DNA of 64,000 nucleotides, taken from assembly GCA_021851325.1 (NCBI GenBank), contig JAJZDZ010000008.1, forward strand, positions 62,001 to 126,000, written 5' to 3'. Every line of letters begins with the position of its first letter. Within the stretch, counting starts at the first letter, position 1. Shown piece after piece: positions 1 to 64,000 of this stretch. Below the pieces are notes generated by a model. The model ran no database searches and was not told the DNA's origin. It saw only the letters and a list, made by a program, of their open reading frames with translations. The position numbers were made by a program, and so were the translations under genes. The DNA is from Pseudomonadota bacterium. GTDB lineage: Bacteria > Pseudomonadota > Alphaproteobacteria > Micropepsales > Micropepsaceae.

Positions 1-2
1 TT

Positions 3-572
3 GCCAACGCTCTCGCATTTTATCTGCTCGCGACATCAGGTGCGATTGCCATTTCTGGTTTCTCGGCGCTGGTAAAGAGCGGAGTAAACGCACTACCGGC
101 AGGCGCGATATTCGTATTTACGAGCGTGCTAGTCGAACTCCTAAACGCCAAGTGGAAAGCCCGTCTTGTCTTTTGGAGGTGGCACCATCCCCTGCCCGGC
201 GCGAGAGCATTCTCCGAGTACGTAGACACGGATGATCGAATTGATACTAGCGAACTTCGCAGAAAAATCGGGGATTTCCCTACAAGCCCGAAAGACCAAA
301 ACTCTCGGTGGTATAAGTTATATCTTGCTTCGGAATCTGATCCGCGCATTCAACAGGTTCATAAGGGATACCTATTCACGAGAGACTATGCTGCGATCAG
401 TGTAATTTTCCTCGCCATCGGTGGCATAGCAATGTGGTGGCTCGTCTCCCATCTAACCGCGGCCGTTTATGACGCCGCGCTGATTGCTCAGTACCTCATA
501 GTTCGTCAATCGGCGAAGCATCATGGTGAGCGTTTTGTTACCTCGGTTCTTGCCCTCACTGCGGCACGGTAA
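3..572 (+). CDS. membrane protein, 5' end outside window
   Basis: The reading frame is open from the first bases of the window, so the gene begins upstream; the GTG at 126 is probably an internal valine. The visible part starts with a hydrophobic stretch (about 35 residues rich in A, L, I, F), then a polar middle of about 75 residues with an RRKIGDFPTSPKDQNSRWYK segment, then a second hydrophobic segment (AAISVIFLAIGGIAMWWLV) and a basic tail. This predicts an inner-membrane protein with a cytoplasmic loop. It ends 3 bases before the metallo-hydrolase gene, so the two are almost certainly co-transcribed. I do not recognise the family. Pairing a small membrane protein with a soluble enzyme in an island suggests a defence or toxin role, but this is inference. 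Confidence 0.7.
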   Translation, partial: ANALAFYLLATSGAIAISGFSALVKSGVNALPAGAIFVFTSVLVELLNAKWKARLVFWRWHHPLPGARAFSEYVDTDDRIDTSELRRKIGDFPTSPKDQNSRWYKLYLASESDPRIQQVHKGYLFTRDYAAISVIFLAIGGIAMWWLVSHLTAAVYDAALIAQYLIVRQSAKHHGERFVTSVLALTAAR

Positions 573-575
573 AGC

Positions 576-1568
576 ATGACAAAATTCCACTTTCTAAACG
601 TATGCGAGGGGGACTGCTCAATCATTGAACATGCGAGTAGCCGGATCACTGTGGTCGACGTCTGCAACGCTTCAGCCGAAGCTGATGCAACGAGTTCACG
701 AACCGCAAAAACCAGCCAAAGCACCGCCAGTGCATTAGGGAATTTCAATCAAAAAAAGTACCCAGAGAACCCGATCAACTACATGCTCGACCGGGGCATT
801 GATTCCATCCATCGTTTTATACTGACGCATCCTGACATGGATCATATGGATGGCATCAGGGCCCTATTCGCAGTGTTTGCGCCCACGAACTTCTGGGACA
901 GCGATAACAACTGTGAGAAAGAGTTCGAGGAGGGAGGGCGCTATAAAGAGGAGGATTGGAAGTTCTACAAGAAATTACGGGACGAAGGATCGGGTAGCGA
1001 TCCCAAACGGCTCTGCTTATTTTCCGGTGGGAAGGGGCATTATTACAATGATCCAAAAAAGGAAGGAAGCGGGCACGATGGTCTGCATATCCTGGCGCCT
1101 ACAAAGCGCCTACTCGCTGACGCGAACGCGTCAGGAGAACATAACGATGCGTCGTATGTCCTTCTCTATCGAAGCAAAGGGGGGCGTATCTTGCTCGCGG
1201 GCGACTCGCATGACAGTAGTTGGGAGCACGTTCTCAAAAAGCATGCCGACGATATTAAGGACGTTGATATTCTCATTGCGCCTCATCATGGAAGGGACTC
1301 GGAGAGAGATTATGCGTTTTTGGATGTCGTAAATCCGACTATTACATTTTTTGGGAACGCGAGGTCTGAACATCTCGCATATGATGCTTGGAACAGTCGC
1401 GACCTCCCATTCATAACCAACAACCAAGCGGGCAGCATGATTGTCGACACGAGCACAAAGCCAATGTCCCTCTACGTTACAAACAGAGTGTTTGCTGAAA
1501 GATTTTATAGCGAGACGTTTTTCTCTGATGAGTTCGGCGGTTACTACATCGGCGACATTGCCCGTTAA
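576..1568 (+). CDS. ComEC-like metallo-beta-lactamase-fold hydrolase
   Basis: Soluble 330-residue protein of the MBL fold. The metal-binding motif HPDMDHMDG (HxDxDH type, about residues 88-96) matches the version seen in the ComEC/Rec2 hydrolase domain. Further conserved points are ILLAGD about residue 210 and the APHHG motif about residue 235, which in this branch supply later metal ligands. There is no signal peptide and there are no membrane helices; the membrane part may be supplied by the preceding gene. The ATG lies 3 bases after that gene's stop, supporting an operon of two. Relatives of this branch cut phosphoester or nucleic-acid substrates; the substrate here is unknown. The position next to a membrane protein in an island hints at defence, which is inference. 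Confidence 0.8.
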   Translation: MTKFHFLNVCEGDCSIIEHASSRITVVDVCNASAEADATSSRTAKTSQSTASALGNFNQKKYPENPINYMLDRGIDSIHRFILTHPDMDHMDGIRALFAVFAPTNFWDSDNNCEKEFEEGGRYKEEDWKFYKKLRDEGSGSDPKRLCLFSGGKGHYYNDPKKEGSGHDGLHILAPTKRLLADANASGEHNDASYVLLYRSKGGRILLAGDSHDSSWEHVLKKHADDIKDVDILIAPHHGRDSERDYAFLDVVNPTITFFGNARSEHLAYDAWNSRDLPFITNNQAGSMIVDTSTKPMSLYVTNRVFAERFYSETFFSDEFGGYYIGDIAR

Positions 1569-1701
1569 GTGGAAAGATTAAGATCTTATAACGAGGAAGA
1601 GTTTGACTCGCGGTCAAAAAGTGCCGCCTAGCGCGATTGTTTGCGACCGTCGATGATGGCTAGCGGTCGGCCGATCATTACAAACCCATAGCATTCCGCC
1701 T

Positions 1702-1926
1702 ATGCACAACAACAAAGCGCTCGGACTTATCCGCCTCACCGACGATGTCCACCGCAAGGAGATTGAGGAGAACCTGCAGGTCTGTCTCGACGACCTCTAC
1801 GGACTGGTTACCGCCGTCGAGAAGAACATCGACCAGTTCGATGGACTCGTGAATCGGATTCTCTATGGCGTGCCGTTTAGTGGCCCGGTTCGTAGCCGGG
1901 GCGCGAGCGACCGCCTGACACTCTAG
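1702..1926 (+). CDS. small repeated protein, 74 aa, copy A
   Basis: Unrecognised 74-residue protein with a close paralogue at 3564-3788; about 40 residues are identical. Shared features are an N-terminal NxKALGxIRxTD segment, a charged helical middle with CxDDLY and KNxDQxDGL, and a YGVPF motif followed by an R-rich tail ending DRLxx. The profile is mostly helical, acidic, without signal peptide or membrane segment. Conservation of the frame, length and C-terminal motif in two diverged copies shows it is a real gene. It sits inside the duplicated module, and no co-transcribed gene follows. It could be a regulator, an antitoxin-like protein or a factor for module movement; none of these is shown by the sequence. 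Confidence 0.75.
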   Translation: MHNNKALGLIRLTDDVHRKEIEENLQVCLDDLYGLVTAVEKNIDQFDGLVNRILYGVPFSGPVRSRGASDRLTL

Positions 1927-1964
1927 TGCGCGCTTAGCGCACCGACCCGACTCGCCGTCGGGTC
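1927..1964 (+). terminator. double hairpin after 74-aa gene, copy A
   Basis: Two inverted repeats directly follow the stop: TGCGC/GCGCA (1927-1941) and GACCCGAC/GTCGGGTC with a 5-base loop (1944-1964). No T-run follows, so this may be a transcript-stabilising or attenuating structure instead of a classic terminator. The second hairpin is kept in copy B at 3803-3823 with a changed loop (TCGCC versus TCTTC), which supports selection on the stem. Confidence 0.6.
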
Positions 1965-1995
1965 ACGCACCAGGTTTAGACTCGTATTACGACAC

Positions 1996-2041
1996 AAAAC
2001 TTGCCGTGTGACCCTTCTCGGGATGGTATTCGAGCTTTTGC
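1996..2041 (+). other. conserved untranslated block, copy A
   Basis: 46 bases matching 3885-3930 at 41 positions without gaps. The block starts AAAACTTG, contains CGTGTGACC and TCGGGATGGTA and ends CTTTTGC. It has no shared reading frame with a start, so it is more likely a functional RNA or DNA-binding/recombination sequence than coding. Confidence 0.6.
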
Positions 2042-2159
2042 GCGCGAAGCACTCGCCATTCTCATGACGGATGCCGATACAGAGCGGCGCGAGCCGCTCA
2101 AACGCCCCGCGAACGACAACGGCGATGCCGTAATGGTTGCCTGAAGTCCCCGAAGTCCC

Positions 2160-2615
2160 TCAAGTCCTAGGGCGGCTTACTATCGAGCAAGCGCACTCGT
2201 TTCGTATCGCATCGATGAACTCTGACGCAAGTAACTGGTGCCACGGGAGGAATAGCGGCTCAGGGAGGTTATCAAAACTCACCCAGCGAAGCTCGACGAA
2301 TTTATCCGGCTCTCGGATCTGCGGACTGCCGCCAGCGAAATCGCTCAACATCCATATGGTAATGTAGTGCTTGCCTTCAGTGGGAAAGCGATCATTGGTG
2401 AGCGCGCCAAAGCGTATATTTTTAATTGCGACGCCGGTCTCTTCCTCAACCTCACGCCGCGCGGTGTCCTGCAATGATTCACCAAACTCAAGATGGCCGC
2501 CGGGGACCGACCAGGTGCCGTCCCCATGTGCGTTCTTGCGCTGGCCGAAAAGAAACATGCCGTCTTTGAAGACGAATACGCCGACGCCTACACGCACGAG
2601 GGGATGATCTGCCAT
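2160..2615 (-). CDS. Nudix hydrolase (MutT/NUDT15-like)
   Basis: 151-residue Nudix protein. The Nudix box is complete at about residues 39-61: GGHLEFGESL, then REVEEETG, giving the metal-binding glutamates. The N-terminus VRVGVGVFVFKDG and the motif GTWSVPGGH are typical of nucleoside-diphosphate-X hydrolases such as NUDT15/MutT. It likely hydrolyses a nucleoside triphosphate or nucleotide sugar; substrate unknown. The last codons run into the right edge of repeat module A, and the TGA stop is supplied by that edge, so the C-terminal tail has probably been changed by joining to the module. It lies 48 bases downstream of the 243-residue gene on the same strand and may share its transcript. Confidence 0.9.
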   Translation of the reverse strand: MADHPLVRVGVGVFVFKDGMFLFGQRKNAHGDGTWSVPGGHLEFGESLQDTARREVEEETGVAIKNIRFGALTNDRFPTEGKHYITIWMLSDFAGGSPQIREPDKFVELRWVSFDNLPEPLFLPWHQLLASEFIDAIRNECACSIVSRPRT

Positions 2616-2663
2616 GATTGAGAATTATATCTCAAGCGTGAGGGCTCAACCTCATGTACCCTG

Positions 2664-3395
2664 CTAGTTTCCTCCGCTTGATACGGTGGCCAGATACGCA
2701 TCTACGATATCCCAGGTAGACATAAAGAGCTTGGCCCTCTCGTCGGATGTCATGCTCGAAACGTCACCGTGCCGGAGAGGATCCGCGGCGTCTTTAATTT
2801 TGATGACTTCTGTCTTCTGAACGCCAGCCACGTCACGAAACTTCATCCACTGTTCGTTGTCGCCTTTCTCCAACAATCCATAGCGGCTTGCACAATGCTT
2901 GCGCAATGACTCGATCGCCCGATAGCAATAGAATGCTGTGTCATCCGCATGCTTCATCGCCGACGCTAGATCGTTAAAGCAGCGCGTGAGATAGACACCA
3001 TCTGGCCCGATGGCCTTATCTGCCAAAGCATTTAAGGCGAGGTTGGGGTCCACGGAGGCACACCGCTTCTCCAAGCAAGGGATCCCTATGCCGAACACGT
3101 AATCTACGTTCCGCGCGGGGTTCAACACCCGATCGATCTCGATTTCGTATGCATAGCCCTTCAGATAGGCAAGCATGGCGATGTGATTTGTAACTACCGT
3201 CTTGACCATATTTTTAAGGTCGAATATGTCCCAGACGTGATCCGTCTCCACCCAGACCGCCATCTGGTTGCAGATTATGCTTACGTGCACCTTACAAGGA
3301 ATTCCTGTGCCTAAGTGGGAGACGCCGATCGTAAAATCGAGAGATAAGCAGGCGCGTTCGGGTCTAACCACACCACTGAAAAGATACTTTTCCAT
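2664..3395 (-). CDS. unknown protein, 243 aa
   Basis: I do not recognise this family. It is a soluble protein with no signal peptide. The N-terminal half alternates hydrophobic and polar residues like a beta-rich domain (FSGVVRPERACLSLDFTIGV; CKVHVSIICNQMAVWVETD). The C-terminal half is helical, with a RAIESLRKHC segment and a final helix WDIVDAYLATV. A similar layout occurs in proteins of accessory islands annotated only as hypothetical. It starts at the ATG at 3393-3395, about 80 bases from the left edge of module B, and is followed by the Nudix gene on the same strand. Low overall GC relative to the right part of the window agrees with island DNA. Confidence 0.65.
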   Translation of the reverse strand: MEKYLFSGVVRPERACLSLDFTIGVSHLGTGIPCKVHVSIICNQMAVWVETDHVWDIFDLKNMVKTVVTNHIAMLAYLKGYAYEIEIDRVLNPARNVDYVFGIGIPCLEKRCASVDPNLALNALADKAIGPDGVYLTRCFNDLASAMKHADDTAFYCYRAIESLRKHCASRYGLLEKGDNEQWMKFRDVAGVQKTEVIKIKDAADPLRHGDVSSMTSDERAKLFMSTWDIVDAYLATVSSGGN

Positions 3396-3563
3396 GCTGA
3401 TGTTCTAGGACTTGTGTTCGGCTTAGTGTGCCATGTCCAATGCTTTTGTCTAGGCGTCAAAATCGGACGTAGGGACAGAAAGTGCCGCCTAGCGCGATCG
3501 GTTCGCTCGCTCGATGATGGAGGCGGATTGGCCGATCCTTACAAGCGATAACCCCTATCCGTT

Positions 3564-3788
3564 ATGAACAACGACAAAGCCCTCGGCATCATCCGCTACA
3601 CGGATGCGGAGCACCGCGAGGAGATCGAGAAGAATTTCGACCGCTGCTTCGATGATCTGTATGCAATCATCGACGGCGTGCGGAAGAACGTCGATCAGCT
3701 CGACGGACTCCTGAGCCGAGTGTTCTATGGCGTCCCCTTCGGCGACCGCCTGCACGGTCGCGGTACCGGTGACCGCCTGAGCATCTAG
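3564..3788 (+). CDS. small repeated protein, 74 aa, copy B
   Basis: Paralogue of the protein at 1702-1926, with the same length and about 40 of 74 residues identical. The start ATG, the KALGxIRxTD segment, CFDDLY, KNVDQLDGL and YGVPF are shared. Substitutions fall mainly between similar residues (L/I, L/F, V/I, E/D), as expected for selection on a helical fold. No signal peptide or membrane segment. Role unknown; see copy A. Confidence 0.75.
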   Translation: MNNDKALGIIRYTDAEHREEIEKNFDRCFDDLYAIIDGVRKNVDQLDGLLSRVFYGVPFGDRLHGRGTGDRLSI

Positions 3789-3802
3789 CGCGCACGCGCG
3801 CG

Positions 3803-3823
3803 GACCCGACTCTTCGTCGGGTC
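3803..3823 (+). terminator. hairpin after 74-aa gene, copy B
   Basis: Perfect 8-bp stem GACCCGAC/GTCGGGTC with a 5-base loop, 15 bases after the stop. Same stem as at 1944-1964 but a different loop. No T-run follows, so efficiency as a terminator is uncertain. Confidence 0.55.
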
Positions 3824-4089
3824 ACAAACCAGGTTAGCCCCACAGTTCAGGACGTGAAGAATTTCAGGACTTGACGAGCCTATAAAAACTTGGCGTGTGA
3901 CCTTTGTCGGGATGGTAGTCGAACTTTTGCACTATGTGCGTTCGAGCTCATGTACGCAGCAGCAAAGGAAGTCGGTGCGAATGACAACATAACCGATGCA
4001 GCCAAATATACTGCCGCATGAAGTCCCCGAAGTCCCTCTAGTCCACAGACTACAATAGACACCTCTTGAGGCGGTGTCATGGCCGGATT

Positions 4090-5526
4090 TCAACTAACCA
4101 GCATCAAAAAGCGTTCCCGCAACGCTGACCAAGCTGAGAATGTTGGCTCACTTCTCCGCACGTTCACCAATGTCGCGAGGTCATCATCGTCAAGTGCGAT
4201 TACGTATCCTCTTCCATCGCTAGCAGTATCCCTACATCGCTGCAAAAACTTCTCTTTGTCAACGAATGAGCGACAAACGAGAATCCCAACTTGTCCCCGA
4301 CTCCGTGAAAAGCGACCTGAAATCTGATCCAGTTCCGGATTTCCTACTTCTCTCCCATAATTCTTACATTCAACAAATATGAGTGGTGCAGTGTAATGAG
4401 TGGCGAGCCATTGAAAGAACCCCTCTGTGGCCATGTTGGTGTAGGTGATGTCGATGCGTTTACGACCGTCATGTATCTCGTGTTGCACGTTAGGAAATAC
4501 CAATACGGGATAGAAAAGCGCTGATAACAACGCCTCAACGGCCCTTTCATATTGAGACGCTTCGTTCGGTCCATGAACAACGGCCTTGACTGTGTTCAGA
4601 AGATCATCCCAGTCAGGACGTGCATCTGCGCCTTCAACTTCTGCTATTTCTTCATGTTGAAGTGCCAGGTGGGGTTTGTCCCTTTTTGCTTTCCGATATT
4701 TTTCAAGCACTTCGGGGTACTTTAGGGTTTCGCGAACAATTGTTGTTTTCCCCGCTCCATATTTTTCTATAAGCTTCTTCTTGGTAACTCGTCGATTCTT
4801 GTTCTTTAGCAGCTCGACAAGGCCTGAATTCGCATCGAGCTCTACTTGGCGTAGATGTTCGAGAAGGTAATGCCGATAATACTCTTCCGTGTCGTACTCG
4901 AGGTGGTGGCGGACGATTGCTTTGGGAACCAATAGAAGCTTCCCAGAGGTGGTCATGGGAAGGTGAGTAAATCCTGTTGACCACGACCGGGAACCGCTAT
5001 CCCATAGAGGACCGGACGCGACCCCTTCCTGAAGAGGCAGTCCGTATTGAGTCGCCATTTCCTGTGTGTATCGAATTAGCGGACCACGAATAATATTGGT
5101 TGCTATGTCCGAGACTATGTCGACGCTTATTCCTTCGACCATTAGAACCGTATCTTCCAGATCCTTAAGAAGACCGCTTCTTGCTGCAACGCTACGGCTC
5201 AATGCCCCCCACACGTCGTGAGCAGAACTGCTACCCAATGCACGCCCCCGAGATCGTCCCTGCGACAAGCCAAGATGTGTTTCATTTGGCTCCCGCAATG
5301 CACGAAGTAATGCTTCAGCCGATGATTGATTGCCGGCCTTGATATGCGACAGGATGGTTTCAAAGAAGTTTTGTACAAGATGAACGCATTCATTCCCCCA
5401 ATCCGAAGACAAGAGCAGGAGCGCTCGCGGACTGATGAATAGCGGCGTGTCGTTTGTCACGTCGACATCTACAAAATCGAGTGTCGGCTGGGATCGATCT
5501 AACTTGAAGTATTTCGATACTCTCAT
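4090..5526 (-). CDS. PD-(D/E)XK nuclease-like protein, 478 aa
   Basis: Large soluble protein whose last third looks like a restriction-endonuclease fold: KRIDITY (about residue 366) followed some 27 residues later by IFVECKNYG, giving the D ... ExK active-site pattern, then a helix with Q (LDQISGRF) and a strand GQVGILVCRSF. The first 250 residues are mainly helical with no motif I know; the middle has a charged stretch of K and E. The fusion of an unknown sensor-like half with a nuclease half, as a single gene in an island, resembles standalone defence proteins. That role is inference. It begins at the ATG at 5524-5526, and its 3' end is 46 bases from the right edge of module B. Confidence 0.75.
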   Translation of the reverse strand: MRVSKYFKLDRSQPTLDFVDVDVTNDTPLFISPRALLLLSSDWGNECVHLVQNFFETILSHIKAGNQSSAEALLRALREPNETHLGLSQGRSRGRALGSSSAHDVWGALSRSVAARSGLLKDLEDTVLMVEGISVDIVSDIATNIIRGPLIRYTQEMATQYGLPLQEGVASGPLWDSGSRSWSTGFTHLPMTTSGKLLLVPKAIVRHHLEYDTEEYYRHYLLEHLRQVELDANSGLVELLKNKNRRVTKKKLIEKYGAGKTTIVRETLKYPEVLEKYRKAKRDKPHLALQHEEIAEVEGADARPDWDDLLNTVKAVVHGPNEASQYERAVEALLSALFYPVLVFPNVQHEIHDGRKRIDITYTNMATEGFFQWLATHYTAPLIFVECKNYGREVGNPELDQISGRFSRSRGQVGILVCRSFVDKEKFLQRCRDTASDGRGYVIALDDDDLATLVNVRRSEPTFSAWSALRERFLMLVS

Positions 5527-5633
5527 AAGAAAGACTCTTTAGATCAACATTAAATTAGCACTTTGCGAGCATCTGGCTACCTCCTACGTAGTTAAGAATG
5601 CTCGGTTGAAGTGGAATCTTGACTCCCAGTCAA

Positions 5634-5649
5634 AAAGTGCCGCCTAGCG
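5634..5649 (+). repeat. third copy of module left edge
   Basis: The left-edge sequence AAAGTGCCGCCTAGCG occurs again 30 bases before the VirD4-like ATPase gene. The bases just upstream (TTGACTC, then GTCAA) also match those upstream of copy A, but the sequence after it differs and there is no 74-residue gene. It therefore looks like the point where a module, or a recombination event at the edge, joined unrelated DNA. Confidence 0.7.
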
Positions 5650-5679
5650 TGGCGAGGGTCCGCAGGTGACACTTGGCAC

Positions 5680-6855
5680 ATGCGCGACGAACATGCCGCA
5701 TCGCTTTTTGCCCGCACCAATTTCCATGCCACCAATTGCCTCTTTGGCATTCGCCAGGCGGACCGCCTCTCGCATCTCTATATCATTGGCAAGACAGGGG
5801 TGGGCAAGTCCACGCTTATGGAAGTCCTGGCGCGCCAAGACCTGGAAACTGGTCGGGGGTTTGCGGTCATCGATCCTCATGGTGATCTTGTAGAAAGGAT
5901 CGCTGAAGAGTGGGGCGCCGGAGATCCCGAACGCGTCGTATACCTGAATGCCCCGGATCACACCTGTCCGTTTGGGTACAATCCCCTTCGCAACGTGCGC
6001 GACGACAAAATTCCACTTGCCGTCTCCGGCTTCCTCGAGACCCTAAAGAAGCTCTGGCCTGATGCTTGGGGCGTCCGTATGGAGCATGTTCTTCGGAATA
6101 CGCTCTATGCGCTCCTAGAGCAGGACGATGCACGGCTCCCCGATATCCTTCACCTTTATGCTGACGAGACGTATCGGAAAGCAATCACCGCGCACATCCG
6201 AAACGATACGGTCCGTCGCTTTTGGCGCTACGAATTCGAACACTACCACTTTCGTCAGAAAGCGGATGCCGTTGCGCCGATCCAGAACAAGCTTGGAGCA
6301 CTTCTCGCCGACCCGAGACTCTATCGCATCCTGGTCGAGCCAGAACGAGATATTCACATCCGCTCATTGATGGATGACGGGAAGGTATTGCTGGTCAACC
6401 TGTCCAAGGGACAGCTTGGGGAAGACAGCGCCCTTATTCTCGGAAGTCTGCTTGTCTCGACCATCGGCCTTGCGGCCTTTAGCCGGGCCGACAGGCTACC
6501 TGAACAGCGCCGGCCATTCTTTCTCTATGTCGATGAATTTCAGAACTTCACAACCCTCATGTTCGCCAACATGATGAGCGAGCTCAGAAAGTATGGCGTT
6601 GGCCTGACCATCGCGAATCAATATTTCCATCAGCTTGAGCCGGATATCCGCCATGCCGTCCTCGGCAACGCCGGTACATTGGTCTCCTTCCGGGTGGGGC
6701 CGGAGGACGCGTCCATCCTGGCCAAAGAGTTTCAGCCAAAATTCGACACCGCGGATCTGCTTAACCTTCCCAACCACAGCATCTACTTGAAGCTCATGAT
6801 TGATGGCATGCCGAGCCTGCCATTCAGTGCAGACGTAGAAATTGCTCTATTATAA
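5680..6855 (+). CDS. VirD4/TraD-like DNA-pumping ATPase
   Basis: 391-residue ATPase of the VirD4/TraG/HerA-FtsK class. Walker A is GKTGVGKST (about residues 36-44), followed by FAVIDPHGDL; Walker B is LYVDEFQNF (about residues 281-289). The C-terminal third has GNAGTLVSFRVG and KEFQPKF, found in TraM-recognition type coupling proteins. There are no N-terminal membrane helices, unlike full VirD4, so it resembles the short soluble forms common in alphaproteobacterial islands. No other conjugation gene is visible nearby. The frame is open back through the repeat edge at 5634, so an upstream part may have been lost. A second copy of its last 43 codons lies at 12389-12517, proving rearrangement. 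Confidence 0.8.
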   Translation: MRDEHAASLFARTNFHATNCLFGIRQADRLSHLYIIGKTGVGKSTLMEVLARQDLETGRGFAVIDPHGDLVERIAEEWGAGDPERVVYLNAPDHTCPFGYNPLRNVRDDKIPLAVSGFLETLKKLWPDAWGVRMEHVLRNTLYALLEQDDARLPDILHLYADETYRKAITAHIRNDTVRRFWRYEFEHYHFRQKADAVAPIQNKLGALLADPRLYRILVEPERDIHIRSLMDDGKVLLVNLSKGQLGEDSALILGSLLVSTIGLAAFSRADRLPEQRRPFFLYVDEFQNFTTLMFANMMSELRKYGVGLTIANQYFHQLEPDIRHAVLGNAGTLVSFRVGPEDASILAKEFQPKFDTADLLNLPNHSIYLKLMIDGMPSLPFSADVEIALL

Positions 6856-6983
6856 GAACGCTCATGACTGCCAAGGTACCCGTCAAACATTTGGCGATGG
6901 AGTGCAATATCCCCGTTGGCGTTTGATGCATTCAGGCGTGGGAACGCTACAGAGCCTCTGAGACCCGCGACGGATTTAAGTAC

Positions 6984-7048
6984 AATTAACTTCAAGACTT
7001 TTAGCGCGCTTTGTGCCAAAGTTCGCAGATCATCTCGATGAAATGCAC
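6984..7048 (+). repeat. 65-bp island repeat, copy 1
   Basis: Ungapped match to 8941-9005 at about 48 of 65 positions. The best conserved part is the last 31 bases (7018-7048), starting AAAGTTCG and containing CATCTCGATGA and TGCAC. Its end supplies a possible -35 box (TGCACA) for the gene at 7079. Confidence 0.7.
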
Positions 7049-7072
7049 ATATAGTTTCGCTTGAGGTATAAT
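7044..7072 (+). promoter_or_regulatory. probable sigma-70 promoter
   Basis: TATAAT at 7067-7072 is a perfect -10 box. TGCACA at 7044-7049, 17 bases upstream, matches four of six positions of TTGACA and is the tail of the island repeat. Transcription would start at about 7079, the ATG of the next gene, so the message may be leaderless. Confidence 0.5.
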
Positions 7073-7078
7073 TCGGAA

Positions 7079-7825
7079 ATGGAAGACTTCGGCGCGAAAG
7101 TGCTCATCTCAGGAGACTTCGTTCCCCAGGACGCGATAGTTGCACTTCAACCATCAAACCGTCAAATCGATAACGAGACCGAAAATCAAATCGAGAGAGT
7201 GTGGAGAGAAAAGGTGGCAGGCGCAGAACGGAACGGCAAGCTTCTGTATAATGGTCTCTCGTATCGCCTCAATTCGTACAGAGTCGTTGATGATAAATTG
7301 TTCCTCGACCTTGGGACTCTCGAATACAAGGTGCGCGATGGCTTGATAGCTGTCCCGCGCTATCTTTCATTGCCCGAGTCCTATTGGCGTAAAGGGCTAT
7401 ATTCAACGGCAACGGTCAGGACCAGTGATGCACAGTACCTAATGGTCGAACTGTCGGGCAAATCCATGAATACGAACACCATCGACCTGATAGGCGGTGT
7501 GGTTGAAACGGAGCCAAAAATTCATGATGGCAACGGAATTTTCGAGTCATTTCTGAGGGAACTTGAGGAAGAGGCGCTGGTCGCTCGCGAAGAGGTAGAG
7601 TCGTGCAGGCTTAAATCGCTTATGCAAGAACGCCGCGGGAATATCGCTCTCTATTTTGAAGTGTTACTCAGGCTAAGCTCGGCAGACTTAAGACAACGAT
7701 ACGCGGGAGCAGCGCTTGAGAACGACATTAAGGCCGTAGCCTTCTTCAACCGTGACGAATATCTTGAGACTCTTCGCCGCCACAACCCCAACAAGCAGCT
7801 CGTTGGACAGGTTCTGGCTATTTAA
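7079..7825 (+). CDS. Nudix-fold protein with degenerate box
   Basis: 248-residue protein starting at the ATG at 7079 (a TTG at 7061 is an alternative but overlaps the promoter). About residues 135-165 hold a stretch like a Nudix box: IGGVVETEP, then SFLRELEEEALV, which keeps GG and the REUxEE core but has an irregular spacing. It ends with a domain containing FFNRDEYLETLRRHNPN. The N-terminal 100 residues are unfamiliar. Similar two-part Nudix-like proteins are known in defence-rich islands as hypothetical proteins. It stands alone between copies 1 and 2 of the 65-bp repeat. Hydrolase activity is uncertain because of the irregular box. Confidence 0.65.
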   Translation: MEDFGAKVLISGDFVPQDAIVALQPSNRQIDNETENQIERVWREKVAGAERNGKLLYNGLSYRLNSYRVVDDKLFLDLGTLEYKVRDGLIAVPRYLSLPESYWRKGLYSTATVRTSDAQYLMVELSGKSMNTNTIDLIGGVVETEPKIHDGNGIFESFLRELEEEALVAREEVESCRLKSLMQERRGNIALYFEVLLRLSSADLRQRYAGAALENDIKAVAFFNRDEYLETLRRHNPNKQLVGQVLAI

Positions 7826-7906
7826 GGAAAACTAGGGGCTTATCGGCCAAGAATCGTTCTAACCTCGTTCCATAAGGCGCACATTCAGGGACCTGCAGTG
7901 AGGTAA

Positions 7907-7940
7907 GCAAAAAAGCGCCGCCCGATGGCGAAGGGCGGGG
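7907..7940 (-). terminator. intrinsic terminator for 42-aa gene
   Basis: On the minus strand a CCGCCC/GGGCGG stem with a 9-base loop is followed by CGC and six T. It lies 25 bases after the stop of the small membrane protein gene and points to real transcription of that gene. Confidence 0.75.
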
Positions 7941-7964
7941 AGGCGTGATGATCGTAGGCGAAGG

Positions 7965-8093
7965 TCAGTGGTGGGGCTGTGAATCGGGATCGGCTTTTTG
8001 AGCGCGGAGAATCAAATAGATGAGTCCAACCGCAACCAAAGCAATCACCAGTTCGCCCGCCAATTCGTGAACGGGGACTCCAAAGATCCGCAT
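7965..8093 (-). CDS. small membrane protein, 42 aa
   Basis: Short gene with a good ribosome site (GGGAG, 6 bases before ATG) and its own terminator. The product begins MRIFGVPVHELAGELV, continues with one hydrophobic helix of about 17 residues (ALVAVGLIYLILR) and ends in a polar tail with DPDSQPHH. It therefore looks like a single-pass inner-membrane miniprotein. The function is unknown; in islands such proteins are often toxins of type I systems or small partners of larger enzymes. No antisense RNA gene could be recognised by eye. Confidence 0.6.
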   Translation of the reverse strand: MRIFGVPVHELAGELVIALVAVGLIYLILRAQKADPDSQPHH

Positions 8094-8158
8094 GTGTATC
8101 TCCCAATCAAGATGCGCGCGAATTATACCACTTCGGTCGAGGTGTCCTTAGTTGACGC

Positions 8159-8223
8159 GGCAAGCTTGAGCGCAACCAGTGTGTTCTCAACCAAAGTTCG
8201 AACATCGTCTCGATGAGGTGCAC
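8159..8223 (+). repeat. 65-bp island repeat, copy 2
   Basis: Second copy. The 31-base core at 8193-8223 differs from the core of copy 3 at one position only (G for A), while the first 34 bases are weakly alike. It lies between the 42-residue membrane protein gene and the 3' end of the gene at 8271. Confidence 0.7.
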
Positions 8224-8270
8224 AAATGGGGACTGCCAGTTTCAAAATACCTCCTCGAGGCAAACTTTTT

Positions 8271-8879
8271 CTATGCCGCCATTTGCGCGGTGCTTGGCAG
8301 CCATGCCAAGAAAGCTGTCTCCGGCTCATTCTGACGGAGAAACCAAAGAGCTCTTAATGTACCCTCCAACAACAAGGGGGCGCGGTGTTCGCCGTCGTCG
8401 AAGTCGGGCAAGACTATGCCTGGCTCCGCTTGTACGAAGGAAAGACTGGTTGGAATTTTTGCGAGCGCCGATCGCGGATGTGAATCTGCAAACGGGCCCT
8501 GCATCGACGCCAATTTTGCCAACGGATCCCAGTCCAGACCAGGCACGCAAAGCGTCCTAAGCAAATCGTCCCTCGACAATGGGCGGCACGTAAATGTCGG
8601 GTGTTCCCAGATAGCTGGCAGCAGGCCGCGCCGTCCAGGGTGCGCTTCAATCGCTGCTGAGAGAGTCCTGCGGTCACTCTCCGTCAGATCCTCGAATGGA
8701 ACGCCATTTCCAGCGCTCACAAAAAGCTCGCCAAAAACAAGGGCCCGATAGGTATGGCTGAAGCGGCTAGAGCTCAGCTCGGCGTAAGCCCACCTTTCCT
8801 CAAGAACTCTGTTTGAAATGGTCTGCCCCAGCATGCTCAAGGTATAGCATGCACCACAGTGCTCCGAAACAGGCGCCAA
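8271..8879 (-). CDS. unknown protein, up to 202 aa
   Basis: I do not recognise this protein. The frame is long and ends in a stop shortly before repeat copy 2. Two starts are possible: the ATG at 8879, or the ATG at 8834 giving MLGQTISNRVLEERWAYAEL. The product is soluble, with aromatic residues (RFSHTYRALVFGELF), a proline-rich middle (LPAIWEHPTFTCRPLSRDDL) and a C-terminal LLLEGTLRALWFLRQNEPE helix. Other frames on both strands are also fairly open here, which lowers confidence, but the amino-acid make-up is balanced only in this one. It lies between repeat copies 2 and 3 as a one-gene cassette. Confidence 0.5.
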   Translation of the reverse strand: MAPVSEHCGACYTLSMLGQTISNRVLEERWAYAELSSSRFSHTYRALVFGELFVSAGNGVPFEDLTESDRRTLSAAIEAHPGRRGLLPAIWEHPTFTCRPLSRDDLLRTLCVPGLDWDPLAKLASMQGPFADSHPRSALAKIPTSLSFVQAEPGIVLPDFDDGEHRAPLLLEGTLRALWFLRQNEPETAFLAWLPSTAQMAA

Positions 8880-8940
8880 TCAATTATCAACTTTGGGGAC
8901 GTTACGGACTCCCTGGCTTGCCTATGCCACCACGCTCCGC

Positions 8941-9005
8941 AACTAACTTGAACACGCTTAATGCTCTCTCCCCGAAAGTTCGAACATCATCTCGATGAGG
9001 TGCAC
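8941..9005 (+). repeat. 65-bp island repeat, copy 3
   Basis: Third copy in the same orientation as copies 1 and 2. The 31-base core is at 8975-9005. It runs directly into an inverted partial copy (see 8979-9026). It precedes the 3' end of the TrlF-type gene. Confidence 0.75.
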
Positions 9006-9026
9006 CTCATCGAGATGATGTTCGAA
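8979..9026. repeat. 48-bp perfect palindrome
   Basis: The 27 bases from TTCGAA (8979) to GTGCAC (9005) are followed by their exact reverse complement, overlapping in GTGCAC, to TTCGAA at 9026. Each arm is 21 bases around a 6-base self-complementary centre. The left arm is the end of repeat copy 3; the right arm is an inverted copy cut just past TTCGAA. It would form a strong cruciform or RNA hairpin. Confidence 0.9.
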
Positions 9027-9106
9027 TAAGCAGGGTGACATACACGCTGAAGGCCCACGCAGGCGGCGCTAATAGCTCATTGAGAGGTTTCTGACGTCCC
9101 CGGTGT

Positions 9107-12043
9107 CTACTGTATCGCCCTATACAAGTCGACAATTCGCCACCGGCCTTCGCGTATCTTGAATGGTTGCTTCCCCCCCTCTAGTAATCGCACAGCTTGG
9201 TCTCTAGTACCCGTTGCCCCATCCACATGCTCCAGCGAGCCGCTTAGGTAAGTAATTCTCGCGTGTGGCTCTCCGGGAGACTTTTTGCTGAAAGCGACAA
9301 TGACCTGTTCCGCATCCGTTGTGGCTACCAAATTTGGATTATGCGTGACGAGTATGACCTGACGCATGCGTTTCGCTCGGCGAAGAAACGGTACCAAGGC
9401 CTCAAAGATAGAGGAGTTATCAAGATTGCCTTCTGGTTGGTCAATGATAAGCGGTCTACGGTCGGTGTGGTCCATTGCGAGATATAGAATTAGAAGTACA
9501 ATCCCGCGCGTACCTGGCGAGAGGGCATCAAGCTCTGTGCCCTGATATTTTAGACCGTATTCTAGGCGAATATACTCCGGAGAGAACAACCAATCGTATA
9601 ATTTTTGGCGGGTTGCATGCGACACCAAGTGTCTGTCGGCTTTTACTCCGTCGATGGCCAGTTGTTTCAGAACCCCTTCTAGTTCCCTTCGAATATCTGC
9701 CTTACTTCCAAACCTCCAGGCGGAGGCTAGGCCACGATCCAACTGCTTGCCGGTATCCTCTTGACTGAGATCATTCCCCGCAGATCGACGCCGATCGAGT
9801 AAGTCGAGCCCTGTCTCAATCCATGACTTCGCGTCCGCCACCTGCCGCACGTTCAGTTCAAAGCCGGATTTTGTTCCATCTGATTCATCTGTGGCGATCA
9901 CGTCCGATAACGGCGCGTACATTGCCTCAAGCGCTGTTCGTTCCTCAGAAAGAACATCAAAATACGTTAGGTAGGCGGTCCACCTATCTTCTCGTCTCTT
10001 AGCAAGCGCAGTGCTCAAAGTCCCATCGATGCGATCAATTTCCCTAGTAAGTCGGACACTCTCGCTTTGCGCCTTCTCCTTTTGTTTTTGGAGTTCAATC
10101 AGCCTACTCCTTACCAGTTCATCAGTTGCTACCGACTGCTCGAGGGCCACAATTCGATGCTTTAGATCCACGATGGATTGTCCAGCAGGGGTGGGATTCT
10201 CAGCGTCTCCACGCAGGTCGTTCGCCTTATCGTCGACAATCTTCTCCAGATCATCGAGAAGTCCACTCGGATTTCCGGAAACCATCGGACGGAACTGTGC
10301 GACCTGCTCCTCGGTGAGGCCGAGCATTCTTAACTCGGCGGCCACTGCGTTAAACTGGTCATCAACGGTACGAAACAACCTTTGAACCCGTGCACGACCA
10401 TCAGAAATGGCCGTTTTTCGCTTGTTCAGCTCAGCGAGCTGTTCAGTCGCATTCTTCAGTAGCGTGCGCTCGGTCATAAGTTGTTCAGCAACATTCTGAT
10501 CAATCGACCCCTGAAGTTCTGGAAGCTGCTTGTCAATCGCGGCGATTGTCTTGGCAAGCTCTTCCTGCCGTGTCTGCTTCTGCGGCTTTGTAGCGATCTC
10601 ATTCTCCGTACGCACAATCTCGCTGTTCAGTTGAGATAGACGACCTCGAATTTCTGTTTTGTGCTCCTCTATCTGAGCAGTTTTAATGCGCCGAAGATCT
10701 TCAAATGAAGATGCCCCAAGGCGATCTGCCTCATCCAAATGGGAGAATATAACAGACTCAACTTCAGCAATAAGCTTTGCTCCCTTGAAGTCTTGCGAAC
10801 ACAGCTGTTCCACAAAATCCTGAGAGAGATACCTGACCTCCGGTCCCCTAGCCGGCGGTCGCATATGGAGGGCCGCCTCCGAGCGATGACCATCTTCCCA
10901 GTTCACCGCTACCCGCACGCCGTCGAGATAGGGTTCAGCCTTAGTGATAAATGACGACGTACTGCTTTCTCCGGTCCACGCTCCACACGAATAGGCAATC
11001 ATATCTGCTAGCGCGGTCTTCCCGGACCCCTTCTCGCCAATTACGGCGACGAGCCCTGGATTGAGTTTGATTGCAGGCGTGTCGAACCAGCTGTCGCCTC
11101 CGGTAATTGTAACGCCGCCAATTATTTTGCTCTTATCGAAAGCCGATGGCGGCGTTGGACCAATGTACACGCGGTCGTCAGGTTCGTAGAGTAGCTGACG
11201 TAGACCTTCGAAGGTAGGGTCCGCCTTAATCCAACAAAAGCGATCTTCTTCAGGTGCGAAAAGCTTTTCAGCGCTATGCGCATCTGAGCCATGAATACAC
11301 GGCATTATAGTACCCTTTTCGGCAACGATCGTTTCCGCAGAGTCAGAGCCGTTTCCAAGAAAGTACGCTCGATCCTTCGGATTTCCTGAAAAGATCATGT
11401 CGGCGAAGCGGTACATCTCTGCGCGCACCGCGGCAAATCCGGAATCTTTCGAAAGACCAGAAGCTCCATCCTTCGCGTTCGAGATGACGACGAGGGAATT
11501 TGCGGTTAGCCACCGATTGCTAGTGCGCCATTCGCGGAATTGCTCAAATGGCGGCTTGAAGGCGTTAATGCCCGCTCTAAGTTGCGATGAACTCTCGGTG
11601 GCTTTAGCGTTTACCTTTTGTCCCAACTTTCGCAGCTCCGTGGGAACACAGGAATAGGGGTCGCCATTGTAGCTAAAGGTAAGCTTTCCAAGCGCCTGTT
11701 CAATTTTTTCGACGTGCTCCGGGTCCTCTGGTGAGAGTAGCAGGTGTATGTTTACTGCCTTCCCGCCAGGTAATTCTGGCGTCATTCGGAATTCGATGTT
11801 TGGGAGAAGGAGATCGAATCCTCCAAGACGACCGCTTCGGTGGTAAGAGAGTATCTGTTTGTATCCTTCGATGGTGCAATAGTCGGTTATTCCCACAACT
11901 GAAACGCCGGCACCAGCAGTCTCTAACTCAGCGATGTAGGTATCCCAATCGTCAAATTCCTCGTAGAGAACGCTGGCTGGGGTATGGACATGGAGATCCC
12001 AACGTCGCCATTCGGAGCCTTTTGGATATCGTGCGTTTGCCAT
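9107..12043 (-). CDS. PHP-domain SMC-like ATPase (TrlF type)
   Basis: 978-residue protein with two parts. Residues 1-300 are a PHP-type metal-dependent phosphoesterase: DLHVHTPAS (16-24), GITDYCTI, and later HGSDAHS, all expected metal ligands. From about residue 300 an SMC/ABC-type ATPase follows: Walker A GEKGSGKTA (about 336), a long coiled coil (about 430-700) rich in E, Q, K and L, and Walker B LIIDQPEGNLDN (about 867) with a following VTHNPN switch. The architecture matches the PHP-ATPase family called TrlF. Likely role: nucleic-acid sensing coupled to a phosphoesterase, probably defence; the biochemical target is not known to me. It is a single gene, AT-richer than its hsd neighbours. 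Confidence 0.85.
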   Translation of the reverse strand: MANARYPKGSEWRRWDLHVHTPASVLYEEFDDWDTYIAELETAGAGVSVVGITDYCTIEGYKQILSYHRSGRLGGFDLLLPNIEFRMTPELPGGKAVNIHLLLSPEDPEHVEKIEQALGKLTFSYNGDPYSCVPTELRKLGQKVNAKATESSSQLRAGINAFKPPFEQFREWRTSNRWLTANSLVVISNAKDGASGLSKDSGFAAVRAEMYRFADMIFSGNPKDRAYFLGNGSDSAETIVAEKGTIMPCIHGSDAHSAEKLFAPEEDRFCWIKADPTFEGLRQLLYEPDDRVYIGPTPPSAFDKSKIIGGVTITGGDSWFDTPAIKLNPGLVAVIGEKGSGKTALADMIAYSCGAWTGESSTSSFITKAEPYLDGVRVAVNWEDGHRSEAALHMRPPARGPEVRYLSQDFVEQLCSQDFKGAKLIAEVESVIFSHLDEADRLGASSFEDLRRIKTAQIEEHKTEIRGRLSQLNSEIVRTENEIATKPQKQTRQEELAKTIAAIDKQLPELQGSIDQNVAEQLMTERTLLKNATEQLAELNKRKTAISDGRARVQRLFRTVDDQFNAVAAELRMLGLTEEQVAQFRPMVSGNPSGLLDDLEKIVDDKANDLRGDAENPTPAGQSIVDLKHRIVALEQSVATDELVRSRLIELQKQKEKAQSESVRLTREIDRIDGTLSTALAKRREDRWTAYLTYFDVLSEERTALEAMYAPLSDVIATDESDGTKSGFELNVRQVADAKSWIETGLDLLDRRRSAGNDLSQEDTGKQLDRGLASAWRFGSKADIRRELEGVLKQLAIDGVKADRHLVSHATRQKLYDWLFSPEYIRLEYGLKYQGTELDALSPGTRGIVLLILYLAMDHTDRRPLIIDQPEGNLDNSSIFEALVPFLRRAKRMRQVILVTHNPNLVATTDAEQVIVAFSKKSPGEPHARITYLSGSLEHVDGATGTRDQAVRLLEGGKQPFKIREGRWRIVDLYRAIQ

Positions 12044-12094
12044 GATAAATTCCAGCTATATGAAGTGTGCTCAATAATCGGAAGGACAGCTTAA

Positions 12095-12330
12095 CTTTAC
12101 CATTTTGCCTACGCTCGCGTCTCGACAGTAAAGTGGGCCCAAGTCAAGGTCTCGCTTGCCGAACAGCACGAAGCCATTGCCGAGTTCACGGAGATGTACG
12201 ACCTCCCGATATCTCAGTGGGTTGAGCATAGAGACGGCGGCTCGGACGGGCCGCCTTTTGTTTAAGGACATGATGGCCCGCCTCGGCCGTGACGAGGCCC
12301 CTGGAGTCCTCATTCACGAGATCGACCGCG
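12095..12330 (+). pseudogene. large serine recombinase, broken 5' part
   Basis: Two frames together give the N-terminal resolvase domain. The first frame (12095-12265) reads FAYARVSTVK, then VSLAEQHEAIAEF and ISQWVEHRDGGSDGPPF, the standard YxRVST start followed by SLxxQ and a QWxE strand; it ends in TAA. The +1 frame takes over at about 12258 with LFKDMMARLGRDEAPGVLIH and EIDR, the next conserved segment (catalytic-domain IHKIDR in relatives). There is no start codon and nothing of the large C-terminal domain. This is a dead recombinase remnant at the junction between TrlF and the restriction operon. Confidence 0.8.
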
Positions 12331-12388
12331 CGCCACTGATCATAGAAATCTTCCGCCGCTGCGCTTAAGACAGTGTATCGCTCCGCCA

Positions 12389-12517
12389 AAAGAGTTCCAG
12401 CCAAAATTCGAGGTCGAGGACGTTATGGGTTTGCCTAACCGGGCGATCTACCTGAAACTCATGCTTGATGGCATGCCGAGCCAGCCCTTCAGCGCGCAGA
12501 CGCTAAAGCGCTTCTAG
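12389..12517 (+). pseudogene. 3' remnant of VirD4-like ATPase gene
   Basis: Codons from KEFQPKFEVEDVMGLPN through IYLKLMLDGMPSQPFSA to TAG at 12515-12517. It matches the last 43 residues of the ATPase at 5680-6855 (KEFQPKFDTADLLNLPN, IYLKLMIDGMPSLPFSA) but with many differences, so it is a diverged second copy, not a fresh duplication. It has no start, and an extra A at the left edge breaks the frame. It marks the right border of the segment holding the 65-bp repeats and TrlF. Confidence 0.85.
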
Positions 12518-12704
12518 CAGGTTCACTGCGCCCGCCTTGGTCGCCTGTGCCAGAGTTTTGCGGTATTCTGACCGCATATGACCCTGGTACCCGGCTGGGC
12601 TCTCCGGTTAAATTTACGGCCGAGTCGGGCGCTCATCCCGGCGGCTTTCGGGGCGGCAGGAGCCCACCCGCACCAAGCGGGCCGGGACAGGGACCATTTC
12701 CTTC

Positions 12705-14162
12705 ATGTTTGAACAGACTTTCAAGAATATCGACGACGTGCTGTGGAAGGACGCCGGGTGCACGAGCGAACTCGACTACACCGAGCAGAGCTCCTGGCTT
12801 CTTTTCCTCAAATATCTGGACGAGCTGGAGGGCGAGCGCGCGGTCGAGGCCAAGCTCGCCGGCAAGAAGTATAACTACATCCTCGATGCGCCCTATCGCT
12901 GGGCGAACTGGGCCGCACCCAAAGGCAAGGACGGCAAAATCGATCACAACCGCGCGCTCTCAGGCGACGATCTCAGGGATTTCGTCAATCAGAAGCTCTT
13001 CCCTTATCTGGAGGGTTTCAAGCGGCGCGCCAGCGGGCCCAACACCATCGAATACAAAATCGGCGAGATTTTCGGCGAGATTAAGAACAAGATCCAGAGC
13101 GGCTACAATCTGCGCGAGGTGATCGACTATGTCGATGAGCTGCGCTTCGCCACCCAGACGGAGAAGCACGAGCTTTCCCACCTCTACGAAGCCAAGATCA
13201 AGAATATGGGCAATGCCGGGCGCAATGGCGGGGAGTATTATACGCCGCGCCCACTGATCCGCGCCATCATCGAGGTGGTCCATCCGAAAATCGGCGAGCG
13301 CATCTATGACGGTGCGGTAGGGTCCGCGGGCTTCCTCTGCGAGGCGTTCGACTATCTGCAGCGCACCAATCTCAAGCGCACTACGGCGCAGGACAAGATT
13401 CTTCAGGAGCGCACCTTCTATGGCAAAGAGAAGAAGTCACTCGCCTACGTTATCGGCACGATGAACATGATCCTGCACGGCATCGAAGCGCCGAACATCA
13501 TCCACACCAACACGCTCACAGAGAATCTCGCTGATATTCAGGAGAAGGATCGCTACGATGTGGTCTTGGCTAATCCGCCCTTCGGAGGCAAAGAGCGGCC
13601 GGAGGTGCAACAGAACTTCCCTATCCGCTCCGGCGAGACTGCGTTCCTGTTCTTGCAGCACTTCATCAAGATACTGAAGGCGGGCGGGCGCGCCGGCGTT
13701 GTCATCAAGAACACCTTCCTATCGAACACCGACAATGCTGCGGTCAGCCTGCGCAAGCTCCTGCTGGAAAGCTGTAATCTGCACACCGTGCTGGATTGTC
13801 CGGGCGGCACGTTCCAGGGTGCAGGTGTGAAGACCGTCGTGCTGTTCTTCGAGAAGGGTGCGCCGACGCGCAAAATCTGGTTCTACCAGCTCGATCCCGG
13901 TCGCAGCCTTGGCAAAACCAACGCACTGAACGACGATGATCTCGCGGAATTCGTGAAGCTGCAAAAGACCTTTGAGGACTCGCCTAAGAGCTGGAGCGTT
14001 GACATCAAGGATGTCGACGCCAAGACCTTCGACCTCTCCGTGAGGAATCCGAATGGCGGAGAGGGGGAGGCCCTCCGCAGCCCGGAAGAGATTCTGGGTG
14101 AGATCGCCGTGCTCGATTCTGAGAGCGCGAAGGTGCTGGCTAAAATCCGGGCGTTGCTATGA
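12705..14162 (+). CDS. hsdM: type I restriction system methyltransferase HsdM
   Basis: 485-residue N6-adenine DNA methyltransferase. The N-terminal HsdM helical domain (MFEQTFKNIDDVLW) is followed by NGGEYYTPRPLI, the SAM-binding segment YDGAVGSAGFL (about residue 200) and the catalytic NPPFGG motif (about residue 290). It methylates the recognition site set by HsdS and is needed for both modification and cutting. The final ATGA overlaps the start of hsdS, so the two are translationally coupled. Length fits the family, and the motifs are intact. GC is higher than in the island genes to the left, suggesting a different source. Confidence 0.96.
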   Translation: MFEQTFKNIDDVLWKDAGCTSELDYTEQSSWLLFLKYLDELEGERAVEAKLAGKKYNYILDAPYRWANWAAPKGKDGKIDHNRALSGDDLRDFVNQKLFPYLEGFKRRASGPNTIEYKIGEIFGEIKNKIQSGYNLREVIDYVDELRFATQTEKHELSHLYEAKIKNMGNAGRNGGEYYTPRPLIRAIIEVVHPKIGERIYDGAVGSAGFLCEAFDYLQRTNLKRTTAQDKILQERTFYGKEKKSLAYVIGTMNMILHGIEAPNIIHTNTLTENLADIQEKDRYDVVLANPPFGGKERPEVQQNFPIRSGETAFLFLQHFIKILKAGGRAGVVIKNTFLSNTDNAAVSLRKLLLESCNLHTVLDCPGGTFQGAGVKTVVLFFEKGAPTRKIWFYQLDPGRSLGKTNALNDDDLAEFVKLQKTFEDSPKSWSVDIKDVDAKTFDLSVRNPNGGEGEALRSPEEILGEIAVLDSESAKVLAKIRALL

Positions 14163-15373
14163 AGCAGGGGTGGCAGACTAAGGCCCTTGGTGAAGTCTGT
14201 GATGTCATTGGTGGCGGCACACCTTCCAAAAACAATGCAGCCTTCTATGCCGGCAATATTCCCTGGGCGACCGTCCGTGACATGCGGCATGAAGTAATTA
14301 CTGAAACAGAATGCTGCATCACGAAGGAGGCTGTTCGAAGTAGCGCGACCAACGTCATCCCAGCAAACAATGTGGTCATTGCAACTCGCGTCGGTTTAGG
14401 GAAGGTCTGCTTGCTTGGACAGGACACGGCCATCAATCAAGACCTTCGTGCGCTTATTCCGCGCGATAACAAAACCGTTTCCGTTCGATTCCTGTTTTGG
14501 TGGCTCAAGACAATGGCGGATACAATCATTGCAGAAGGGACTGGAGCGACGGTTCAAGGAGTGAAGCTTCCCTTCATCAAGTCATTGCAGCTTCCTGTGC
14601 CTCCGCTCGCGGACCAGCGGCGGGTCGTCCGCATCCTGGACGAAGCGTTTGCGGAACTCGCCACCGTCAAAGCCAACACCGAAAAGAACCTCCAGAATGC
14701 GCGTGCGGTTTTCGAGAGCCGTCTCGAAACGGTGTTCGCTGAAGGGGGGGAGGGATGGGAGGAGGTAACGGTTGGTGATGTCTGCGATATAAAGCACGGC
14801 TTTGCCTTTGATGGCGCTGACTTTTCCAGCAATGTGCCAGATGGGAGCCCGCTTATCATTACGCCTGGGAATTTCACTGAAGATGGCAGGCTGCTGTTCA
14901 ACGAGAAGAATACGAAGAGATTTAGTGGAAGCCCACCGCCGGGGTTGTCGTTTGAAATTGACGACCTTGTTGTCGTCATGACCGATCTCTCGTCAAAAAT
15001 GAAGATTCTCGGGAAGCCTGCCTTTATCGACAGGCCCAATGTTCTTCACAACCAGCGGATTGGACGGGTCATTTTAAAGACCGACGATATAAATAAGCGA
15101 ATCCTGTATTATTTTATGAGAACGCGGCGCTTCTCGGAAAATATCAAAGACACGTCAACAGGAACTATGGTCCGTCATACGGCCCCGCGCCGTATATTGG
15201 CAAATTCGTTTCTATACCCCAAGAAATTAAAGGAACAAAAAGCAGTTGTGGCGAAACTCGACAACCTTGAGGCAGAGACCTCACGATTAGCCCATCTATA
15301 TCAAAAAAAACTATCCGCCTTAGAAGACCTCAGGAAGTCAGTCCTCCACAAGGCCTTCTCTGGTCAGCTATAG
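14159..15373 (+). CDS. hsdS: type I restriction specificity subunit HsdS
   Basis: 404-residue subunit with two target-recognition domains. The first begins WQTKALGEVCDVIGGGTPSK and ends with LPVPPLADQRRVVRILDEAF, the usual conserved end followed by a spacer helix. The second begins WEEVTVGDVCDIKHGFAFDG and ends KLKEQKAVVAKLDNLEAETS with a second helix running to the C-terminus (SVLHKAFSGQL). Each domain reads one half of the split DNA site. The start overlaps the end of hsdM by 4 bases. The second domain has lower GC than the flanking DNA, as expected for exchangeable specificity domains. The sequence recognised cannot be told by eye. Confidence 0.95.
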   Translation: MKQGWQTKALGEVCDVIGGGTPSKNNAAFYAGNIPWATVRDMRHEVITETECCITKEAVRSSATNVIPANNVVIATRVGLGKVCLLGQDTAINQDLRALIPRDNKTVSVRFLFWWLKTMADTIIAEGTGATVQGVKLPFIKSLQLPVPPLADQRRVVRILDEAFAELATVKANTEKNLQNARAVFESRLETVFAEGGEGWEEVTVGDVCDIKHGFAFDGADFSSNVPDGSPLIITPGNFTEDGRLLFNEKNTKRFSGSPPPGLSFEIDDLVVVMTDLSSKMKILGKPAFIDRPNVLHNQRIGRVILKTDDINKRILYYFMRTRRFSENIKDTSTGTMVRHTAPRRILANSFLYPKKLKEQKAVVAKLDNLEAETSRLAHLYQKKLSALEDLRKSVLHKAFSGQL

Positions 15374-15381
15374 TAATTCGC

Positions 15382-17697
15382 ATGAATGAAGCCGAGACCC
15401 GCGCCGAGCATATCGATCCCGCCCTCAAGGTGGCGGGCTGGGGCGTGGTCGATGGCAGCCGGGTCCGCCGCGAGTACCAGATCACCAAGGGACGACTGGA
15501 GGGCCACGGGAAGCGGGCGAAGCCGCTCATTGCCGATTACGTGCTCGAATACCGAACCCACAAGCTGGCCGTAGTGGAGGCCAAGGCCTGGGACGAGGCG
15601 CTGACTGAGGGCGTAGGCCAAGCCAAAGCCTATGCGGACAAGCTTGCGGTCCGCTTCGCCTATTCGAGCAACGGGCAGGGCATCTATGGCATCGACATGA
15701 AGGAGGGCACGGAAGGCGACGTACTGCGCTTCCCCTCTCCGGACGAGCTGTGGGCTATGACCTTTGCCAAGCAGAACGCCTGGCGCGACCGCTTCGCCGC
15801 CGTAGCGTTCGAAGACAAGGGCGGCTCGCATCCTAGCCGCTATTACCAGGAGATCGCGGTTGAGCGCGTGCTGGAGGCGATCGCCGAGGAGAAGCAGCGC
15901 ATTCTCCTTACGCTGGCCACTGGCACCGGCAAGACCTTCATTGCCTTCCAGATTGCTTGGAAGCTGTTTCAAGCGCGCTGGAACCTGACCCGTGAATCCA
16001 CGCGTCGGCCGCGCATTCTTTTCCTTGCCGACCGCAACATTCTCGCCGATCAGGCATACAACGCCTTCTCCGCGTTCCCGGAGGATGCGTTGGTCCGCAT
16101 CGATCCAGCGGATATACGGAAGAAAGGTAAGGTACCCAAGAACGGCAGCCTGTTCTTCACGATCTTCCAGACCTTTATGAGCGGCCCACCGAAGGACGGC
16201 AAGCCCTCGCCCTATTTCGGGGAATATCCGCCGGACTTCTTCGACTTTATCGTCATCGACGAGTGTCATCGCGGCGGGGCCAATGACGAAAGTAACTGGC
16301 GCGCGATCTTGGAGTATTTCGCGCCCGCCGTGCAGCTGGGCCTGACGGCCACGCCTAAGCGCAAGGACAACATCGACACCTATAAATATTTCGGAGAGCC
16401 CGTCTATACCTACTCGCTTAAAGAAGGCATCAACGACGGCTTTCTGACGCCGTTCAAAGTCCGGCAGATTTCCACGACACTCGATGAGTACGTTTTCACC
16501 CCGGATGACAGTTTGATCGAAGGGGATATCGAGAGCGGCAAGCGCTACACGGAAGCCGATTTCAACCGCATCATCGAAATTCGCGAGCGCGAGGCGCACC
16601 GGGTCAAGCTCTTCATGGACATGATCGACCAGCGCGAGAAGACGCTGGTGTTCTGCGCCAACCAGACCCACGCGCTTGTGGTGCGCGACCTCATCAATCA
16701 AATGAAGATGAACAAAGACCCGAATTATTGCCAGCGAGTCACCGCTGACGATGGCGCCCTAGGCGAGCAGTACCTCCGCGACTTCCAGGACAACGAGAAA
16801 GCCATCCCGACGATCCTGACGACCTCGCAGAAGCTCTCGACCGGCGTGGACGCGCGCAATGTGCGCAACATCGTGCTGCTGCGACCGATCAATTCGATGG
16901 TCGAATTCAAACAGATCATTGGGCGCGGCACGCGGCTTTACGACGGCAAGGATTATTTCACCATCTACGACTTTGTGCGAGCCCATCACCACTTCAGCGA
17001 TCCGGAATGGGATGGCGAACCCATTGAGCCGGAACCGAAGGAACCGCGCACACCGTCACCGCCTGGCCCGTCCGCACCGGAACCTGGACCCGAGCCAACC
17101 CCAAGGCCCAAGAGGATCAAGGTCAAGCTGGCGGACGGCAAGGCCCGAACGATCCAGCACATGATGGTCACCTCGTTCTGGCACGCCGACGGCACGCCGA
17201 TGTCCTCGCAGCAGTTCATGGAAATGCTGTTCGGCAAGTTGCCGGAATTCTTCAAAGACGAGGCCGAGCTCCGCCGGATTTGGAGTGCGCCCGACACGCG
17301 GGCCAAGCTCTTGCAGGGCCTGGCGGAGAAGGGCTTCGGCAAGGAACAGATGGCGGAGATGCAGCGCATCATCGACGCGGAGAATAGCGATCTATTTGAT
17401 GTGCTCGCCCATGTGGCCTATGCCATGCCGACGATGACGCGCGGCGAACGCGCCAGCAAGGCCAAAGTGGCGGTGGACAGCCAATTCAGCGCCAAGCAGG
17501 CCGCGTTCCTCGACTTCGTGCTCTCGCATTACGTGAGCGAGGGCGTGGACGAGTTAGACCAGGAAAAGCTCACGCCGCTGTTGCGGCTGCGCTACCGCAA
17601 CTCGCTTGCTGACGCGATTGCCGATCTGGGGCCCCCTGAAGAGATAGGCCAGGTATTTTCAGGCTTTCAGAGGTTTCTGTATCAGGAAGCGGCGTAA
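15382..17697 (+). CDS. hsdR: type I restriction endonuclease subunit HsdR
   Basis: 771-residue motor and nuclease subunit of the EcoEI-like branch. The N-terminal nuclease domain has DYVLEYRTHKLAVVEAKAW (E-A-K about residue 68). Then come helicase motif I ATGTGKTF (about residue 180), the DECH box VIDECHRGG (about 290), LTATPKR and a late GRGTR motif VI. A proline-rich linker (EPEPKEPRTPSPPGPSAPEP) leads to a C-terminal domain contacting HsdM. It moves and cuts unmodified DNA. It starts 8 bases after hsdS, so all three hsd genes form one operon. The reading frame is intact. Confidence 0.95.
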   Translation: MNEAETRAEHIDPALKVAGWGVVDGSRVRREYQITKGRLEGHGKRAKPLIADYVLEYRTHKLAVVEAKAWDEALTEGVGQAKAYADKLAVRFAYSSNGQGIYGIDMKEGTEGDVLRFPSPDELWAMTFAKQNAWRDRFAAVAFEDKGGSHPSRYYQEIAVERVLEAIAEEKQRILLTLATGTGKTFIAFQIAWKLFQARWNLTRESTRRPRILFLADRNILADQAYNAFSAFPEDALVRIDPADIRKKGKVPKNGSLFFTIFQTFMSGPPKDGKPSPYFGEYPPDFFDFIVIDECHRGGANDESNWRAILEYFAPAVQLGLTATPKRKDNIDTYKYFGEPVYTYSLKEGINDGFLTPFKVRQISTTLDEYVFTPDDSLIEGDIESGKRYTEADFNRIIEIREREAHRVKLFMDMIDQREKTLVFCANQTHALVVRDLINQMKMNKDPNYCQRVTADDGALGEQYLRDFQDNEKAIPTILTTSQKLSTGVDARNVRNIVLLRPINSMVEFKQIIGRGTRLYDGKDYFTIYDFVRAHHHFSDPEWDGEPIEPEPKEPRTPSPPGPSAPEPGPEPTPRPKRIKVKLADGKARTIQHMMVTSFWHADGTPMSSQQFMEMLFGKLPEFFKDEAELRRIWSAPDTRAKLLQGLAEKGFGKEQMAEMQRIIDAENSDLFDVLAHVAYAMPTMTRGERASKAKVAVDSQFSAKQAAFLDFVLSHYVSEGVDELDQEKLTPLLRLRYRNSLADAIADLGPPEEIGQVFSGFQRFLYQEAA

Positions 17698-17710
17698 GCT
17701 GATCATTTGC

Positions 17711-17818
17711 CGAGATTGACCGCGGGGACCGGTCATTACCTGCGGGCGTCCCCCGAGCGTTCCCCACGCGTCGAGCATCCTCCTGCAATGTTCGACGCGC
17801 GACAGCGGGTCAATCTCG
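17711..17818. repeat. nested inverted repeats between convergent genes
   Basis: CGAGATTGACC at 17711-17721 pairs with GGTCAATCTCG at 17808-17818, and CGCGTCGA at 17767-17774 pairs with TCGACGCG at 17792-17799. The right outer arm contains the stop of the leftward gene. The region separates hsdR from the convergent HTH gene and probably acts as a two-way transcription barrier; no T-runs are present. Confidence 0.5.
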
Positions 17819-19018
17819 ATCATCCGTTTCCACCCCGTCCGATTCAGCCTGGATTGAATCGGAGAGACTTTGGAAAATCGCTCCACTTGTAACAGGATCT
17901 ATGCGGTCCGCCTCGGCAAGCGCCCACACCGCCCATGAGTTTAGGGTAGCGGATTCCGTCGGCATTTCGAGCGCGCGCAGTCGAACCGCTTCAACGTATG
18001 AGCGGATTGTCTCTGCCTTCCGTAGTGCGGCCGCCTGGCTCATTAGCCGCGCGACACGTTCCCTTTCCTGCCGCAAGCGGCGCTCGCGCGCCTTCTGCTC
18101 GGCTTCTGCGATCCGCTTCTCTTCTTCGATCCGCAACTGTTCCTTTTGTTCGATCACCCATTCCCTATGCCGATGCATGGCATGGCGGTATTGCGTCTCG
18201 CTCCGAATGAGAATTGCGGCAATGATTTCGCATAGTCGGCCCTCCAACTTCCCTTCGGCATCGTCCCAATATCTCGTCTCCAGAGCAGACGAGTGACTCG
18301 ATTCGAACTCCAATCTGAGACAGGTCCCCTCCCTCGTGACCGTTCCGTTTCTTTTCGCCACTCTTCCGGACGGCGGCTCTAATGTGAACCTTACCAGTTG
18401 GCTTCCGACGCTAACGGCAACGCCGCGATTTTCGAAGAGATCAACACCGTATTTCGAGGTGTGCATGCTAAGTTTGCAGCCGAGCGCGTGAAGCTTGTGA
18501 GAAAGCGATAACAGAATTAGTAAGCGTCGCCGTTCGATGCCGCCATCGTATTTGGGCTTGTCGATGGACCACCGGCTATTCCGACGTTCTTCATCGTGGG
18601 CCAAGAGCTTTGCAACATCACCAAACGCCCTAGAGAAATCACGCTCAGCGGAAGCCTTGCCTACCAACCTGCGCACGCGATCCGAAAGAGCATCCATCTC
18701 CTCTTCGAAGAATGGGATTGGAGGAATCTCGGCTTCCGCGAGTTCCTGCTTCCAACTGGGATTCCAGTACCGATGGGGATTTCCACCGATCTCAATTTTG
18801 TCGCTTGCGCCAGGAAAGCGCATTGGCAGCGAGGCCGCGTGACTTGCTTTGCCATTTGCCTTCTTTGCCCAATAGCCACGCGCGGGTACAGGGATGTTGG
18901 CTTTGCGGCAGGCCTTTGCAAGCGCGACATCGGACACACCGACGCTCGCCGCGACAGTTCGCATCGGCTGCGACCACACGAGGTCGTATAGCTCTTGTCG
19001 TGAAAAGGCCTTTGGCAT
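17810..19018 (-). CDS. HTH and coiled-coil protein, 402 aa
   Basis: Unnamed family. Residues 5-50 look like a helix-turn-helix: FSRQELYDLVW, then MRTVAASVGVSDVALAKACR, followed by IPVPARGYWAKK, a start often seen in hypothetical proteins of restriction islands. A basic/aromatic middle (HKLHALGCKLSMHTSKYGV) follows. Residues about 290-345 form a strong charged coiled coil (EEEKRIAEAEQKARERR). The C-terminus is acidic. DNA binding is likely; any enzymatic role is not visible. It is convergent with hsdR. A palindrome 29-60 bases upstream of its start (19047-19078) could be its own operator. Confidence 0.75.
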   Translation of the reverse strand: MPKAFSRQELYDLVWSQPMRTVAASVGVSDVALAKACRKANIPVPARGYWAKKANGKASHAASLPMRFPGASDKIEIGGNPHRYWNPSWKQELAEAEIPPIPFFEEEMDALSDRVRRLVGKASAERDFSRAFGDVAKLLAHDEERRNSRWSIDKPKYDGGIERRRLLILLSLSHKLHALGCKLSMHTSKYGVDLFENRGVAVSVGSQLVRFTLEPPSGRVAKRNGTVTREGTCLRLEFESSHSSALETRYWDDAEGKLEGRLCEIIAAILIRSETQYRHAMHRHREWVIEQKEQLRIEEEKRIAEAEQKARERRLRQERERVARLMSQAAALRKAETIRSYVEAVRLRALEMPTESATLNSWAVWALAEADRIDPVTSGAIFQSLSDSIQAESDGVETDDRD

Positions 19019-19046
19019 CTTGGGTGCTCGATATCATTTTGATCGT

Positions 19047-19078
19047 GATTCACCGGCGACCTGTAGGATCGGTGAATC
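19047..19078. promoter_or_regulatory. palindrome upstream of HTH gene
   Basis: GATTCACCG (19047-19055) and its exact reverse complement CGGTGAATC (19070-19078), separated by 14 bases, lie just upstream of the leftward HTH gene. Position and symmetry suit an operator for a dimeric regulator, possibly that HTH protein itself. Confidence 0.4.
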
Positions 19079-19163
19079 AGCGTTGGTGAGTGCGGCATAC
19101 CGACCGAGTAGCCTTGGACGCGATGCGACACGGGAGACATGGGGAAGGCCGCCAGAGCCCGGG

Positions 19164-20537
19164 TTAGGGAATAGATTGTACTGCGCTCGGCATCAGATGG
19201 TCCGCCCATTCATTGGCCGGGACCTGTTTGTTGGTAGCGCCAATGCGTAAATAGTAAGGTTTTTCTCCCCGTACCATGAGGGGCTTGCATCCAGCTTCCT
19301 CGACTTCGACCACGATGATTGATCGGCCCTGTACGGTCACGGGTGAAATGCGGAGATCTATCTCACCTTGCACGTCACCGCAGAGCTTATTGAGGAGAGA
19401 GCTGCAATAGCCGGCCAACGTGACCTCGGATGGAGCTGCCTGTTCGATCCTGGCAAAGTCGTGATCGACGCCAGTGATATTGCAGTGGTCATCGATCCCG
19501 AGGAAAACACAGCCGCCGTTCGCGTTGGCGAATGCGACAGCGGTTCGCACAAGCTCACGATATTTCGTCTTCTGCTGGCTTTTACCAAGGTCTTCGTCGG
19601 GATCAATGAATGGCTTAAATTCAACCGACGCACCCTCGCCGCGCCTTCTAGCCGCGGTGATGAGTTCATCCAGGCGATCGTCGTCCCTTATCTGACGGTG
19701 GCGGACAAGTCCGGAATGCCGGCCCAAGTGCTCAAAATATCTGTCATAGATGGTTCCAACGTCATCGATTAGGGCGCACTCCAAGCGAGATACATCATCC
19801 GGGACGGAAGTTGTGGCAGCCCCAGATTCGACGCGGCCCGAGAAATGATGGATTCTGCCGCCCACCCAGTATGCCCCGGTGACCGTGAGCCCTTCCATAT
19901 TGCGATTGGTTCCGCCAATTTCGATCCGGAGGTTGCCGTCGTCTGATATGAGCGCGGAAAAGTACGCTCGGCTCTCTGGAAGCAGGAAGACGACTTCGCC
20001 GTTGCGACCGTCGGTGTAGCCGCTACTGCCACCATCTCCGATCCAGTCATGAGCGGCTTCAAGTCCGTCCGGGTAATACGGAGCGTCCGCAGCGATTAAG
20101 GGCTCCCGCAGCAATTGAACATCTCTCTGGAACTGCGTGCGTACGATCAGTCCAGCCGCGGGCATATAGAGGTTACTGAGCATGACACGTTCTAGGTTCC
20201 AGTACGACGTCGGCTGAGAGCGTAACACCTCCATGTCTCCGAACATCACTCTACCGGCTTCGACCGATGCCACGAAGGCGAGGCACGCATCCAGCTCGAA
20301 CCACTCTTCGTGAAGAACACAATCGCGGTAATATCGCGAACAGACAGGCTCAGGCGTCCGTGCTGCGTCGGGGAAGGCCTCCACAGCACAAGTCAGAAGC
20401 TGCCATTTGCCGTTATCGACGGCATTCAGTACACAGCGACAACGTATGCGTGGCCCAGGCATTGCGAGGGTTGCTTGGATATAGGCGAGCATCTCCGTCG
20501 GAGGCGTCGGGCAGTTGAATTGGCGCAGAATGGACAT
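19164..20537 (-). CDS. AlbA_2 (Schlafen-type) domain protein
   Basis: 457 residues. The C-terminal part carries the AlbA_2/Schlafen-AAA_4 domain: GEGASVEFKPF about residue 310, then TAVAFANANGGCVFLGIDDH about 345, then PLMVRGEKPYYLRIGATNKQ near the end. The first 290 residues contain beta-rich segments (RNGEVVFLLPES, GGRIHHFSG) that I do not recognise. AlbA_2 proteins bind nucleic acid or ATP, and several are regulators or parts of defence systems. The gene stands alone between the HTH gene and the integrase, all on the minus strand. Its start ATG at 20535-20537 is the first in frame with a plausible AT-poor leader. Confidence 0.8.
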   Translation of the reverse strand: MSILRQFNCPTPPTEMLAYIQATLAMPGPRIRCRCVLNAVDNGKWQLLTCAVEAFPDAARTPEPVCSRYYRDCVLHEEWFELDACLAFVASVEAGRVMFGDMEVLRSQPTSYWNLERVMLSNLYMPAAGLIVRTQFQRDVQLLREPLIAADAPYYPDGLEAAHDWIGDGGSSGYTDGRNGEVVFLLPESRAYFSALISDDGNLRIEIGGTNRNMEGLTVTGAYWVGGRIHHFSGRVESGAATTSVPDDVSRLECALIDDVGTIYDRYFEHLGRHSGLVRHRQIRDDDRLDELITAARRRGEGASVEFKPFIDPDEDLGKSQQKTKYRELVRTAVAFANANGGCVFLGIDDHCNITGVDHDFARIEQAAPSEVTLAGYCSSLLNKLCGDVQGEIDLRISPVTVQGRSIIVVEVEEAGCKPLMVRGEKPYYLRIGATNKQVPANEWADHLMPSAVQSIP

Positions 20538-20649
20538 GAGCCTGGCAAATTGGCGGCGGTGGGTTGGGCATCGGGTTCCTCAGCATTTTGAACCCCTCTT
20601 CACTCATTCGCCAAGTCCCTTCGGCGGCGGCTCGACTACACAGATTCCT

Positions 20650-21768
20650 CTATCTGCCGTTCAAGAGGCTCTGCATGCGACCCTCCCATATCGCAACGGC
20701 ATGCCGCATTTCGGGCAAGAAGTCGTAGCGTTGATAGACACCGACTATGCCGCCAAAACTCCCCGAGACATGATTGAGCAGTTTCTCCACCACCGGCAGG
20801 GATATGCCTTGCGCGGCAAGCCCCGAGGCAAACGTCCTGCGCAGATCGTGGATCGTCCAGTCCGAAAAGCCGCACTGCTGGTCTAGGCGCGCCTTACACT
20901 TTGAGAAGCCGTTGAAGGGGGTCTTTTTTCCCCGGGCCGGGAAGTAGAGTGCGCCCCGTGGACGCTGGCGCCCCAAAATTCCGACGGTCACGGGGCCAAT
21001 TGGGATCACGTGTTGCCGCCCATTCTTGGTGTGCTCCGCTGGGAATGTGATCGCGTCCGCCCCTACCATCCCGCCCATCAGACCGGTGATCTCGCCGCGG
21101 CGCTGCCCGGTTAGGATCAGGAGCTTCACGATTTTGCCGTACGTATCGTTCCCCGCGGCCTGCCAGACCCGCACCAGTTCATCATCGGTGAGGATGCGGT
21201 CACGCGGCCTTGAGGCCGGCGGGGCCTGCATCCGCTCCATGGGGTCGCGGTCGAGATAGTGCTTGCGATGGGCCCAGCGTAGAAAGGCCCGCAAGACCCC
21301 GTAGGTGCGGTGCTGAACTGCGGGCGTATCGGCCAACCGCTCAATCGTGGTTCTGATGTCGTGGGGTGAGATGTCTGACAGGCGGGTCGCACCGTACCGA
21401 ACATACCGCCCGAGGAAATATTCGTAGTCCGCGTGCGTGCGCGGCTTGCAGGTCGCGGCAACCTCCTTGAGGTATTGGTCCAACGCGTCGGACCAGCCGA
21501 TCGATTTGGGTTTCTCCCGGCCTAGCGTGTACTCGGCGAGCCGGCGTTTGGCTTCGGCCCGGGCATCTTGGAGCGAGATCACGCCCACGCGTCCGATGGT
21601 CTCGCGCTGGCGGCGGCGGCCGTGGGTGAGGATGTAACTCTTGGTCCCTCCTTCGCTGACGCGGACTCCAAAGCCCGCGAGGGTGTCGTCGTAATAGATC
21701 GCGATGCCTCCGTCCTTGGGCTTGAGGGCTTTGATCGAGATATCGGTCAGTCGCATATGTCTCACCAT
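20650..21768 (-). CDS. tyrosine site-specific integrase
   Basis: 372-residue integrase of the P4-like/DUF4102 class. The N-terminal domain begins LTDISIKALKPKDGG and contains GGTKSYILTHGRRR. Catalytic residues are in GQRRGE (arginine about 222), IHDLRRTF (about 305), LNHVSG and VYQRYDF (tyrosine about 342). It catalyses integration and excision at the tRNA site whose 3' end lies 140 bases upstream of its start. A second ATG at 21756 with GGTGAG before it is an equally likely start. All catalytic motifs are intact, so the island may still be mobile if the other end is preserved. Confidence 0.93.
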   Translation of the reverse strand: MVRHMRLTDISIKALKPKDGGIAIYYDDTLAGFGVRVSEGGTKSYILTHGRRRQRETIGRVGVISLQDARAEAKRRLAEYTLGREKPKSIGWSDALDQYLKEVAATCKPRTHADYEYFLGRYVRYGATRLSDISPHDIRTTIERLADTPAVQHRTYGVLRAFLRWAHRKHYLDRDPMERMQAPPASRPRDRILTDDELVRVWQAAGNDTYGKIVKLLILTGQRRGEITGLMGGMVGADAITFPAEHTKNGRQHVIPIGPVTVGILGRQRPRGALYFPARGKKTPFNGFSKCKARLDQQCGFSDWTIHDLRRTFASGLAAQGISLPVVEKLLNHVSGSFGGIVGVYQRYDFLPEMRHAVAIWEGRMQSLLNGR

Positions 21769-21908
21769 TGTCTCGCACGAAGGCCGCGTAGCGGCGTTCA
21801 GGCAGGTTCAGCCGCGATACTCCGATTTTCGGAAATATCAACGGCACCAATGGCTTAGGTGCTGGTATGCGTCGCGATGTTCAGATATCAAATTTGCTTC
21901 GCAATGAG

Positions 21909-21942
21909 GAGGTCAGCGGTTCGATCCCGCTCAGCTCCACCA
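21909..21942 (+). other. attachment site: 3' end of tRNA-Ala(GGC)
   Basis: 34 bases GAGGTCAGCGG ... GCTCCACCA. They contain the complete T arm (AGCGG, TTCGATC loop, CCGCT), the 3' acceptor strand CAGCTCC and the encoded ACCA. The D arm, anticodon arm and 5' acceptor strand are missing (no TAGCTCAG upstream), so this is a partial copy formed by integration, not a working tRNA gene. It agrees with bacterial tRNA-Ala(GGC). The intact gene should lie at the other end of the island, left of this window. Confidence 0.85.
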
Positions 21943-22348
21943 GGCACGCAAGCCCATCCAAGGGATGCCTCCTGCCAGCGCGGTCGGCAATCGCTGCGCG
22001 CGGGAAGGACGTCCGCGGGAGCTTCCTTCTGGATTGGCTGCACCATGGCCCATACCCCCAGTGGCGAGCCGTGAGCTTTCATAAGGCAGTCCACGAGGCT
22101 CGCCGCGCCTGGTCCGGCCAATTTGTACGCCGGCAGGATGCCCTATCGGGCAACAGCGCCCGACAACTCGCTGAGGCGCCACGCAACATCACCCACGCGC
22201 CGCTCAGCCCGGACAACAAACACGAGGCTCATGACGACCACAGGCAAGGATTTCCGCCAAGCAAGTTCCCCGCGACCGTCAGCCCCTCCTCTGCCGGTCG
22301 CTCACAACACCACTCCCCAGTTTCGGGAGCAGGAGCGAACCACCCGAG
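21943..22348. other. gap right of attachment site, no gene seen
   Basis: About 400 bases between the tRNA fragment and the aldolase gene. Open frames exist but have a random composition rich in R, P and S and no plausible ribosome site. I see no RNA gene or repeat. It is the first DNA outside the island, or the edge of a second one. Confidence 0.4.
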
Positions 22349-22978
22349 CTAATCCCCACGCGCCCCCTGGCAAGCACGAACCAATGTGGTTGCGCGGCGG
22401 TGAACTTCCAAGACGGCCATCCCCGGCCTAAAAAGTTCAGTTCCAATACCGAAGCCAGAGGCACCCACTGCCAACCAGGCAGAAATATCTGCGGCTCCAA
22501 CGCCCCCCACCGGCAATATCGCTGTGTCTTTCGGCAGAACACCGCGGAGCGCTTTCAGGTAGGCGGGACCAAGACTGCCGGCGGGGAACAGTTTCAGGTG
22601 CCGTGCTCCGGCCTGTAGCGCCGCAAACGCTTCAGTTGGCGTGACGAACCCTGGTATGACCGTTAAGCCCTTTCCCACACAACGGTCAATCACGCGGTGA
22701 TCGGTGTTCGGGGCGACAACGAGCGTTCCACCTGCTTCATGCACTCTGTCAACGCTGTTACAGTCAAGAACAGTGCCAGCTCCGCAAACCATCCGGCCAG
22801 AGAATTCACGGGATAATCGCGATATGCTTTCCAGCGGCTCTGGCGAATTGAGCGGTACCTCAACAATTCTGATGCCGGCCGATGCAAGTGCATCTGCCAC
22901 TGCCAGAACTGTCGAAGGCGTAATACCCCGCAGAATCGCAACGATTGGCATTTCCACCAAGGCTGCTTCAAATTTCAT
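22349..22978 (-). CDS. dgoA: 2-dehydro-3-deoxy-6-phosphogalactonate aldolase
   Basis: 209-residue class I aldolase of the KDPG/KDPGal family. Marker segments are VAILRGITP near the start, EVPLNSPEPL (substrate-binding glutamate), CGAGTVLD, FVTPTEAFAALQAGA and LKLFPAGSLGP, whose lysine forms the Schiff base; the GGVGAADISAWLAVG end is typical of DgoA. It cleaves KDPGal into pyruvate and glyceraldehyde 3-phosphate, the last step of the De Ley-Doudoroff route. Its ATG overlaps the end of dgoK (ATGA type), so the two are translationally coupled. It is the last gene of the operon. Confidence 0.95.
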   Translation of the reverse strand: MKFEAALVEMPIVAILRGITPSTVLAVADALASAGIRIVEVPLNSPEPLESISRLSREFSGRMVCGAGTVLDCNSVDRVHEAGGTLVVAPNTDHRVIDRCVGKGLTVIPGFVTPTEAFAALQAGARHLKLFPAGSLGPAYLKALRGVLPKDTAILPVGGVGAADISAWLAVGASGFGIGTELFRPGMAVLEVHRRATTLVRACQGARGD

Positions 22979-23883
22979 CGCGCTTCCTTCCTTGCACGAA
23001 GATGTGTGAGGCCCGCGAGCACCAGCGCATCTCCATCATGGATCACGCTGTCCATACGGAATTTCTCCAGAGCACGGGCGTAAAGATCCGTGAGCAATGG
23101 TGTGCCTATTATGTGAATGACGGCTCCAGATGGAGATGCCAACACTTTGGGCAAAGCTGCCACTTCGGCGCCGATGAGCAATCCTGAAAGATAACTCCGC
23201 TGGTCCGATACCATCATCACGCCCGCCGCTACCTTCGCTCGCACACCAAAGAGCCGTGCCGAAAGCGCATCGCCATCGCCTGCCGCCGCGATGCCCGCAG
23301 CGAAGGCTTCAGGAGAAAAGCCTTTCTCAGGTGCACTCAGCAGGCTTTGGCTCGACAAAAGGTCGAAAAGCTCGCCACTCATGGCCGTGACAAACCTCTC
23401 CACATATCCATTTTTGACCAGGACCCATTTGCTATGGGTACCAGGCAAGCAGAGAACATGTGTGCCTTGCTGACGCCCAGAGGCGTCATTCATCCAGCCA
23501 ATGACCTGTGTCTCCTCGCCACGCGCGACATCGGTACCAAGGTCATTCCGGCAGACAAGTCCTGGCACGATGTCTACGTCCGGTTCGGACATGACCCGGA
23601 AGAGACCACGCCTCAGATCCTCCAAGGACGCCGGGCAGGGCCTGTAAGGGACGGGTATCCAGCCACGGTTGGATCCGACCATGCCACACAGAAGTGCGGG
23701 AAGGTTTTCCGCCTGCAGTTCCGGTCTGATAGAGTTGGTAAATTTCTCCGCCGCCACCCCTTGTTTCAGGCGGCTTACACCAAGCGCAAAGCGTGCCTGG
23801 TGCAAAATTTCACCGTCACCACTCATCCGCCAGGCACGAACGCTGGTTGATCCCCAATCGACGGCGAGCCAATCACCGTTCAT
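22975..23883 (-). CDS. dgoK: 2-dehydro-3-deoxygalactonokinase
   Basis: 302-residue sugar-acid kinase. It starts MNGDWLAVDWGSTSVRAWRM, the phosphate-1 loop of DgoK, followed by ALLCGMVGSNRGW and later VLCLPGTHSKWV and the C-terminal IIGTPLLTDLYARAL. It phosphorylates 2-dehydro-3-deoxygalactonate at C6 using ATP. Length and motifs are standard. It overlaps both neighbours by 4 bases, which ties kinase to dehydrogenase and aldolase expression. Confidence 0.95.
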   Translation of the reverse strand: MNGDWLAVDWGSTSVRAWRMSGDGEILHQARFALGVSRLKQGVAAEKFTNSIRPELQAENLPALLCGMVGSNRGWIPVPYRPCPASLEDLRRGLFRVMSEPDVDIVPGLVCRNDLGTDVARGEETQVIGWMNDASGRQQGTHVLCLPGTHSKWVLVKNGYVERFVTAMSGELFDLLSSQSLLSAPEKGFSPEAFAAGIAAAGDGDALSARLFGVRAKVAAGVMMVSDQRSYLSGLLIGAEVAALPKVLASPSGAVIHIIGTPLLTDLYARALEKFRMDSVIHDGDALVLAGLTHLRARKEAR

Positions 23884-24632
23884 ATTCGACCACCGTCAAT
23901 GACGAAATTTTGGCCAGTTATGGCTGAACTTTCGTTACTGCTGAGAAACAGTACCAACCGCGCGACATCACCAGGAACAATGCGCCGCTTCAACGCCACC
24001 TGCTTCATCCAGTCGCGTTCTGCGTCCGCAGATAGCCACAGGGCCAGTTGCCGCTCCGTGACGACCCAGCCAGGAGATACCGCATTGACGCGGACACCGA
24101 ACTGCCCCCACGCCCGCGCCAGCGTCTTGGTAAGGGCTATGATCCCCGCTTTCGCCGTATTGTAGGCAGCCAGGTCTTCGGGAGCCAGAATCGCGTTAAT
24201 TGAAGAGAGGTTGACGATGGAACCTGCACCGCGTGATTTCATGACCTGAAGGGCACGCTGCGAGGCAAACATAACTGGGTCAAGATTCACGGAAAGATTT
24301 CTTCGCCATGCATCCCAGCCCAGCGATGCCGCGTCATGACGTTCATCGTTAGCGACATTGTTCACCAGAATGTCAATGCCACCGAGTCTTTCCGACAAGT
24401 CATCGATGACAGAGCATAACGCCCGAACGTCGCAGACATCACATACCCGAAACTTCGCCCCGTTCTCCGCGGCAAGCAAGCCTCCCGCCTTGTCATCGAT
24501 ATCAAGGAACCCCACCTCAGCGCCTTGCGCACGGAATGCAGCAACAATGGCTGCACCAATTCCGGTCGCGCCTCCGGTCACAAGCACCTTTTGTCCCGCA
24601 AGATCAGGATATTTGGCGCCATGGTGCATCAA
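23880..24632 (-). CDS. SDR dehydrogenase, probable galactose dehydrogenase
   Basis: 250-residue short-chain dehydrogenase. The Rossmann glycine motif is TGGATGIGAAI, the NAG-equivalent motif is NNVAN, a catalytic serine precedes YNTAKAGI (Tyr-x-x-x-Lys), and the C-terminus QNFVIDGGRI is classical. In this operon the missing oxidation step is aldose to lactone, so NAD(P)-dependent D-galactose 1-dehydrogenase is the natural assignment; L-arabinose or D-fucose could also be accepted. It overlaps the dehydratase and dgoK genes by 4 bases each. The family is certain; the substrate is inferred from context. Confidence 0.85.
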   Translation of the reverse strand: MMHHGAKYPDLAGQKVLVTGGATGIGAAIVAAFRAQGAEVGFLDIDDKAGGLLAAENGAKFRVCDVCDVRALCSVIDDLSERLGGIDILVNNVANDERHDAASLGWDAWRRNLSVNLDPVMFASQRALQVMKSRGAGSIVNLSSINAILAPEDLAAYNTAKAGIIALTKTLARAWGQFGVRVNAVSPGWVVTERQLALWLSADAERDWMKQVALKRRIVPGDVARLVLFLSSNESSAITGQNFVIDGGRI

Positions 24633-26341
24633 TGCGACTCCCGTTCCACCATATCTCCACTTGCACCAACCAGGAAATCGAGGTCGCAGCCCCGGTCAGC
24701 CTGTTGCACCGTTTCGCAATAGAGTTTGGCCCAGCCACGAGAATAGAGCGGCTGATACTGGTATTTCTTCAGATGCTTTCGACGCCGGGCGAGTTCGCTG
24801 TCATCGACCAGAAGTTCAAGACGGCGGTTAGGCCCGTCGAGTAGGATGTCATCGCCTTGGCGTACGAGAGCCAAAGTTCCTCCCGCCGCCGCTTCAGGAG
24901 CCACGTGGAGTATCACCGAGCCAAATGCCGTTCCACTCATGCGCGCGTCCGATATGCGAACCATATCGCGCACGCCCCTTTCGAGAAGCTTTTTCGGAAG
25001 CGCCATATTCCCCACTTCTGGCATTCCAGGATAGCCTTTGGGTCCACATCCTTTCAGGACAAGTATCGAGTTCTCATCTACGTTAAGGGACGGATCGTCG
25101 ATGCGCGCCTTGTAATCCTCGATGCTTTCAAACACCACGGCCCGGCCGCGATGCTTCAGGAGCGACGGGGTGGCGGCGCTGGGCTTTATGATAGCCCCCT
25201 GCGGGCAAAGATTGCCACGCAATACCCAGACACCCGATGACAAGCTAACCGGCTGGTCCATCGTGCGGATGACTTCCCGGTTTGTGCATTCAGCTCCGGC
25301 CGCGATCGCAGCCACTGTCTCACCTGAAACCGTCAAGCAGTCCCGGTTGATCAATGAATCCAGTTCCCGCATCACCGCAGGTATGCCACCTGCGTAGCAG
25401 AAATCCTCCATCAGAAATCGGCCTGATGGCATCAGATCAACGAGCAGGGGAACATCGCGGCCAAGAACGTCAAAATCGTCGAGAGAAAGCGGCACGCCGA
25501 GGCGGCCTGCCAGCGCGAGTAGATGCAAGATTGCGTTTGTTGATCCGCCAATAGCTGCATGTATTCGAATGGCATTCTCGAATGACTGGCGTGATAGTAC
25601 GTCCGACATGCGGGTATTTTCCCGAACAAGCTTGACGATAGCCCGACCGCTCATATGCGCAAGGGTCCGCCGCCGCCCATCAACGGCCGGCAGCGCGGCA
25701 TTGTACGGGAGGCTGAGACCCAGGGCTTCCACCAGACTGGCCATCGTCGAGGCCGTCCCCATCGTCATGCAGGTACCGGCACTGCGCGACATCCCGCTTT
25801 CAGCGGCCATAAAGTCGGAGAGCGTCATGTCTCCAGCACGTACCGCCTCGGAAAATTTCCAGACATCCGTACCAGATCCGATATCCTTACCGCGATATTT
25901 TCCGTTCAGCATGGGCCCGGAGGACACCACTATTGTAGGCAGATCGACGCTGGCCGCACCCATCATCTGGCCTGGTGTTGTCTTGTCACAGCCACCAAGA
26001 AGTACAACACCGTCAATGGGATTGCCGCGGATGGATTCCTCAACTTCCATGGCGAGAAGATTGCGAAATAGCATCGCGGTGGGACGCATCTGCGTCTCGC
26101 CAAGAGACATGGCCGGAAATTCAAGTGGCAAGCCGCCCGCTTCCCAGACGCCGCGCTTCACATGTTCGGCGATATCCCGCAGATGAGCGTTGCATGGGGT
26201 CAATTCCGACCAGGTATTGCAAATGCCAATTACCGGGCGCCCGTCAAAGACATGGTCAGGAAGGCCTTCGCTCTTCATCCAGCTCCGGTGAATGAACCCG
26301 TCCCGGTCAATTTTTCCGTAGCTTTTGCTGCTGCGTGACAC
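24629..26341 (-). CDS. IlvD/Edd-family sugar-acid dehydratase
   Basis: 570-residue iron-sulfur dehydratase. Cluster cysteines are visible in CNTWSELTPCN, LGGCDKTTPGQ and AGTCMTMGTAST; later segments LKGCGPKGYPGMPEVGNM and DARMSGTAFGSVILH are diagnostic of IlvD/Edd. Within the family it looks like the pentonate/hexonate dehydratase group (L-arabinonate, D-fuconate, galactonate) and not dihydroxyacid dehydratase, given its place beside dgoK and dgoA. Expected reaction: D-galactonate to 2-dehydro-3-deoxygalactonate. Classical operons use the unrelated enolase-superfamily DgoD. Start is a GTG with a GGGAAGG ribosome site. Confidence 0.9.
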   Translation of the reverse strand: MSRSSKSYGKIDRDGFIHRSWMKSEGLPDHVFDGRPVIGICNTWSELTPCNAHLRDIAEHVKRGVWEAGGLPLEFPAMSLGETQMRPTAMLFRNLLAMEVEESIRGNPIDGVVLLGGCDKTTPGQMMGAASVDLPTIVVSSGPMLNGKYRGKDIGSGTDVWKFSEAVRAGDMTLSDFMAAESGMSRSAGTCMTMGTASTMASLVEALGLSLPYNAALPAVDGRRRTLAHMSGRAIVKLVRENTRMSDVLSRQSFENAIRIHAAIGGSTNAILHLLALAGRLGVPLSLDDFDVLGRDVPLLVDLMPSGRFLMEDFCYAGGIPAVMRELDSLINRDCLTVSGETVAAIAAGAECTNREVIRTMDQPVSLSSGVWVLRGNLCPQGAIIKPSAATPSLLKHRGRAVVFESIEDYKARIDDPSLNVDENSILVLKGCGPKGYPGMPEVGNMALPKKLLERGVRDMVRISDARMSGTAFGSVILHVAPEAAAGGTLALVRQGDDILLDGPNRRLELLVDDSELARRRKHLKKYQYQPLYSRGWAKLYCETVQQADRGCDLDFLVGASGDMVERESH

Positions 26342-26380
26342 GGTTACCTTCCCGCTCTTTATTGTGACGATTTGGCAAAT

Positions 26381-28342
26381 TCATTTGGAGATTAGCCGCC
26401 AGGCTGAAACGCTTGCCGGTGGCATGTCCTGAGCACCAAGCAAAAATTCAGCATTGGGAGGAGCTGGCGCTTTTCGCCGTTCAGTCGAATAGTTGAAGGC
26501 GAACCTGATCATTCCCTTATCCCGCGTACGCACGCCCGAATCCCGGTTTTGCACACCTAACCCCGCACGAAGGGCAAGTTCAGAAAGAATGTAATGAAGA
26601 AATTCCTGATCGGGCCAGGTTGCAAGGTATTCGATGTGGTCCTTCCGGTACCATGCCCCGCTGCCATCAGAAAAGGCTGCCAGAGGAGAGAGCGAAGTCT
26701 CTATGTGTTCACGCCAGGTAAGGCCATGAAACACACGCTCCTTGACGTGCACGGTTTCCTTCCAGCGCGGCGCCAGACTTTCAACACGGGTAATGGTTAC
26801 GCCCGTTAACGCAGACAGGCTTCCTGGAGGAAGCTCGGGCGCGATGGCAAGATTCGTCGTCTTGGATCCTGAACGTGGTCCCAGCAGAACTGGCACGCTG
26901 AGCTGTTGAAGAGCATTCGCAAATTTGTTGTCAGCAATTGGCAGCGACGGAACGATGACGAGTTTGTATGGGGAAAGATCGTGGTCCTCTGGCACGATAT
27001 CGACATCTAGTCCGAGATTGCGCAAGCCCTCATACATCTCGAACGCCAGGCGCAGCCAGCGGAAGGTCTTTGCCTGAGGCTGGATTTGAAGCAGCCAGTC
27101 GGCCTCGTAGGAAAACACGAGCGCGACAGGCGCAATGTCCGCAGTGGGGAGTGGAGCAAGTCTGGATATCTCCTCGGTAACCTGCCTGACCTCGAGATAT
27201 GCAACATCTGGTTTGTTATTCGGGAGATTGAGGGCTGCGTGCATCTGTTCCTGGGCAAACGGAACCTGCCGCCAGCGAAAATACGAAACGATTTCGGCAC
27301 CATGGGCGATCGCTTCCCAGGTCCATAGCCGGACCATGCCAGGCAAAGGTGCTGGATTGAATGCGGCCCAGTTTACCGGGCCGGGCTGCTGTTCCATTAC
27401 CCACATCCGTCCACGTCCGCAGCCACGATAGAGATCGTGGTGAAATGCTGCGATATCGGGATGTCCTTGGCGCATATATTCGCGCTTCTGCGGCTCTGAA
27501 AACCAGAATTGCTCGGTAAACCCGAGTGGATAGGAATCCCATGCAGCTACGTCGAGGTCGCGTGCCACCGCGAAATGATCAAACTCGGTATAAAAGCCCA
27601 TAAAATTGTGCACTATATCCCGACCAGGAGAGAGACGGCGCAGTATGTCAACCTGCATGGCGTTGAACGATGCAACCTGATCAGATGAGAAGCGCCAGTA
27701 GTCCAGCCGATGAGCTGGCGTAGCTTCTGTCACGGTACTGCAGGGCGGATCAATCTGAGCAAAGTCCTCATATTCCTGAGACCAGAACACCGTGCCCCAC
27801 GCTTTGTTGAGTGCCTGGATGTTTTCGTAACGCAACTTCAGCCAGTTGCGAAACGCCTCGGCAGCGGCAGCTGAATAGCTGATGGTGGTATCGTGACAGC
27901 CATACTCATTGTCTGTTTGCCAGGCGACGACGGCGTGGTGGGAGCCGTACCGGGAGGCCATAGCAGTAACGATGCGGGCGGCTTCATCACGGTATACCGG
28001 ACTGGAAAAGCAGTAGTGACGCCGTGAGCCAAATTTGCGCTGCTGTCCCCGGGCATCACACGCGAGGATTTCCGGATGGCGATCTACCAGCCACTTCGGC
28101 GGGCAGGCCGTAGGCGTTCCCATGATGATACCGAGGTTCTCGCCGGCCAGTGTTTCAACCGCGCGGTCAAGCCATTCCCAGTCAAATCGCCCTGGATGTG
28201 GTTCGATGTGACTCCAGGTGAACTCGCCGATTCTGACCCGGCTAATACCGAGTTCAGCCATGGCGCGAGCATCCGTCGCCCACAGGTCTTCGTCCCAGTG
28301 CTCAGGATAGTAGCAGACACCTAAACGGGGGTGTGCCGTCAT
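26381..28342 (-). CDS. beta-galactosidase, family GH42
   Basis: 653-residue glycoside hydrolase. The N-terminus RLGVCYYPEHWDEDLWATDA and the motif RIGEFTWSHIEP are typical of GH42. The acid/base glutamate is in WQTDNEYGC (about residue 145), and the nucleophile is in VMEQQPGPVNW (about 315). There is no signal peptide, so it acts inside the cell on imported beta-galactosides. It starts with GAGG a few bases upstream of ATG. It lies 39 bases before the dehydratase gene and belongs to the same operon, feeding galactose into the oxidative route. Confidence 0.93.
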   Translation of the reverse strand: MTAHPRLGVCYYPEHWDEDLWATDARAMAELGISRVRIGEFTWSHIEPHPGRFDWEWLDRAVETLAGENLGIIMGTPTACPPKWLVDRHPEILACDARGQQRKFGSRRHYCFSSPVYRDEAARIVTAMASRYGSHHAVVAWQTDNEYGCHDTTISYSAAAAEAFRNWLKLRYENIQALNKAWGTVFWSQEYEDFAQIDPPCSTVTEATPAHRLDYWRFSSDQVASFNAMQVDILRRLSPGRDIVHNFMGFYTEFDHFAVARDLDVAAWDSYPLGFTEQFWFSEPQKREYMRQGHPDIAAFHHDLYRGCGRGRMWVMEQQPGPVNWAAFNPAPLPGMVRLWTWEAIAHGAEIVSYFRWRQVPFAQEQMHAALNLPNNKPDVAYLEVRQVTEEISRLAPLPTADIAPVALVFSYEADWLLQIQPQAKTFRWLRLAFEMYEGLRNLGLDVDIVPEDHDLSPYKLVIVPSLPIADNKFANALQQLSVPVLLGPRSGSKTTNLAIAPELPPGSLSALTGVTITRVESLAPRWKETVHVKERVFHGLTWREHIETSLSPLAAFSDGSGAWYRKDHIEYLATWPDQEFLHYILSELALRAGLGVQNRDSGVRTRDKGMIRFAFNYSTERRKAPAPPNAEFLLGAQDMPPASVSAWRLISK

Positions 28343-28654
28343 ATTTCATCCTCAGATATTTTGGCCATCATCGGCATGAGCAGAAACTATACGTTCTTGG
28401 GTGGCTAAGTTTGCAAGGTCAGGAAAGATGACATGGCTGAGCAGCATAGAATAGCCTTTAGGTAGCCGGCATGTGATCGGTTGCCGGATTGCGATGGCGA
28501 TGCCGCTGTATCGATGATCGGGTTCTTTCTTCCCCCGCAAGATAGAACCATCGAGACATACCAGGCCGGTTTTGATAAACCACGGTGGGTTCGTCTCTGA
28601 ACCGGCCGAAGAGCGGACATGGTGGTGTGGCACGACAGGCTCCTCGCGCAGTCG
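28343..28654. other. gap inside sugar operon, no clear gene
   Basis: 312 bases between the lactonase and the GH42 gene. A 93-codon minus-strand frame (28352-28633) starts with MPHHHVRSSAGSE and contains PWFIKTGLVCLDGSILRGKK, but it resembles nothing I know, and a second frame overlaps it. It may be a decayed gene or a leader with a second promoter for the GH42-dgoA part. Confidence 0.35.
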
Positions 28655-29527
28655 CTATCCCGCAAAGTCAGCAACCGGCAACCCACCTATGCCGACGTCG
28701 ACAGCGAAAATCGAGCCCGCAAGCGGTTCGCAGGCAAGCTGCCGCGAATTAAGACCCATCCGTGCGCTGGTGATGTATAGGGTCGAAAGATCGGGACCAC
28801 CAAATGCGCAACTTGTCGGCTGCGATACTGGAAGGTAGATAATCCGATCGATCCGGCCATCTGGTGCATAGCGTACCACCCGCGCGCCGCCCCACTGGGC
28901 GTTCCACAAATATCCTTCGCAATCCATCGCCGAGCCATCAGGTGTCATGGATTGCCCCGCGGTGGTAGCGAAGATGCGTCGGTTTGAAAGCCGCGCGTCT
29001 TTCCTTTCGAAGTCAAAGGCAAATATGGTCTGAATTCGGGAATCGGCAAAATAAAACGTTGTGTCGTCGGGGCTCCAGGCAAGGGTATTGGCGATGCCGA
29101 TGTTATCAAGAATACGCCGGGCGCTCTGGTTTGAACTGATGCAATAGAGCGCGCCAGTATTTTGCTCTTCGCCATCATGCATGGTGCCAACCCAGAAGCG
29201 TCCCATGCTGTCGGCCTTGGCATCATTGCAGCGATTTTGAAGGCGGTCTTCCTCAATATTCCATTTGCTATGGAGCGTTCCGCGCTCAGGTTCGAAGAGC
29301 GCACAGCCGCGGTCACAGGCGACAATCAGAGTACCATCTGCCCGGAGAGCAAGGCCGCTCGGTCCCGCATCAACAGCAAAGCGGTGATGAACGCCGGTGC
29401 TTGGACACAGGAATTCAATGGCGTGTCCCTTGATGTCGACCCAATAAAGCCTGCCAGAACGCCTGTCCCAGCATGGGCCTTCCGCCAAAAGACAGTCGCG
29501 GCGCAGGACACATTCGACGTCAGTCAT
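28655..29527 (-). CDS. SMP-30/gluconolactonase-type sugar lactonase
   Basis: 290-residue six-bladed propeller lactonase when started at MTDVECVLRRDCLLAEGP (ATG at 29525-29527); an upstream in-frame ATG would add an unlikely tail. Metal and active-site motifs are LLAEGPCWD (glutamate), QNRCNDAKADSMGRFWVGTM (N and D ligands) and NTLAWSPDDTTFYFADS. It hydrolyses an aldonolactone, here most likely D-galactonolactone, to the acid. The start overlaps the end of the alpha-galactosidase gene by 8 bases, so it is translated from the same message. Confidence 0.92.
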   Translation of the reverse strand: MTDVECVLRRDCLLAEGPCWDRRSGRLYWVDIKGHAIEFLCPSTGVHHRFAVDAGPSGLALRADGTLIVACDRGCALFEPERGTLHSKWNIEEDRLQNRCNDAKADSMGRFWVGTMHDGEEQNTGALYCISSNQSARRILDNIGIANTLAWSPDDTTFYFADSRIQTIFAFDFERKDARLSNRRIFATTAGQSMTPDGSAMDCEGYLWNAQWGGARVVRYAPDGRIDRIIYLPVSQPTSCAFGGPDLSTLYITSARMGLNSRQLACEPLAGSIFAVDVGIGGLPVADFAG

Positions 29528-31667
29528 TTGCAGCGTCCATGTGTTTGAGGACGAATATAGCCACCTCTCCGGCAGCCATGACGGGCAACGGCAAACCTCG
29601 CTCACACAACACTGGCGCTGGCATTATGACGGCTTCACCGCGGCTGACAGGGGGTGTGTACTTCGCCCGTGAGAGGGCACCCGGAGAAGCGTTGAGTTGA
29701 TGAACGCTCCAGTTGCCGCCTTTAAGGCCCGGAATACGCAGCGGCGCCAATAGAGGATAGGGTGATGAACCCAAGTGGGCGACCGATACCAGTGCAACCT
29801 GCTGATCTATCGCCACAAATCCACATATGGCGCTATCATCGTGTTCAAGGCGCAGGATCTGCGCATGGCTTAAGTGATCGCGCCAGCGCTTATGCTCACG
29901 GATAATGGCGGCGACTTGTGCGCGTTCTTGAGCGGACAGGCTCAGCAGATTTGCTTCGATGCCCATATGACCAAAGAATGCGGTATAGGCCCGAAAAGCT
30001 GTGGAGGCCTCACGTCCAGTGGTATGGGCGCGTCTAGGACCAATGTGGCAACCCATGACTTCAGGTGGAAAAAAGATGGAAAAACCACGCTGTATCATCT
30101 GGCGGTCATAGGGGTCATTGCAGTCCGAGGTCCAGATCCGTTCGGCACGCGACAGCATTGCATAGTCAGCACGTGCACCGCCTGAAGCGCAGGCCTCGAT
30201 TTCTACCTCTGGGTAGGCATCGCGCACACGGTCAAGCAAACGATAAAGAGCCTGGGTTTGAGCAAAGCTGGCCGGTCGCCCAGCACTGAACCCATGGCTG
30301 ACGTCACGATTGGCGTCCCATTTCAAATAGGAAATCGGATATTGTCGTAACAAGGCATCAAGCTGCTGGAAAATAGTTTCGAATACTTCGGGACGGGTAA
30401 GGTCAAGAATGTACTGCGCGCGCCCTAAGGGCTGGTTCCGGCCATGTATTCCAAGTATCCAGTCTGGGTGTGCTCGCATCAGGTCGCTGTCGCTGTTGAC
30501 CATTTCCGGCTCAACCCACAACCCGAATTCCATGCCCCGCGCAATGACGTGACGGATCAAGGGAGCAAGACCGTCCGGATATTTGTTGCGATCGACCTCC
30601 CAGTCGCCAAGACCGGCTTTATCGTGTATCCGTCCCTTGAACCACCCGTCATCCAGAACAAACCGTTCAACTCCGACGTCTGCAGCCAGGTCGGCCAGCT
30701 GCTTGAGCTTTTCGACGTCGTGTTCAAAGTAGACGGCTTCCCAGGTATTGAAATGAACTGGCCGAGGCTTGCTGTAAATTCCTGCCGGTACGATTTTTTG
30801 TCGTACAAAGGCATGGAATTTTCGGGACACATCGTTTAAGCCCCGCTCCCCTCGCGCAACGTGTACAGCCGGGCTGTGCCAGCTTTCGCCGCGTTTGAGA
30901 CTAATTTCCCCCGGTGCAAGAAGAACGCCAGCCTGTAACTGGATGCGCCCATCGCGCAAACGCTCGGCGATAATCCTGTGGTTGCCACTCCAGGCCAGAT
31001 GCAGGGCTATGACTGCGCCATGGTGCTCTGCGAACCCCTTTTCGCCAGCGATCAGAAAAGGTGGACTATGATGAGAGGTACGGCCTGTTCGGTTTTCTTT
31101 GGTAAGTTGACCTGAGGCGAGGTAGTGGCGGAGTTGCTGAAATTCTAGGGCCCAGCGGCCGTTGAAATGCAGCAGATCCGCGAATTCAGTCGGAAGGGTT
31201 AACCCCGCAAGCCAGTCAAGCTGCAAACCATCCGCACCGGTATTCGTCATGCTGATCTGGCTGGTTAGGACACTGGTTCTTTGGTCGAGTGAGAGCTTCA
31301 AATGTAAGGTCGCAGCCAGATCCGTGTCGGTAAGCGTGAAAGCTATCTGCGAGCGATCTGCGTGATATTCCGTGAGGCCGAAATTGGTGATGGTGTCGGA
31401 GTTTCCGCGCTGGACCTGAACCGCGGGATGTCCGGTAAAGCCACTTCCTAGCTGGGGCAGGAGACTGAGGGCCTCGCCTGTATCAAGTAAACCATGCGGG
31501 ACAGGCGTTTCCATGGCCCTAACCAGATGCACGAGGTCAACGTCGTCGGGCAGGCGCGTTCCCCAGTGGACAATTTCCGGAATGCGCCCGTGCTTGAATT
31601 CAAGCACGACCGTATCGCTTGAACTATCGAGCCGATGTGGACCGTCAGTGAATTCGGAAATGGTCAT
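29520..31667 (-). CDS. alpha-galactosidase, family GH36
   Basis: 715-residue enzyme. The N-terminal beta-sandwich is followed by the TIM barrel with FNTWEAVYF, FVLDDGWF and GLWVEPEMVN. The nucleophile is in YLKWDANRD (about residue 450) and the acid/base in SDCNDP (about 514). It has no signal peptide, so it works on imported melibiose- or raffinose-like sugars. It is the first gene of the leftward catabolic operon; the promoter must lie in the long gap upstream. Length and domain order are normal for bacterial GH36. Confidence 0.94.
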   Translation of the reverse strand: MTISEFTDGPHRLDSSSDTVVLEFKHGRIPEIVHWGTRLPDDVDLVHLVRAMETPVPHGLLDTGEALSLLPQLGSGFTGHPAVQVQRGNSDTITNFGLTEYHADRSQIAFTLTDTDLAATLHLKLSLDQRTSVLTSQISMTNTGADGLQLDWLAGLTLPTEFADLLHFNGRWALEFQQLRHYLASGQLTKENRTGRTSHHSPPFLIAGEKGFAEHHGAVIALHLAWSGNHRIIAERLRDGRIQLQAGVLLAPGEISLKRGESWHSPAVHVARGERGLNDVSRKFHAFVRQKIVPAGIYSKPRPVHFNTWEAVYFEHDVEKLKQLADLAADVGVERFVLDDGWFKGRIHDKAGLGDWEVDRNKYPDGLAPLIRHVIARGMEFGLWVEPEMVNSDSDLMRAHPDWILGIHGRNQPLGRAQYILDLTRPEVFETIFQQLDALLRQYPISYLKWDANRDVSHGFSAGRPASFAQTQALYRLLDRVRDAYPEVEIEACASGGARADYAMLSRAERIWTSDCNDPYDRQMIQRGFSIFFPPEVMGCHIGPRRAHTTGREASTAFRAYTAFFGHMGIEANLLSLSAQERAQVAAIIREHKRWRDHLSHAQILRLEHDDSAICGFVAIDQQVALVSVAHLGSSPYPLLAPLRIPGLKGGNWSVHQLNASPGALSRAKYTPPVSRGEAVIMPAPVLCERGLPLPVMAAGEVAIFVLKHMDAAND

Positions 31668-32438
31668 ACGAGATGCCCCTGAGGTTCAGTTCATGAGCCT
31701 TCCTTGCAGCGCAAATATGATGGTCGGAACCAAGCCCGGGGTAGCAATAAGCCCGGGGAGAACGTGGGATATGGATGTGCTCGAGCGGTCCCTTCGCCAA
31801 TGCCGATCGCAGGTGCTTTGAAGTAGGCATGGTTGGCAGCCGGACGTTGGGTTTGGATTTGAGGTTGGAGGTGGCAACAGGTCAGGTGCGTAAAGGATGG
31901 AAGCCTATCACTGGGCAAGTTTGAGACAAAGCTCGCGTTCGGCCTACACTGGCGGGAGGGGCATTTCCCGCGATGACGATGGCCTCATGTTTGGCGTGGC
32001 CGTGCGATTGAGGTGGTGATGCCCGATAGCAGGATTGGTTTACGGAATCGCGGAGGAAGAACTTTCTTTTTAAGAGGGCCCAAGCACGGAAGGAACCGGG
32101 GAATGTCGTGAATTGGGATCGGGCCTCCGTGCCCCGCTCCCTCGGCATGGGCCCACTGCTGGGCTCGTGCCCTGCCGGGTGAATCTGGGTTGAGGGTGGG
32201 CTCAGAGCCCGATGGTGTCTGACGCCAGGGCGGCGATCCAGGAATTTTATCCCGGCGCGGCAGAAAGCCGGCGTTAAACCTGGGTTATCACGAGGAAGAA
32301 TGACGCCAAGGCTCTGGATTTCCGAGCATGTCAGAACGGTGTGGGGCAATAGAGCTCGCGCCCAGCATGGTTCCGACCCGAATTGACCAAGCTTAGATGC
32401 TCTGCCAAGAAACCCGTGAGCAGGGATGAAATGTAGGA
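31668..32438. other. long gap upstream of GH36 and tetR genes
   Basis: 771 bases between two divergent genes. It must hold promoters for both. A 267-codon minus-strand frame covers much of it but overlaps the tetR gene and has a random make-up (many P, S, R, C). I see no RNA gene, transposase or clear repeat. Confidence 0.4.
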
Positions 32439-33182
32439 ATGTCAGGTTCGAAGAGCAGTAAGATACGCGGAAAGGGTGCCCGGTCTTCGGCGGCAGCAGA
32501 ACCGATGGACGGTATCTTGCCGGCCAGCCAGGAAAGGAGCCGCGCCGCACGTGAGCGTATGCTGAACGCAGGAGAGGCTGTCTTTGCCCGTATGGGTTAC
32601 AACAATGCTCATGTGTCCGACATTGCTTCTGCTGCAGGATGCTCAGTTGGAAGCTTTTATCGACGCTTCCGGGACAAGGAAGCACTGTTTCGCGCCTTGC
32701 ACCAGAAAATCATCGAGCAGCGGCGGCAACGTAACGAGCAGTTTTATGCCCGCCCGGAACTTGCAGATCTCCCTAGTGCTGAGGTGATACGCCTCTTCAT
32801 CAAAGACATACTTGGTCACTTCAAACAGAATGGCGGGTTTATTCGTGCCCTTTTTCAGCGGACGCTGGACGAGGGCAATCGGGACTACTGGCCGGAGCTA
32901 CGCAAGGCGGCCGCGCTTGAAGGGGAGGGGCTTGCCCGTTTTCTACGCGGCCGTGGAGAACTCGCGCATTCCGATAACCATTATAGCTGTGATTTCATTG
33001 TTCGGGTGATCGAGGGGACAATCGTACACGCAGTACTACATGCGGGAAATGCGCTGAAGGACGAAGAACAGTTCCTCGACGACCTTGCACGTGTCGCCAC
33101 CCGCTATCTTGAAATCGGCGGTTCCTCCGGTCGCGCGGCAGGGCAGAAGAAGTCCAGGACCGGTAAGCCTCCCACCACGTGA
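32439..33182 (+). CDS. TetR-family transcription regulator
   Basis: 247 residues. The DNA-binding domain spans about 28-75: RMLNAGEAVFARMGYNNAHV, then SDIASAAGCSVGSFYRRFRDKEALF, the usual TetR helix-turn-helix. The C-terminal ligand domain is helical, with an R/K-rich tail. The basic N-terminal extension of about 25 residues is unusual. It is divergent from the galactoside operon and upstream of the sulfatase in the same direction, so it may control either; no operator could be fixed by eye. Confidence 0.9.
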   Translation: MSGSKSSKIRGKGARSSAAAEPMDGILPASQERSRAARERMLNAGEAVFARMGYNNAHVSDIASAAGCSVGSFYRRFRDKEALFRALHQKIIEQRRQRNEQFYARPELADLPSAEVIRLFIKDILGHFKQNGGFIRALFQRTLDEGNRDYWPELRKAAALEGEGLARFLRGRGELAHSDNHYSCDFIVRVIEGTIVHAVLHAGNALKDEEQFLDDLARVATRYLEIGGSSGRAAGQKKSRTGKPPTT

Positions 33183-33553
33183 ATTCAAGGCACCGCAGGC
33201 TGCCTGCGCCACACGCATCGGCAAGGATGGCTTGACCCGCGTATTTTTCAGGCCATAATGAGAACAACAATTCCGGTTTTGCCTCTATCTGAATGTGATG
33301 CCGGGGGTGCCGATCAGGTATCGAGTGGCAGTGCCATCACCTGCCAGGAGGGGCGATGACGCTTGTGACCTGACTCCACGCAGGCCCGCAAGGACCGGAA
33401 TATTTTATCCATTGGAAGCAAAAGCCATGCGTTTGCGGATGCTTCCCGAGACTGACGGACACTTCAACGGAGCAGCGAGTCATGCGTACGTGATCGGTTC
33501 GCGCCACACTTCGATCTGCTGTTGCTCATTCACTAGTGTTTAAGGAGAACATC
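33183..33553. other. gap between tetR and sulfatase genes
   Basis: 371 bases without a convincing gene. The last bases hold a strong ribosome site (AAGGAGA) for the sulfatase. The length suggests that the sulfatase has its own promoter here. Nothing else was recognised. Confidence 0.4.
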
Positions 33554-35818
33554 ATGGGGTATCGACATCCCTCAGGCGAGGAATTTGGAGGCGTGATTGG
33601 CAAGACCGTCTACGAGTCGAAGCCCTGGTGGCCTGAGCCGAAGCTGAAAAAAGGTGCGCCGAACGTGGTTGTCGTGGTCCTTGATGACACCGGGTTCGCA
33701 CATCTGGGTTGCTACGGTTCTACGATCAGTACTCCCAACATCGATGCGCTGGCAGCCTCCGGTGCGCGCTTTACCGGCTTTCATACTACGGCATTGTGCT
33801 CGCCAACCCGTGCCTGTCTGCTGACCGGGCGAAATCACCATGCGGTGGGCATGCGGGGGATTTCCAATTTCGACACAGGCTTCCCCAACATGCGGGGGGC
33901 CATTCCCAAAAGCGCAGCCACGCTGGCCGAGATTCTTCGCGATAACGGCTACGCAACCTTCGCTGCGGGCAAATGGCATCTGGCCCCCATGGCAGAATGT
34001 TCAGCCGCGGGCCCCTTCACAAACTGGCCGCTGCAGAAGGGTTTTGATCGCTATTATGGCTTTTTGCAGGGAGAAACCGACCAGTTTCATCCGGAACTTA
34101 CCTGCGACAATCATTTTGTAGATCCGCCCAGCCGCGCCCGTGATGGCTACCATGTTTCCGAAGATATCGTTGACCGTTCCACGGACATGATCCGCGATCT
34201 GACCTCTCTCGTGCCAGAGCGCCCATTTTTCCTTTATCTGGCCTTTGGTGCCATGCATTCGCCACACCAGGCGCCACAACAGTTCCTGGATAAATACCGG
34301 GGCAAATTTGACGCTGGCTGGGACAAGGTTCGCGAAGAGTGGTACGAGCGTCAGAAGCAGATGGGGATCATACCCCCCGATACCAAATTGGCTCCTCGCA
34401 ATCCTGGGGTACAGCCGTGGGAGGAACTTTCGCCAAACCAGAAGGCCTTCGCCACCCGTCTGCAGGAAGCATTTGCCGCCATGCTGGAACACACAGATCA
34501 GCAAATCGGCCGGCTGATCGATTTTCTTAAGGGCATCGGACAGTGGGAGAACACCCTCTTTGTTCTGCTATCCGACAACGGTGCAAGTCAGGAAGGTGGT
34601 CAGTCTGGCGTTCTTGACGAAATGAAGTGGTTCAATGGTATCGAAGAGGACGTGGATGCTGCAGTTGAACGTCTCGACGATATCGGTACTGCGAACAGCC
34701 ATAGCAACATTCCCTGGGGCTGGGCGCAGGCAGGCAATACGCCGCTCAAATGGTACAAGCAGAATACCCATGGCGGGGGCGTCCGCGACCCTCTGATCAT
34801 GCATTTTCCAGGACGCCTGGCCTCTCCAGGTGTCCTTCGGCGTCAGTTCTGTCACGCCATCGATATCATGCCTACGGTTCTTGATTTCGCAGGCATCGAA
34901 CTGCCGGATGAGGTGGGTGGCGTTAAACAGATGCCTGTCCAGGGCCGGAGCCTGAGGCCAGCTGTTGAAAACGCTGAGGCGAGCATCGCACGCGAAACCC
35001 AGTTTTTCGAGATGCTCGGCCACCGTGGCATATGGAAGGATGGCTGGAAGGCCGTTACCCGCCATCGTCCCGGACAACCGTTCGATCAGGATCGCTGGGA
35101 ACTTTACCACCTCGACGAGGACTTCTCGGAAGCCAACGATCTGGCTGAGCGGGAGCCCGGACGTGTCAAGGACATGATTGATCTTTGGTGGCGCGAAGCT
35201 GAGGCAAACGGGGCTCTTCCGCTTGACGATCGGGGTGCCATAGCACTCTTTGCCGCATCGCGCCGTCCCGGGCTACCCACCGCGCGTGAACGCTTTGTCT
35301 ATTATCCCCCGCTTTCTCACATTGTGACCGATGCCTGCCCGCCTGTAGCCCGCGGCTGGCGCATGGCCGCTGAGATTTCTCACACGCATGATGCCAAGGA
35401 CGGCGCCCTTGTGGCGCGAGGCAGCATCAATAGCGGGTTTGTTTTGTACATAAAGGACGGGTTTCCTCACTTTGACTATAATTGCTTTCACATTCACACC
35501 CACCTGACGGGTAAGGAACGTCTGACCGCAGGTGACCACGAAATTGGGGTGACGGTAGTAAGGCGCGATGATGGCGGAGCCGATGTAGTCCTTGCAGTAG
35601 ACGGCAAAACGGTAGCCACGGGCGAGATCAAGAAGCTCTTGTTCATGATCTCATCGATGGGCATGGACATTGGGCGTAGCCTCGCACCGGTCAATGATGA
35701 TTATCTCGAGCCCTTCAACTATGAGGGACATATCCGGCGTGTGATTTTTGAAGTGCCTTCCATGAGACGTGCCGGTGAAACGAGGGCCGAAGTACGGGCG
35801 GTAAACGCCCAGCAGTAA
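33554..35818 (+). CDS. arylsulfatase-type sulfatase
   Basis: 754-residue type I sulfatase. The start is ATG at 33554 because AAGGAGA lies 5 bases upstream; a GTG at 33536 has no such site. Metal ligands begin at VVLDDTGFAHLGCYG. The CSPTRACLLTG motif (cysteine about residue 82) is the CxPxR site turned into formylglycine. NGASQEGGQSG and HGGGVRDPL follow as later conserved segments. No signal peptide is visible. Sulfatases of this long form act on alkyl or aryl sulfates; the substrate is unknown. It needs a formylglycine-generating enzyme, which is not in the window. Confidence 0.92.
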   Translation: MGYRHPSGEEFGGVIGKTVYESKPWWPEPKLKKGAPNVVVVVLDDTGFAHLGCYGSTISTPNIDALAASGARFTGFHTTALCSPTRACLLTGRNHHAVGMRGISNFDTGFPNMRGAIPKSAATLAEILRDNGYATFAAGKWHLAPMAECSAAGPFTNWPLQKGFDRYYGFLQGETDQFHPELTCDNHFVDPPSRARDGYHVSEDIVDRSTDMIRDLTSLVPERPFFLYLAFGAMHSPHQAPQQFLDKYRGKFDAGWDKVREEWYERQKQMGIIPPDTKLAPRNPGVQPWEELSPNQKAFATRLQEAFAAMLEHTDQQIGRLIDFLKGIGQWENTLFVLLSDNGASQEGGQSGVLDEMKWFNGIEEDVDAAVERLDDIGTANSHSNIPWGWAQAGNTPLKWYKQNTHGGGVRDPLIMHFPGRLASPGVLRRQFCHAIDIMPTVLDFAGIELPDEVGGVKQMPVQGRSLRPAVENAEASIARETQFFEMLGHRGIWKDGWKAVTRHRPGQPFDQDRWELYHLDEDFSEANDLAEREPGRVKDMIDLWWREAEANGALPLDDRGAIALFAASRRPGLPTARERFVYYPPLSHIVTDACPPVARGWRMAAEISHTHDAKDGALVARGSINSGFVLYIKDGFPHFDYNCFHIHTHLTGKERLTAGDHEIGVTVVRRDDGGADVVLAVDGKTVATGEIKKLLFMISSMGMDIGRSLAPVNDDYLEPFNYEGHIRRVIFEVPSMRRAGETRAEVRAVNAQQ

Positions 35819-35831
35819 GAGGGTATCAAGT

Positions 35832-35878
35832 GGCAGGGCCCGCACTGGTCTGCAGGATCAGCGGTGCCCTGCCATTTT
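35832..35878 (+). terminator. probable terminator of sulfatase gene
   Basis: GGCAGGGC pairs with GCCCTGCC, extended inside by CCGC/GCGG, followed by ATTTTGG. It lies 14 bases after the sulfatase stop. Confidence 0.55.
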
Positions 35879-36166
35879 GGTTGGCGCAATCAAGACCGGC
35901 ATGGCAATCAGGTTGTCGGAGAATATCAAAGCTTTCAGCACCCAGGCTGTCCGTGCCCGCGCTGTTGGTCCTTTCCGGGTTCCAGGGATCTAGCTGAGAC
36001 TGCACCCCAATAGGCTCGCCCAGCCTCCTTTGGGTTCTTGCCCAGATCGGGGCGGTGCTGTCAGGGCTTGCGCAATGCCTCGCTGCCGAGTGCTTGGCAC
36101 TGAAGCGGGCGTAACCCCGCCTTTACCTTAAGACCGTAAAAAAGAAGACCCTGTGGAAGGAAGGAC

Positions 36167-36589
36167 ATGCGGTCGGCATCGACGCTCGCGTTCATTGGAG
36201 TTGCTGCGCTCTTTGCCACCCCGGCACTTGCGGCGTCCGGCCAGTCCATGCCTCACCACAAGATCACACAGGCCGTCAGCTATGTCGCCATCAAGCCAAT
36301 CTATGCAACTGTCCTGGACGCGGGCAGACCAGTGGGACTGCTTCTGGTCTCCTTTGGCCTCGACATTCCCAACGCAGCGCTGAGGGCTCGCGCAGAGGCC
36401 GCACTACCACTACTGCGAGATGCCTATGTGCGCAACATCATGGCATTTTCGGCGGCTGCGGTGCGGCCATTCCAGCAACCAGATGTGAACCTCATCGCCC
36501 GTCGCCTGCAGGCCGTCACAGATCAGAAGCTGCAGCAAACCGGCGCCCGTGTCCTGCTCATCGAAGTCATGCTGCAAATGTCACGTTGA
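36167..36589 (+). CDS. exported FliL-like protein
   Basis: 140 residues. A signal peptide is clear (MRSASTLAFIGVAALF, cleavage after ATPALA-A). The mature part reads YVAIKPIYATVLD, LLVSFGLDIPNAALRARAEAALPLLRDAYV and ends RVLLIEVMLQMSR. This is the pattern of the FliL periplasmic domain: a strand, a long helix with P-x-LRDA, and a final strand. FliL proteins sit at the flagellar stator, but true FliL keeps its membrane anchor, whereas here it seems to be cleaved. A strong GGAAGGA site precedes ATG. Flagellar genes nearby support the idea; the match is by eye only. Confidence 0.5.
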   Translation: MRSASTLAFIGVAALFATPALAASGQSMPHHKITQAVSYVAIKPIYATVLDAGRPVGLLLVSFGLDIPNAALRARAEAALPLLRDAYVRNIMAFSAAAVRPFQQPDVNLIARRLQAVTDQKLQQTGARVLLIEVMLQMSR

Positions 36590-36616
36590 GACGGTGACGC
36601 AGAACCTGTTCTGGGT

Positions 36617-37180
36617 TCAGCGGTTCGCCCCCGGCACCCAGAGTACATCCCCCCCGTTTGCGGAATTGGCAAACCGCGCCGCAACAAAGAGGTGATCGGA
36701 AAGGCGATTGATGTATCTGAGGGCTGCTTCACCGACTACTTCACCCTCGGCCAGCGCCACCACCAGCCGCTCCGCCCGCCGCACTATGGTACGGGCGAGG
36801 TGAAGATGCGCCGCCGTGGCCGTCCCTCCCGGCAAAACGAAGGAACGTAAGGGTTCGAGCTGGGCGTTCATGCGATCGATCTCCTGTTCCAGACGGTCAA
36901 CCTGGGACTGGATAACCCGCAAAGCTCCTTCTTGGGGTTTGGCTGCCTCAGGCACACACAGATCAGCACCAAGATCAAACAGGTCGTTCTGAATACGCTC
37001 GAGCATCGCAGCCAATTCGCCGTCCGCAGTCAGACGGGCCAAACCAATTGCCGCATTGGCTTCATCGACCGAGCCGTAGGCTTCGATCCTTAATGCGTGC
37101 TTGGGCAAACGCGTTCCATCACCCAGGGCCGTGGTACCCCTGTCACCTGTACGGGTATAGATTTTGTTGAGCTTTACCAT
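36617..37180 (-). CDS. cob(I)alamin adenosyltransferase, PduO type
   Basis: 187 residues. Begins VKLNKIYTRTGDRGTTALGDG, the ATP-binding segment of PduO/MMAB-type transferases. Later FVLPGGTATAAHLHLARTIV and RRAERLVVAL, with YINRLSDHLFVAARFAN near the end, complete the active site. It transfers adenosyl from ATP to cob(I)alamin to make coenzyme B12. It is a single leftward gene, convergent with the FliL-like gene. It has no obvious link to flagella or the sugar operons. Length is normal. Confidence 0.95.
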   Translation of the reverse strand: MVKLNKIYTRTGDRGTTALGDGTRLPKHALRIEAYGSVDEANAAIGLARLTADGELAAMLERIQNDLFDLGADLCVPEAAKPQEGALRVIQSQVDRLEQEIDRMNAQLEPLRSFVLPGGTATAAHLHLARTIVRRAERLVVALAEGEVVGEAALRYINRLSDHLFVAARFANSANGGDVLWVPGANR

Positions 37181-37274
37181 GGCCGGGAACTTAGACCGGT
37201 TTGGGTACGCTGTCGCAGAAAAAAGTACCGCAGTTGGCCCTACCGGACTGAAAATCCGTTACCCACGCTTCGGG

Positions 37275-40061
37275 TCAGCGAAGCAATGAGAGAGCGAGCT
37301 GATAGCTGCTGATCTGGTTGGTAAGACTGGTCGAGACCGGTCCTTGGTTCTGTGTAGGTGCGACGCTACCGGCACTTGCCGGGGGGGCATTGATCTGACG
37401 GTAGGCGGTGGTGATCTCATTCATGGCGTTGAACAACATGGCCTTGGCGACACCTGCACCGGTTGAGGTCGAAATATCCAGCGTCGACCCTGTCAGTCCG
37501 AGGCCAAATACCGGGGGGGCGGAGGTGGCGCTGTTCGAAGAACTCGACGTGCTTTTGCTTGTGGTGGAATTGGAGATGGTCCCGGCAGCAATACCAAGTC
37601 GGGCCAGCGCATCGAAATTCTGCGGCCCGGCGATCAGCTTCGCTGACACCCCCTTGTTTACCGAAATCTTGAGAGCGTTGCCACCATTGGCATAGGTGAC
37701 AGAAGCGGAACCGGCAAAGACCATCGCATTATTGATCTTGTCGACCAACGACTGGAGGGTCTCGCCGGTACCGATGGTAATCGTCTGTGTACTGGTCGCT
37801 CCATTACGGGTGATCTGGATCTGAAATGAATCACCAGGTCGCAGGGTACTTGCCGACGTCAGATCAACCGACTGGTTGATATCGATGGTACCACGGGGCA
37901 ATCCCAACGCATCCAGTACGCTTGAACCGGTGGGATCAAGTACCACGCTGGAACCGGTCGAGGTTCCGCTGGCACCACCATATTGCTGCACCCAGTTGAT
38001 GGTACCGGTCCCTGACAGCTGTGCAACAAAGGCATTCTGGGTTCCCTGTACGTTACGGTTCTGGCCATTGAACGTACCGGTCGTCGTCCCGGAAAGATAA
38101 ACATTCCCTGCGGAGTCAACGGTGAGGCCACCGGCGGTGTCCGTTCCCGATGTGCCAACATAGGTGAGCGTATCGGCCGTAACCGAGCTGCCGGAATTGG
38201 TAAAGCTTGCAACGAACGCATCGAGCCCGCCAGAAGGACTTCCCACCACGGTCGCCGTCCCACCACTCGTCAGATTGGTGCTCGAAGTTGTCCCAGACAG
38301 GTAGACCTTGCCATTGGCCAGAGCAATTCCGCCAATCGAACCGCCGGTGCCCAGTGCACCCAGATTTTCCGTCCATACCGGCGGCTTTGTAGCATCGCCA
38401 TTAGCATATTTGGACAGAACGGCCTGACCGTTCTGTACGCTGGCGACGTAGAGGCTGCCATTGGGCCCAACCGCAGTTGCCCCTACGGCGTCGCTGCCTG
38501 ACGTCCCAAACTGCTGCTCATATTGGATGTTTCCATTGCTGTCGAGCTTGGCGACGTAGGCATCCTGGCCACCAGCGCTGGTTTGACCTGAACCGATCGT
38601 GCCGTTGACCTGACCGCCGATATAGATATTTCCGCTGGCATCAACACTGACGCTATTGGCGCCGTTGGCAGCAAGAGTAGGGATCTGCTGTACCCACTGC
38701 TGATTACCATTGGTATCGTATTTGGCAACAAAAGTGTCAGCACTGCCATTGGCGATTCCGGAAGGCGTCAGATTGGCGGTCGATGATCCCGCAATGATGA
38801 CATTGTTGTTCGAGTCGATCGCGAGGGAATAGGCGTTGGCGTTGCCGGCGCTGCCCAGCAGCTTGGTCCATTGCAGATTGCCGGCAGAATCATATTTGCT
38901 CAGTACAACATCCTGGCTACCCTGGATGAGTTCATTGCCAAAGCTGCCGGTAGCGGTTCCGATCGTATAAATGTTGCCGTTGCTGTCGATGGCACTTGCT
39001 GTTGTGGTCGAGGTACCGCTGGTAGGAGACAAGGTGGCATTGAAGCCTGACTGGGGAGGCGCGGAGGTGCTCAGATTGCTGAGCTTGACGAGGCGTCCTT
39101 GCTGATTGGCTGCTGAAGTATAGGTTTGCGAACCGGAGACGGTCGAGGTTGATAGCGAGCTCCCGCTGGATCCTGCCAAATAAAGCGCCGGTGTGGCACC
39201 GGCGCTGGAAAAGGTCAGAGATTCGCCAGGCGCTTCGGTAACCGCGATACCGTAGCTCGCCTTGGTAGGATCATTGATCGAGCCCTGCGTCATGACCCGC
39301 GATAATGTCGAGGAAGAGCCAGCGGCGGCGAGCTGCTTGTTGACGTACGCGATAATATTATCGAGCGTCAGAGGTCCTGACACATTGGCCAGATTGATCG
39401 CGACATTGGTGACCGTTCCACCTTTTTGTACTGCGATGTTGAAACTCTGCTGGCTGCTGACATTGGGCAATGCCGTGGACAGGTTCGCATCCGAAACAAT
39501 GGTAGCGCCCTGATAGGAGAAGGGTGGAAAGGGAACCGATACACTGCTTGTTACTGAAGACTGGGTTTTGCCCAGCTGCAGGGTCAGTTCGTTGAAATTG
39601 GTCGACGAGATGTAGTTCTCGACCTGGGTCAGTCCCTGCTGAAAACGTGTATTGTAGCCTGCCTGCTGACCAGAGGTGACCCCCGCACGGGTGCTCATGC
39701 CGGCCAGATAGGACAGATTGTTGAGCGCCGTATAAAGCGAAAACAGCTTTTGATTGTCCTGTGCGGTCTTGGTCGCGGTGGTACTGCCAGCTGAATGCGC
39801 GACATCGCTGGTGTTCAGGAAGTTGGTCATCGCCATGATCTGGGCGTCACGCGCCTGCTTCGTGGCGGTATTGGTACTGTTCCACGGCGGGTTATTTTGT
39901 GCGTTGGTCGAGGTCCCGCCCGCTGCTGTTCCTGTGGTGGATGCGGTTTGTTGCGAGGTAGAGGAGGAGGCAAGCGACAGACTGGCAGTCTGCAGCTGGG
40001 AGTTCATATAGGAAATCAGCGACGTGGCGCTGATCGTCGTAAGTGAAATCTGGCTTACCAT
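37275..40061 (-). CDS. FlaEY-like flagellar protein with SBBP repeats
   Basis: 928 residues, rich in S, T, G, N and A, no cysteine seen. The N-terminus (MVSQISLTTISATSLISYMN) and the C-terminal helices (MNEITTAYRQI ... ISSYQLALSLL) look like the paired terminal helices of axial flagellar proteins. The middle (about 350-690) has at least six propeller repeats of the SBBP type, each with DAxVAKxDxxGNxQW and DxxGNIYxxG. This layout matches the regulatory/assembly protein FlaEY of Caulobacter, which lies next to flbA and flagellin genes there too. Likely exported with or along the flagellum and affecting flagellin use; exact job unknown. Assignment rests on architecture and context. Confidence 0.6.
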   Translation of the reverse strand: MVSQISLTTISATSLISYMNSQLQTASLSLASSSTSQQTASTTGTAAGGTSTNAQNNPPWNSTNTATKQARDAQIMAMTNFLNTSDVAHSAGSTTATKTAQDNQKLFSLYTALNNLSYLAGMSTRAGVTSGQQAGYNTRFQQGLTQVENYISSTNFNELTLQLGKTQSSVTSSVSVPFPPFSYQGATIVSDANLSTALPNVSSQQSFNIAVQKGGTVTNVAINLANVSGPLTLDNIIAYVNKQLAAAGSSSTLSRVMTQGSINDPTKASYGIAVTEAPGESLTFSSAGATPALYLAGSSGSSLSTSTVSGSQTYTSAANQQGRLVKLSNLSTSAPPQSGFNATLSPTSGTSTTTASAIDSNGNIYTIGTATGSFGNELIQGSQDVVLSKYDSAGNLQWTKLLGSAGNANAYSLAIDSNNNVIIAGSSTANLTPSGIANGSADTFVAKYDTNGNQQWVQQIPTLAANGANSVSVDASGNIYIGGQVNGTIGSGQTSAGGQDAYVAKLDSNGNIQYEQQFGTSGSDAVGATAVGPNGSLYVASVQNGQAVLSKYANGDATKPPVWTENLGALGTGGSIGGIALANGKVYLSGTTSSTNLTSGGTATVVGSPSGGLDAFVASFTNSGSSVTADTLTYVGTSGTDTAGGLTVDSAGNVYLSGTTTGTFNGQNRNVQGTQNAFVAQLSGTGTINWVQQYGGASGTSTGSSVVLDPTGSSVLDALGLPRGTIDINQSVDLTSASTLRPGDSFQIQITRNGATSTQTITIGTGETLQSLVDKINNAMVFAGSASVTYANGGNALKISVNKGVSAKLIAGPQNFDALARLGIAAGTISNSTTSKSTSSSSNSATSAPPVFGLGLTGSTLDISTSTGAGVAKAMLFNAMNEITTAYRQINAPPASAGSVAPTQNQGPVSTSLTNQISSYQLALSLLR

Positions 40062-40147
40062 GTGCCCAATTTTGCCAAAGCGTACTTAAAGCATCGCTAA
40101 GTATCGTGCTTAACGGGGCCTTAAACTCCCGGCTCTAAAAGAGAGCC

Positions 40148-41647
40148 ATGCCCTTAACTGCCTACCAGAACGGTCTTAAGCTTGCCGAAAGCGGACGCCA
40201 TAGTGAGGCGATCGCGGCCTTCGAAATGGCACTGGCGCAAAAGCCTGACGACCTAGGGGTTCTCTATGCGCTCGCCGGGACCGCCCGCAGCCTTGGCCTG
40301 CCCGCAGTCGCTCGCAGTTTTTACGCCAAGGTGCTTGCCATCGAACCCGGCCGCATCGAGGCGGTTAATGGCCTCGCCCAGCTTCTGTGCGACACCAATG
40401 AACCAGAGGAGGCCATTGCGCTTCTTCAACCCTGGGTCGGGCATCACAACAGCTGTGCTGAGCTCAAAGTGACCATGGGCATTGCCCTACGTCAGCTCAA
40501 CCGCATTGATGACGCCGAAATGCTCTTTCGTGAGGCGCTGGCGCTGACCCCGGATTTTGCCCCGGCTTTGGGCAACCTGGCTGACTGCCTGGCCGACAAA
40601 GGCCAGCTCGGCGCCGCACTGGAACTTTACGACCGCATATTGAACCGCGACCCCAATCAGCACACTGCACGTCTCAATCGGGCTATCCTGCATCTTCTGG
40701 GCGGCAACCTGAAAGCGGGCTGGCGCGATTATGCGGCGCGCTTGAAACTGCCTCACAAGAGCCCGCGCGCATTGCATCGGCTTGCGCCCTGGTCGGGCAC
40801 CAAGCTCAGAAACACGCGGCTTTTGATCACGGCCGAGCAGGGCGTGGGCGACCAGGTCATGTTTGCGAGCCTTATTCCGGAGCTTTCTTGCCAGGCTGCA
40901 GGGCAGGGTGGCCGGCTGCTGCTCGAATGCGATCCTCGCCTGCAGCCGCTCTTTGCCCGCAGTTTTCCGGATGTCGAGGTACATCCTGTCAAGTGGAAGG
41001 GACGCGAAGGCGTCATCGAAGCTCATTATGACTGGCTCTTGGCCCGTGGTGGCGCAAATGCCGCCATTGCGCTGGGCAGTCTGCCACGCATTATGCGCCC
41101 GGATCTGACCTCCTTTCCCCCAGCGCACAGCTATCTCATCGCCGACCCCGAGGAGCGGACGCGCTGGCAACAATGGTGCGGAGACTTGCCCCCGGGCCGG
41201 CGCATTGGTCTTTGCTGGCGGAGCGGCAAACTGGGCGGCGGTCGGGCACTGCAATATGCACCACTGACCAGTTGGGCCGAACTGATGCGGGTGACTGCTG
41301 GCGAATTCATCTGCCTGCAATACGATGCACAAAAAGAAGAAATAGCTGCTCTGGAGCGCCTCAGTGGCCGGACACTCCATATCCCGCCGGGCATTGACCA
41401 GAAGCAGGAGCTTGACCGAACGACCGCGCTCTTGTCCTGCCTCGAGGTGATGATCAGTGCACCCACCGCCGTCAGCTGGATGGCAGCCGCCTGCGGCATC
41501 CGGACCCTCAAGCCTCTTTATGACACCAGCTGGACCTGCTTCGGAACCGATTACGAACCTTTCGCGCCAGCAGCGCGGCTGATTAGTCCGGACCGGCCAG
41601 GGGACTGGTCAGGATGCTTCGCGAAGTTGGTTGAAGCGCTCCGGTAA
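40148..41647 (+). CDS. TPR glycosyltransferase-like protein, FlbA-like
   Basis: 499 residues. The first 200 contain about five TPR units (NGLKLAESGRHSEAIAAFEM, then ALGNLADCLADKGQLGAALE). The second half is a GT-B-like domain: LITAEQGVGDQVMFASLIPE, GRRIGLCWRSG and APTAVSWMAAACGI, as in TPR-containing proteins related to OGT and heptosyltransferases. In Caulobacter, FlbA has this design, neighbours flaEY and is tied to flagellin glycosylation. A transfer of sugar to flagellin is plausible, or a chaperone-like role. It is divergent from the FlaEY-like gene with 86 bases between. Confidence 0.7.
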   Translation: MPLTAYQNGLKLAESGRHSEAIAAFEMALAQKPDDLGVLYALAGTARSLGLPAVARSFYAKVLAIEPGRIEAVNGLAQLLCDTNEPEEAIALLQPWVGHHNSCAELKVTMGIALRQLNRIDDAEMLFREALALTPDFAPALGNLADCLADKGQLGAALELYDRILNRDPNQHTARLNRAILHLLGGNLKAGWRDYAARLKLPHKSPRALHRLAPWSGTKLRNTRLLITAEQGVGDQVMFASLIPELSCQAAGQGGRLLLECDPRLQPLFARSFPDVEVHPVKWKGREGVIEAHYDWLLARGGANAAIALGSLPRIMRPDLTSFPPAHSYLIADPEERTRWQQWCGDLPPGRRIGLCWRSGKLGGGRALQYAPLTSWAELMRVTAGEFICLQYDAQKEEIAALERLSGRTLHIPPGIDQKQELDRTTALLSCLEVMISAPTAVSWMAAACGIRTLKPLYDTSWTCFGTDYEPFAPAARLISPDRPGDWSGCFAKLVEALR

Positions 41648-41663
41648 GGCAGGGCATGCGCCC

Positions 41664-43475
41664 TCAGCCCGCGCGCAGTCGGGTTTCTGACCTTCGCTGG
41701 GCCAGGTGCCCGGCCAGATCTGCGGCAATACGATCGGCGCCGTCCGCATCGATCCGGCTCAGACCAGCGTGACGCATCTGCCGGCGCATGGCGGTATCGC
41801 CAAGAAGTCGCCGCACGGCCGCAACGATGGCCTCATCGCTCAGCGTGTCGGCAAGCCCGAGATTGAGCCCCATCCCCGCGGCGGCAAAGGCTGCAGCGGA
41901 CTTTACATGATCCTCGGTCAGACCGAGGTAAAGCGCCGGCACGCCGCTGGCGGCCAGCTCGTAAGCGGTTACGCCAAAGGCACATAGCGCTGCATCCGCG
42001 CCGGCAAATTCAGGTCCAAGATCGTCAGCACCCTCGATGGTTTCGAACTGTGGCGACAAGCCCACGATGGTTTTTGCCAGACGCGCCCCCTCGGTAACGC
42101 CGCGACCGATGACAAAGCGCGCCCGAAAGAGAACATCCTCGCGCGCCAGGGCCTGCGCACAGCGCACAGTCAGACCCTTAGGGTCGCTACCCCCCATGGT
42201 TACCAGAAGCCGCGGCAACCCCAGGCGATCGGGCGCCGGACGGGTTGCCGGACGGGCACCAAGAATTGTCCACTGCCAGCCCATTCGTACCAACGTGCAG
42301 CTGTCATTCCAGTCGAGCGCCTGGGCGCAGGGCAAGGGCGGGAAATAGCCCAGATCTGCCACACGTCGCCGTTCGCTGGCATCGTCAATGACAGCACACA
42401 GCGCCACATGGCGCTTAAGCCGGACAAGACCGGCAGGCCCAACTCCGTCACGAAAGTCGCAGACTAGAATGTCGGGTCGATGCTGGGCGATAAGACCTGC
42501 CAGCGCCTCTTCATCATCACCTGATATCTGCGTCCCTTCGAAACCGGCAGTCCGGATCGGCAGGAGGGCATCGTCACTACCCCTGAGCGCAAACATGACG
42601 CCAATGCCCTGGTGGTCGCGTAAGGCTCGGGCCAGCATCACCATGCGCTTGACATGTCCATACCCATAGGGCCCGCCGCCGTCACAGCGGATCAGACACA
42701 GACCGCCGGCATCAAGTGGCTTTTGGCGCACATGTGCATTGACGGTACGCAGCTCAGGTTCCCGTTCCAAGAGCAGAAGAAGGTCAGCAAGAACAGCTTC
42801 TCCGGCCTTCGCAGCCAGCCTTTCATGGACGATCTCGGCAAAGGCAAGATCATCGGGCGTATCAATAGTGAGACGTGTTCCGTCGCGTGCCAGAGCCGGA
42901 TAGGGCGCGGCGCGGGCAATGCGTACAAAATCAGGATGGAGCTTGAAGTACCCGGTCACATGTTCGCGGGCAATCACGTCATCATGGGCATCCATCATGA
43001 GCTTGTCCAAAGCCCGCCGGCTCATCGGATCAACGCCACAATGTGCGGTCACTGCACCGTCTTCAAGCAGAACATAATCGGCGTTTTCAGCAAGCATGGC
43101 CGTGATCAGATGATCGACAAAGGCGGCATCGATGAAAGGTGCATCAGCATTGACACGTACGATCACGTCAGCCTCGAGCATATCGGCCGCACGCGCAAAG
43201 CGGGCAAGCACGTCGTCTTCGGAACCACGGACAACGATAAGACCCTGTTCCTTGGCAAACTCGACGATGGCGTCATCACGGGGATTGACCGAGGTGGCAA
43301 TAGCGATCTGACCGATGAGTTGCGAACGTCTGAGCCGGTGGACCACATGCCACAAAAGCGGTCTGCCGGCGATCGGCCGCAGCACTTTACCGGGAAGGCG
43401 TGTGGAACCCATTCGCGCCTGAATGACGGCAACGATATTGGGCGCAATGCGAGGTTCGGCTGGCGATTGACTCAC
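41664..43475 (-). CDS. SpsF-PseG fusion: sugar nucleotide enzyme
   Basis: 603 residues with two domains. Residues 1-235 are a cytidylyltransferase of the SpsF/KdsB type (VAVIQARMGSTRLPGKVL; VRVNADAPFIDAAFVDHLI). Residues about 245-600 are PseG-like, a GT28-related UDP-sugar hydrolase (CDGGGPYGYGHVKRMVMLA; LLVTMGGSDPKGLT; FAGADAALCAFGVTAYELAASGVP). In nonulosonic acid pathways PseG frees UDP from a diacetamido sugar and the other domain activates the product with CMP, steps flanking the NeuB reaction. The start is GTG at 43475 because GGGGAAGGG precedes it by 4 bases and it forms a GTGA overlap with the NeuB gene; an ATG at 43490 is the alternative. Confidence 0.85.
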   Translation of the reverse strand: MSQSPAEPRIAPNIVAVIQARMGSTRLPGKVLRPIAGRPLLWHVVHRLRRSQLIGQIAIATSVNPRDDAIVEFAKEQGLIVVRGSEDDVLARFARAADMLEADVIVRVNADAPFIDAAFVDHLITAMLAENADYVLLEDGAVTAHCGVDPMSRRALDKLMMDAHDDVIAREHVTGYFKLHPDFVRIARAAPYPALARDGTRLTIDTPDDLAFAEIVHERLAAKAGEAVLADLLLLLEREPELRTVNAHVRQKPLDAGGLCLIRCDGGGPYGYGHVKRMVMLARALRDHQGIGVMFALRGSDDALLPIRTAGFEGTQISGDDEEALAGLIAQHRPDILVCDFRDGVGPAGLVRLKRHVALCAVIDDASERRRVADLGYFPPLPCAQALDWNDSCTLVRMGWQWTILGARPATRPAPDRLGLPRLLVTMGGSDPKGLTVRCAQALAREDVLFRARFVIGRGVTEGARLAKTIVGLSPQFETIEGADDLGPEFAGADAALCAFGVTAYELAASGVPALYLGLTEDHVKSAAAFAAAGMGLNLGLADTLSDEAIVAAVRRLLGDTAMRRQMRHAGLSRIDADGADRIAADLAGHLAQRRSETRLRAG

Positions 43476-44338
43476 GCAGCCCTTCCCCATGCGGAACGGA
43501 CATGCTTGAACGGACGCATCCCGTCAGAGGGATCGGCACGCCAGTTGCTGTCTTCCCGTTCGCAGGGCTGCGATACCTTTCTGCCATCGCCATCTGCCAA
43601 CAGGCTCTCACGTATCCCTGCGATAACCGGTGCAATTTCATGTGGCAACCAGCAATGGCCGGCCGCGTATTCGGCGCCCGCGCCATCCAGATCAAGATGA
43701 AACTCGATGACCGCAGCCTGCCAGCGCTGCACCGCACGCCATATGACTGCCGGGCGGCGGGTATGATCCGACCAGCCAACCGGACAACCGGAGCGCTGCC
43801 GCAAGGTTTCGATCGCCGCCAGATTGGCCTGTTCGATAGGTGTCGGATAGGCCGACACGCAATGCAGAAGACTAAGATCGCTGCAGCCTGAGGCACGCAG
43901 CGTCGCGACCGCAGCATCGATCTCACCAAGGCTCGCCATGCCGGTCGAAAGCACAACCGGCTTGCCGGAACGCCCGCAGGCCGCAAGCAGGGGCTGGACC
44001 AGGAGCTCGTAGGACGCGATCTTGTAGAAGTCGACATAGGGTGCAAGTTCTGCCACCGCCTCCACGTAGAAGGGGGTACAGGAAAAGGCGATGTTGCGCG
44101 CCCGGCAGCGTTCCGCCAGGACCGGCAGGTGGGCCAGTGGGAGCTCCCAGTCCTCGCGCGCCCGATGCTGCGGGCTTTGGCTGAGGATCTCGGGCGCAAA
44201 CATGCGGGCAATGCGGAACAGCTGAAATTTCACAGCATCGCAGCCAATGTCCGCAGCTGCATCGACAAAGGCCAGAGCCCGTGACAGATCGCGTCCATGG
44301 TTGGACGAGGCTTCAGCTATGAAGAGGGGTCTACGCAT
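43472..44338 (-). CDS. NeuB-family nonulosonate synthase, short form
   Basis: 288 residues covering the TIM-barrel NeuB domain: FIAEASSNHGRDLSRALAFV, AVKFQLF, FSCTPFY, YKIASYEL, LSTGMASLGEID, LHCVSAYPTP and VGWSDHT. It condenses phosphoenolpyruvate with a hexosamine derivative to form a sialic-, pseudaminic- or legionaminic-type acid. The usual C-terminal SAF (antifreeze-like) domain of about 60 residues is absent; instead there is a charged tail with EREDSNWRADPSDGMRPF. Since SAF normally closes the partner's active site, a separate protein may do this, or the substrate differs. Operon with the SpsF-PseG fusion (4-base overlap). Confidence 0.88.
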   Translation of the reverse strand: MRRPLFIAEASSNHGRDLSRALAFVDAAADIGCDAVKFQLFRIARMFAPEILSQSPQHRAREDWELPLAHLPVLAERCRARNIAFSCTPFYVEAVAELAPYVDFYKIASYELLVQPLLAACGRSGKPVVLSTGMASLGEIDAAVATLRASGCSDLSLLHCVSAYPTPIEQANLAAIETLRQRSGCPVGWSDHTRRPAVIWRAVQRWQAAVIEFHLDLDGAGAEYAAGHCWLPHEIAPVIAGIRESLLADGDGRKVSQPCEREDSNWRADPSDGMRPFKHVRSAWGRAA

Positions 44339-44413
44339 GGCTAATCGCCCTAAGCGCGGCTTTAACGGTTTCTAAAGGGCCTATGACTAAGAAGCAGTTA
44401 ACGGGGGGCAAAA

Positions 44414-45346
44414 ATGATGAAGATCGAAGCTGCGGGCCCAGACCGTATCACCTGGCAGGATCATCATGGCCCGGTCCTGTCGAGCCAGAACGGTTATGAC
44501 GTGATCACCTGCGCCGCCTGTGGTTTTGCCCATGCTGTACCCCTGCCCCCCCCCGAAGAGCTGAGCGCAGAGTATTCCGAGCGCTACTACAGAGACGAAA
44601 AGCCTACTTATCTTTCCCATGCCCGCGAAGACCAAGCCTGGGCACGCCTCAGCCAGGACGACCGCCTGGACGTGCTTGAGCGGCTTCTGCCTTCTTCGCG
44701 GCGGCGCCTGATCGACATTGGCTGCGGTCCGGGCTTCTTTTTACAGACGGCCTGCGCCCGCGGCTGGCAGGGTGAGGGTCTTGAGCCATCACAGCAGGCC
44801 TCGGATCATGCCCGCAGCCTTGGCCTTCGCGTACATCAGGGATTCTTCAGTGCTGAACGTGCCGGCACGCTTGGCCGCTTCGACGTCGTGCACATGAACA
44901 ATGTACTCGAACATGTACCAGACCCGCTTACTCTTCTGAAGGCAGCCTATGACCTTCTGGAACCCGGCGGGTTTCTGGTCGTTGGCGTCCCCAACGATTT
45001 TTCACCGTTGCAGATCGCTGCAGCTGCCCAAGGCCTGCCGCACTGGTGGGTCGCTCCCCCACATCACCTCAATTATTTCGACTTTTCATCGCTGTCGGCG
45101 GTGCTTGAGCGGCTGGGTTTCGTGCTGCGTGAACGGCAGACCAGCTTTCCGATGGAGATGTTCTTGCTGATGGGCGAGAATTATACGGCGGAACCGGCAC
45201 TGGGACGCGCCTGTCATACCCGCCGCAAGCGCTTTGATCTTGCCCTGGCAGAAACAGGCCTCAACGAGGTCCGCCAGCACTTCTATCGTGTGCTTGCTGA
45301 TGCCGGGCTGGGACGTGAGGCCATCATCTTTGCGGGCCGGCCGTGA
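44414..45346 (+). CDS. SAM methyltransferase with zinc-ribbon start
   Basis: 310 residues. The N-terminus has CAACGFAHAVPLP (a CxxC half-site seen in sugar methyltransferases), followed by ERYYRDEKPTYL. The SAM motif is LIDIGCGPGFFLQTA (about residue 98), then FDVVHMNNVLEHVPDPLTLL and LEPGGFLVVGVPNDF. Related proteins methylate O-antigen or flagellar sugars. It opens the rightward eight-gene operon; 75 bases separate it from the divergent NeuB gene. Its stop overlaps the GTG of the sulfotransferase. Confidence 0.85.
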   Translation: MMKIEAAGPDRITWQDHHGPVLSSQNGYDVITCAACGFAHAVPLPPPEELSAEYSERYYRDEKPTYLSHAREDQAWARLSQDDRLDVLERLLPSSRRRLIDIGCGPGFFLQTACARGWQGEGLEPSQQASDHARSLGLRVHQGFFSAERAGTLGRFDVVHMNNVLEHVPDPLTLLKAAYDLLEPGGFLVVGVPNDFSPLQIAAAAQGLPHWWVAPPHHLNYFDFSSLSAVLERLGFVLRERQTSFPMEMFLLMGENYTAEPALGRACHTRRKRFDLALAETGLNEVRQHFYRVLADAGLGREAIIFAGRP

Positions 45347-46173
45347 GTGCCCGGGCCTTTTTCATCGTCTCCAGCGGACGGTCCGGCACCGCGATGTTGC
45401 ACAAGGCCCTCCTCGCGGCCGGCAATGTCGACATGCATCATGAATACATGGTGCAGATCCTGCAGCCCTTGGCCGTGCGCAGATATCATGGCCTGGTCTC
45501 CCATGCTGAAGCCACCCGGATACTGGATCAGACCCATGGCGCAGCTGTCCATTATTGCGAGGCGGAGTTCTGGGGCGATTCCTCAAACAAATTGTCTTGG
45601 CTTATTCCCGAGCTTTCGGCGCTCCTGCCTGAAGCCAAATTTGTCCATCTGATTCGCGATGGGCGGAAGGTCACGGGCTCGTATTTCCGCAAGCTTGGCG
45701 GCGAATGCTACGATGATCGCTCGAGCCTTATCCTTGCACGCCATCTGGCGGCGCCAAGACAGGTGCCGCCCCCACCGCCTGAGAAGCAGTACTGGTGGCC
45801 CCAGGCTAAAAGCGGCAGTCCTTGGGCCGCCGAATTCAGCCGCTTCAGCCAATTCGAGCGCATCGCCTGGCACTGGTGCGAAGTCAACCAGGTGATCCTG
45901 GACGCTCTCGCATCGTTGCCGTCGTCGCGGCACCATTTCGTGCGCCTTGAAGATCTCTACGAACGTCCTGACACGCTTGATCGCCTGCTCGATTTCCTGG
46001 GTTTGCGTAAGGGCCCGGATCTGGCCGCGCTGTTTCTGCGGCCGCATAACGTCAATCGCCCGGAGGACCAGCTTCTCAGCCCGGCCGAGACAGCTGCGTT
46101 TACACGCATTGCCGCGCCCATGATGCAGCGTCTTGGATATGGCGAAAGGACTGAATACGTAGTGAATTATTAA
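45343..46173 (+). CDS. sulfotransferase-like protein
   Basis: 276 residues with the PAPS 5'-phosphosulfate loop FFIVSSGRSGTAML near the start and the second PAPS segment KFVHLIRDGRKVTGSYFRKL (3'-phosphate binding R/S). A W-rich stretch follows, then FVRLEDLYERPDTLDRLLDFLG, usual for bacterial sulfotransferases. It may sulfate a glycan made by the surrounding genes. The start is GTG, overlapping the previous stop by 4 bases. No signal peptide; cytoplasmic. Confidence 0.85.
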   Translation: MSARAFFIVSSGRSGTAMLHKALLAAGNVDMHHEYMVQILQPLAVRRYHGLVSHAEATRILDQTHGAAVHYCEAEFWGDSSNKLSWLIPELSALLPEAKFVHLIRDGRKVTGSYFRKLGGECYDDRSSLILARHLAAPRQVPPPPPEKQYWWPQAKSGSPWAAEFSRFSQFERIAWHWCEVNQVILDALASLPSSRHHFVRLEDLYERPDTLDRLLDFLGLRKGPDLAALFLRPHNVNRPEDQLLSPAETAAFTRIAAPMMQRLGYGERTEYVVNY

Positions 46174-46220
46174 CGCTGTCAGAGCCAGTATGGTGAACAG
46201 GAGACTAAAGGACGCCAGCC

Positions 46221-47396
46221 TTGACTGCCAGCGAACGCTGCGAGTTATGCCAACAGGCGGCACTTGAGCCTGTCTATCGGGCGGCTGGTACCGCGCGGGG
46301 CCTGACCGTAAATCTTTGTCGCCATTGCGGCCTGTTACAGTCGCTGCCGCGGATCGACCAGGCGCCCCGGCGCGGGGCCTCCGCATCGGGGGCCGCGGAC
46401 TGGGGCAACATCCGCTACGGCAAGGGCTTTCGTACCGCGCAGGCCATGGCCGCACTACGACGCCATGCCGATCTTTCGGCTCCCTCCCAGGTTCTCGACG
46501 TAGGCTCCAACCGGGGCAGTTTTGCCCGTCAATTTCTCGCTGCAGCACCCCATGCCGCCCTCGTCGCGGTAGAGCCGGATACACGCGTCGTGCATTCTGT
46601 TGCAGACCTGGAGCGGACTGAACTTGTCTGTGCCCGCATCGAGGACGTCCGTTTCGCGGATGACCATTTCGACATCGTTCACAGTTGTCACACCATCGAA
46701 CATCTTGCCTCTCCGGGCAAAGTGCTGGCGGATCACTGGCGCGTACTCAAGCCTGGCGGTCTGCTCTTGGTCGATGCGCCATCCACCGCATTGCTCGAAG
46801 CAGAAGATGTGGTGGAGGAATGGTTCATCGACAAACATCTCTATCATTTTTCCGCGCGCACGCTCATGCGCATGGTCAGCGCCGCAGGCTTTGAGATCAT
46901 TGAAGCACCGGAGCCGGGGGATCGGGAAAATCTCCTGATCGTCGCCGTCAAAGCGGGCGAACCTGCACCGACATGCGCACCGGATCCACGCGAGGTCTAT
47001 GAGGCCGAAGCCCGCATTGCCGCCTATGGCCGTAACCGCGCTGCCAACCTGGCGGCGCTGACGGTCATGGCGAGCGAAATCGCCCGCCTGAGCAGCAGAC
47101 GGGTTGTTATTTGGGGCGCGGGCCGACTGTTCGACGCGCTCATCACCTCTGGTGGTCTTCCGCCGTCCCTGCTGGCTGGCCTCATCGATGCCCATTTGGG
47201 TGCACATCTGCCTGAGCGTCATGGGCTTGCCGTCCTGCCACCGCAGGCTGTGCGCGAGATCGCTCCGGACGTGGTGGTGGTGATGTCCCGAAGTTTTGCC
47301 GACGAGATCTCGCACATGGTGCGCCAACTCGCACCGAACGCACAGATCCTCACCTATGGCCAGATGATTAATCGTGCCCGCCAGATGGCGGCTTAA
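46221..47396 (+). CDS. C-methyltransferase-like protein
   Basis: 391 residues. It opens with CELCQQAALEPVYRA and LCRHCGLLQSLPR, a four-cysteine zinc site typical of sugar C-methyltransferases. The SAM domain has VLDVGSNRGSFARQFL, FDIVHSCHTIEHLASPGKVL and LKPGGLLLVDAPS. The last 130 residues are a second Rossmann-like domain (RRVVIWGAGRLFDALI; PDVVVVMSRSF), as in NDP-hexose C-methyltransferases. It may methylate a keto-sugar or an intermediate made by the following genes. TTG start with AGGA upstream; 13 bases before the next gene. Confidence 0.82.
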   Translation: MTASERCELCQQAALEPVYRAAGTARGLTVNLCRHCGLLQSLPRIDQAPRRGASASGAADWGNIRYGKGFRTAQAMAALRRHADLSAPSQVLDVGSNRGSFARQFLAAAPHAALVAVEPDTRVVHSVADLERTELVCARIEDVRFADDHFDIVHSCHTIEHLASPGKVLADHWRVLKPGGLLLVDAPSTALLEAEDVVEEWFIDKHLYHFSARTLMRMVSAAGFEIIEAPEPGDRENLLIVAVKAGEPAPTCAPDPREVYEAEARIAAYGRNRAANLAALTVMASEIARLSSRRVVIWGAGRLFDALITSGGLPPSLLAGLIDAHLGAHLPERHGLAVLPPQAVREIAPDVVVVMSRSFADEISHMVRQLAPNAQILTYGQMINRARQMAA

Positions 47397-47409
47397 GAAA
47401 GAGGGGACT

Positions 47410-48309
47410 ATGGGGCTCAATGTCTTCGAAGCGGGCCGGCCGGAAACGACAAGTCCCTATGATACGCTTGCGGTCCAGGTACGCGCGGCGGCGACATTCA
47501 CCCGCAAGCACGCCATCGCCGCGATCTATCACGCAGGTTCCGGACATCCCGGAGGCGCCTTATCCTGTGCAGACATCCTGGCAGCGCTCTTCGGAGCAGA
47601 GCTTAATCTGTGGCCCGATGAGCCCAATGAACCGGATCGGGACCGCTTTGTCCTATCCAAAGGTCATGCTGCTCCGGCGCTTTATGCCGTGGCCTCGCAT
47701 TTTGGCTTTTGCAGTCCGCGCGCGGCACTGTCCTTGCGCAAGCTTGGCAGTCCGTTTCAGGGTCATCCGCATGTCATCGACCTGCCCTGGGTTGAAACCT
47801 CCACGGGTTCCCTGGGCCAGGGCATCTCGGTCGCCGTTGGTATGGCAATGGGACTGCGCCTGAAAAAAAGCTCTGCCCGGGTTTATGCGCTCCTTGGTGA
47901 TGGCGAATTGCAGGAGGGCGAGGTGTGGGAAGCAGCCATGTGTGCGGCCCATTACGGTCTCGACAATCTCTGCGCGATCATCGACTACAACAAGTTGCAG
48001 AGCGATGCCCGCAACGATGCCATCATGCGCCTTGAACCTTTGGCAGCGAAGTGGCGGGCGTTCGACTGGGCTGTTGCCGAGATTGATGGACATGACGTCG
48101 ATGCGCTGCTGCGTACCTTGCGTCGCGCTGGAGGCAGCCAGGGACGCCCGTCGCTGATCATTGCCCATACCATCAAGGGCAAGGGCGTTCCCTACATGGA
48201 AAATGTCCCAACCTGGCATGGCAGCGTCAAGCTGACGCGCGCCCAGGCTGTCGAGGCGCTCACTGCGCTCGGCAGTGCCGATGCCGAGATCGAGGAATTC
48301 CTCGCATGA
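47410..48309 (+). CDS. transketolase, N-terminal subunit
   Basis: 299 residues from the ATG at 47410, which follows AAGAGGGG. It contains the ThDP half of transketolase: YHAGSGHPGGALSCADIL, FVLSKGHAAPALYAV, TSTGSLGQGISVAVGMA and LGDGELQEGEVWEA (GDG ... N motif ending DYNKLQ). It works with the following subunit to move a two-carbon ketol unit. Split transketolases of this kind are common in secondary and glycan pathways. Here it is locked into an operon with an SDR and ATP-grasp gene, so a special sugar reaction is likely. ATGA overlap with the next gene. Confidence 0.93.
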   Translation: MGLNVFEAGRPETTSPYDTLAVQVRAAATFTRKHAIAAIYHAGSGHPGGALSCADILAALFGAELNLWPDEPNEPDRDRFVLSKGHAAPALYAVASHFGFCSPRAALSLRKLGSPFQGHPHVIDLPWVETSTGSLGQGISVAVGMAMGLRLKKSSARVYALLGDGELQEGEVWEAAMCAAHYGLDNLCAIIDYNKLQSDARNDAIMRLEPLAAKWRAFDWAVAEIDGHDVDALLRTLRRAGGSQGRPSLIIAHTIKGKGVPYMENVPTWHGSVKLTRAQAVEALTALGSADAEIEEFLA

Positions 48310-49283
48310 GCAGCGCTCCCTCCCTGATCGCAAGTACTGGCGATTCCTTGCGCGAAGCCTTTGGCCGGGCCTTGTCCGATCTGGCTGACGAGTTTCCCGA
48401 GGTCGTAGTTCTTGACGCTGATATTGCCGGTGGCACCGGCACCCACCATTTCCGCACCTCCCATCCGGAGCGCTTCTTCCAGTTCGGTATCGCCGAACAG
48501 AACATGATGGCAGCAGCCGGCGGGATGGCAGCAGTGGGATTGGTTCCGGTGGTCACCACCTTTGCCGTCTTCTGCCTTCGCGCCCTCGAACAGGCACGGC
48601 TGTCCATTGCCTATGCGCAGCGCAACGCCAAGATCGTCGCCAGCCACCCAGGTATTGATGTGGGACCGGACGGTGGTTCGGCCCAGGCGCTGGAAGACCT
48701 TGCCGCATTCCGTGCCATTCCTGGCATGACCGTGATTTCGCCTGCCGATCCTGTCGAGATGCGCCTGGCCACCCGAGCCATCCTTGCCCATCAGGGGCCG
48801 TGCTACATGCGGACAGGCCGTAGTCCCTCTCGCCGGATATTTGGTGATGACCACAAATTTGAGATTGGCAAAGGCCAGATTATCCACGAGGGCAATGATG
48901 TAACCCTGGTGGCCACCGGCGTTGAGGTGGCCCGCGCCCTCGATGCCGCAGCGATTCTGAAGGAAGAGGGAATTTCCGCACGCGTCGTCAATATGGCCAC
49001 CATCAAACCCATCGATGGAGAGCTTCTGGCGCGCTGTGCGGCACAAACTGGTGCATTCGTCACGGCGGAGGACCACAACATTCATGGCGGCCTGGGCAGT
49101 GCCGTGGCCGAAGCTCTGGCCACCCGCCATCCCTGTCCGATCGAATTTGTCGGCATGAAAGACGAATTTGGCGCCTCTGGCGAACCAGAGGAACTCGCCG
49201 CTCATTTTGGGCTTGATGCGCACGCCATCGCCAGGGCGGCTCACACCGTCCTAGCCCGCAAGACCAAGAGACGCAACCGATGA
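48306..49283 (+). CDS. transketolase, C-terminal subunit
   Basis: 325 residues. The pyrimidine-binding half: VVLDADIAGGTGTHHFRTSH, FFQFGIAEQNMMAAAGGMA (ThDP glutamate), a TTFAVFCLRALEQARLSIAY segment and the C-terminal domain with VTLVATGVEVARALDAA and VTAEDHNIHGGLGSAVAEAL. It completes the enzyme of the preceding gene. It overlaps both neighbours by 4 bases. Both halves are intact, so an active heterotetramer is expected. Confidence 0.93.
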   Translation: MSSAPSLIASTGDSLREAFGRALSDLADEFPEVVVLDADIAGGTGTHHFRTSHPERFFQFGIAEQNMMAAAGGMAAVGLVPVVTTFAVFCLRALEQARLSIAYAQRNAKIVASHPGIDVGPDGGSAQALEDLAAFRAIPGMTVISPADPVEMRLATRAILAHQGPCYMRTGRSPSRRIFGDDHKFEIGKGQIIHEGNDVTLVATGVEVARALDAAAILKEEGISARVVNMATIKPIDGELLARCAAQTGAFVTAEDHNIHGGLGSAVAEALATRHPCPIEFVGMKDEFGASGEPEELAAHFGLDAHAIARAAHTVLARKTKRRNR

Positions 49284-50032
49284 ACCGCTTTTCGCTGGCG
49301 GGTCGAGCCGCCGTGGTGACCGGTGCCAGCCGTGGCATCGGCAAGACCATTGCCATGGCACTGGCAGCCGCCGGCGCAGATGTGCTCATCACCTTTCGGG
49401 AGCGGCAGGGCGAGGCCCATGAGGTGGTGCGCGCCATTGAAGAAACAGGATCAAGGGCGCTTGCCGTGCGTCTCGATGTTACTGACCACAGCAGTATTAC
49501 ACGCATGGTTGAGAGCGCGCGCAGCTTTGGTCGGATCTCCATCCTCGTCAACAACGCCGGCATCAACAAGCCAACCGACTTTGACCGGATTACGGAGCCC
49601 GACTGGGACGACATTCTCGCCACCAATCTCAAGGGACCGTTTCTTGTCTGTCAGGCGATGCTGCCACTTCTCAAGGAAAATGGCGGCGGCGCCATCGTGC
49701 ACATTGGTTCGGTCTCCGGGCAATATGGTGGACCGCGGACGGCACATTACGCAGCCTCCAAGGCAGGATTGATTTCGCTGTCGCAGGTGATCGCCCGCTT
49801 CGGAGCGGCTCATCAGATCCGCTCCAATACCGTTGCTGCAGGTCTGATCGCCTCGGATATGGCGGCGGCCGGCATGAACGCCGCGAGCGTGCAGAAGGCG
49901 GCTGAAAATATTCTTCTGGGGCGACTTGGCCGAACCGAGGACGTCGCCGACGCGGTGGTTTTTCTTGCTTCGGATGCTGCCAGTTACATCACCGCACAAA
50001 CTCTCAACGTCAATGGCGGGCTTTATTTCTGA
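49280..50032 (+). CDS. SDR-family ketoreductase
   Basis: 250 residues like FabG. The motifs are VVTGASRGIGKTIAMALAAA, LVNNAGINKPTDF, VHIGSVSGQYGG and YAASKAGLISLSQ with the Ser-Tyr-Lys triad, ending TLNVNGGLYF. Co-expression with transketolase suggests that it reduces the ketone created by ketol transfer; a general fatty-acid role is unlikely in this place. Overlaps: ATGA with the transketolase gene, 1 base (TGATG) with the ATP-grasp gene. Confidence 0.88.
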   Translation: MNRFSLAGRAAVVTGASRGIGKTIAMALAAAGADVLITFRERQGEAHEVVRAIEETGSRALAVRLDVTDHSSITRMVESARSFGRISILVNNAGINKPTDFDRITEPDWDDILATNLKGPFLVCQAMLPLLKENGGGAIVHIGSVSGQYGGPRTAHYAASKAGLISLSQVIARFGAAHQIRSNTVAAGLIASDMAAAGMNAASVQKAAENILLGRLGRTEDVADAVVFLASDAASYITAQTLNVNGGLYF

Positions 50033-51249
50033 TGGACAAGTGCATTCTCATCATCTCCGGGGGCATTGAGGCCGCCGAAGCGGCACGCCGGGCCAAGCAG
50101 ATGGGACTGTTCGTCGTGGTATCGGACCGCGATGCACGGGCTCCAGGATTTGCCTTCGCCGACAGCTGTATTCTGGCCGACGTCTATGGTCCGGAGGAAA
50201 CTGCTGCTGCTGCTGAACGTTTCAGCCGAAACGTCCGCAGGATTGACGGCGTGATCTGTGTGGCCGCAGACGCGCCGCTAACCACGGCTCGGGTTGCAGA
50301 ACGACTGGGACTTAGTGGCCTCAGCAGGGAAAGCGCCCACCTTGCCTGCGACAAGATGGCGATGAAACAGTGCTTTGCTGCTAAAGGTGTGCCCGTACCG
50401 TGGTTCAAGGAAATCACCACGCCGCAAGAATTACAGCGGATTGCGATCGAGCGCGGACCTGATCTCGTCATCAAGCCCGTCGACAGTCGTGGCTCACGCG
50501 GCGTGCAACGCCTGGCCAAGGTGGCCGACCTCACCCAGGCTTTTCTATTCGCGCGAGCCCACTCGCCGAGCCAAAGGGTGATGGTAGAGGAATATCTCTG
50601 TGGCCCTCAACTCTCCACTGAGAGCCTGGTTTGCGACGGAAGAACCTTCACTCCCGGACTTTCCGATCGTAACTACGAATTTCTCGACCGTTTTGCTCCC
50701 TACTTCGTGGAAAATGGTGGCGACCTGCCGAGCCGCCTTCCGACCGTCCAGCAGGCCAAGGTCAAGGACGTGGTACAGCGCGCCGCAGCTGCCCTTGGCA
50801 TCCGCAACGGCACTGTTAAGGGCGACATCGTCGTCCATCAAGGTGAGCCCTATGTCATTGAACTGGCCGCAAGACTGTCAGGAGGATTCTTCTGTACGCG
50901 CGAGATACCGCTGAACACCGGGGTCGACTTTGTCGGCTGTGCCTTGCGTCTTGCCTTGGGTGAAACCATCAGTGCTAAGGACGCCGAACCAAAGCATCTT
51001 ATCCCGGTTGTGCAGCGCTACGCCTTTCCGCAGCCCGGCCGCATCGTGTCAATCGAGGGCGCCGAGGAAGCCCGCGCCATTAGCGGTGTCGAAGACGTCG
51101 TCATCACAGCACGTACCGGCGATGTCATAGCAGCGGCCGGCGACAAGCGTCCCTCTGCTGCCATGGTTCTGGCCAAAGGACCAAGTCGGGAATACGCGCT
51201 AAAGGCTGCCAATGACGCACTGGCCTGCCTGCGTATAAAGACCCAATGA
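50032..51249 (+). CDS. ATP-grasp ligase
   Basis: 405 residues of the ATP-grasp fold similar to carbamoyl-phosphate-synthase-like ligases. The N-terminal preATP domain is ILIISGGIEAAEAARRAKQM; later come ACDKMAMKQCFAAKGVPVPWF, LVIKPVDSRGSRGVQRL, the metal-binding region EEYLCGPQLSTESLV and GDIVVHQGEPYVIELAARLSGGF. It joins a carboxylate to an amine or similar group with ATP. In a sugar operon this could attach an amino acid or acyl group to a sugar acid; the substrate is not shown. Linked to its neighbours by overlaps of 1 and 4 bases. Confidence 0.88.
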   Translation: MDKCILIISGGIEAAEAARRAKQMGLFVVVSDRDARAPGFAFADSCILADVYGPEETAAAAERFSRNVRRIDGVICVAADAPLTTARVAERLGLSGLSRESAHLACDKMAMKQCFAAKGVPVPWFKEITTPQELQRIAIERGPDLVIKPVDSRGSRGVQRLAKVADLTQAFLFARAHSPSQRVMVEEYLCGPQLSTESLVCDGRTFTPGLSDRNYEFLDRFAPYFVENGGDLPSRLPTVQQAKVKDVVQRAAAALGIRNGTVKGDIVVHQGEPYVIELAARLSGGFFCTREIPLNTGVDFVGCALRLALGETISAKDAEPKHLIPVVQRYAFPQPGRIVSIEGAEEARAISGVEDVVITARTGDVIAAAGDKRPSAAMVLAKGPSREYALKAANDALACLRIKTQ

Positions 51250-53222
51250 ACGCCCCCCTGATTGCCCATACCGATGCCAAAGCCTGCGCCGGATGGCTGC
51301 GGGTATTTGCCTTTTTTCACCTCAACATCGCCTTTTCTTCCATCGAGGAGGAGGCGCGGGACGCTGTCATTGCCCGATGCTACTGGCCGCTGCTTAAGCT
51401 GAGCGACAAGCATCCTCATATCGGGCTGGAAGCAAGCGGATATACGCTGGAAGAGATTGCCGCGCGTGATCCAGCCTGGATCGAGGCAGCGCGGCAGCGT
51501 ATTGGTGAGGGACGGATCGAACTCATCGGCTCCGGCTACAGCCAGATGATCGGCCCCTTGGTGCCAGCGCGGGTGGTGGCGGAAAATCTCAAACACGGCA
51601 ATCTCGTTTATGAACGCCTGCTCGGAGTGCGGCCCAAGGTCGCCCTCGTCAATGAGCAGGCCTATTCGGCCGGGCTTGTTGGACATTATCTTGATGCCGG
51701 CTACCGTGCCATCCTGATGGAGTGGGACAATCCATCTGCGCACCATCCCGAATGGGATCCGGAGCGACGTTTTTTGCCGCAATATGCCGAAGGAGCGGAC
51801 GGCCGTTCAATTGCCCTGTTGTGGACCGACACCGCGGCCTTCCAGCAATTACAGCGCTATGCACATGGCGATATTTCACTGACAGCCTATACCCGCTATG
51901 TGCGGGCACGGCGCTCCTTGGCGACGCGTGCCCTATGCCTTTATGCGAGCGACGCGGAGATCTTCGATTTTCGTCCCGGTCGCTTTCGCAACGAGACATC
52001 TCTCGGCGATGAAAGTGAGTGGGAGCGTATCGACCGGGCATTTAGCGCGGTCACCGCGCAGGCTGGCATCAATCTGATCGGTCCGTCACACGCCTTGAAG
52101 CTCATCGGCCGCGAAGGCGGCGGTCACGGGATGTCCCTGCAAAGTGCCTCCGCACCGGTTCCAGTCAAGAAGCAGCGCAAATACAACCTGTCGCGCTGGG
52201 CAGTGACCGGGCGGGACAACACCGCGATCAATGCGGCCTGCGAGCGCATATATCGTGGCCTGATTGACGGTGACGCGGAGGCGGCGGAGTGGAAGGAACT
52301 TTGCTATCTGTGGGCGAGTGATTTTCGTACCCATCTGACCGAGAAGCGCTGGCGGGCCTATCGTGTGCGGCTGAGTGCGGCCGAAGCCAAATGGTCTGCA
52401 CAAACAAATTGTGCCTATCCATCGCGTATTGCCGAAGCCGAGCCCTGCAGCGGTCGCTACATCAACATCGCGACCGATCATGTTGTTTGCCGGCTCGACC
52501 GCCGTCGGGGTCTTTGCCTCGATCATGCGCGGTTCGGTGACCGGCCGCGTGCCCTGGTGGGCAGCATACCTCACGGTACATTCAGCGACATCAGTCTGCA
52601 GGCCGACTGGTACACCGGGGACTGTGTTTTCGAAGCGCCCGGTGAACCCAAGATTACCGACCTTGAATGGTGTGACGCATTCCGCTGGCGCGACCAGGAT
52701 GGAAGTCTTGTGGTGCAGACCGCGATTGACACTCCCAAGGGAGTCATCGAAAAAACGCTCCGGTTCTGTTCAGACCGGCCGCGCATCGAGTTTGACCTGC
52801 GCTTTCACTGGTCAGACTGGGACAAGGGCGTGCTCCGGCTTGGCCACGTGACCCTGCTCCCTGATGCCTTTGACTGGCAGCAGCTTTATCTTACAACACA
52901 TAATGGCGGAGTGATCGCCGAACGTTTCGACCTGTTCGGAAAGACGGTCGAGCACGGTGCGCCCGTGTCGTTCCTGGTTTCAGCCTCGCAGGGACTTGGC
53001 CTGACCGAAGGCTGGGCAGAACTTGCTGATGGCCAGACAAGACTTAAGATCGAGGTCGACCGCTGCACTGCGCCTTTACTGGGGCTGCTCACCCACAGGC
53101 ACAGTTCCGGCAGCCATTTTTGCCAGCTGATACTTTCGGCGCTTGAGCTTGATGAAACCCGCAAGCCAAGCGCCTATCGTGATGGCCCCCGCCGCTTTCG
53201 CTTTGCGCTCGAGACCGTCTGA
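51246..53222 (+). CDS. GH57-like glycoside hydrolase-type protein
   Basis: 658 residues. The N-terminal half follows the GH57 barrel: FHLNIAFSSIEEEA, then IGLEASGYTLEEI, RIGEGRIELIGSGYSQMI and VALVNEQAYSAGL, whose glutamate aligns with the GH57 nucleophile. The second half (about 400-650) is beta-rich, with HGTFSDISLQADW and DWDKGVLRLGHVTLLPDAF, as in the C-terminal domains of alpha-glucan enzymes. There is no signal peptide. The family call is by pattern; it could trim, isomerise or epimerise a glycan made by the upstream enzymes. It is the last gene of the operon, overlapping the ATP-grasp gene by ATGA, and convergent with the FlaG-like gene. Confidence 0.7.
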   Translation: MNAPLIAHTDAKACAGWLRVFAFFHLNIAFSSIEEEARDAVIARCYWPLLKLSDKHPHIGLEASGYTLEEIAARDPAWIEAARQRIGEGRIELIGSGYSQMIGPLVPARVVAENLKHGNLVYERLLGVRPKVALVNEQAYSAGLVGHYLDAGYRAILMEWDNPSAHHPEWDPERRFLPQYAEGADGRSIALLWTDTAAFQQLQRYAHGDISLTAYTRYVRARRSLATRALCLYASDAEIFDFRPGRFRNETSLGDESEWERIDRAFSAVTAQAGINLIGPSHALKLIGREGGGHGMSLQSASAPVPVKKQRKYNLSRWAVTGRDNTAINAACERIYRGLIDGDAEAAEWKELCYLWASDFRTHLTEKRWRAYRVRLSAAEAKWSAQTNCAYPSRIAEAEPCSGRYINIATDHVVCRLDRRRGLCLDHARFGDRPRALVGSIPHGTFSDISLQADWYTGDCVFEAPGEPKITDLEWCDAFRWRDQDGSLVVQTAIDTPKGVIEKTLRFCSDRPRIEFDLRFHWSDWDKGVLRLGHVTLLPDAFDWQQLYLTTHNGGVIAERFDLFGKTVEHGAPVSFLVSASQGLGLTEGWAELADGQTRLKIEVDRCTAPLLGLLTHRHSSGSHFCQLILSALELDETRKPSAYRDGPRRFRFALETV

Positions 53223-53223
53223 C

Positions 53224-53580
53224 TCAGATTTTGGTGTCGATCAGATGGATACGAGCCTTGCGCATGTAGTCGCGCAAACGGCCGAGATCACGGCTATCCC
53301 ATTCGCGCAGGACGGCGCCGGATACAGGATCGATGAAGCGGTAGACGAGTTCGCCGTCCTTGGGATCCTCGCGGACTTCGAGGCGCATGGCGCTGGCGTC
53401 GGTTTGACTTTGCCGTTCGGAGGGCGAGCGCTGATCGTCGGGGTGGCCCTCGGTCCCGGTCTGGGTACTGCTGGTCGCAGCCACCACCGGATTTGGGCTT
53501 TCCAAGGAAGTAGCGGACGAAGGCGCGTAGCGGGCTGCCCCGCGGCCGATGCCTCTTGTGTTTGAGATCGTGTCGACCAT
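53224..53580 (-). CDS. FlaG-like protein
   Basis: 118 residues if started at MVDTISNTRG (ATG at 53578-53580, GGAGG about 12 bases upstream); an earlier ATG at 53619 would add a basic tail. The first 60 residues are disordered and rich in S, T and P. The end MRLEVREDPKDG, VYRFIDPVSGAVLREWDS and LRDYMRKARIHL fits the FlaG domain found next to flagellins, which influences filament length. It lies downstream of the flagellin gene at 53704 on the same strand and ends 2 bases from the GH57-like gene. Confidence 0.7.
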   Translation of the reverse strand: MVDTISNTRGIGRGAARYAPSSATSLESPNPVVAATSSTQTGTEGHPDDQRSPSERQSQTDASAMRLEVREDPKDGELVYRFIDPVSGAVLREWDSRDLGRLRDYMRKARIHLIDTKI

Positions 53581-53665
53581 GTTCCGACAGAACCTCCGTC
53601 CGACAACTTCTTGACCCACCTACCACGTGCCTTGGGACGAACCTGTCGTCCCTTCCGGCGAGCAG

Positions 53666-53693
53666 GGCAAGGAGTGCATATGCACCCCTTGCC
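53666..53693. terminator. 28-bp near-perfect hairpin after flagellin
   Basis: GGCAAGGAGTGCAT and ATGCACCCCTTGCC form a 14-bp stem with one mismatch and no loop, 10 bases beyond the flagellin stop. A second stem GGGACGA/TCGTCCC lies at 53634-53652. There is no T-run; it may protect the flagellin message or reduce read-through into the FlaG-like gene. Confidence 0.5.
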
Positions 53694-53703
53694 GCACTCA
53701 GTA

Positions 53704-54528
53704 TTACCGGAAGAGAGACAGCGCGATCTGCGGCGCCTGATTGGCGATGGCAAGAGCCTGCGCACCGAGTTGCTGCTTGGTCTGCAGCGCGGTGAGCTGG
53801 GCGCTTTCCTGCGCCATGTTGGCGTCGACGAGATTGCCGATGCCGGTATTCAGGGCGTTCGTCAGTTGCGAGACGAAGTTGGCCTGGACCGAGAACTTCG
53901 CCGAGCCGGCAGACAGGGTAGCCAGAGCCGAGTTGACGTTGGTCAACGAGGTCTGGATGGTGGCGACCATGGCCGAGGCCGCCGCCTGGGTAGAGATGTT
54001 ACCCGTCGACTTCAGGGTCACGATCGTTCCGGACAAGGACATGTTCTGTGCCGCGGTCGTGACATGACGGGTACCATCGGATGAAGCCAGAGCCGTGATA
54101 TTCGTGACTGACCCATTGATCAGGTTGAAGCCGTTGAACGAGGCACTGCTTACGATCGAGGTAATCTGATCACGCAGGGCAACGAAGTTGGCGTTCATCG
54201 CTGCGCGACTCGCCGTGCTCAGTGAAGAGTCGGAAGCCGCCAGCGCCTGCTGCTTCATCTGGATGAGCAGGTCGGAGATTGACTGACCCGCGCTCATTGC
54301 AACGTCGATGGTCGACATGCCTGTGTTAAGGCTGTTGGTCACCGCCTGGTAGCCAGCTACGCTGCCACGCATGTTCTGTGCCATGGCAAAGACAGCGCCG
54401 TTATCCTTGGCGCTGGCCACCGTAAGACCGGTGGAAATCGCGTTCTGGGTCCTGCTCAGCTGGGCTTCGGTATTGTTGAGGTACTGCAACGCAGTCATTG
54501 CGTTGGTGTTGGTGTTGATACTGATCAT
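53704..54528 (-). CDS. flagellin, copy 1
   Basis: 274 residues, the short alphaproteobacterial form. The N-terminal D0/D1 helix is ISINTNTNAMTALQYLNNTE, then GLTVASAKDNGAVFAMAQN; the C-terminal helix ends AQLTALQTKQQLGAQALAIA and LSLFR. The middle (about 130-170) is the short surface domain and is rich in S, T and N, the likely sites for glycan. It is the filament subunit, exported by the flagellar secretion system. About 80 percent identical by eye to copy 2 and the same length. Sigma-54 type promoter at 54601. Confidence 0.96.
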   Translation of the reverse strand: MISINTNTNAMTALQYLNNTEAQLSRTQNAISTGLTVASAKDNGAVFAMAQNMRGSVAGYQAVTNSLNTGMSTIDVAMSAGQSISDLLIQMKQQALAASDSSLSTASRAAMNANFVALRDQITSIVSSASFNGFNLINGSVTNITALASSDGTRHVTTAAQNMSLSGTIVTLKSTGNISTQAAASAMVATIQTSLTNVNSALATLSAGSAKFSVQANFVSQLTNALNTGIGNLVDANMAQESAQLTALQTKQQLGAQALAIANQAPQIALSLFR

Positions 54529-54600
54529 TCGAGTCTCCGTTCTGGCTCAATTTGAAGAACATTTTGCTCAAAGGGACCTTTTGCCCCTGCCAGTACGAAG

Positions 54601-54615
54601 GCATAATGCGTGCCA
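54601..54615 (-). promoter_or_regulatory. sigma-54 promoter of flagellin copy 1
   Basis: Minus strand reads TGGCACGCATTATGC: the -24 element TGGCAC and the -12 GC are at the right spacing, with ATGC instead of TTGC. It lies 73 bases upstream of the flagellin ATG, similar to the site of copy 2. Confidence 0.65.
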
Positions 54616-54797
54616 GTCGGTGATTTACGAATTGCTTACCTTCGATTTCGCGCAACGCTGCAACCCTGCGTCGCGGCAGAAACTTCCGGGCGCAGGCTTG
54701 ATGCGGCAATTTTTGCCGTAGCGGAGGAATTATTTGCCCGGCAGGCCGGCAGGCTTTGCCGTGCGTAAGAAAGTGAAAACCATAAACGGTGGAGACA

Positions 54798-54824
54798 GAA
54801 AAAGGGGCGGGCCAAGCCCGCCCC
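54798..54824 (-). terminator. intrinsic terminator of flagellin copy 2
   Basis: Minus strand: GGGGCGGGC, loop TTG, GCCCGCCCC, then TTTTTC. A textbook terminator 25 bases after the stop of the second flagellin, so the two flagellin genes are separate units. Confidence 0.9.
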
Positions 54825-54848
54825 AAAAGCCTTGAGAAGGGCGCCGGA

Positions 54849-55673
54849 TCAGCGGAACAGCTGCATGATGATCTGCGGTGCCTGGTTGGCGATAGAAAGA
54901 GCCTGGGCGCCAAGCTGCTGCTTGGTTTGCAGCGCGGTGAGCTGGGCGCTTTCCTGCGCCATATTGGCGTCGACGAGATTGCCGATGCCGCTGTTGAGGG
55001 CGTCTGTCAGTTTGGAGACGAAGTTTGCCTGTACTGAGAACTTCGCCGAACCTGCCGACAGATTGGCCAACGCCGCGTTGACATTGGTCAGCGAGGTCTG
55101 GATGGTCGCGATCATGGCCGAGGCCGCCGCCTGGGTAGAGATGTTACCAGTCGACTTCAAGGTCACGATCGTACCCGACAGGGACATGTTCTGTGCCGCC
55201 GTCGTGACGTGGTGCGTACCATCGGATGACGCCAGAGCGGCAATCTGAGTGGTTGAACCGTTGATCAGGTTGACGCCGTTGAAATTCGCATTGGTGACGA
55301 TCGAGGTGATCTGATCGCGCAGGGCGATGAAGTTGGCGTTCATGGCCGCACGGCTGGTCGTATTCAGCGACGTATCGGAGGCGGCAAGGGCCTGCTGCTT
55401 CATCTGGATGAGCAGATCGGAAATGGACTGACCTGCGCTCAGGGCCACATCAATGGTGGACATGCCGCGGTTAAGGCTGTTGGTCACCGCCTGATAGCCG
55501 GCGACACTACCCCGCATGTCCTGGGCAATGGCGAAGATGGCGCCATTGTCTTTCGCCGAAGCCACCTTCAGACCGGTGCTGATCTGGTTTTGGGTCTGCT
55601 GCAGGGAAGCTTCGGTATTGTTGAGGTATTGCAGCGCGAGCATCGCGCCATTGTTGGTGTTCACGCTCAGCAT
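54849..55673 (-). CDS. flagellin, copy 2
   Basis: 274 residues starting at MLSVNTNNGAMLALQYLNNT (ATG at 55671-55673). Longer in-frame starts upstream would run through the sigma-54 promoter and are rejected. Conserved parts are GLKVASAKDNGAIFAIAQDM and the C-terminal TALQTKQQLGAQALSIANQA. It differs from copy 1 mainly in the middle and at the very ends (IMQLFR versus LSLFR). Multiple flagellins of this size are usual in Caulobacter-like bacteria. It has its own promoter and terminator. Confidence 0.96.
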   Translation of the reverse strand: MLSVNTNNGAMLALQYLNNTEASLQQTQNQISTGLKVASAKDNGAIFAIAQDMRGSVAGYQAVTNSLNRGMSTIDVALSAGQSISDLLIQMKQQALAASDTSLNTTSRAAMNANFIALRDQITSIVTNANFNGVNLINGSTTQIAALASSDGTHHVTTAAQNMSLSGTIVTLKSTGNISTQAAASAMIATIQTSLTNVNAALANLSAGSAKFSVQANFVSKLTDALNSGIGNLVDANMAQESAQLTALQTKQQLGAQALSIANQAPQIIMQLFR

Positions 55674-55743
55674 GAGTGTCTCCGTTCTGGTGGGCCAGCG
55701 GCCTTCTGCCGCCATTCGCGAGCAGACGCCCACCTTGCTTCCG

Positions 55744-55758
55744 GCAACCTCCGTGCCA
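55744..55758 (-). promoter_or_regulatory. sigma-54 promoter of flagellin copy 2
   Basis: Minus strand reads TGGCACGGAGGTTGC, a perfect fit to the -24/-12 consensus TGGCACG-N4-TTGC, 71 bases before the flagellin ATG. It indicates late-class flagellar control by RpoN and an enhancer-binding protein of the FlbD type. Confidence 0.85.
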
Positions 55759-55960
55759 ACCGCAAAGCCGGACACATAGATAGGTAAATCAATGAGTTAT
55801 CGAGGATGCAGACTTGGAGGGGGACAGCTTTGCCTCGGCAAGTTCTGCCCTGCAGGCGGAATTTTCCACTGCCATAGGCAAGACGCGGCTATGCTTCGAC
55901 CTCGCCGACCGGCTCCAGATTTGCTTAAGATCCCCCGCCCAGAAAAGGAATGCGTGTGCG

Positions 55961-57976
55961 ATGGCAAGTAGTGGTGCCGAGCGTGGCCAGCCCGTGCTTC
56001 TGCAACCGGCCGAAAATCTCAGCAATGAGCGGATAGTTGAACGCCCCCACCGCCGGCCCGCGCCTGGTCCTGGACCACTTTTGATCGCTGGCGCGGTGGG
56101 AGCCTTCTGGCTTGGGGCGGCGGTAGCCTATGCGCTCGGCCTGCTTGGCCCCAGAGGCTTGACCACACTTTCAGCACAGCAGCTTGTGATCCTGACTACG
56201 GCTGCGGTGGCACCTCCCATACTGCTCCTGCTGGCGGGCTGGGCATTTGTCCGTGGCGAGGCCATGCGCCGGACCGCCGCGGATCTGGCCGACATCACCG
56301 ACCGGCTTTTTACCGCTGACGAGACGGCGGCCCGCACCGCAGCCCGTCTGGCCCGCGCCGTACGCCGGGAACTCGATGGACTCAACCAGGGTCTGGATGG
56401 CGCCGGTGAGCGCCTGCGCCTGCTGGAGAGCACATTGAAGGATCAGATCATCGCTCTGGAGGAGGCGGGCAGCCGCATCGAACTGCAGGTGGGAGCGGTG
56501 AGCGCGCGGCTCGGAGAAGAACGCGAGCGGCTTGACGCGGCTACAGCGTGGCTGGGCGAGACTGCGTCACGTGCGAGCCAGGACGTCGCCAGGAACAGCG
56601 CAAAGTGCCAGGCGGAGATCAGGTCGGCACAAAGTGAGCTGGAGGAGAGCTGCAGCGCGCTCGGCCGGGAGGCCGACAAGCTGCGTCAGGCCGTGACCGA
56701 GGTGGCGGAGGCACCAAAGCTGGCAGCCAACGAACTTGATCAGCAGAGCCAGCGCATCGAAGCGGCGTATGAAGGGGTTATGGCACGGGCGCAATTCGTG
56801 CTGGAGCGGCATGAGCGTCATCTCAATGCCTTGAACGAAACGCTGGGACGGCTGAAAGCCGAGGGCAGCGGGCTCGAACGGCAGATCGCAGATGAACGTC
56901 AGGCTCTCAGCTCTGCCGCCCAAGCGCTCAAGGATGAAGCGGCTGGCCTTGTGGAGCTGGTAATGACAGGGCATCGCGAACTGGAACAGCTGATGCGTGC
57001 CGACAGTGCTCAGGCCAGCGCGCTGACAGACAGGTTTGCGCAGGAGGCTGAACGGCTGAAGGACAGCGCGGATCTCGCCAGGGGGGCACTGGCACATATG
57101 GTCGATGCCCTCAAGGAGGCCGGCACCAGTACCCAGGCACTGATCGCCGATGCCGCCAATGAAGCGCGTCTCAGCGCCAGAACATTGGTTGACGAAGCCA
57201 TGGGCGAGACCGAACAGTTGCTGCAGGCATCCACCCAACTTGCCGCGCGGACAGATGAGGTCAGAGCCATACTCGCCGGTGGCATCCGTGAGCTCGAACA
57301 GTACCTCGCCCACCTTCCGGCTATGGCGCAGCAGGAGGCTGAACAGGTGCGTACGCTCATCGCCCGCGAAACCGGAGCGCTGCTTGATCTGTCAACCCAG
57401 GCGCTCGCGCGCCTGCATTCCCATACCGGCGCCCGTCCGCTCAGTGCACCAGCGGACGGGGCTGCGAACAGCGCGGCCGACGACGGGCTGCGGGGACTTG
57501 CCCGCAAGTTTACCCAGCGTGCCAAACGCAAGGAGGGCAGGCGTTGGCAGATGAGCCAGCTTCTGGCCGCGGTGGATTCAGCGCAGGACACACGCACCCT
57601 CAGGCCTGGCGCCGCAGCGGCGCTCGGAGCACTGGAGATCGCCCTGTCTGATCTTGCCATTGACCTGAACCAGCTTCTCGGCGCCGACGGTGCCGCTGCG
57701 GAGGACTGGCGTCGTTACATGCAGGGTGATCGCAGTGTATTTGCGCGACGTCTGGCCGAGAGCATCGACGCCGACAGTCTGGAGCGCATCTGCAGCCTTT
57801 ATCGCGATGATGATCGCTTTCGCGAAGCCGCCAATACCTATCTCGAGGAATTCGAGCGTCTGCTGGAACGGGCTCGCGCCGGTGATGGCGAGGGTCTTCT
57901 GGCCGCATCGCTGCTGCGTGGAGACACGGGCAGGATCTATCTCGCCGTGGCCTATGCCCTTGGACGGCTAGTCTGA
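55961..57976 (+). CDS. TipN-like polar coiled-coil membrane protein
   Basis: 671 residues from the ATG at 55961 with AAAAGGA upstream (an ATG at 55814 is less likely). Two membrane helices lie near the N-terminus (LLIAGAVGAFWLGAAVAYAL and LVILTTAAVAPPILLLLAGW). About 420 residues of coiled coil follow, rich in A, E, L and R. The C-terminal globular domain reads FARRLAESIDADSLERICSL and LRGDTGRIYLAVAYALGRL. The design and C-terminal signature resemble TipN, which marks the new pole and places the flagellum in Caulobacter. Its place beside the flagellins agrees. It overlaps the 3' end of rsmB by 9 bases, convergently. Confidence 0.6.
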   Translation: MASSGAERGQPVLLQPAENLSNERIVERPHRRPAPGPGPLLIAGAVGAFWLGAAVAYALGLLGPRGLTTLSAQQLVILTTAAVAPPILLLLAGWAFVRGEAMRRTAADLADITDRLFTADETAARTAARLARAVRRELDGLNQGLDGAGERLRLLESTLKDQIIALEEAGSRIELQVGAVSARLGEERERLDAATAWLGETASRASQDVARNSAKCQAEIRSAQSELEESCSALGREADKLRQAVTEVAEAPKLAANELDQQSQRIEAAYEGVMARAQFVLERHERHLNALNETLGRLKAEGSGLERQIADERQALSSAAQALKDEAAGLVELVMTGHRELEQLMRADSAQASALTDRFAQEAERLKDSADLARGALAHMVDALKEAGTSTQALIADAANEARLSARTLVDEAMGETEQLLQASTQLAARTDEVRAILAGGIRELEQYLAHLPAMAQQEAEQVRTLIARETGALLDLSTQALARLHSHTGARPLSAPADGAANSAADDGLRGLARKFTQRAKRKEGRRWQMSQLLAAVDSAQDTRTLRPGAAAALGALEIALSDLAIDLNQLLGADGAAAEDWRRYMQGDRSVFARRLAESIDADSLERICSLYRDDDRFREAANTYLEEFERLLERARAGDGEGLLAASLLRGDTGRIYLAVAYALGRLV

Positions 57977-59263
57977 ACGCTGCAGCCGGGCTGCATAAAA
58001 GCCATCCATGCCACCAAGATCGGACAGGTGGCAAGGCAGGGTGCGCAGATCACCTTCGGCGGAGATCAGCGCGTCAAGGCCGAAGATCTCAGTGGGGCTG
58101 ACGGGAACGCGACGAAACTCTGGCCGCCGCGCAAGGAAGCGCGAGATTTGCTCGGCCCCTTCTTCAGGCTCGAGCGAGCACACGGCAAACACGAGCAGGC
58201 CCCTGGGCGCAGTCAGGTCGGCAGCAACGTCGAGCAGTTCGCTGGCGAGCGCGGCGCAAAAGGTCACGTCCGCAGCACTCTTGATCCAGGGCAGTTCAGG
58301 ATGACGGCGGATGGTTCCGGTGGCGCTGCAGGGCGCATCCAGGAGGACGAAAGGATAGGGCTCCCGGCCTTTCCAGTCGCGCAGGTCGGCGCAGACCAGC
58401 TCAGCCGCAAGACCAAGACGTTTGAGATTGGCGGCGAGGCGCTCAAGGCGGACAGGGTCACGTTCAAGCGCCGTGACGTCGGCCCCATCAGTCAAGAGCG
58501 CCGCAGTTTTGCCTCCAGGCGCGGCGCACAGGTCAAGTACCCGCGCGCCGCTGATCCCGCCGAGAAGCCGAGAAGGCAGCGTGGCGGCAAAGTCCTGCAC
58601 CCACCATAGGCCATCATCAAAGCCATCGAGGCTTTCCACCCGCGTGCCAGGATCGAGCCGCCACACGCTTCCCGGTAGCGCGGTAGCCGCAGGAAACCCG
58701 GCAAAGAGCGGTTTGCCATGGATATCGAGCGGTGCGAGTTCGCCGTGGCGCAGGGCGATCTTTCGGGCGCAGGGCTCGCCGTAGGCATCGCACCAGCGCT
58801 GCCAGAGCCAATCCGGGGTGTTGAGCCGCGCGGCATCCTGGCCGTCGAGCAAGGCCTGACCCTCGCGCGCAACCCGGCGCAGCACGGCATTGATCAGACC
58901 CTTGAAGTGCCTGGCTTTGGGGTCAGCCGCCGCCAGACGATTGGCCCCGTCCACCGCGGCATGGCTGGGAACATTCAGGAACAAGAGTTCACAGGCACCG
59001 GCGAGCAGGATCTCGAGGGTTGCGCCGGCACGATGAGGGGCAATGGGCTTGGGCGCAAAGGTCGCGATCAGCGCATTGAGCTGACCAAAGCGGCGCAGGG
59101 TCTGACTGGCGATGGCGCGGGCAAATCCTGCGTCGCGGACGGGAAGCGGGCTTGCACTCAGGATATCACTGAGGGCGGTATCGAGCGGCAGATGCTGGCG
59201 TAGCACCCTACTGAGCGCGCGGAGCGCAGCCTGCCGGGCGGCAAAGCCGGGTGCGCTGGTCAT
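57968..59263 (-). CDS. rsmB: 16S rRNA m5C967 methyltransferase RsmB
   Basis: 431 residues starting at MTSAPGFAARQAALRALSRV (ATG at 59261-59263). The N-terminal NusB-like RNA-binding domain (about 1-140) is followed by the Fmu/RsmB methyltransferase: VQDFAATLPSRLL, VLDLCAAPGGKTAALL (SAM site) and LLDAPCSATGTIRRHPE with the catalytic cysteine; EPEEGAEQI comes near the end. It methylates cytosine 967 of 16S rRNA. Length and motifs are normal. It is the first housekeeping gene to the right of the flagellar region. Confidence 0.94.
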   Translation of the reverse strand: MTSAPGFAARQAALRALSRVLRQHLPLDTALSDILSASPLPVRDAGFARAIASQTLRRFGQLNALIATFAPKPIAPHRAGATLEILLAGACELLFLNVPSHAAVDGANRLAAADPKARHFKGLINAVLRRVAREGQALLDGQDAARLNTPDWLWQRWCDAYGEPCARKIALRHGELAPLDIHGKPLFAGFPAATALPGSVWRLDPGTRVESLDGFDDGLWWVQDFAATLPSRLLGGISGARVLDLCAAPGGKTAALLTDGADVTALERDPVRLERLAANLKRLGLAAELVCADLRDWKGREPYPFVLLDAPCSATGTIRRHPELPWIKSAADVTFCAALASELLDVAADLTAPRGLLVFAVCSLEPEEGAEQISRFLARRPEFRRVPVSPTEIFGLDALISAEGDLRTLPCHLSDLGGMDGFYAARLQRSD

Positions 59264-59493
59264 GGCCCGGGCCCTATAGGGGGACAACCCGAGGGCATCG
59301 CGCGCCAGTGGCAGACGCCCGGGACCGCGACGAAAAGACCGGCCAGAATGGTCGGTAAACTGCCGGTTCGGGGTGTATTCATGGGGCTGACGTTCAATAG
59401 AGGACCCGACCGCTCCGAAGGCTGGCGAGGGTCGCAGCCTATGACATGTGGCGCCAGAGCGGCGGCGTCAAGCAGGGACGAAGAGGGCACAAG

Positions 59494-59682
59494 ATGACCA
59501 AGAGTCGAGGCCAGGACATCGCCAGGCGGATTGCCGAGGCAGGCAGGCGGGCTTTGGCCGAGGCTGAAGCCCGGCGGCAGGCCCCGGCCGCACCACTGCC
59601 GCCCGAACTTGGCGGCCCCAAGGGACCGGAACCCACCCGCTATGGGGATTGGGAGCGCAAGGGAATTGTTTCGGACTTTTAA
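59494..59682 (+). CDS. DUF1674 protein (SDHAF4-like)
   Basis: 62 residues from the ATG at 59494, preceded by AAGAGGG. The last 25 residues carry the signature PPELGGPKGPEPTRYGDWER followed by KGIVSDF, which defines DUF1674, the family of succinate dehydrogenase assembly factor 4. It is expected to help insert or protect the flavinated SdhA subunit. The N-terminus is a basic/alanine-rich helix. In many alphaproteobacteria it lies next to rsmB, as here. Confidence 0.9.
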   Translation: MTKSRGQDIARRIAEAGRRALAEAEARRQAPAAPLPPELGGPKGPEPTRYGDWERKGIVSDF

Positions 59683-59760
59683 GGGCCTTGATTGGCAGCC
59701 CGCAACGGGCCATGTAACGCAGGACCTCGACCTTGAGGTCGCCTGAGCTGGAGAGTGACG

Positions 59761-60324
59761 ATGTTCATCCAGACCGAATCCACACCTAATCCTGCGACCC
59801 TGAAGTTCCTGCCGGGGCGAGAGGTGATGGGTGAAGGCAAGGTTGCCGACTTCGATTCACCGCAGGCTGCGGCGCGTTCGCCGCTCGCCGCCCAGCTCTT
59901 CAAGGTAGCGCATGTCGGCCGCGTATTCTTCGGCGCCGACTTTATTTCCGTGAGCAAGACGCAAGGCGAATGGGCCCATATCAAGCCGGCGATCCTTGGC
60001 GCCATCATGGAGCATTTCATGCACGACCGGCCGCTCATGGAGGCCGGCGCCTATGAGAGCGAAGCCCTGCCGAGCTATGAAGGCGAGGAGGCCGAGATCG
60101 TGGAGCAGATCCGCGAGCTCATCGAGACCCGGGTTCGCCCGGCGGTCGCCAGTGATGGCGGCGATATCATCTTCAAGGGCTATGACGGCAAGACCGGCGT
60201 TGTGTCGTTGCACATGCGTGGGTCCTGCGCAGGCTGTCCGTCCTCGACGCTGACCCTGAAGAACGGCATCGAAAACATGCTGCGCCACTACGTGCCGGAA
60301 GTCAGCGCTGTTGAGGCAGTCTAG
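59761..60324 (+). CDS. NifU/Nfu-type iron-sulfur scaffold
   Basis: 187 residues. The start is ATG at 59761 after GGAGAG; a GTG two codons earlier is possible. The N-terminal Nfu domain begins MFIQTESTPNPATLKFLPG, and the C-terminal NifU domain has PAVASDGGDIIFKGYD and the cluster-binding CAGCPSSTLTLKNGIE. It carries [4Fe-4S] clusters to target proteins; MiaB in this window is a possible client. It is followed after 3 bases by tsaB. Confidence 0.93.
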   Translation: MFIQTESTPNPATLKFLPGREVMGEGKVADFDSPQAAARSPLAAQLFKVAHVGRVFFGADFISVSKTQGEWAHIKPAILGAIMEHFMHDRPLMEAGAYESEALPSYEGEEAEIVEQIRELIETRVRPAVASDGGDIIFKGYDGKTGVVSLHMRGSCAGCPSSTLTLKNGIENMLRHYVPEVSAVEAV

Positions 60325-60327
60325 CTC

Positions 60328-60999
60328 TTGTCCGGATTGATCTTGGCGGTCGACACGGCGCTTGGCGCCTGCTCGGCGGCGATCTGCGCGGGCAGTGACG
60401 TTCTTGCCCATCGGCTTGTGCCCATGGACCGGGGCCATGCCGAAGCGCTTGCTCCCATGGTCGAGGCTGTGATGACCGAGGCCAAGGTCGAGTTTGCCGC
60501 GGTGGAGCGGCTCGCGGTCACGACCGGGCCAGGAACGTTCACCGGCCAACGGATCGGGCTTGCCTTCATGCGCGGACTACGTCTGGCGCTGGAGCGGCCT
60601 CTGATCGGGGTAAGCTCCCTGGCGGCCATGACCAAGGCGGCATGCGCGGAAACCGGACTTGCTCAGGCCGTAGCCCTGCATGACGCCCGTCGGGAGGAAG
60701 TTTACATCCAGAGCCAGGGACTGAAGGGCGGCGTCAGCGAACCCCAGCTGATCGGCTTTGCCGCAGCCCTCGACCTGCTCCGGCAACTTGAGGGTCCTTA
60801 TGCTCTGGCCGGAACCGCAGCCCCGCGGGTTCTGTCGGAGCTGGCGCAGATGGAACCCCGGATCTGTCTGAGTACCATCCGCGCCCCAGACGCCCGTTTC
60901 GTGGCACGGCTGGCCAGTTCTATGGAGCCCTCAGACCTGCCGGTTAAGCCGCTTTACCTGCGACCAGCAGATGCTCGCCTGCCAGGACAGGTGCGATGA
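60328..60999 (+). CDS. tsaB: TsaB, t6A tRNA modification
   Basis: 223 residues of the ASKHA-fold protein that partners TsaD in making threonylcarbamoyladenosine at position 37 of tRNAs. It reads LILAVDTALGACSAAIC at the start, then PMVEAVMTEAKVEFAAVERL and TGPGTFTGQRIGLAFMRGL. The start is a TTG at 60328, 3 bases after the preceding stop, with GAGG about 12 bases upstream. It overlaps rimI by 4 bases. The tsaB-rimI pair is widespread. Confidence 0.94.
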   Translation: MSGLILAVDTALGACSAAICAGSDVLAHRLVPMDRGHAEALAPMVEAVMTEAKVEFAAVERLAVTTGPGTFTGQRIGLAFMRGLRLALERPLIGVSSLAAMTKAACAETGLAQAVALHDARREEVYIQSQGLKGGVSEPQLIGFAAALDLLRQLEGPYALAGTAAPRVLSELAQMEPRICLSTIRAPDARFVARLASSMEPSDLPVKPLYLRPADARLPGQVR

Positions 61000-61463
61000 C
61001 CCTGAAGATCCGCATCGCGCATCCAAGCGATTTGCCTGCTCTGGCGTCCTTGCACAGTGTTTGTTTTGATGAACAATGGTCCGCATCAGGGCTGGGGCAG
61101 CTTCTGGCGCATCCCGGAACTTCAGGTCTGGTTGCCGAAGACGCCGGGGTCAGAGGATTTGTCCTCGTCCGGGTGGCCGCAGATGAAGCCGAAATCCTGA
61201 GCCTTGCCGTCCACCCCCTCTGGCGGCGCCAGGGCCTTGGGCGGGAGTTGCTGGGTGCCGCCGCGCGCCTCGCCAGCCATCAGGGCGGGCGCATCCTCAT
61301 CCTTGAGGTGGCGGCTGCAAACTTTGCCGCCCGCCAGCTCTATGACCGGCTCGGCTTTCAGCAGGCTGGTCTGCGCCGGGCCTATTACGAGCCGGGTGAA
61401 AAGGGCGATGCGTTCATTTTGAAGCGGCCTCTGCCGCTCGCCCCCACCCGCGAAACAGGCTAA
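60996..61463 (+). CDS. rimI: ribosomal protein alanine acetyltransferase RimI
   Basis: 155-residue GNAT acetyltransferase. The acetyl-CoA loop is VHPLWRRQGLGRELL, followed by ILEVAAANFAARQLYDRLGF and RRAYYEPGEKGDAFILKR, the RimI pattern. It acetylates the N-terminus of ribosomal protein S18. ATGA overlap with tsaB; 34 bases to the Fur gene. Confidence 0.92.
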   Translation: MTLKIRIAHPSDLPALASLHSVCFDEQWSASGLGQLLAHPGTSGLVAEDAGVRGFVLVRVAADEAEILSLAVHPLWRRQGLGRELLGAAARLASHQGGRILILEVAAANFAARQLYDRLGFQQAGLRRAYYEPGEKGDAFILKRPLPLAPTRETG

Positions 61464-61497
61464 ATTCCGGTCAGAGAACTAAGGCATAGGATCAGTT

Positions 61498-61950
61498 GTG
61501 ACGCGCATCGAAAATCTTTGCATCGAAAAAGGCCTGCGCATGACCGAGCAGCGGCGGGTGATCGCGCGTGTGCTGTCTGACGCTTTGGACCACCCGGATG
61601 CCGAAGAGCTCTACCGGCGTGCCGCAGCGATCGATCCCCACATCTCGATCGCCACCGTCTATCGCACGGTCAAACTGTTCGAGGATGCTGGCATCCTGGA
61701 GCGCCATGATTTTCGCGACGGCCGGTCCCGTTACGAGGAGATTTCCGAATCTCACCACGACCATCTCATCGATATTCAGTCTGGGCGGGTGGTCGAGTTC
61801 CGCAATGAAGAAATTGAAGCCCTGCAGCGACGGGTAGCCGAGGAGCTAGGCTTCGAACTGGTCGATCACAGACTTGAGCTTTATGGTGTCCCCAAGGCAG
61901 GAGCGGGCCGCAGCATCGGAAGCAAAAACGGCTCGGGCAACAAGGCCTGA
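61498..61950 (+). CDS. fur: Fur-family metal regulator
   Basis: 150 residues, GTG start. The winged helix has LRMTEQRRVIARVLSDALDH, then SIATVYRTVKLFEDAGILER. The metal site ESHHDHLIDIQSGRVVEF is complete; the C-terminal CxxC zinc motifs of E. coli Fur are missing, as is usual in alphaproteobacterial Fur/Mur proteins. It represses metal-uptake genes when iron (or manganese) is bound; which metal cannot be told by eye. It is 8 bases before plsC. Confidence 0.92.
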   Translation: MTRIENLCIEKGLRMTEQRRVIARVLSDALDHPDAEELYRRAAAIDPHISIATVYRTVKLFEDAGILERHDFRDGRSRYEEISESHHDHLIDIQSGRVVEFRNEEIEALQRRVAEELGFELVDHRLELYGVPKAGAGRSIGSKNGSGNKA

Positions 61951-61958
61951 GGAGTTCC

Positions 61959-62825
61959 ATGCAATCACTTCGTGCAGCCTTATTGCTTTCCATCTTTGTG
62001 CTGGTCACGCTGATCCTGATCCCGTGGCAAAGCACGGCACTGAGGTTCAGACGTCCCCGGCGCAAATCCTTTCCCCAGCGTTATCACCGCTTTTTGTGCC
62101 GGCTGTTTGGCATCCGTGTGCGCGTCATCGGCACCGCGGTCCAGGGCCGCGGGGTTTTGCTGGTCGCCAATCACAGTTCCTGGCTCGATATCCTGACCTT
62201 GTCAGCCGCCGCTCGCATTTCCTTCGTCGCCAAATCAGAAGTGCAGACCTGGCCGTTCTTCTCGCTGCTGGCACGGCTTCAGGAAACCGTATTCGTTGAC
62301 CGTGTGCGGCGCTCTCAAACCGCCGAAGCCCGTGACCAGATCCGCCAGCGACTGATCGAAGGCGACGCGCTCGTGCTGTTTCCCGAAGGAACTTCGAGCG
62401 ATGGCAATCGCGTACTACCATTCAAGAGTGCCCTGATGGGGGCCGCCGATGCCGAAATCGGACGCGATCCGGCTACGGATCGGCCAATTTATGTGCCGGT
62501 ACAGCCGGTGTCGGTTTCCTATGTCGGCGTCCATGGCCTGCCCATGGGGCGCGATCTGAGACCGTTTTTTGCCTGGTATGGCGACATGGAACTGGTGCCT
62601 CATCTCTGGGAAGCCTTCAAAACAGGGCCGATCGAGGTCATCGTCGAATTCCACAAGCCCATGACCATAGATCAGCTCGGCGGACGCAAGGCACTGTGCA
62701 GCGTCGCCGAAACCGTTGTGCGTCAGGGCCAGGCACGGGCCTTGTCAGGACATATTCCGGTGCCCGCCACCGATGCCAGCAGTGATGAGGCGACGGCGGC
62801 CGACTTCACCGAAGCCGTGGCCTGA
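61959..62825 (+). CDS. plsC: 1-acylglycerol-3-phosphate acyltransferase
   Basis: 288 residues. An N-terminal membrane helix (LRAALLLSIFVLVTLILI) precedes the acyltransferase domain with NHSSWLD (HX4D, about residue 72), FVAKSEVQTWPFF and the FPEGTSSDGN motif (about 146). It adds the second acyl chain to form phosphatidic acid at the inner membrane. Catalytic motifs are intact. It follows fur closely and probably shares its transcript. Confidence 0.92.
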   Translation: MQSLRAALLLSIFVLVTLILIPWQSTALRFRRPRRKSFPQRYHRFLCRLFGIRVRVIGTAVQGRGVLLVANHSSWLDILTLSAAARISFVAKSEVQTWPFFSLLARLQETVFVDRVRRSQTAEARDQIRQRLIEGDALVLFPEGTSSDGNRVLPFKSALMGAADAEIGRDPATDRPIYVPVQPVSVSYVGVHGLPMGRDLRPFFAWYGDMELVPHLWEAFKTGPIEVIVEFHKPMTIDQLGGRKALCSVAETVVRQGQARALSGHIPVPATDASSDEATAADFTEAVA

Positions 62826-62889
62826 CGCCGTGCAGGGATTTGCACCTTCGGTGGCATCGCCCATATAAGGCGGCGCGCAAGGACCCGTC

Positions 62890-64000
62890 ATGAAAAAGCT
62901 CTTCATCAAGACCTATGGCTGCCAGATGAACGTCTACGATTCGGCGAGGATGGCCGATCTTCTGGCCCCCCTCGGCTATGCCCCTGGCAGCGGGCCCGAA
63001 GACGCCGACATGGTAATCCTGAACACCTGCCACATCCGCGAAAAAGCGGCGGAAAAGGTCTATTCAGAGCTTGGCCGCCTCAAACAGCTCAAGCTTGCCC
63101 GGGCCGCCCAGGGACAGTCCATGCTGATTGCGGTGGCCGGCTGCGTTGCCCAGGCCGAAGGCGAGGAGATTCTGGCCCGCCAGCCTGCCGTGGATGTCGT
63201 GGTGGGGCCGCAATCCTATCATCGCCTGCCGCAGATGCTGGCTGAAATCACCCGCGGGGCTGGCCATGTGCTGGAGACAGAATTTCCGGCCGAGGAAAAA
63301 TTCGACAGTCTGCCGGATGAAGGCGCCGCCCCCGGGCCGGCAGCCTTTCTCACCGTGCAGGAAGGATGCGACAAGTTCTGCACGTTCTGCGTGGTGCCCT
63401 ATACCCGCGGTGCGGAATTTTCCCGGCCGGTGATGCAGATCGTTGATGAAGCCCGACGTCTGGCCGGCTCCGGGGTACGCGAGCTGACATTGCTCGGTCA
63501 GAACGTCAACGCCTATTGCGGTGAGGGTCCTGATGGCGCGACCTGGAGTCTGGCGCGCCTGCTCTGTCGCCTGGCGGAGATTGAAGGCATTGCGCGGCTG
63601 CGCTTTACCACCTCCCATCCCCGCGACATGCGCGAGGATCTGATTGCCGCGTTTGGCGACCTGCCGCAGCTGATGCCCTATCTGCACCTGCCTCTGCAAT
63701 CAGGATCCGATCGGGTGCTGAACGCCATGAATCGCAAGCACACTGCCGCCGAATATCTCGATCTCATCGCCCGCATCCGCGCCCGACGTGCTGACCTGGC
63801 GCTGTCTTCCGATTTCATCGTCGGCTTTCCGGGCGAAGAGGATTGCGATTTCGAAGCAACCCTGGCTGTCGTGCGCGAGGTCAACTACGCTCAGGCTTAT
63901 TCGTTCAAATATTCGCCGCGGCCAGGTACACCAGCAAGTGCCGCCCACACCCAGGTTCCCGAAGAGATCAAGAAGAGCCGTCTGGAACGGCTGCAAAGCC
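62890..64000 (+). CDS. miaB: tRNA methylthiotransferase MiaB, 3' end outside window
   Basis: 370 residues are visible; the frame is open at the window end. It begins [20 protein letters not shown] with the first cluster cysteine, then [20 protein letters not shown] and [13 protein letters not shown] for the other two. The radical-SAM motif is [16 protein letters not shown] (about residue 159). [18 protein letters not shown] and [12 protein letters not shown] follow. It adds methylthio to i6A37 in tRNAs using two [4Fe-4S] clusters. The C-terminal TRAM domain lies beyond the window. Confidence 0.96.

What the first reader, a model, noticed from the sequence alone, without database searches (positions are those of the whole stretch)
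1618..4043. A ~560-bp module with a 74-aa gene occurs twice, with better-conserved untranslated parts than protein
Copies at 1618-2168 and 3479-4043 share a 16-base left edge, a similar leader, a 74-residue protein (about 40 identities), a hairpin, a 46-base block with 41 identities, and a right edge of spaced hexamers. Between them lie unrelated minus-strand cargo genes. The order head plus cargo, repeated, looks like a modular unit able to pick up or move genes, or a regulatory head. I know of no described element with this make-up.
Basis: partly seen in the sequence, partly recalled or inferred. Interest (0 to 1): 0.82.

Follow-up and report, generated by a model that had tools for sequence, protein, structure and literature searches.

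The report
Defence-gene cassettes inside a recombinase gene
The repeated module is the joint of a cassette array in which a serine recombinase appears to insert small cargo units, many carrying likely anti-virus genes, into the end of its own gene, giving itself a new tail each time.

Summary
The two copies are real, and the genome holds more: seven left edges, five 74-aa genes, and seven right parts, two of which are the 3' ends of large serine recombinase genes. So the "untranslated" right part is a recombinase tail; the 46-base block holds the presumed recombination site. Reading: cassettes of [tail + iterons + cargo + left edge + 74-aa gene + hairpin + site] inserted between a recombinase (ends 6.0 kb before the window) and a TraG/HerA-like ATPase, which are adjacent in five relatives.

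Main support: a mismatch-free 5,037-bp tandem duplication whose junction maps to 7 bp (TGTGACC), although identical stretches of 22 and 26 bp lay nearby. Orphan tails recur beside 42-50% identical recombinases in two other families. At E 1e-5 the C-terminal segment recurs in 4 of 22 loci, other segments in 1 of 137. Selected cargo often matches anti-phage defence families, including Gabija and SIR2-HerA.

Function is inferred from sequence. Five of eight filled platforms show no second tail; the 74-aa protein's role is open. My paper searches found no such system.

The parts
1618..1633 (+). left edge (LE) copy 1 before the 74-aa gene
   Evidence: exact 16-mer, 7 copies in the genome, 5 before a 74-aa gene and 2 before the ATPase gene
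1702..1926 (+). 74-aa gene, copy 1
   Evidence: ORF; 54% identical to copy 2, 86% to the C52 copy
1926..1964 (+). two hairpins just before the site
   Evidence: z -3.49 against shuffles
1996..2041 (+). 46-bp block with the presumed recombination site; crossover core TGTGACC at 2007-2013
2007..2144 (+). orphan recombinase tail (R4), open to a TGA followed by the iterons
   Evidence: CDPSRDGIRAFAREALAILMTDADTERREPLKRPANDNGDAVMVA*, translated from its identical copy R2
2142..2167 (+). 9-bp iterons AAGTCCCyn after the tail
   Evidence: 25 of 26 identical to copy 2; similar repeats after recombinases of some relatives, read by eye
2160..2615 (-). cargo: NUDIX protein
   Evidence: Pfam NUDIX 1.8e-24; PADLOC PDC-S07 3.1e-11
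2664..3395 (-). cargo: 243-aa protein
   Evidence: no Pfam family at 0.1, no PADLOC family at 0.01
3479..3494 (+). left edge copy 2
3564..3788 (+). 74-aa gene, copy 2
3789..3823 (+). two hairpins just before the site
   Evidence: z -3.19
3885..3930 (+). 46-bp block with the presumed site, core 3896-3902; right end of the duplication
3896..4021 (+). orphan recombinase tail (R5), 90.5 and 94.4% identical to the two C52 tails
4019..4044 (+). iterons
4090..5526 (-). cargo: Mrr-like restriction protein
   Evidence: Pfam Mrr_cat 1.6e-4, just over its cut-off; PADLOC PDC-M36A 1.6e-44
1..572 (+). cargo of the preceding cassette: rest of a 210-aa protein whose gene starts before the window
   Evidence: first copy L013:14903-15535; no Pfam or PADLOC family at 0.01
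576..1568 (+). cargo of the preceding cassette: metallo-beta-lactamase-like protein
   Evidence: PADLOC PDC-M48B 1.1e-35; Pfam lactamase families only below cut-off
5634..5649 (+). left edge copy 3 before the ATPase gene
5680..6855 (+). TraG/TrwB/HerA-like ATPase closing the platform
   Evidence: Pfam TrwB_AAD_bind 1.3e-8, DUF87 3e-8; under 0.2 kb from the recombinase in 5 relatives
7015..7050 (-). weak inverted site-like tail (CAFHRDDLRTLAQ...)
   Evidence: nhmmer E 0.69, not significant by itself; translation; one repeat family with the next two
8192..8226 (-). inverted site with tail CAPHRDDVRTLVENTLVALKLAA...
   Evidence: nhmmer 4.3e-6
8974..9026 (.). inverted site (-, 6.2e-6) and + site (3.7e-4) sharing a perfect 48-bp palindrome, 8979-9026, centred on GTGCAC

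Best explanation
A serine-recombinase cassette system whose landing site lies inside the 3' coding end of the recombinase gene. A cassette is [right half-site + replacement recombinase tail + iterons + cargo + LE + 74-aa gene + hairpin + left half-site]. Crossing over in TGTGACC between the site in the recombinase gene and the cassette's site inserts the cassette, gives the recombinase a new C-terminal tail and displaces the old tail and cargo downstream, so arrays grow at the recombinase end. Much cargo is probable anti-phage defence. Shown by sequence: the tails, the junctions, the variable cargo, empty platforms, recurrence in two other families. Inferred: that this recombinase does it, that cassettes pass through circles, and that the small gene next to the site (74-aa here) helps direct excision.
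For: (1) All seven right parts in the genome align with recombinase 3' ends; six were translated and are open to a TGA followed by the iterons, the seventh (R4) is identical to one of them. (2) The duplicated unit is exactly 5,037 bp with 0 mismatches; its middle junction joins the left flank of site R5 to the right flank of R1 within the shared TGTGACC, although 22- and 26-bp identical stretches lay near (the 3 mismatches of the longer alignment are outside the unit). (3) At E 1e-5 the C-terminal 70 aa of the recombinase recur elsewhere in the locus in 4 of 22 loci, other segments in 1 of 137. (4) G125 and G150, two other families, have orphan tails whose identity starts at the matching position and is nearly perfect for about 60-65 bp, then falls. 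(5) Of 22 recombinase loci, 13 have the ATPase downstream on the same strand: 5 empty (under 0.2 kb) and 8 filled (1.2-11.7 kb). (6) The Arg codon in TCGAAC is CGA in 10 of 10 recombinases of the RxxxRT/RM type, against 11.7% of their Arg codons. (7) C91's last tail and ATPase are 90.5-94.4% identical to C52's, while its recombinase body is 73.1% and its present tail 61.5%: the older tail seems displaced to the far end. (8) Defence cargo.
Against: No activity or circle was seen. Multi-tail arrays were found in one genome (two arrays) and single orphan tails in two others. Five of 8 filled platforms (G013, G470, G212a, G212b, Sulfitobacter) show no second tail at E 0.05. Six of the 16 recombinases aligned lack TCGAAC, two of them in empty platforms (G078, G034). 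Within the tails, beyond the block, the two window copies are at background identity. Codon tests of coding selection on orphan tails are mixed: G150 7 synonymous / 3 non-synonymous codons, G125 5/11, G000 tails 5/5, 1/5, 6/5. The last slot has cargo directly before LE-ATPase, which pure insertion at the recombinase does not give; it needs a second event, perhaps at LE. The duplication could be an assembly loop. The CGA probability printed (5e-10) assumes independence that shared ancestry violates.
Confidence: 0.72

Rival explanations
1. Tandem accretion of whole mobile elements, each once with its own serine recombinase, at a shared site (as with SCC and ssrA islands), followed by loss of the inner recombinases; no specialised cassette.
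For: Dehalococcoides islands accumulate in tandem and dsiB overlaps its attL; SCC-like elements use large serine recombinases at one gene end. In G150 the cassette end encodes a small protein resembling the one upstream of its recombinase (read by eye).
Against: No recombinase body segment was detected at E 1e-5 in the inner units of C91, C52, G125 or G150. The site is internal to a module (ArdC-like, RuvC-like, HTH, 435-aa, recombinase, ATPase; partly named by reading) and recombinase and ATPase are adjacent in empty relatives.
Confidence: 0.15
2. Homologous recombination between repeats, not site-specific recombination, shuffles the units; the conserved block is only coding sequence.
For: Repeats of about 150-370 bp exist in the array; the shared LE suggests exchange there too.
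Against: The junction lies in 7 shared bases rather than in the 22- and 26-bp identical stretches; identity begins at the same position in G125 and G150; CGA conservation.
Confidence: 0.08
3. The 560-bp module is a regulatory head or a small mobile gene (74-aa) that moves itself; the recombinase tail was picked up by chance.
For: The 74-aa gene and LE recur as a unit.
Against: Outside this genome the 74-aa protein was met only in G449 (identical DNA, L036) and G450 (L043), not in 60 relatives, in the other 384 of a class sample or in viral contigs, while a tail recurs without it in G125; AF2 gives one helix at modest confidence and Foldseek no match in PDB.
Confidence: 0.04

Closest known systems
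Integrons (IntI, attI, attC cassettes)
   Same: A recombinase gene heads an array of cargo cassettes lacking a recombinase; newest apparently nearest the recombinase.
   Different: Serine, not tyrosine, recombinase; site inside the recombinase gene; cassettes carry a replacement recombinase end, often a small gene, and one to several cargo genes in either orientation. Integron knowledge is recalled, with listings seen.
Dehalococcoides ssrA islands (DsiB), PMC3146451 (passages)
   Same: Serine recombinase gene whose 3' end overlaps an att site and varies at the C terminus; tandem islands.
   Different: Target is ssrA and 16 of the islands carry an integration module; here the target is the recombinase gene and no inner unit was seen to carry one.
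SCC/ECC elements (CcrAB, rlmH), PMC6222049 (passages)
   Same: Large serine recombinases; site in the 3' end of a gene; variable cargo.
   Different: Target is rlmH; recombinases travel in the element.
Mx8 phage integrase, PMC6070905 (passages)
   Same: attP within the integrase gene; integration makes a new 3' end.
   Different: A phage integrating into the host chromosome (integrase recalled as tyrosine type); no cassette array in the passages seen.
SSV-type suicidal archaeal integrases, PMC8371274 (passages)
   Same: Recombination site within the integrase gene.
   Different: Tyrosine recombinases whose gene is fragmented by integration; here the frame is restored by the incoming tail.

Membership tests
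Large serine recombinases | Resolvase + Recombinase + zinc-ribbon domains | tested here: met
   PF00239 6.6e-27, PF07508 2.2e-12, PF13408 1.1e-8, all over cut-off
Integrons | tyrosine integrase IntI | tested here: not met
   the recombinase heading the array is of the serine type
Integrons | attC sites recombined as folded single strands | not tested
   no comparison with attC made
Integrons | cassettes inserted one after another beside the recombinase gene | tested here: inconclusive
   anatomy fits; activity not testable
SCC/ECC | insertion in the 3' end of rlmH | tested here: not met
   the site is in the recombinase's own 3' end
Dehalococcoides ssrA islands | insertion in ssrA | tested here: not met
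   host tmRNA match lies on contig C8, apart from the arrays on C91 and C52
Suicidal integrases | integration leaves a split integrase gene | tested here: not met
   both G000 recombinase frames are intact, 523 and 518 aa, tails included
Insertion sequences | each unit carries its own transposase and terminal inverted repeats | tested here: not met
   no transposase family among the unit proteins scanned; none of the 17 inverted pairs listed for 1-9000 joins unit ends

The most novel reading that the evidence does not exclude
A serine-recombinase counterpart of the integron, specialised in anti-phage defence cargo, in which the recombinase gene is its own landing pad: every capture rewrites the recombinase C terminus (often with an ssrA-like ANDN...AA end that may set its stability), and a small gene beside the cassette's site controls excision.
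Probability: 0.5. Interest if true: 0.92.

Novelty: new variant of a known kind. Interest (0 to 1): 0.8.

Why it matters
Defence genes cluster and move between bacteria, and how they are collected is in large part open (general knowledge, not searched here). A recognisable site and recombinase would let one find defence cassettes by their tails, as attC finds integron cassettes, and could give a serine recombinase with a self-contained site for insertion of DNA. It also makes testable whether a recombinase that exchanges its own C terminus changes its activity or stability at each capture.

Tried and rejected
Left edge as a mobile-element end: the 16-mer search gave 29 stretches in genome contigs and 3 in viral contigs; by tblastn only L036 and L043 of these 32 held the 74-aa protein, and L036 the recombinase. 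By base count (my arithmetic) about 120 random hits could be expected in genome contigs, so the rest look like chance. Close relatives in viral contigs by recombinase and by 74-aa: none. Plasmids and phages gave only recombinases under 60% identity (plasmids best 45%, Sulfitobacter).

74-aa protein as a homologue of the small protein encoded just upstream of the recombinase: not supported (hhalign probability 1.7%, E 0.029). AF2 model mean pLDDT 71.5, one helix; no PDB match.

G212a/G212b as a natural cargo swap: rejected, they share cargo and differ in the recombinase after about 150 codons. ARAGORN did not find the host tmRNA in its locus; the tag was read by a motif scan of that locus. Weak second-tail hits in G004c44 and G160 (E 0.004, 0.012) were not pursued. 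Left out of the 22 loci: G039 (recombinase cut by the contig end) and the weaker matches G067, G016, G045 and G025:C193 (28-33%).

Paper searches for a described system or its parts; titles and abstract starts of the listed papers seen, and passages of four papers. No bioRxiv is held.
Full report
Observation. Both copies are as described. The host genome (3.53 Mb, 103 contigs; window = contig C91:62001-126000) has seven exact copies of the left edge, five on C91 and two on C52, and five 74-aa genes. The left edge stands before each 74-aa gene and before both copies of an ATPase gene (window 5680-6855; the C52 copy is 91.7% identical in DNA). A similar string stands before the ATPase of some relatives such as G034 and G078 (by eye).

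What the right part is. Upstream of the window C91 carries a 523-aa large serine recombinase (C91:54391-55962, ending 6.0 kb before the window; Resolvase, Recombinase and zinc-ribbon domains); C52 has a 518-aa relative. The seven right parts of the genome, two of them the ends of these genes and five orphans, align with each other. The six translated keep an open frame from the block to a TGA followed by the same 9-bp repeats; the seventh is an identical copy. So each cassette junction carries an alternative recombinase C terminus. Left flanks fall into a recombinase type and a cassette type, meeting the right parts at TGTGACC.

Where crossing over happens. C91 holds a tandem duplication of exactly 5,037 bp without a mismatch; the 3 mismatches of the longer alignment lie outside the unit. 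Its middle site, R3, has R5's left flank and R1's right flank. The only possible crossover interval is TGTGACC, 7 bp, although 22 identical bases begin 11 bp to the right and 26 more lie at the end of the tail. Homologous recombination would be expected to use the longer stretches. If the duplication is an assembly loop, the R3 junction still has to come from somewhere, for instance a circle in the sample; I cannot tell these apart. A perfect 48-bp palindrome at window 8979-9026 joins two right half-sites head to head at GTGCAC, as wrong-way recombination at a palindromic core would do (inference).

Arrangement. C91: recombinase - tail - cargo (metallo-beta-lactamase-like, 210-aa, metallo-beta-lactamase-like) - LE, 74-aa, hairpins, site - tail - cargo (NUDIX, 243-aa) - LE, 74-aa, site; the two units again; then tail - Mrr-like cargo - LE, ATPase. 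C52: recombinase - tail - two small minus-strand genes - LE, 74-aa, site - tail - 322-aa cargo - LE, ATPase. A low-coverage contig (L043, BP5.bin47) has the 5' end of a relative of the 322-aa cargo gene (92% over 283 bp, LE included), followed by LE and a 74-aa gene instead of the ATPase. The same cargo end is thus found with two different right neighbours.

Relatives. Of 100 related genomes (own included) 15 had a recombinase match at E 1e-20; of a class sample of 385, 6 at 1e-70, own included. I examined 22 loci: 2 from the own genome, 19 from relatives, 1 plasmid; dropped rows are named under Tried and rejected. Thirteen have the ATPase downstream on the same strand: empty in G007, G070, G004c44, G078 and G034; filled in C91, C52, G013, G125, G212a, G212b, the Sulfitobacter plasmid NZ_CP081110.1 and G470. 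Of the other nine, G150 has it upstream, G004c5 on the other strand, G066 and G020 only a 25% match, and the rest none in the stretch held, which in some ends early. Five further ATPase loci fetched have no close relative of this recombinase: G025b has a 27% relative with cargo, G034b a 597-aa protein that reads like another serine recombinase, and G028, G100 and G010 gave no match.

Orphan tails elsewhere. G125 (recombinase 49-50% identical): a 281-bp block, 77% identical to its recombinase end, begins at GTGAGCC between a Schlafen/AlbA_2 gene and a SIR2-HerA pair. G150 (42-43%): 106 bp, 90% identical, 2.6 kb downstream, after a HerA-like gene. In both a hairpin lies before the orphan site (z -7.5 and -4.2), and in G150 also a small gene resembling the one upstream of its recombinase (by eye). 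Internal control: cutting the 22 recombinases into 70-aa segments, the C-terminal one recurs in 4 of 22 loci at E 1e-5, the other segments 1 of 137 (own genome, window 12234-12329).

DNA constraint. In 10 of 10 recombinases of the RxxxRT/RM type the Arg codon is CGA inside TCGAA, against 11.7% CGA among their Arg codons. The other 6 of the 16 aligned lack it. Identity between gene end and orphan is nearly perfect over the first 60-65 bp in G125 and G150 and then drops.

Cargo. I chose proteins by position and size, not every ORF. PADLOC matches (E 0.01, 0.001 in the others): 4 of 9 cargo proteins of C91/C52, 7 of 10 of G125, G160 and G470, one of them weak, 6 of 9 of G066 and G072, 3 of 9 in a last set with G150, G498, G025b and window 7061-12043. 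They include Gabija genes (GajA 2.6e-270, GajB 4.2e-242), SIR2 4.8e-98 with HerA 3.8e-208, a type II restriction-modification pair and AbiEi/AbiEii. For G160, G066 and G072 neither a close ATPase nor a convincing orphan tail was found, so their cargo is only adjacent. Enrichment over other islands was not tested.

74-aa protein and tail ends. The 74-aa gene lies beside the site, as the small gene does in G150. A small gene also precedes each of the 22 recombinases (18 alignable with each other, A2). Because directionality factors of serine integrases can be small (recalled), I propose that role, but homology to A2 is not supported. The tails of this genome contain ANDN or ANDD and end in AA, VA or AV; a motif scan of the host tmRNA locus gives ANDNAMALAA, not confirmed by ARAGORN. 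A degron is possible; shared ancestry of the tails weakens the count.

Limits. Nothing was assayed. Five of eight filled platforms have no detectable second tail. Cargo directly before LE-ATPase needs a second event, perhaps at LE. Tests for coding selection on orphan tails are mixed.

Noticed in passing
window 1-3895 and C91:55822-60858: 5,037-bp tandem duplication of two cassettes without a mismatch (the window holds 3,895 bp of the second copy); real, or an assembly loop caused by circles.
   Followed up: partly
window 6983-9026: Three inverted site-like repeats with tails (one not significant alone) around genes at 7061-7825, 8271-8879 and 9107-12043, plus a perfect 48-bp palindrome at 8979-9026; looks like a second, inverted group of cassettes.
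   Followed up: partly
L043 650-730: A cassette end (LE, 74-aa, hairpin) joined exactly to the 3' end of a tRNA-Glu gene on a low-coverage contig of a 0.5-Mb bin; chimera or insertion at a secondary site.
   Followed up: partly
window 12234-12329: Fragment matching the N-terminal part of the recombinase (44% over 32 aa), a possible remnant.
   Followed up: no
window 12705-17697 and 20650-21768: ORFs that read like type I restriction-modification genes and a tyrosine integrase (by reading, not by search), the latter perhaps the integrase of the whole island.
   Followed up: no
L075 reversed, 7192-7273 (G004:C5): Core of the site duplicated in frame, 51 bp apart, inside a recombinase ORF.
   Followed up: no
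L092 and L093 (G212): Two copies of the platform in one genome with the same cargo, but recombinases alike only in about the first 150 codons.
   Followed up: partly
L119, L120, L121: The same ATPase next to quite different recombinases: one that reads like another serine recombinase (G034b), a 27% relative with cargo and a tail-like site after the ATPase (G025b), a tyrosine-type gene by reading (G028).
   Followed up: partly
upstream of each of the 22 recombinase genes examined: A small gene, in most loci ending within -44 to +3 bp of the recombinase start; no Pfam family for the 18 aligned.
   Followed up: partly
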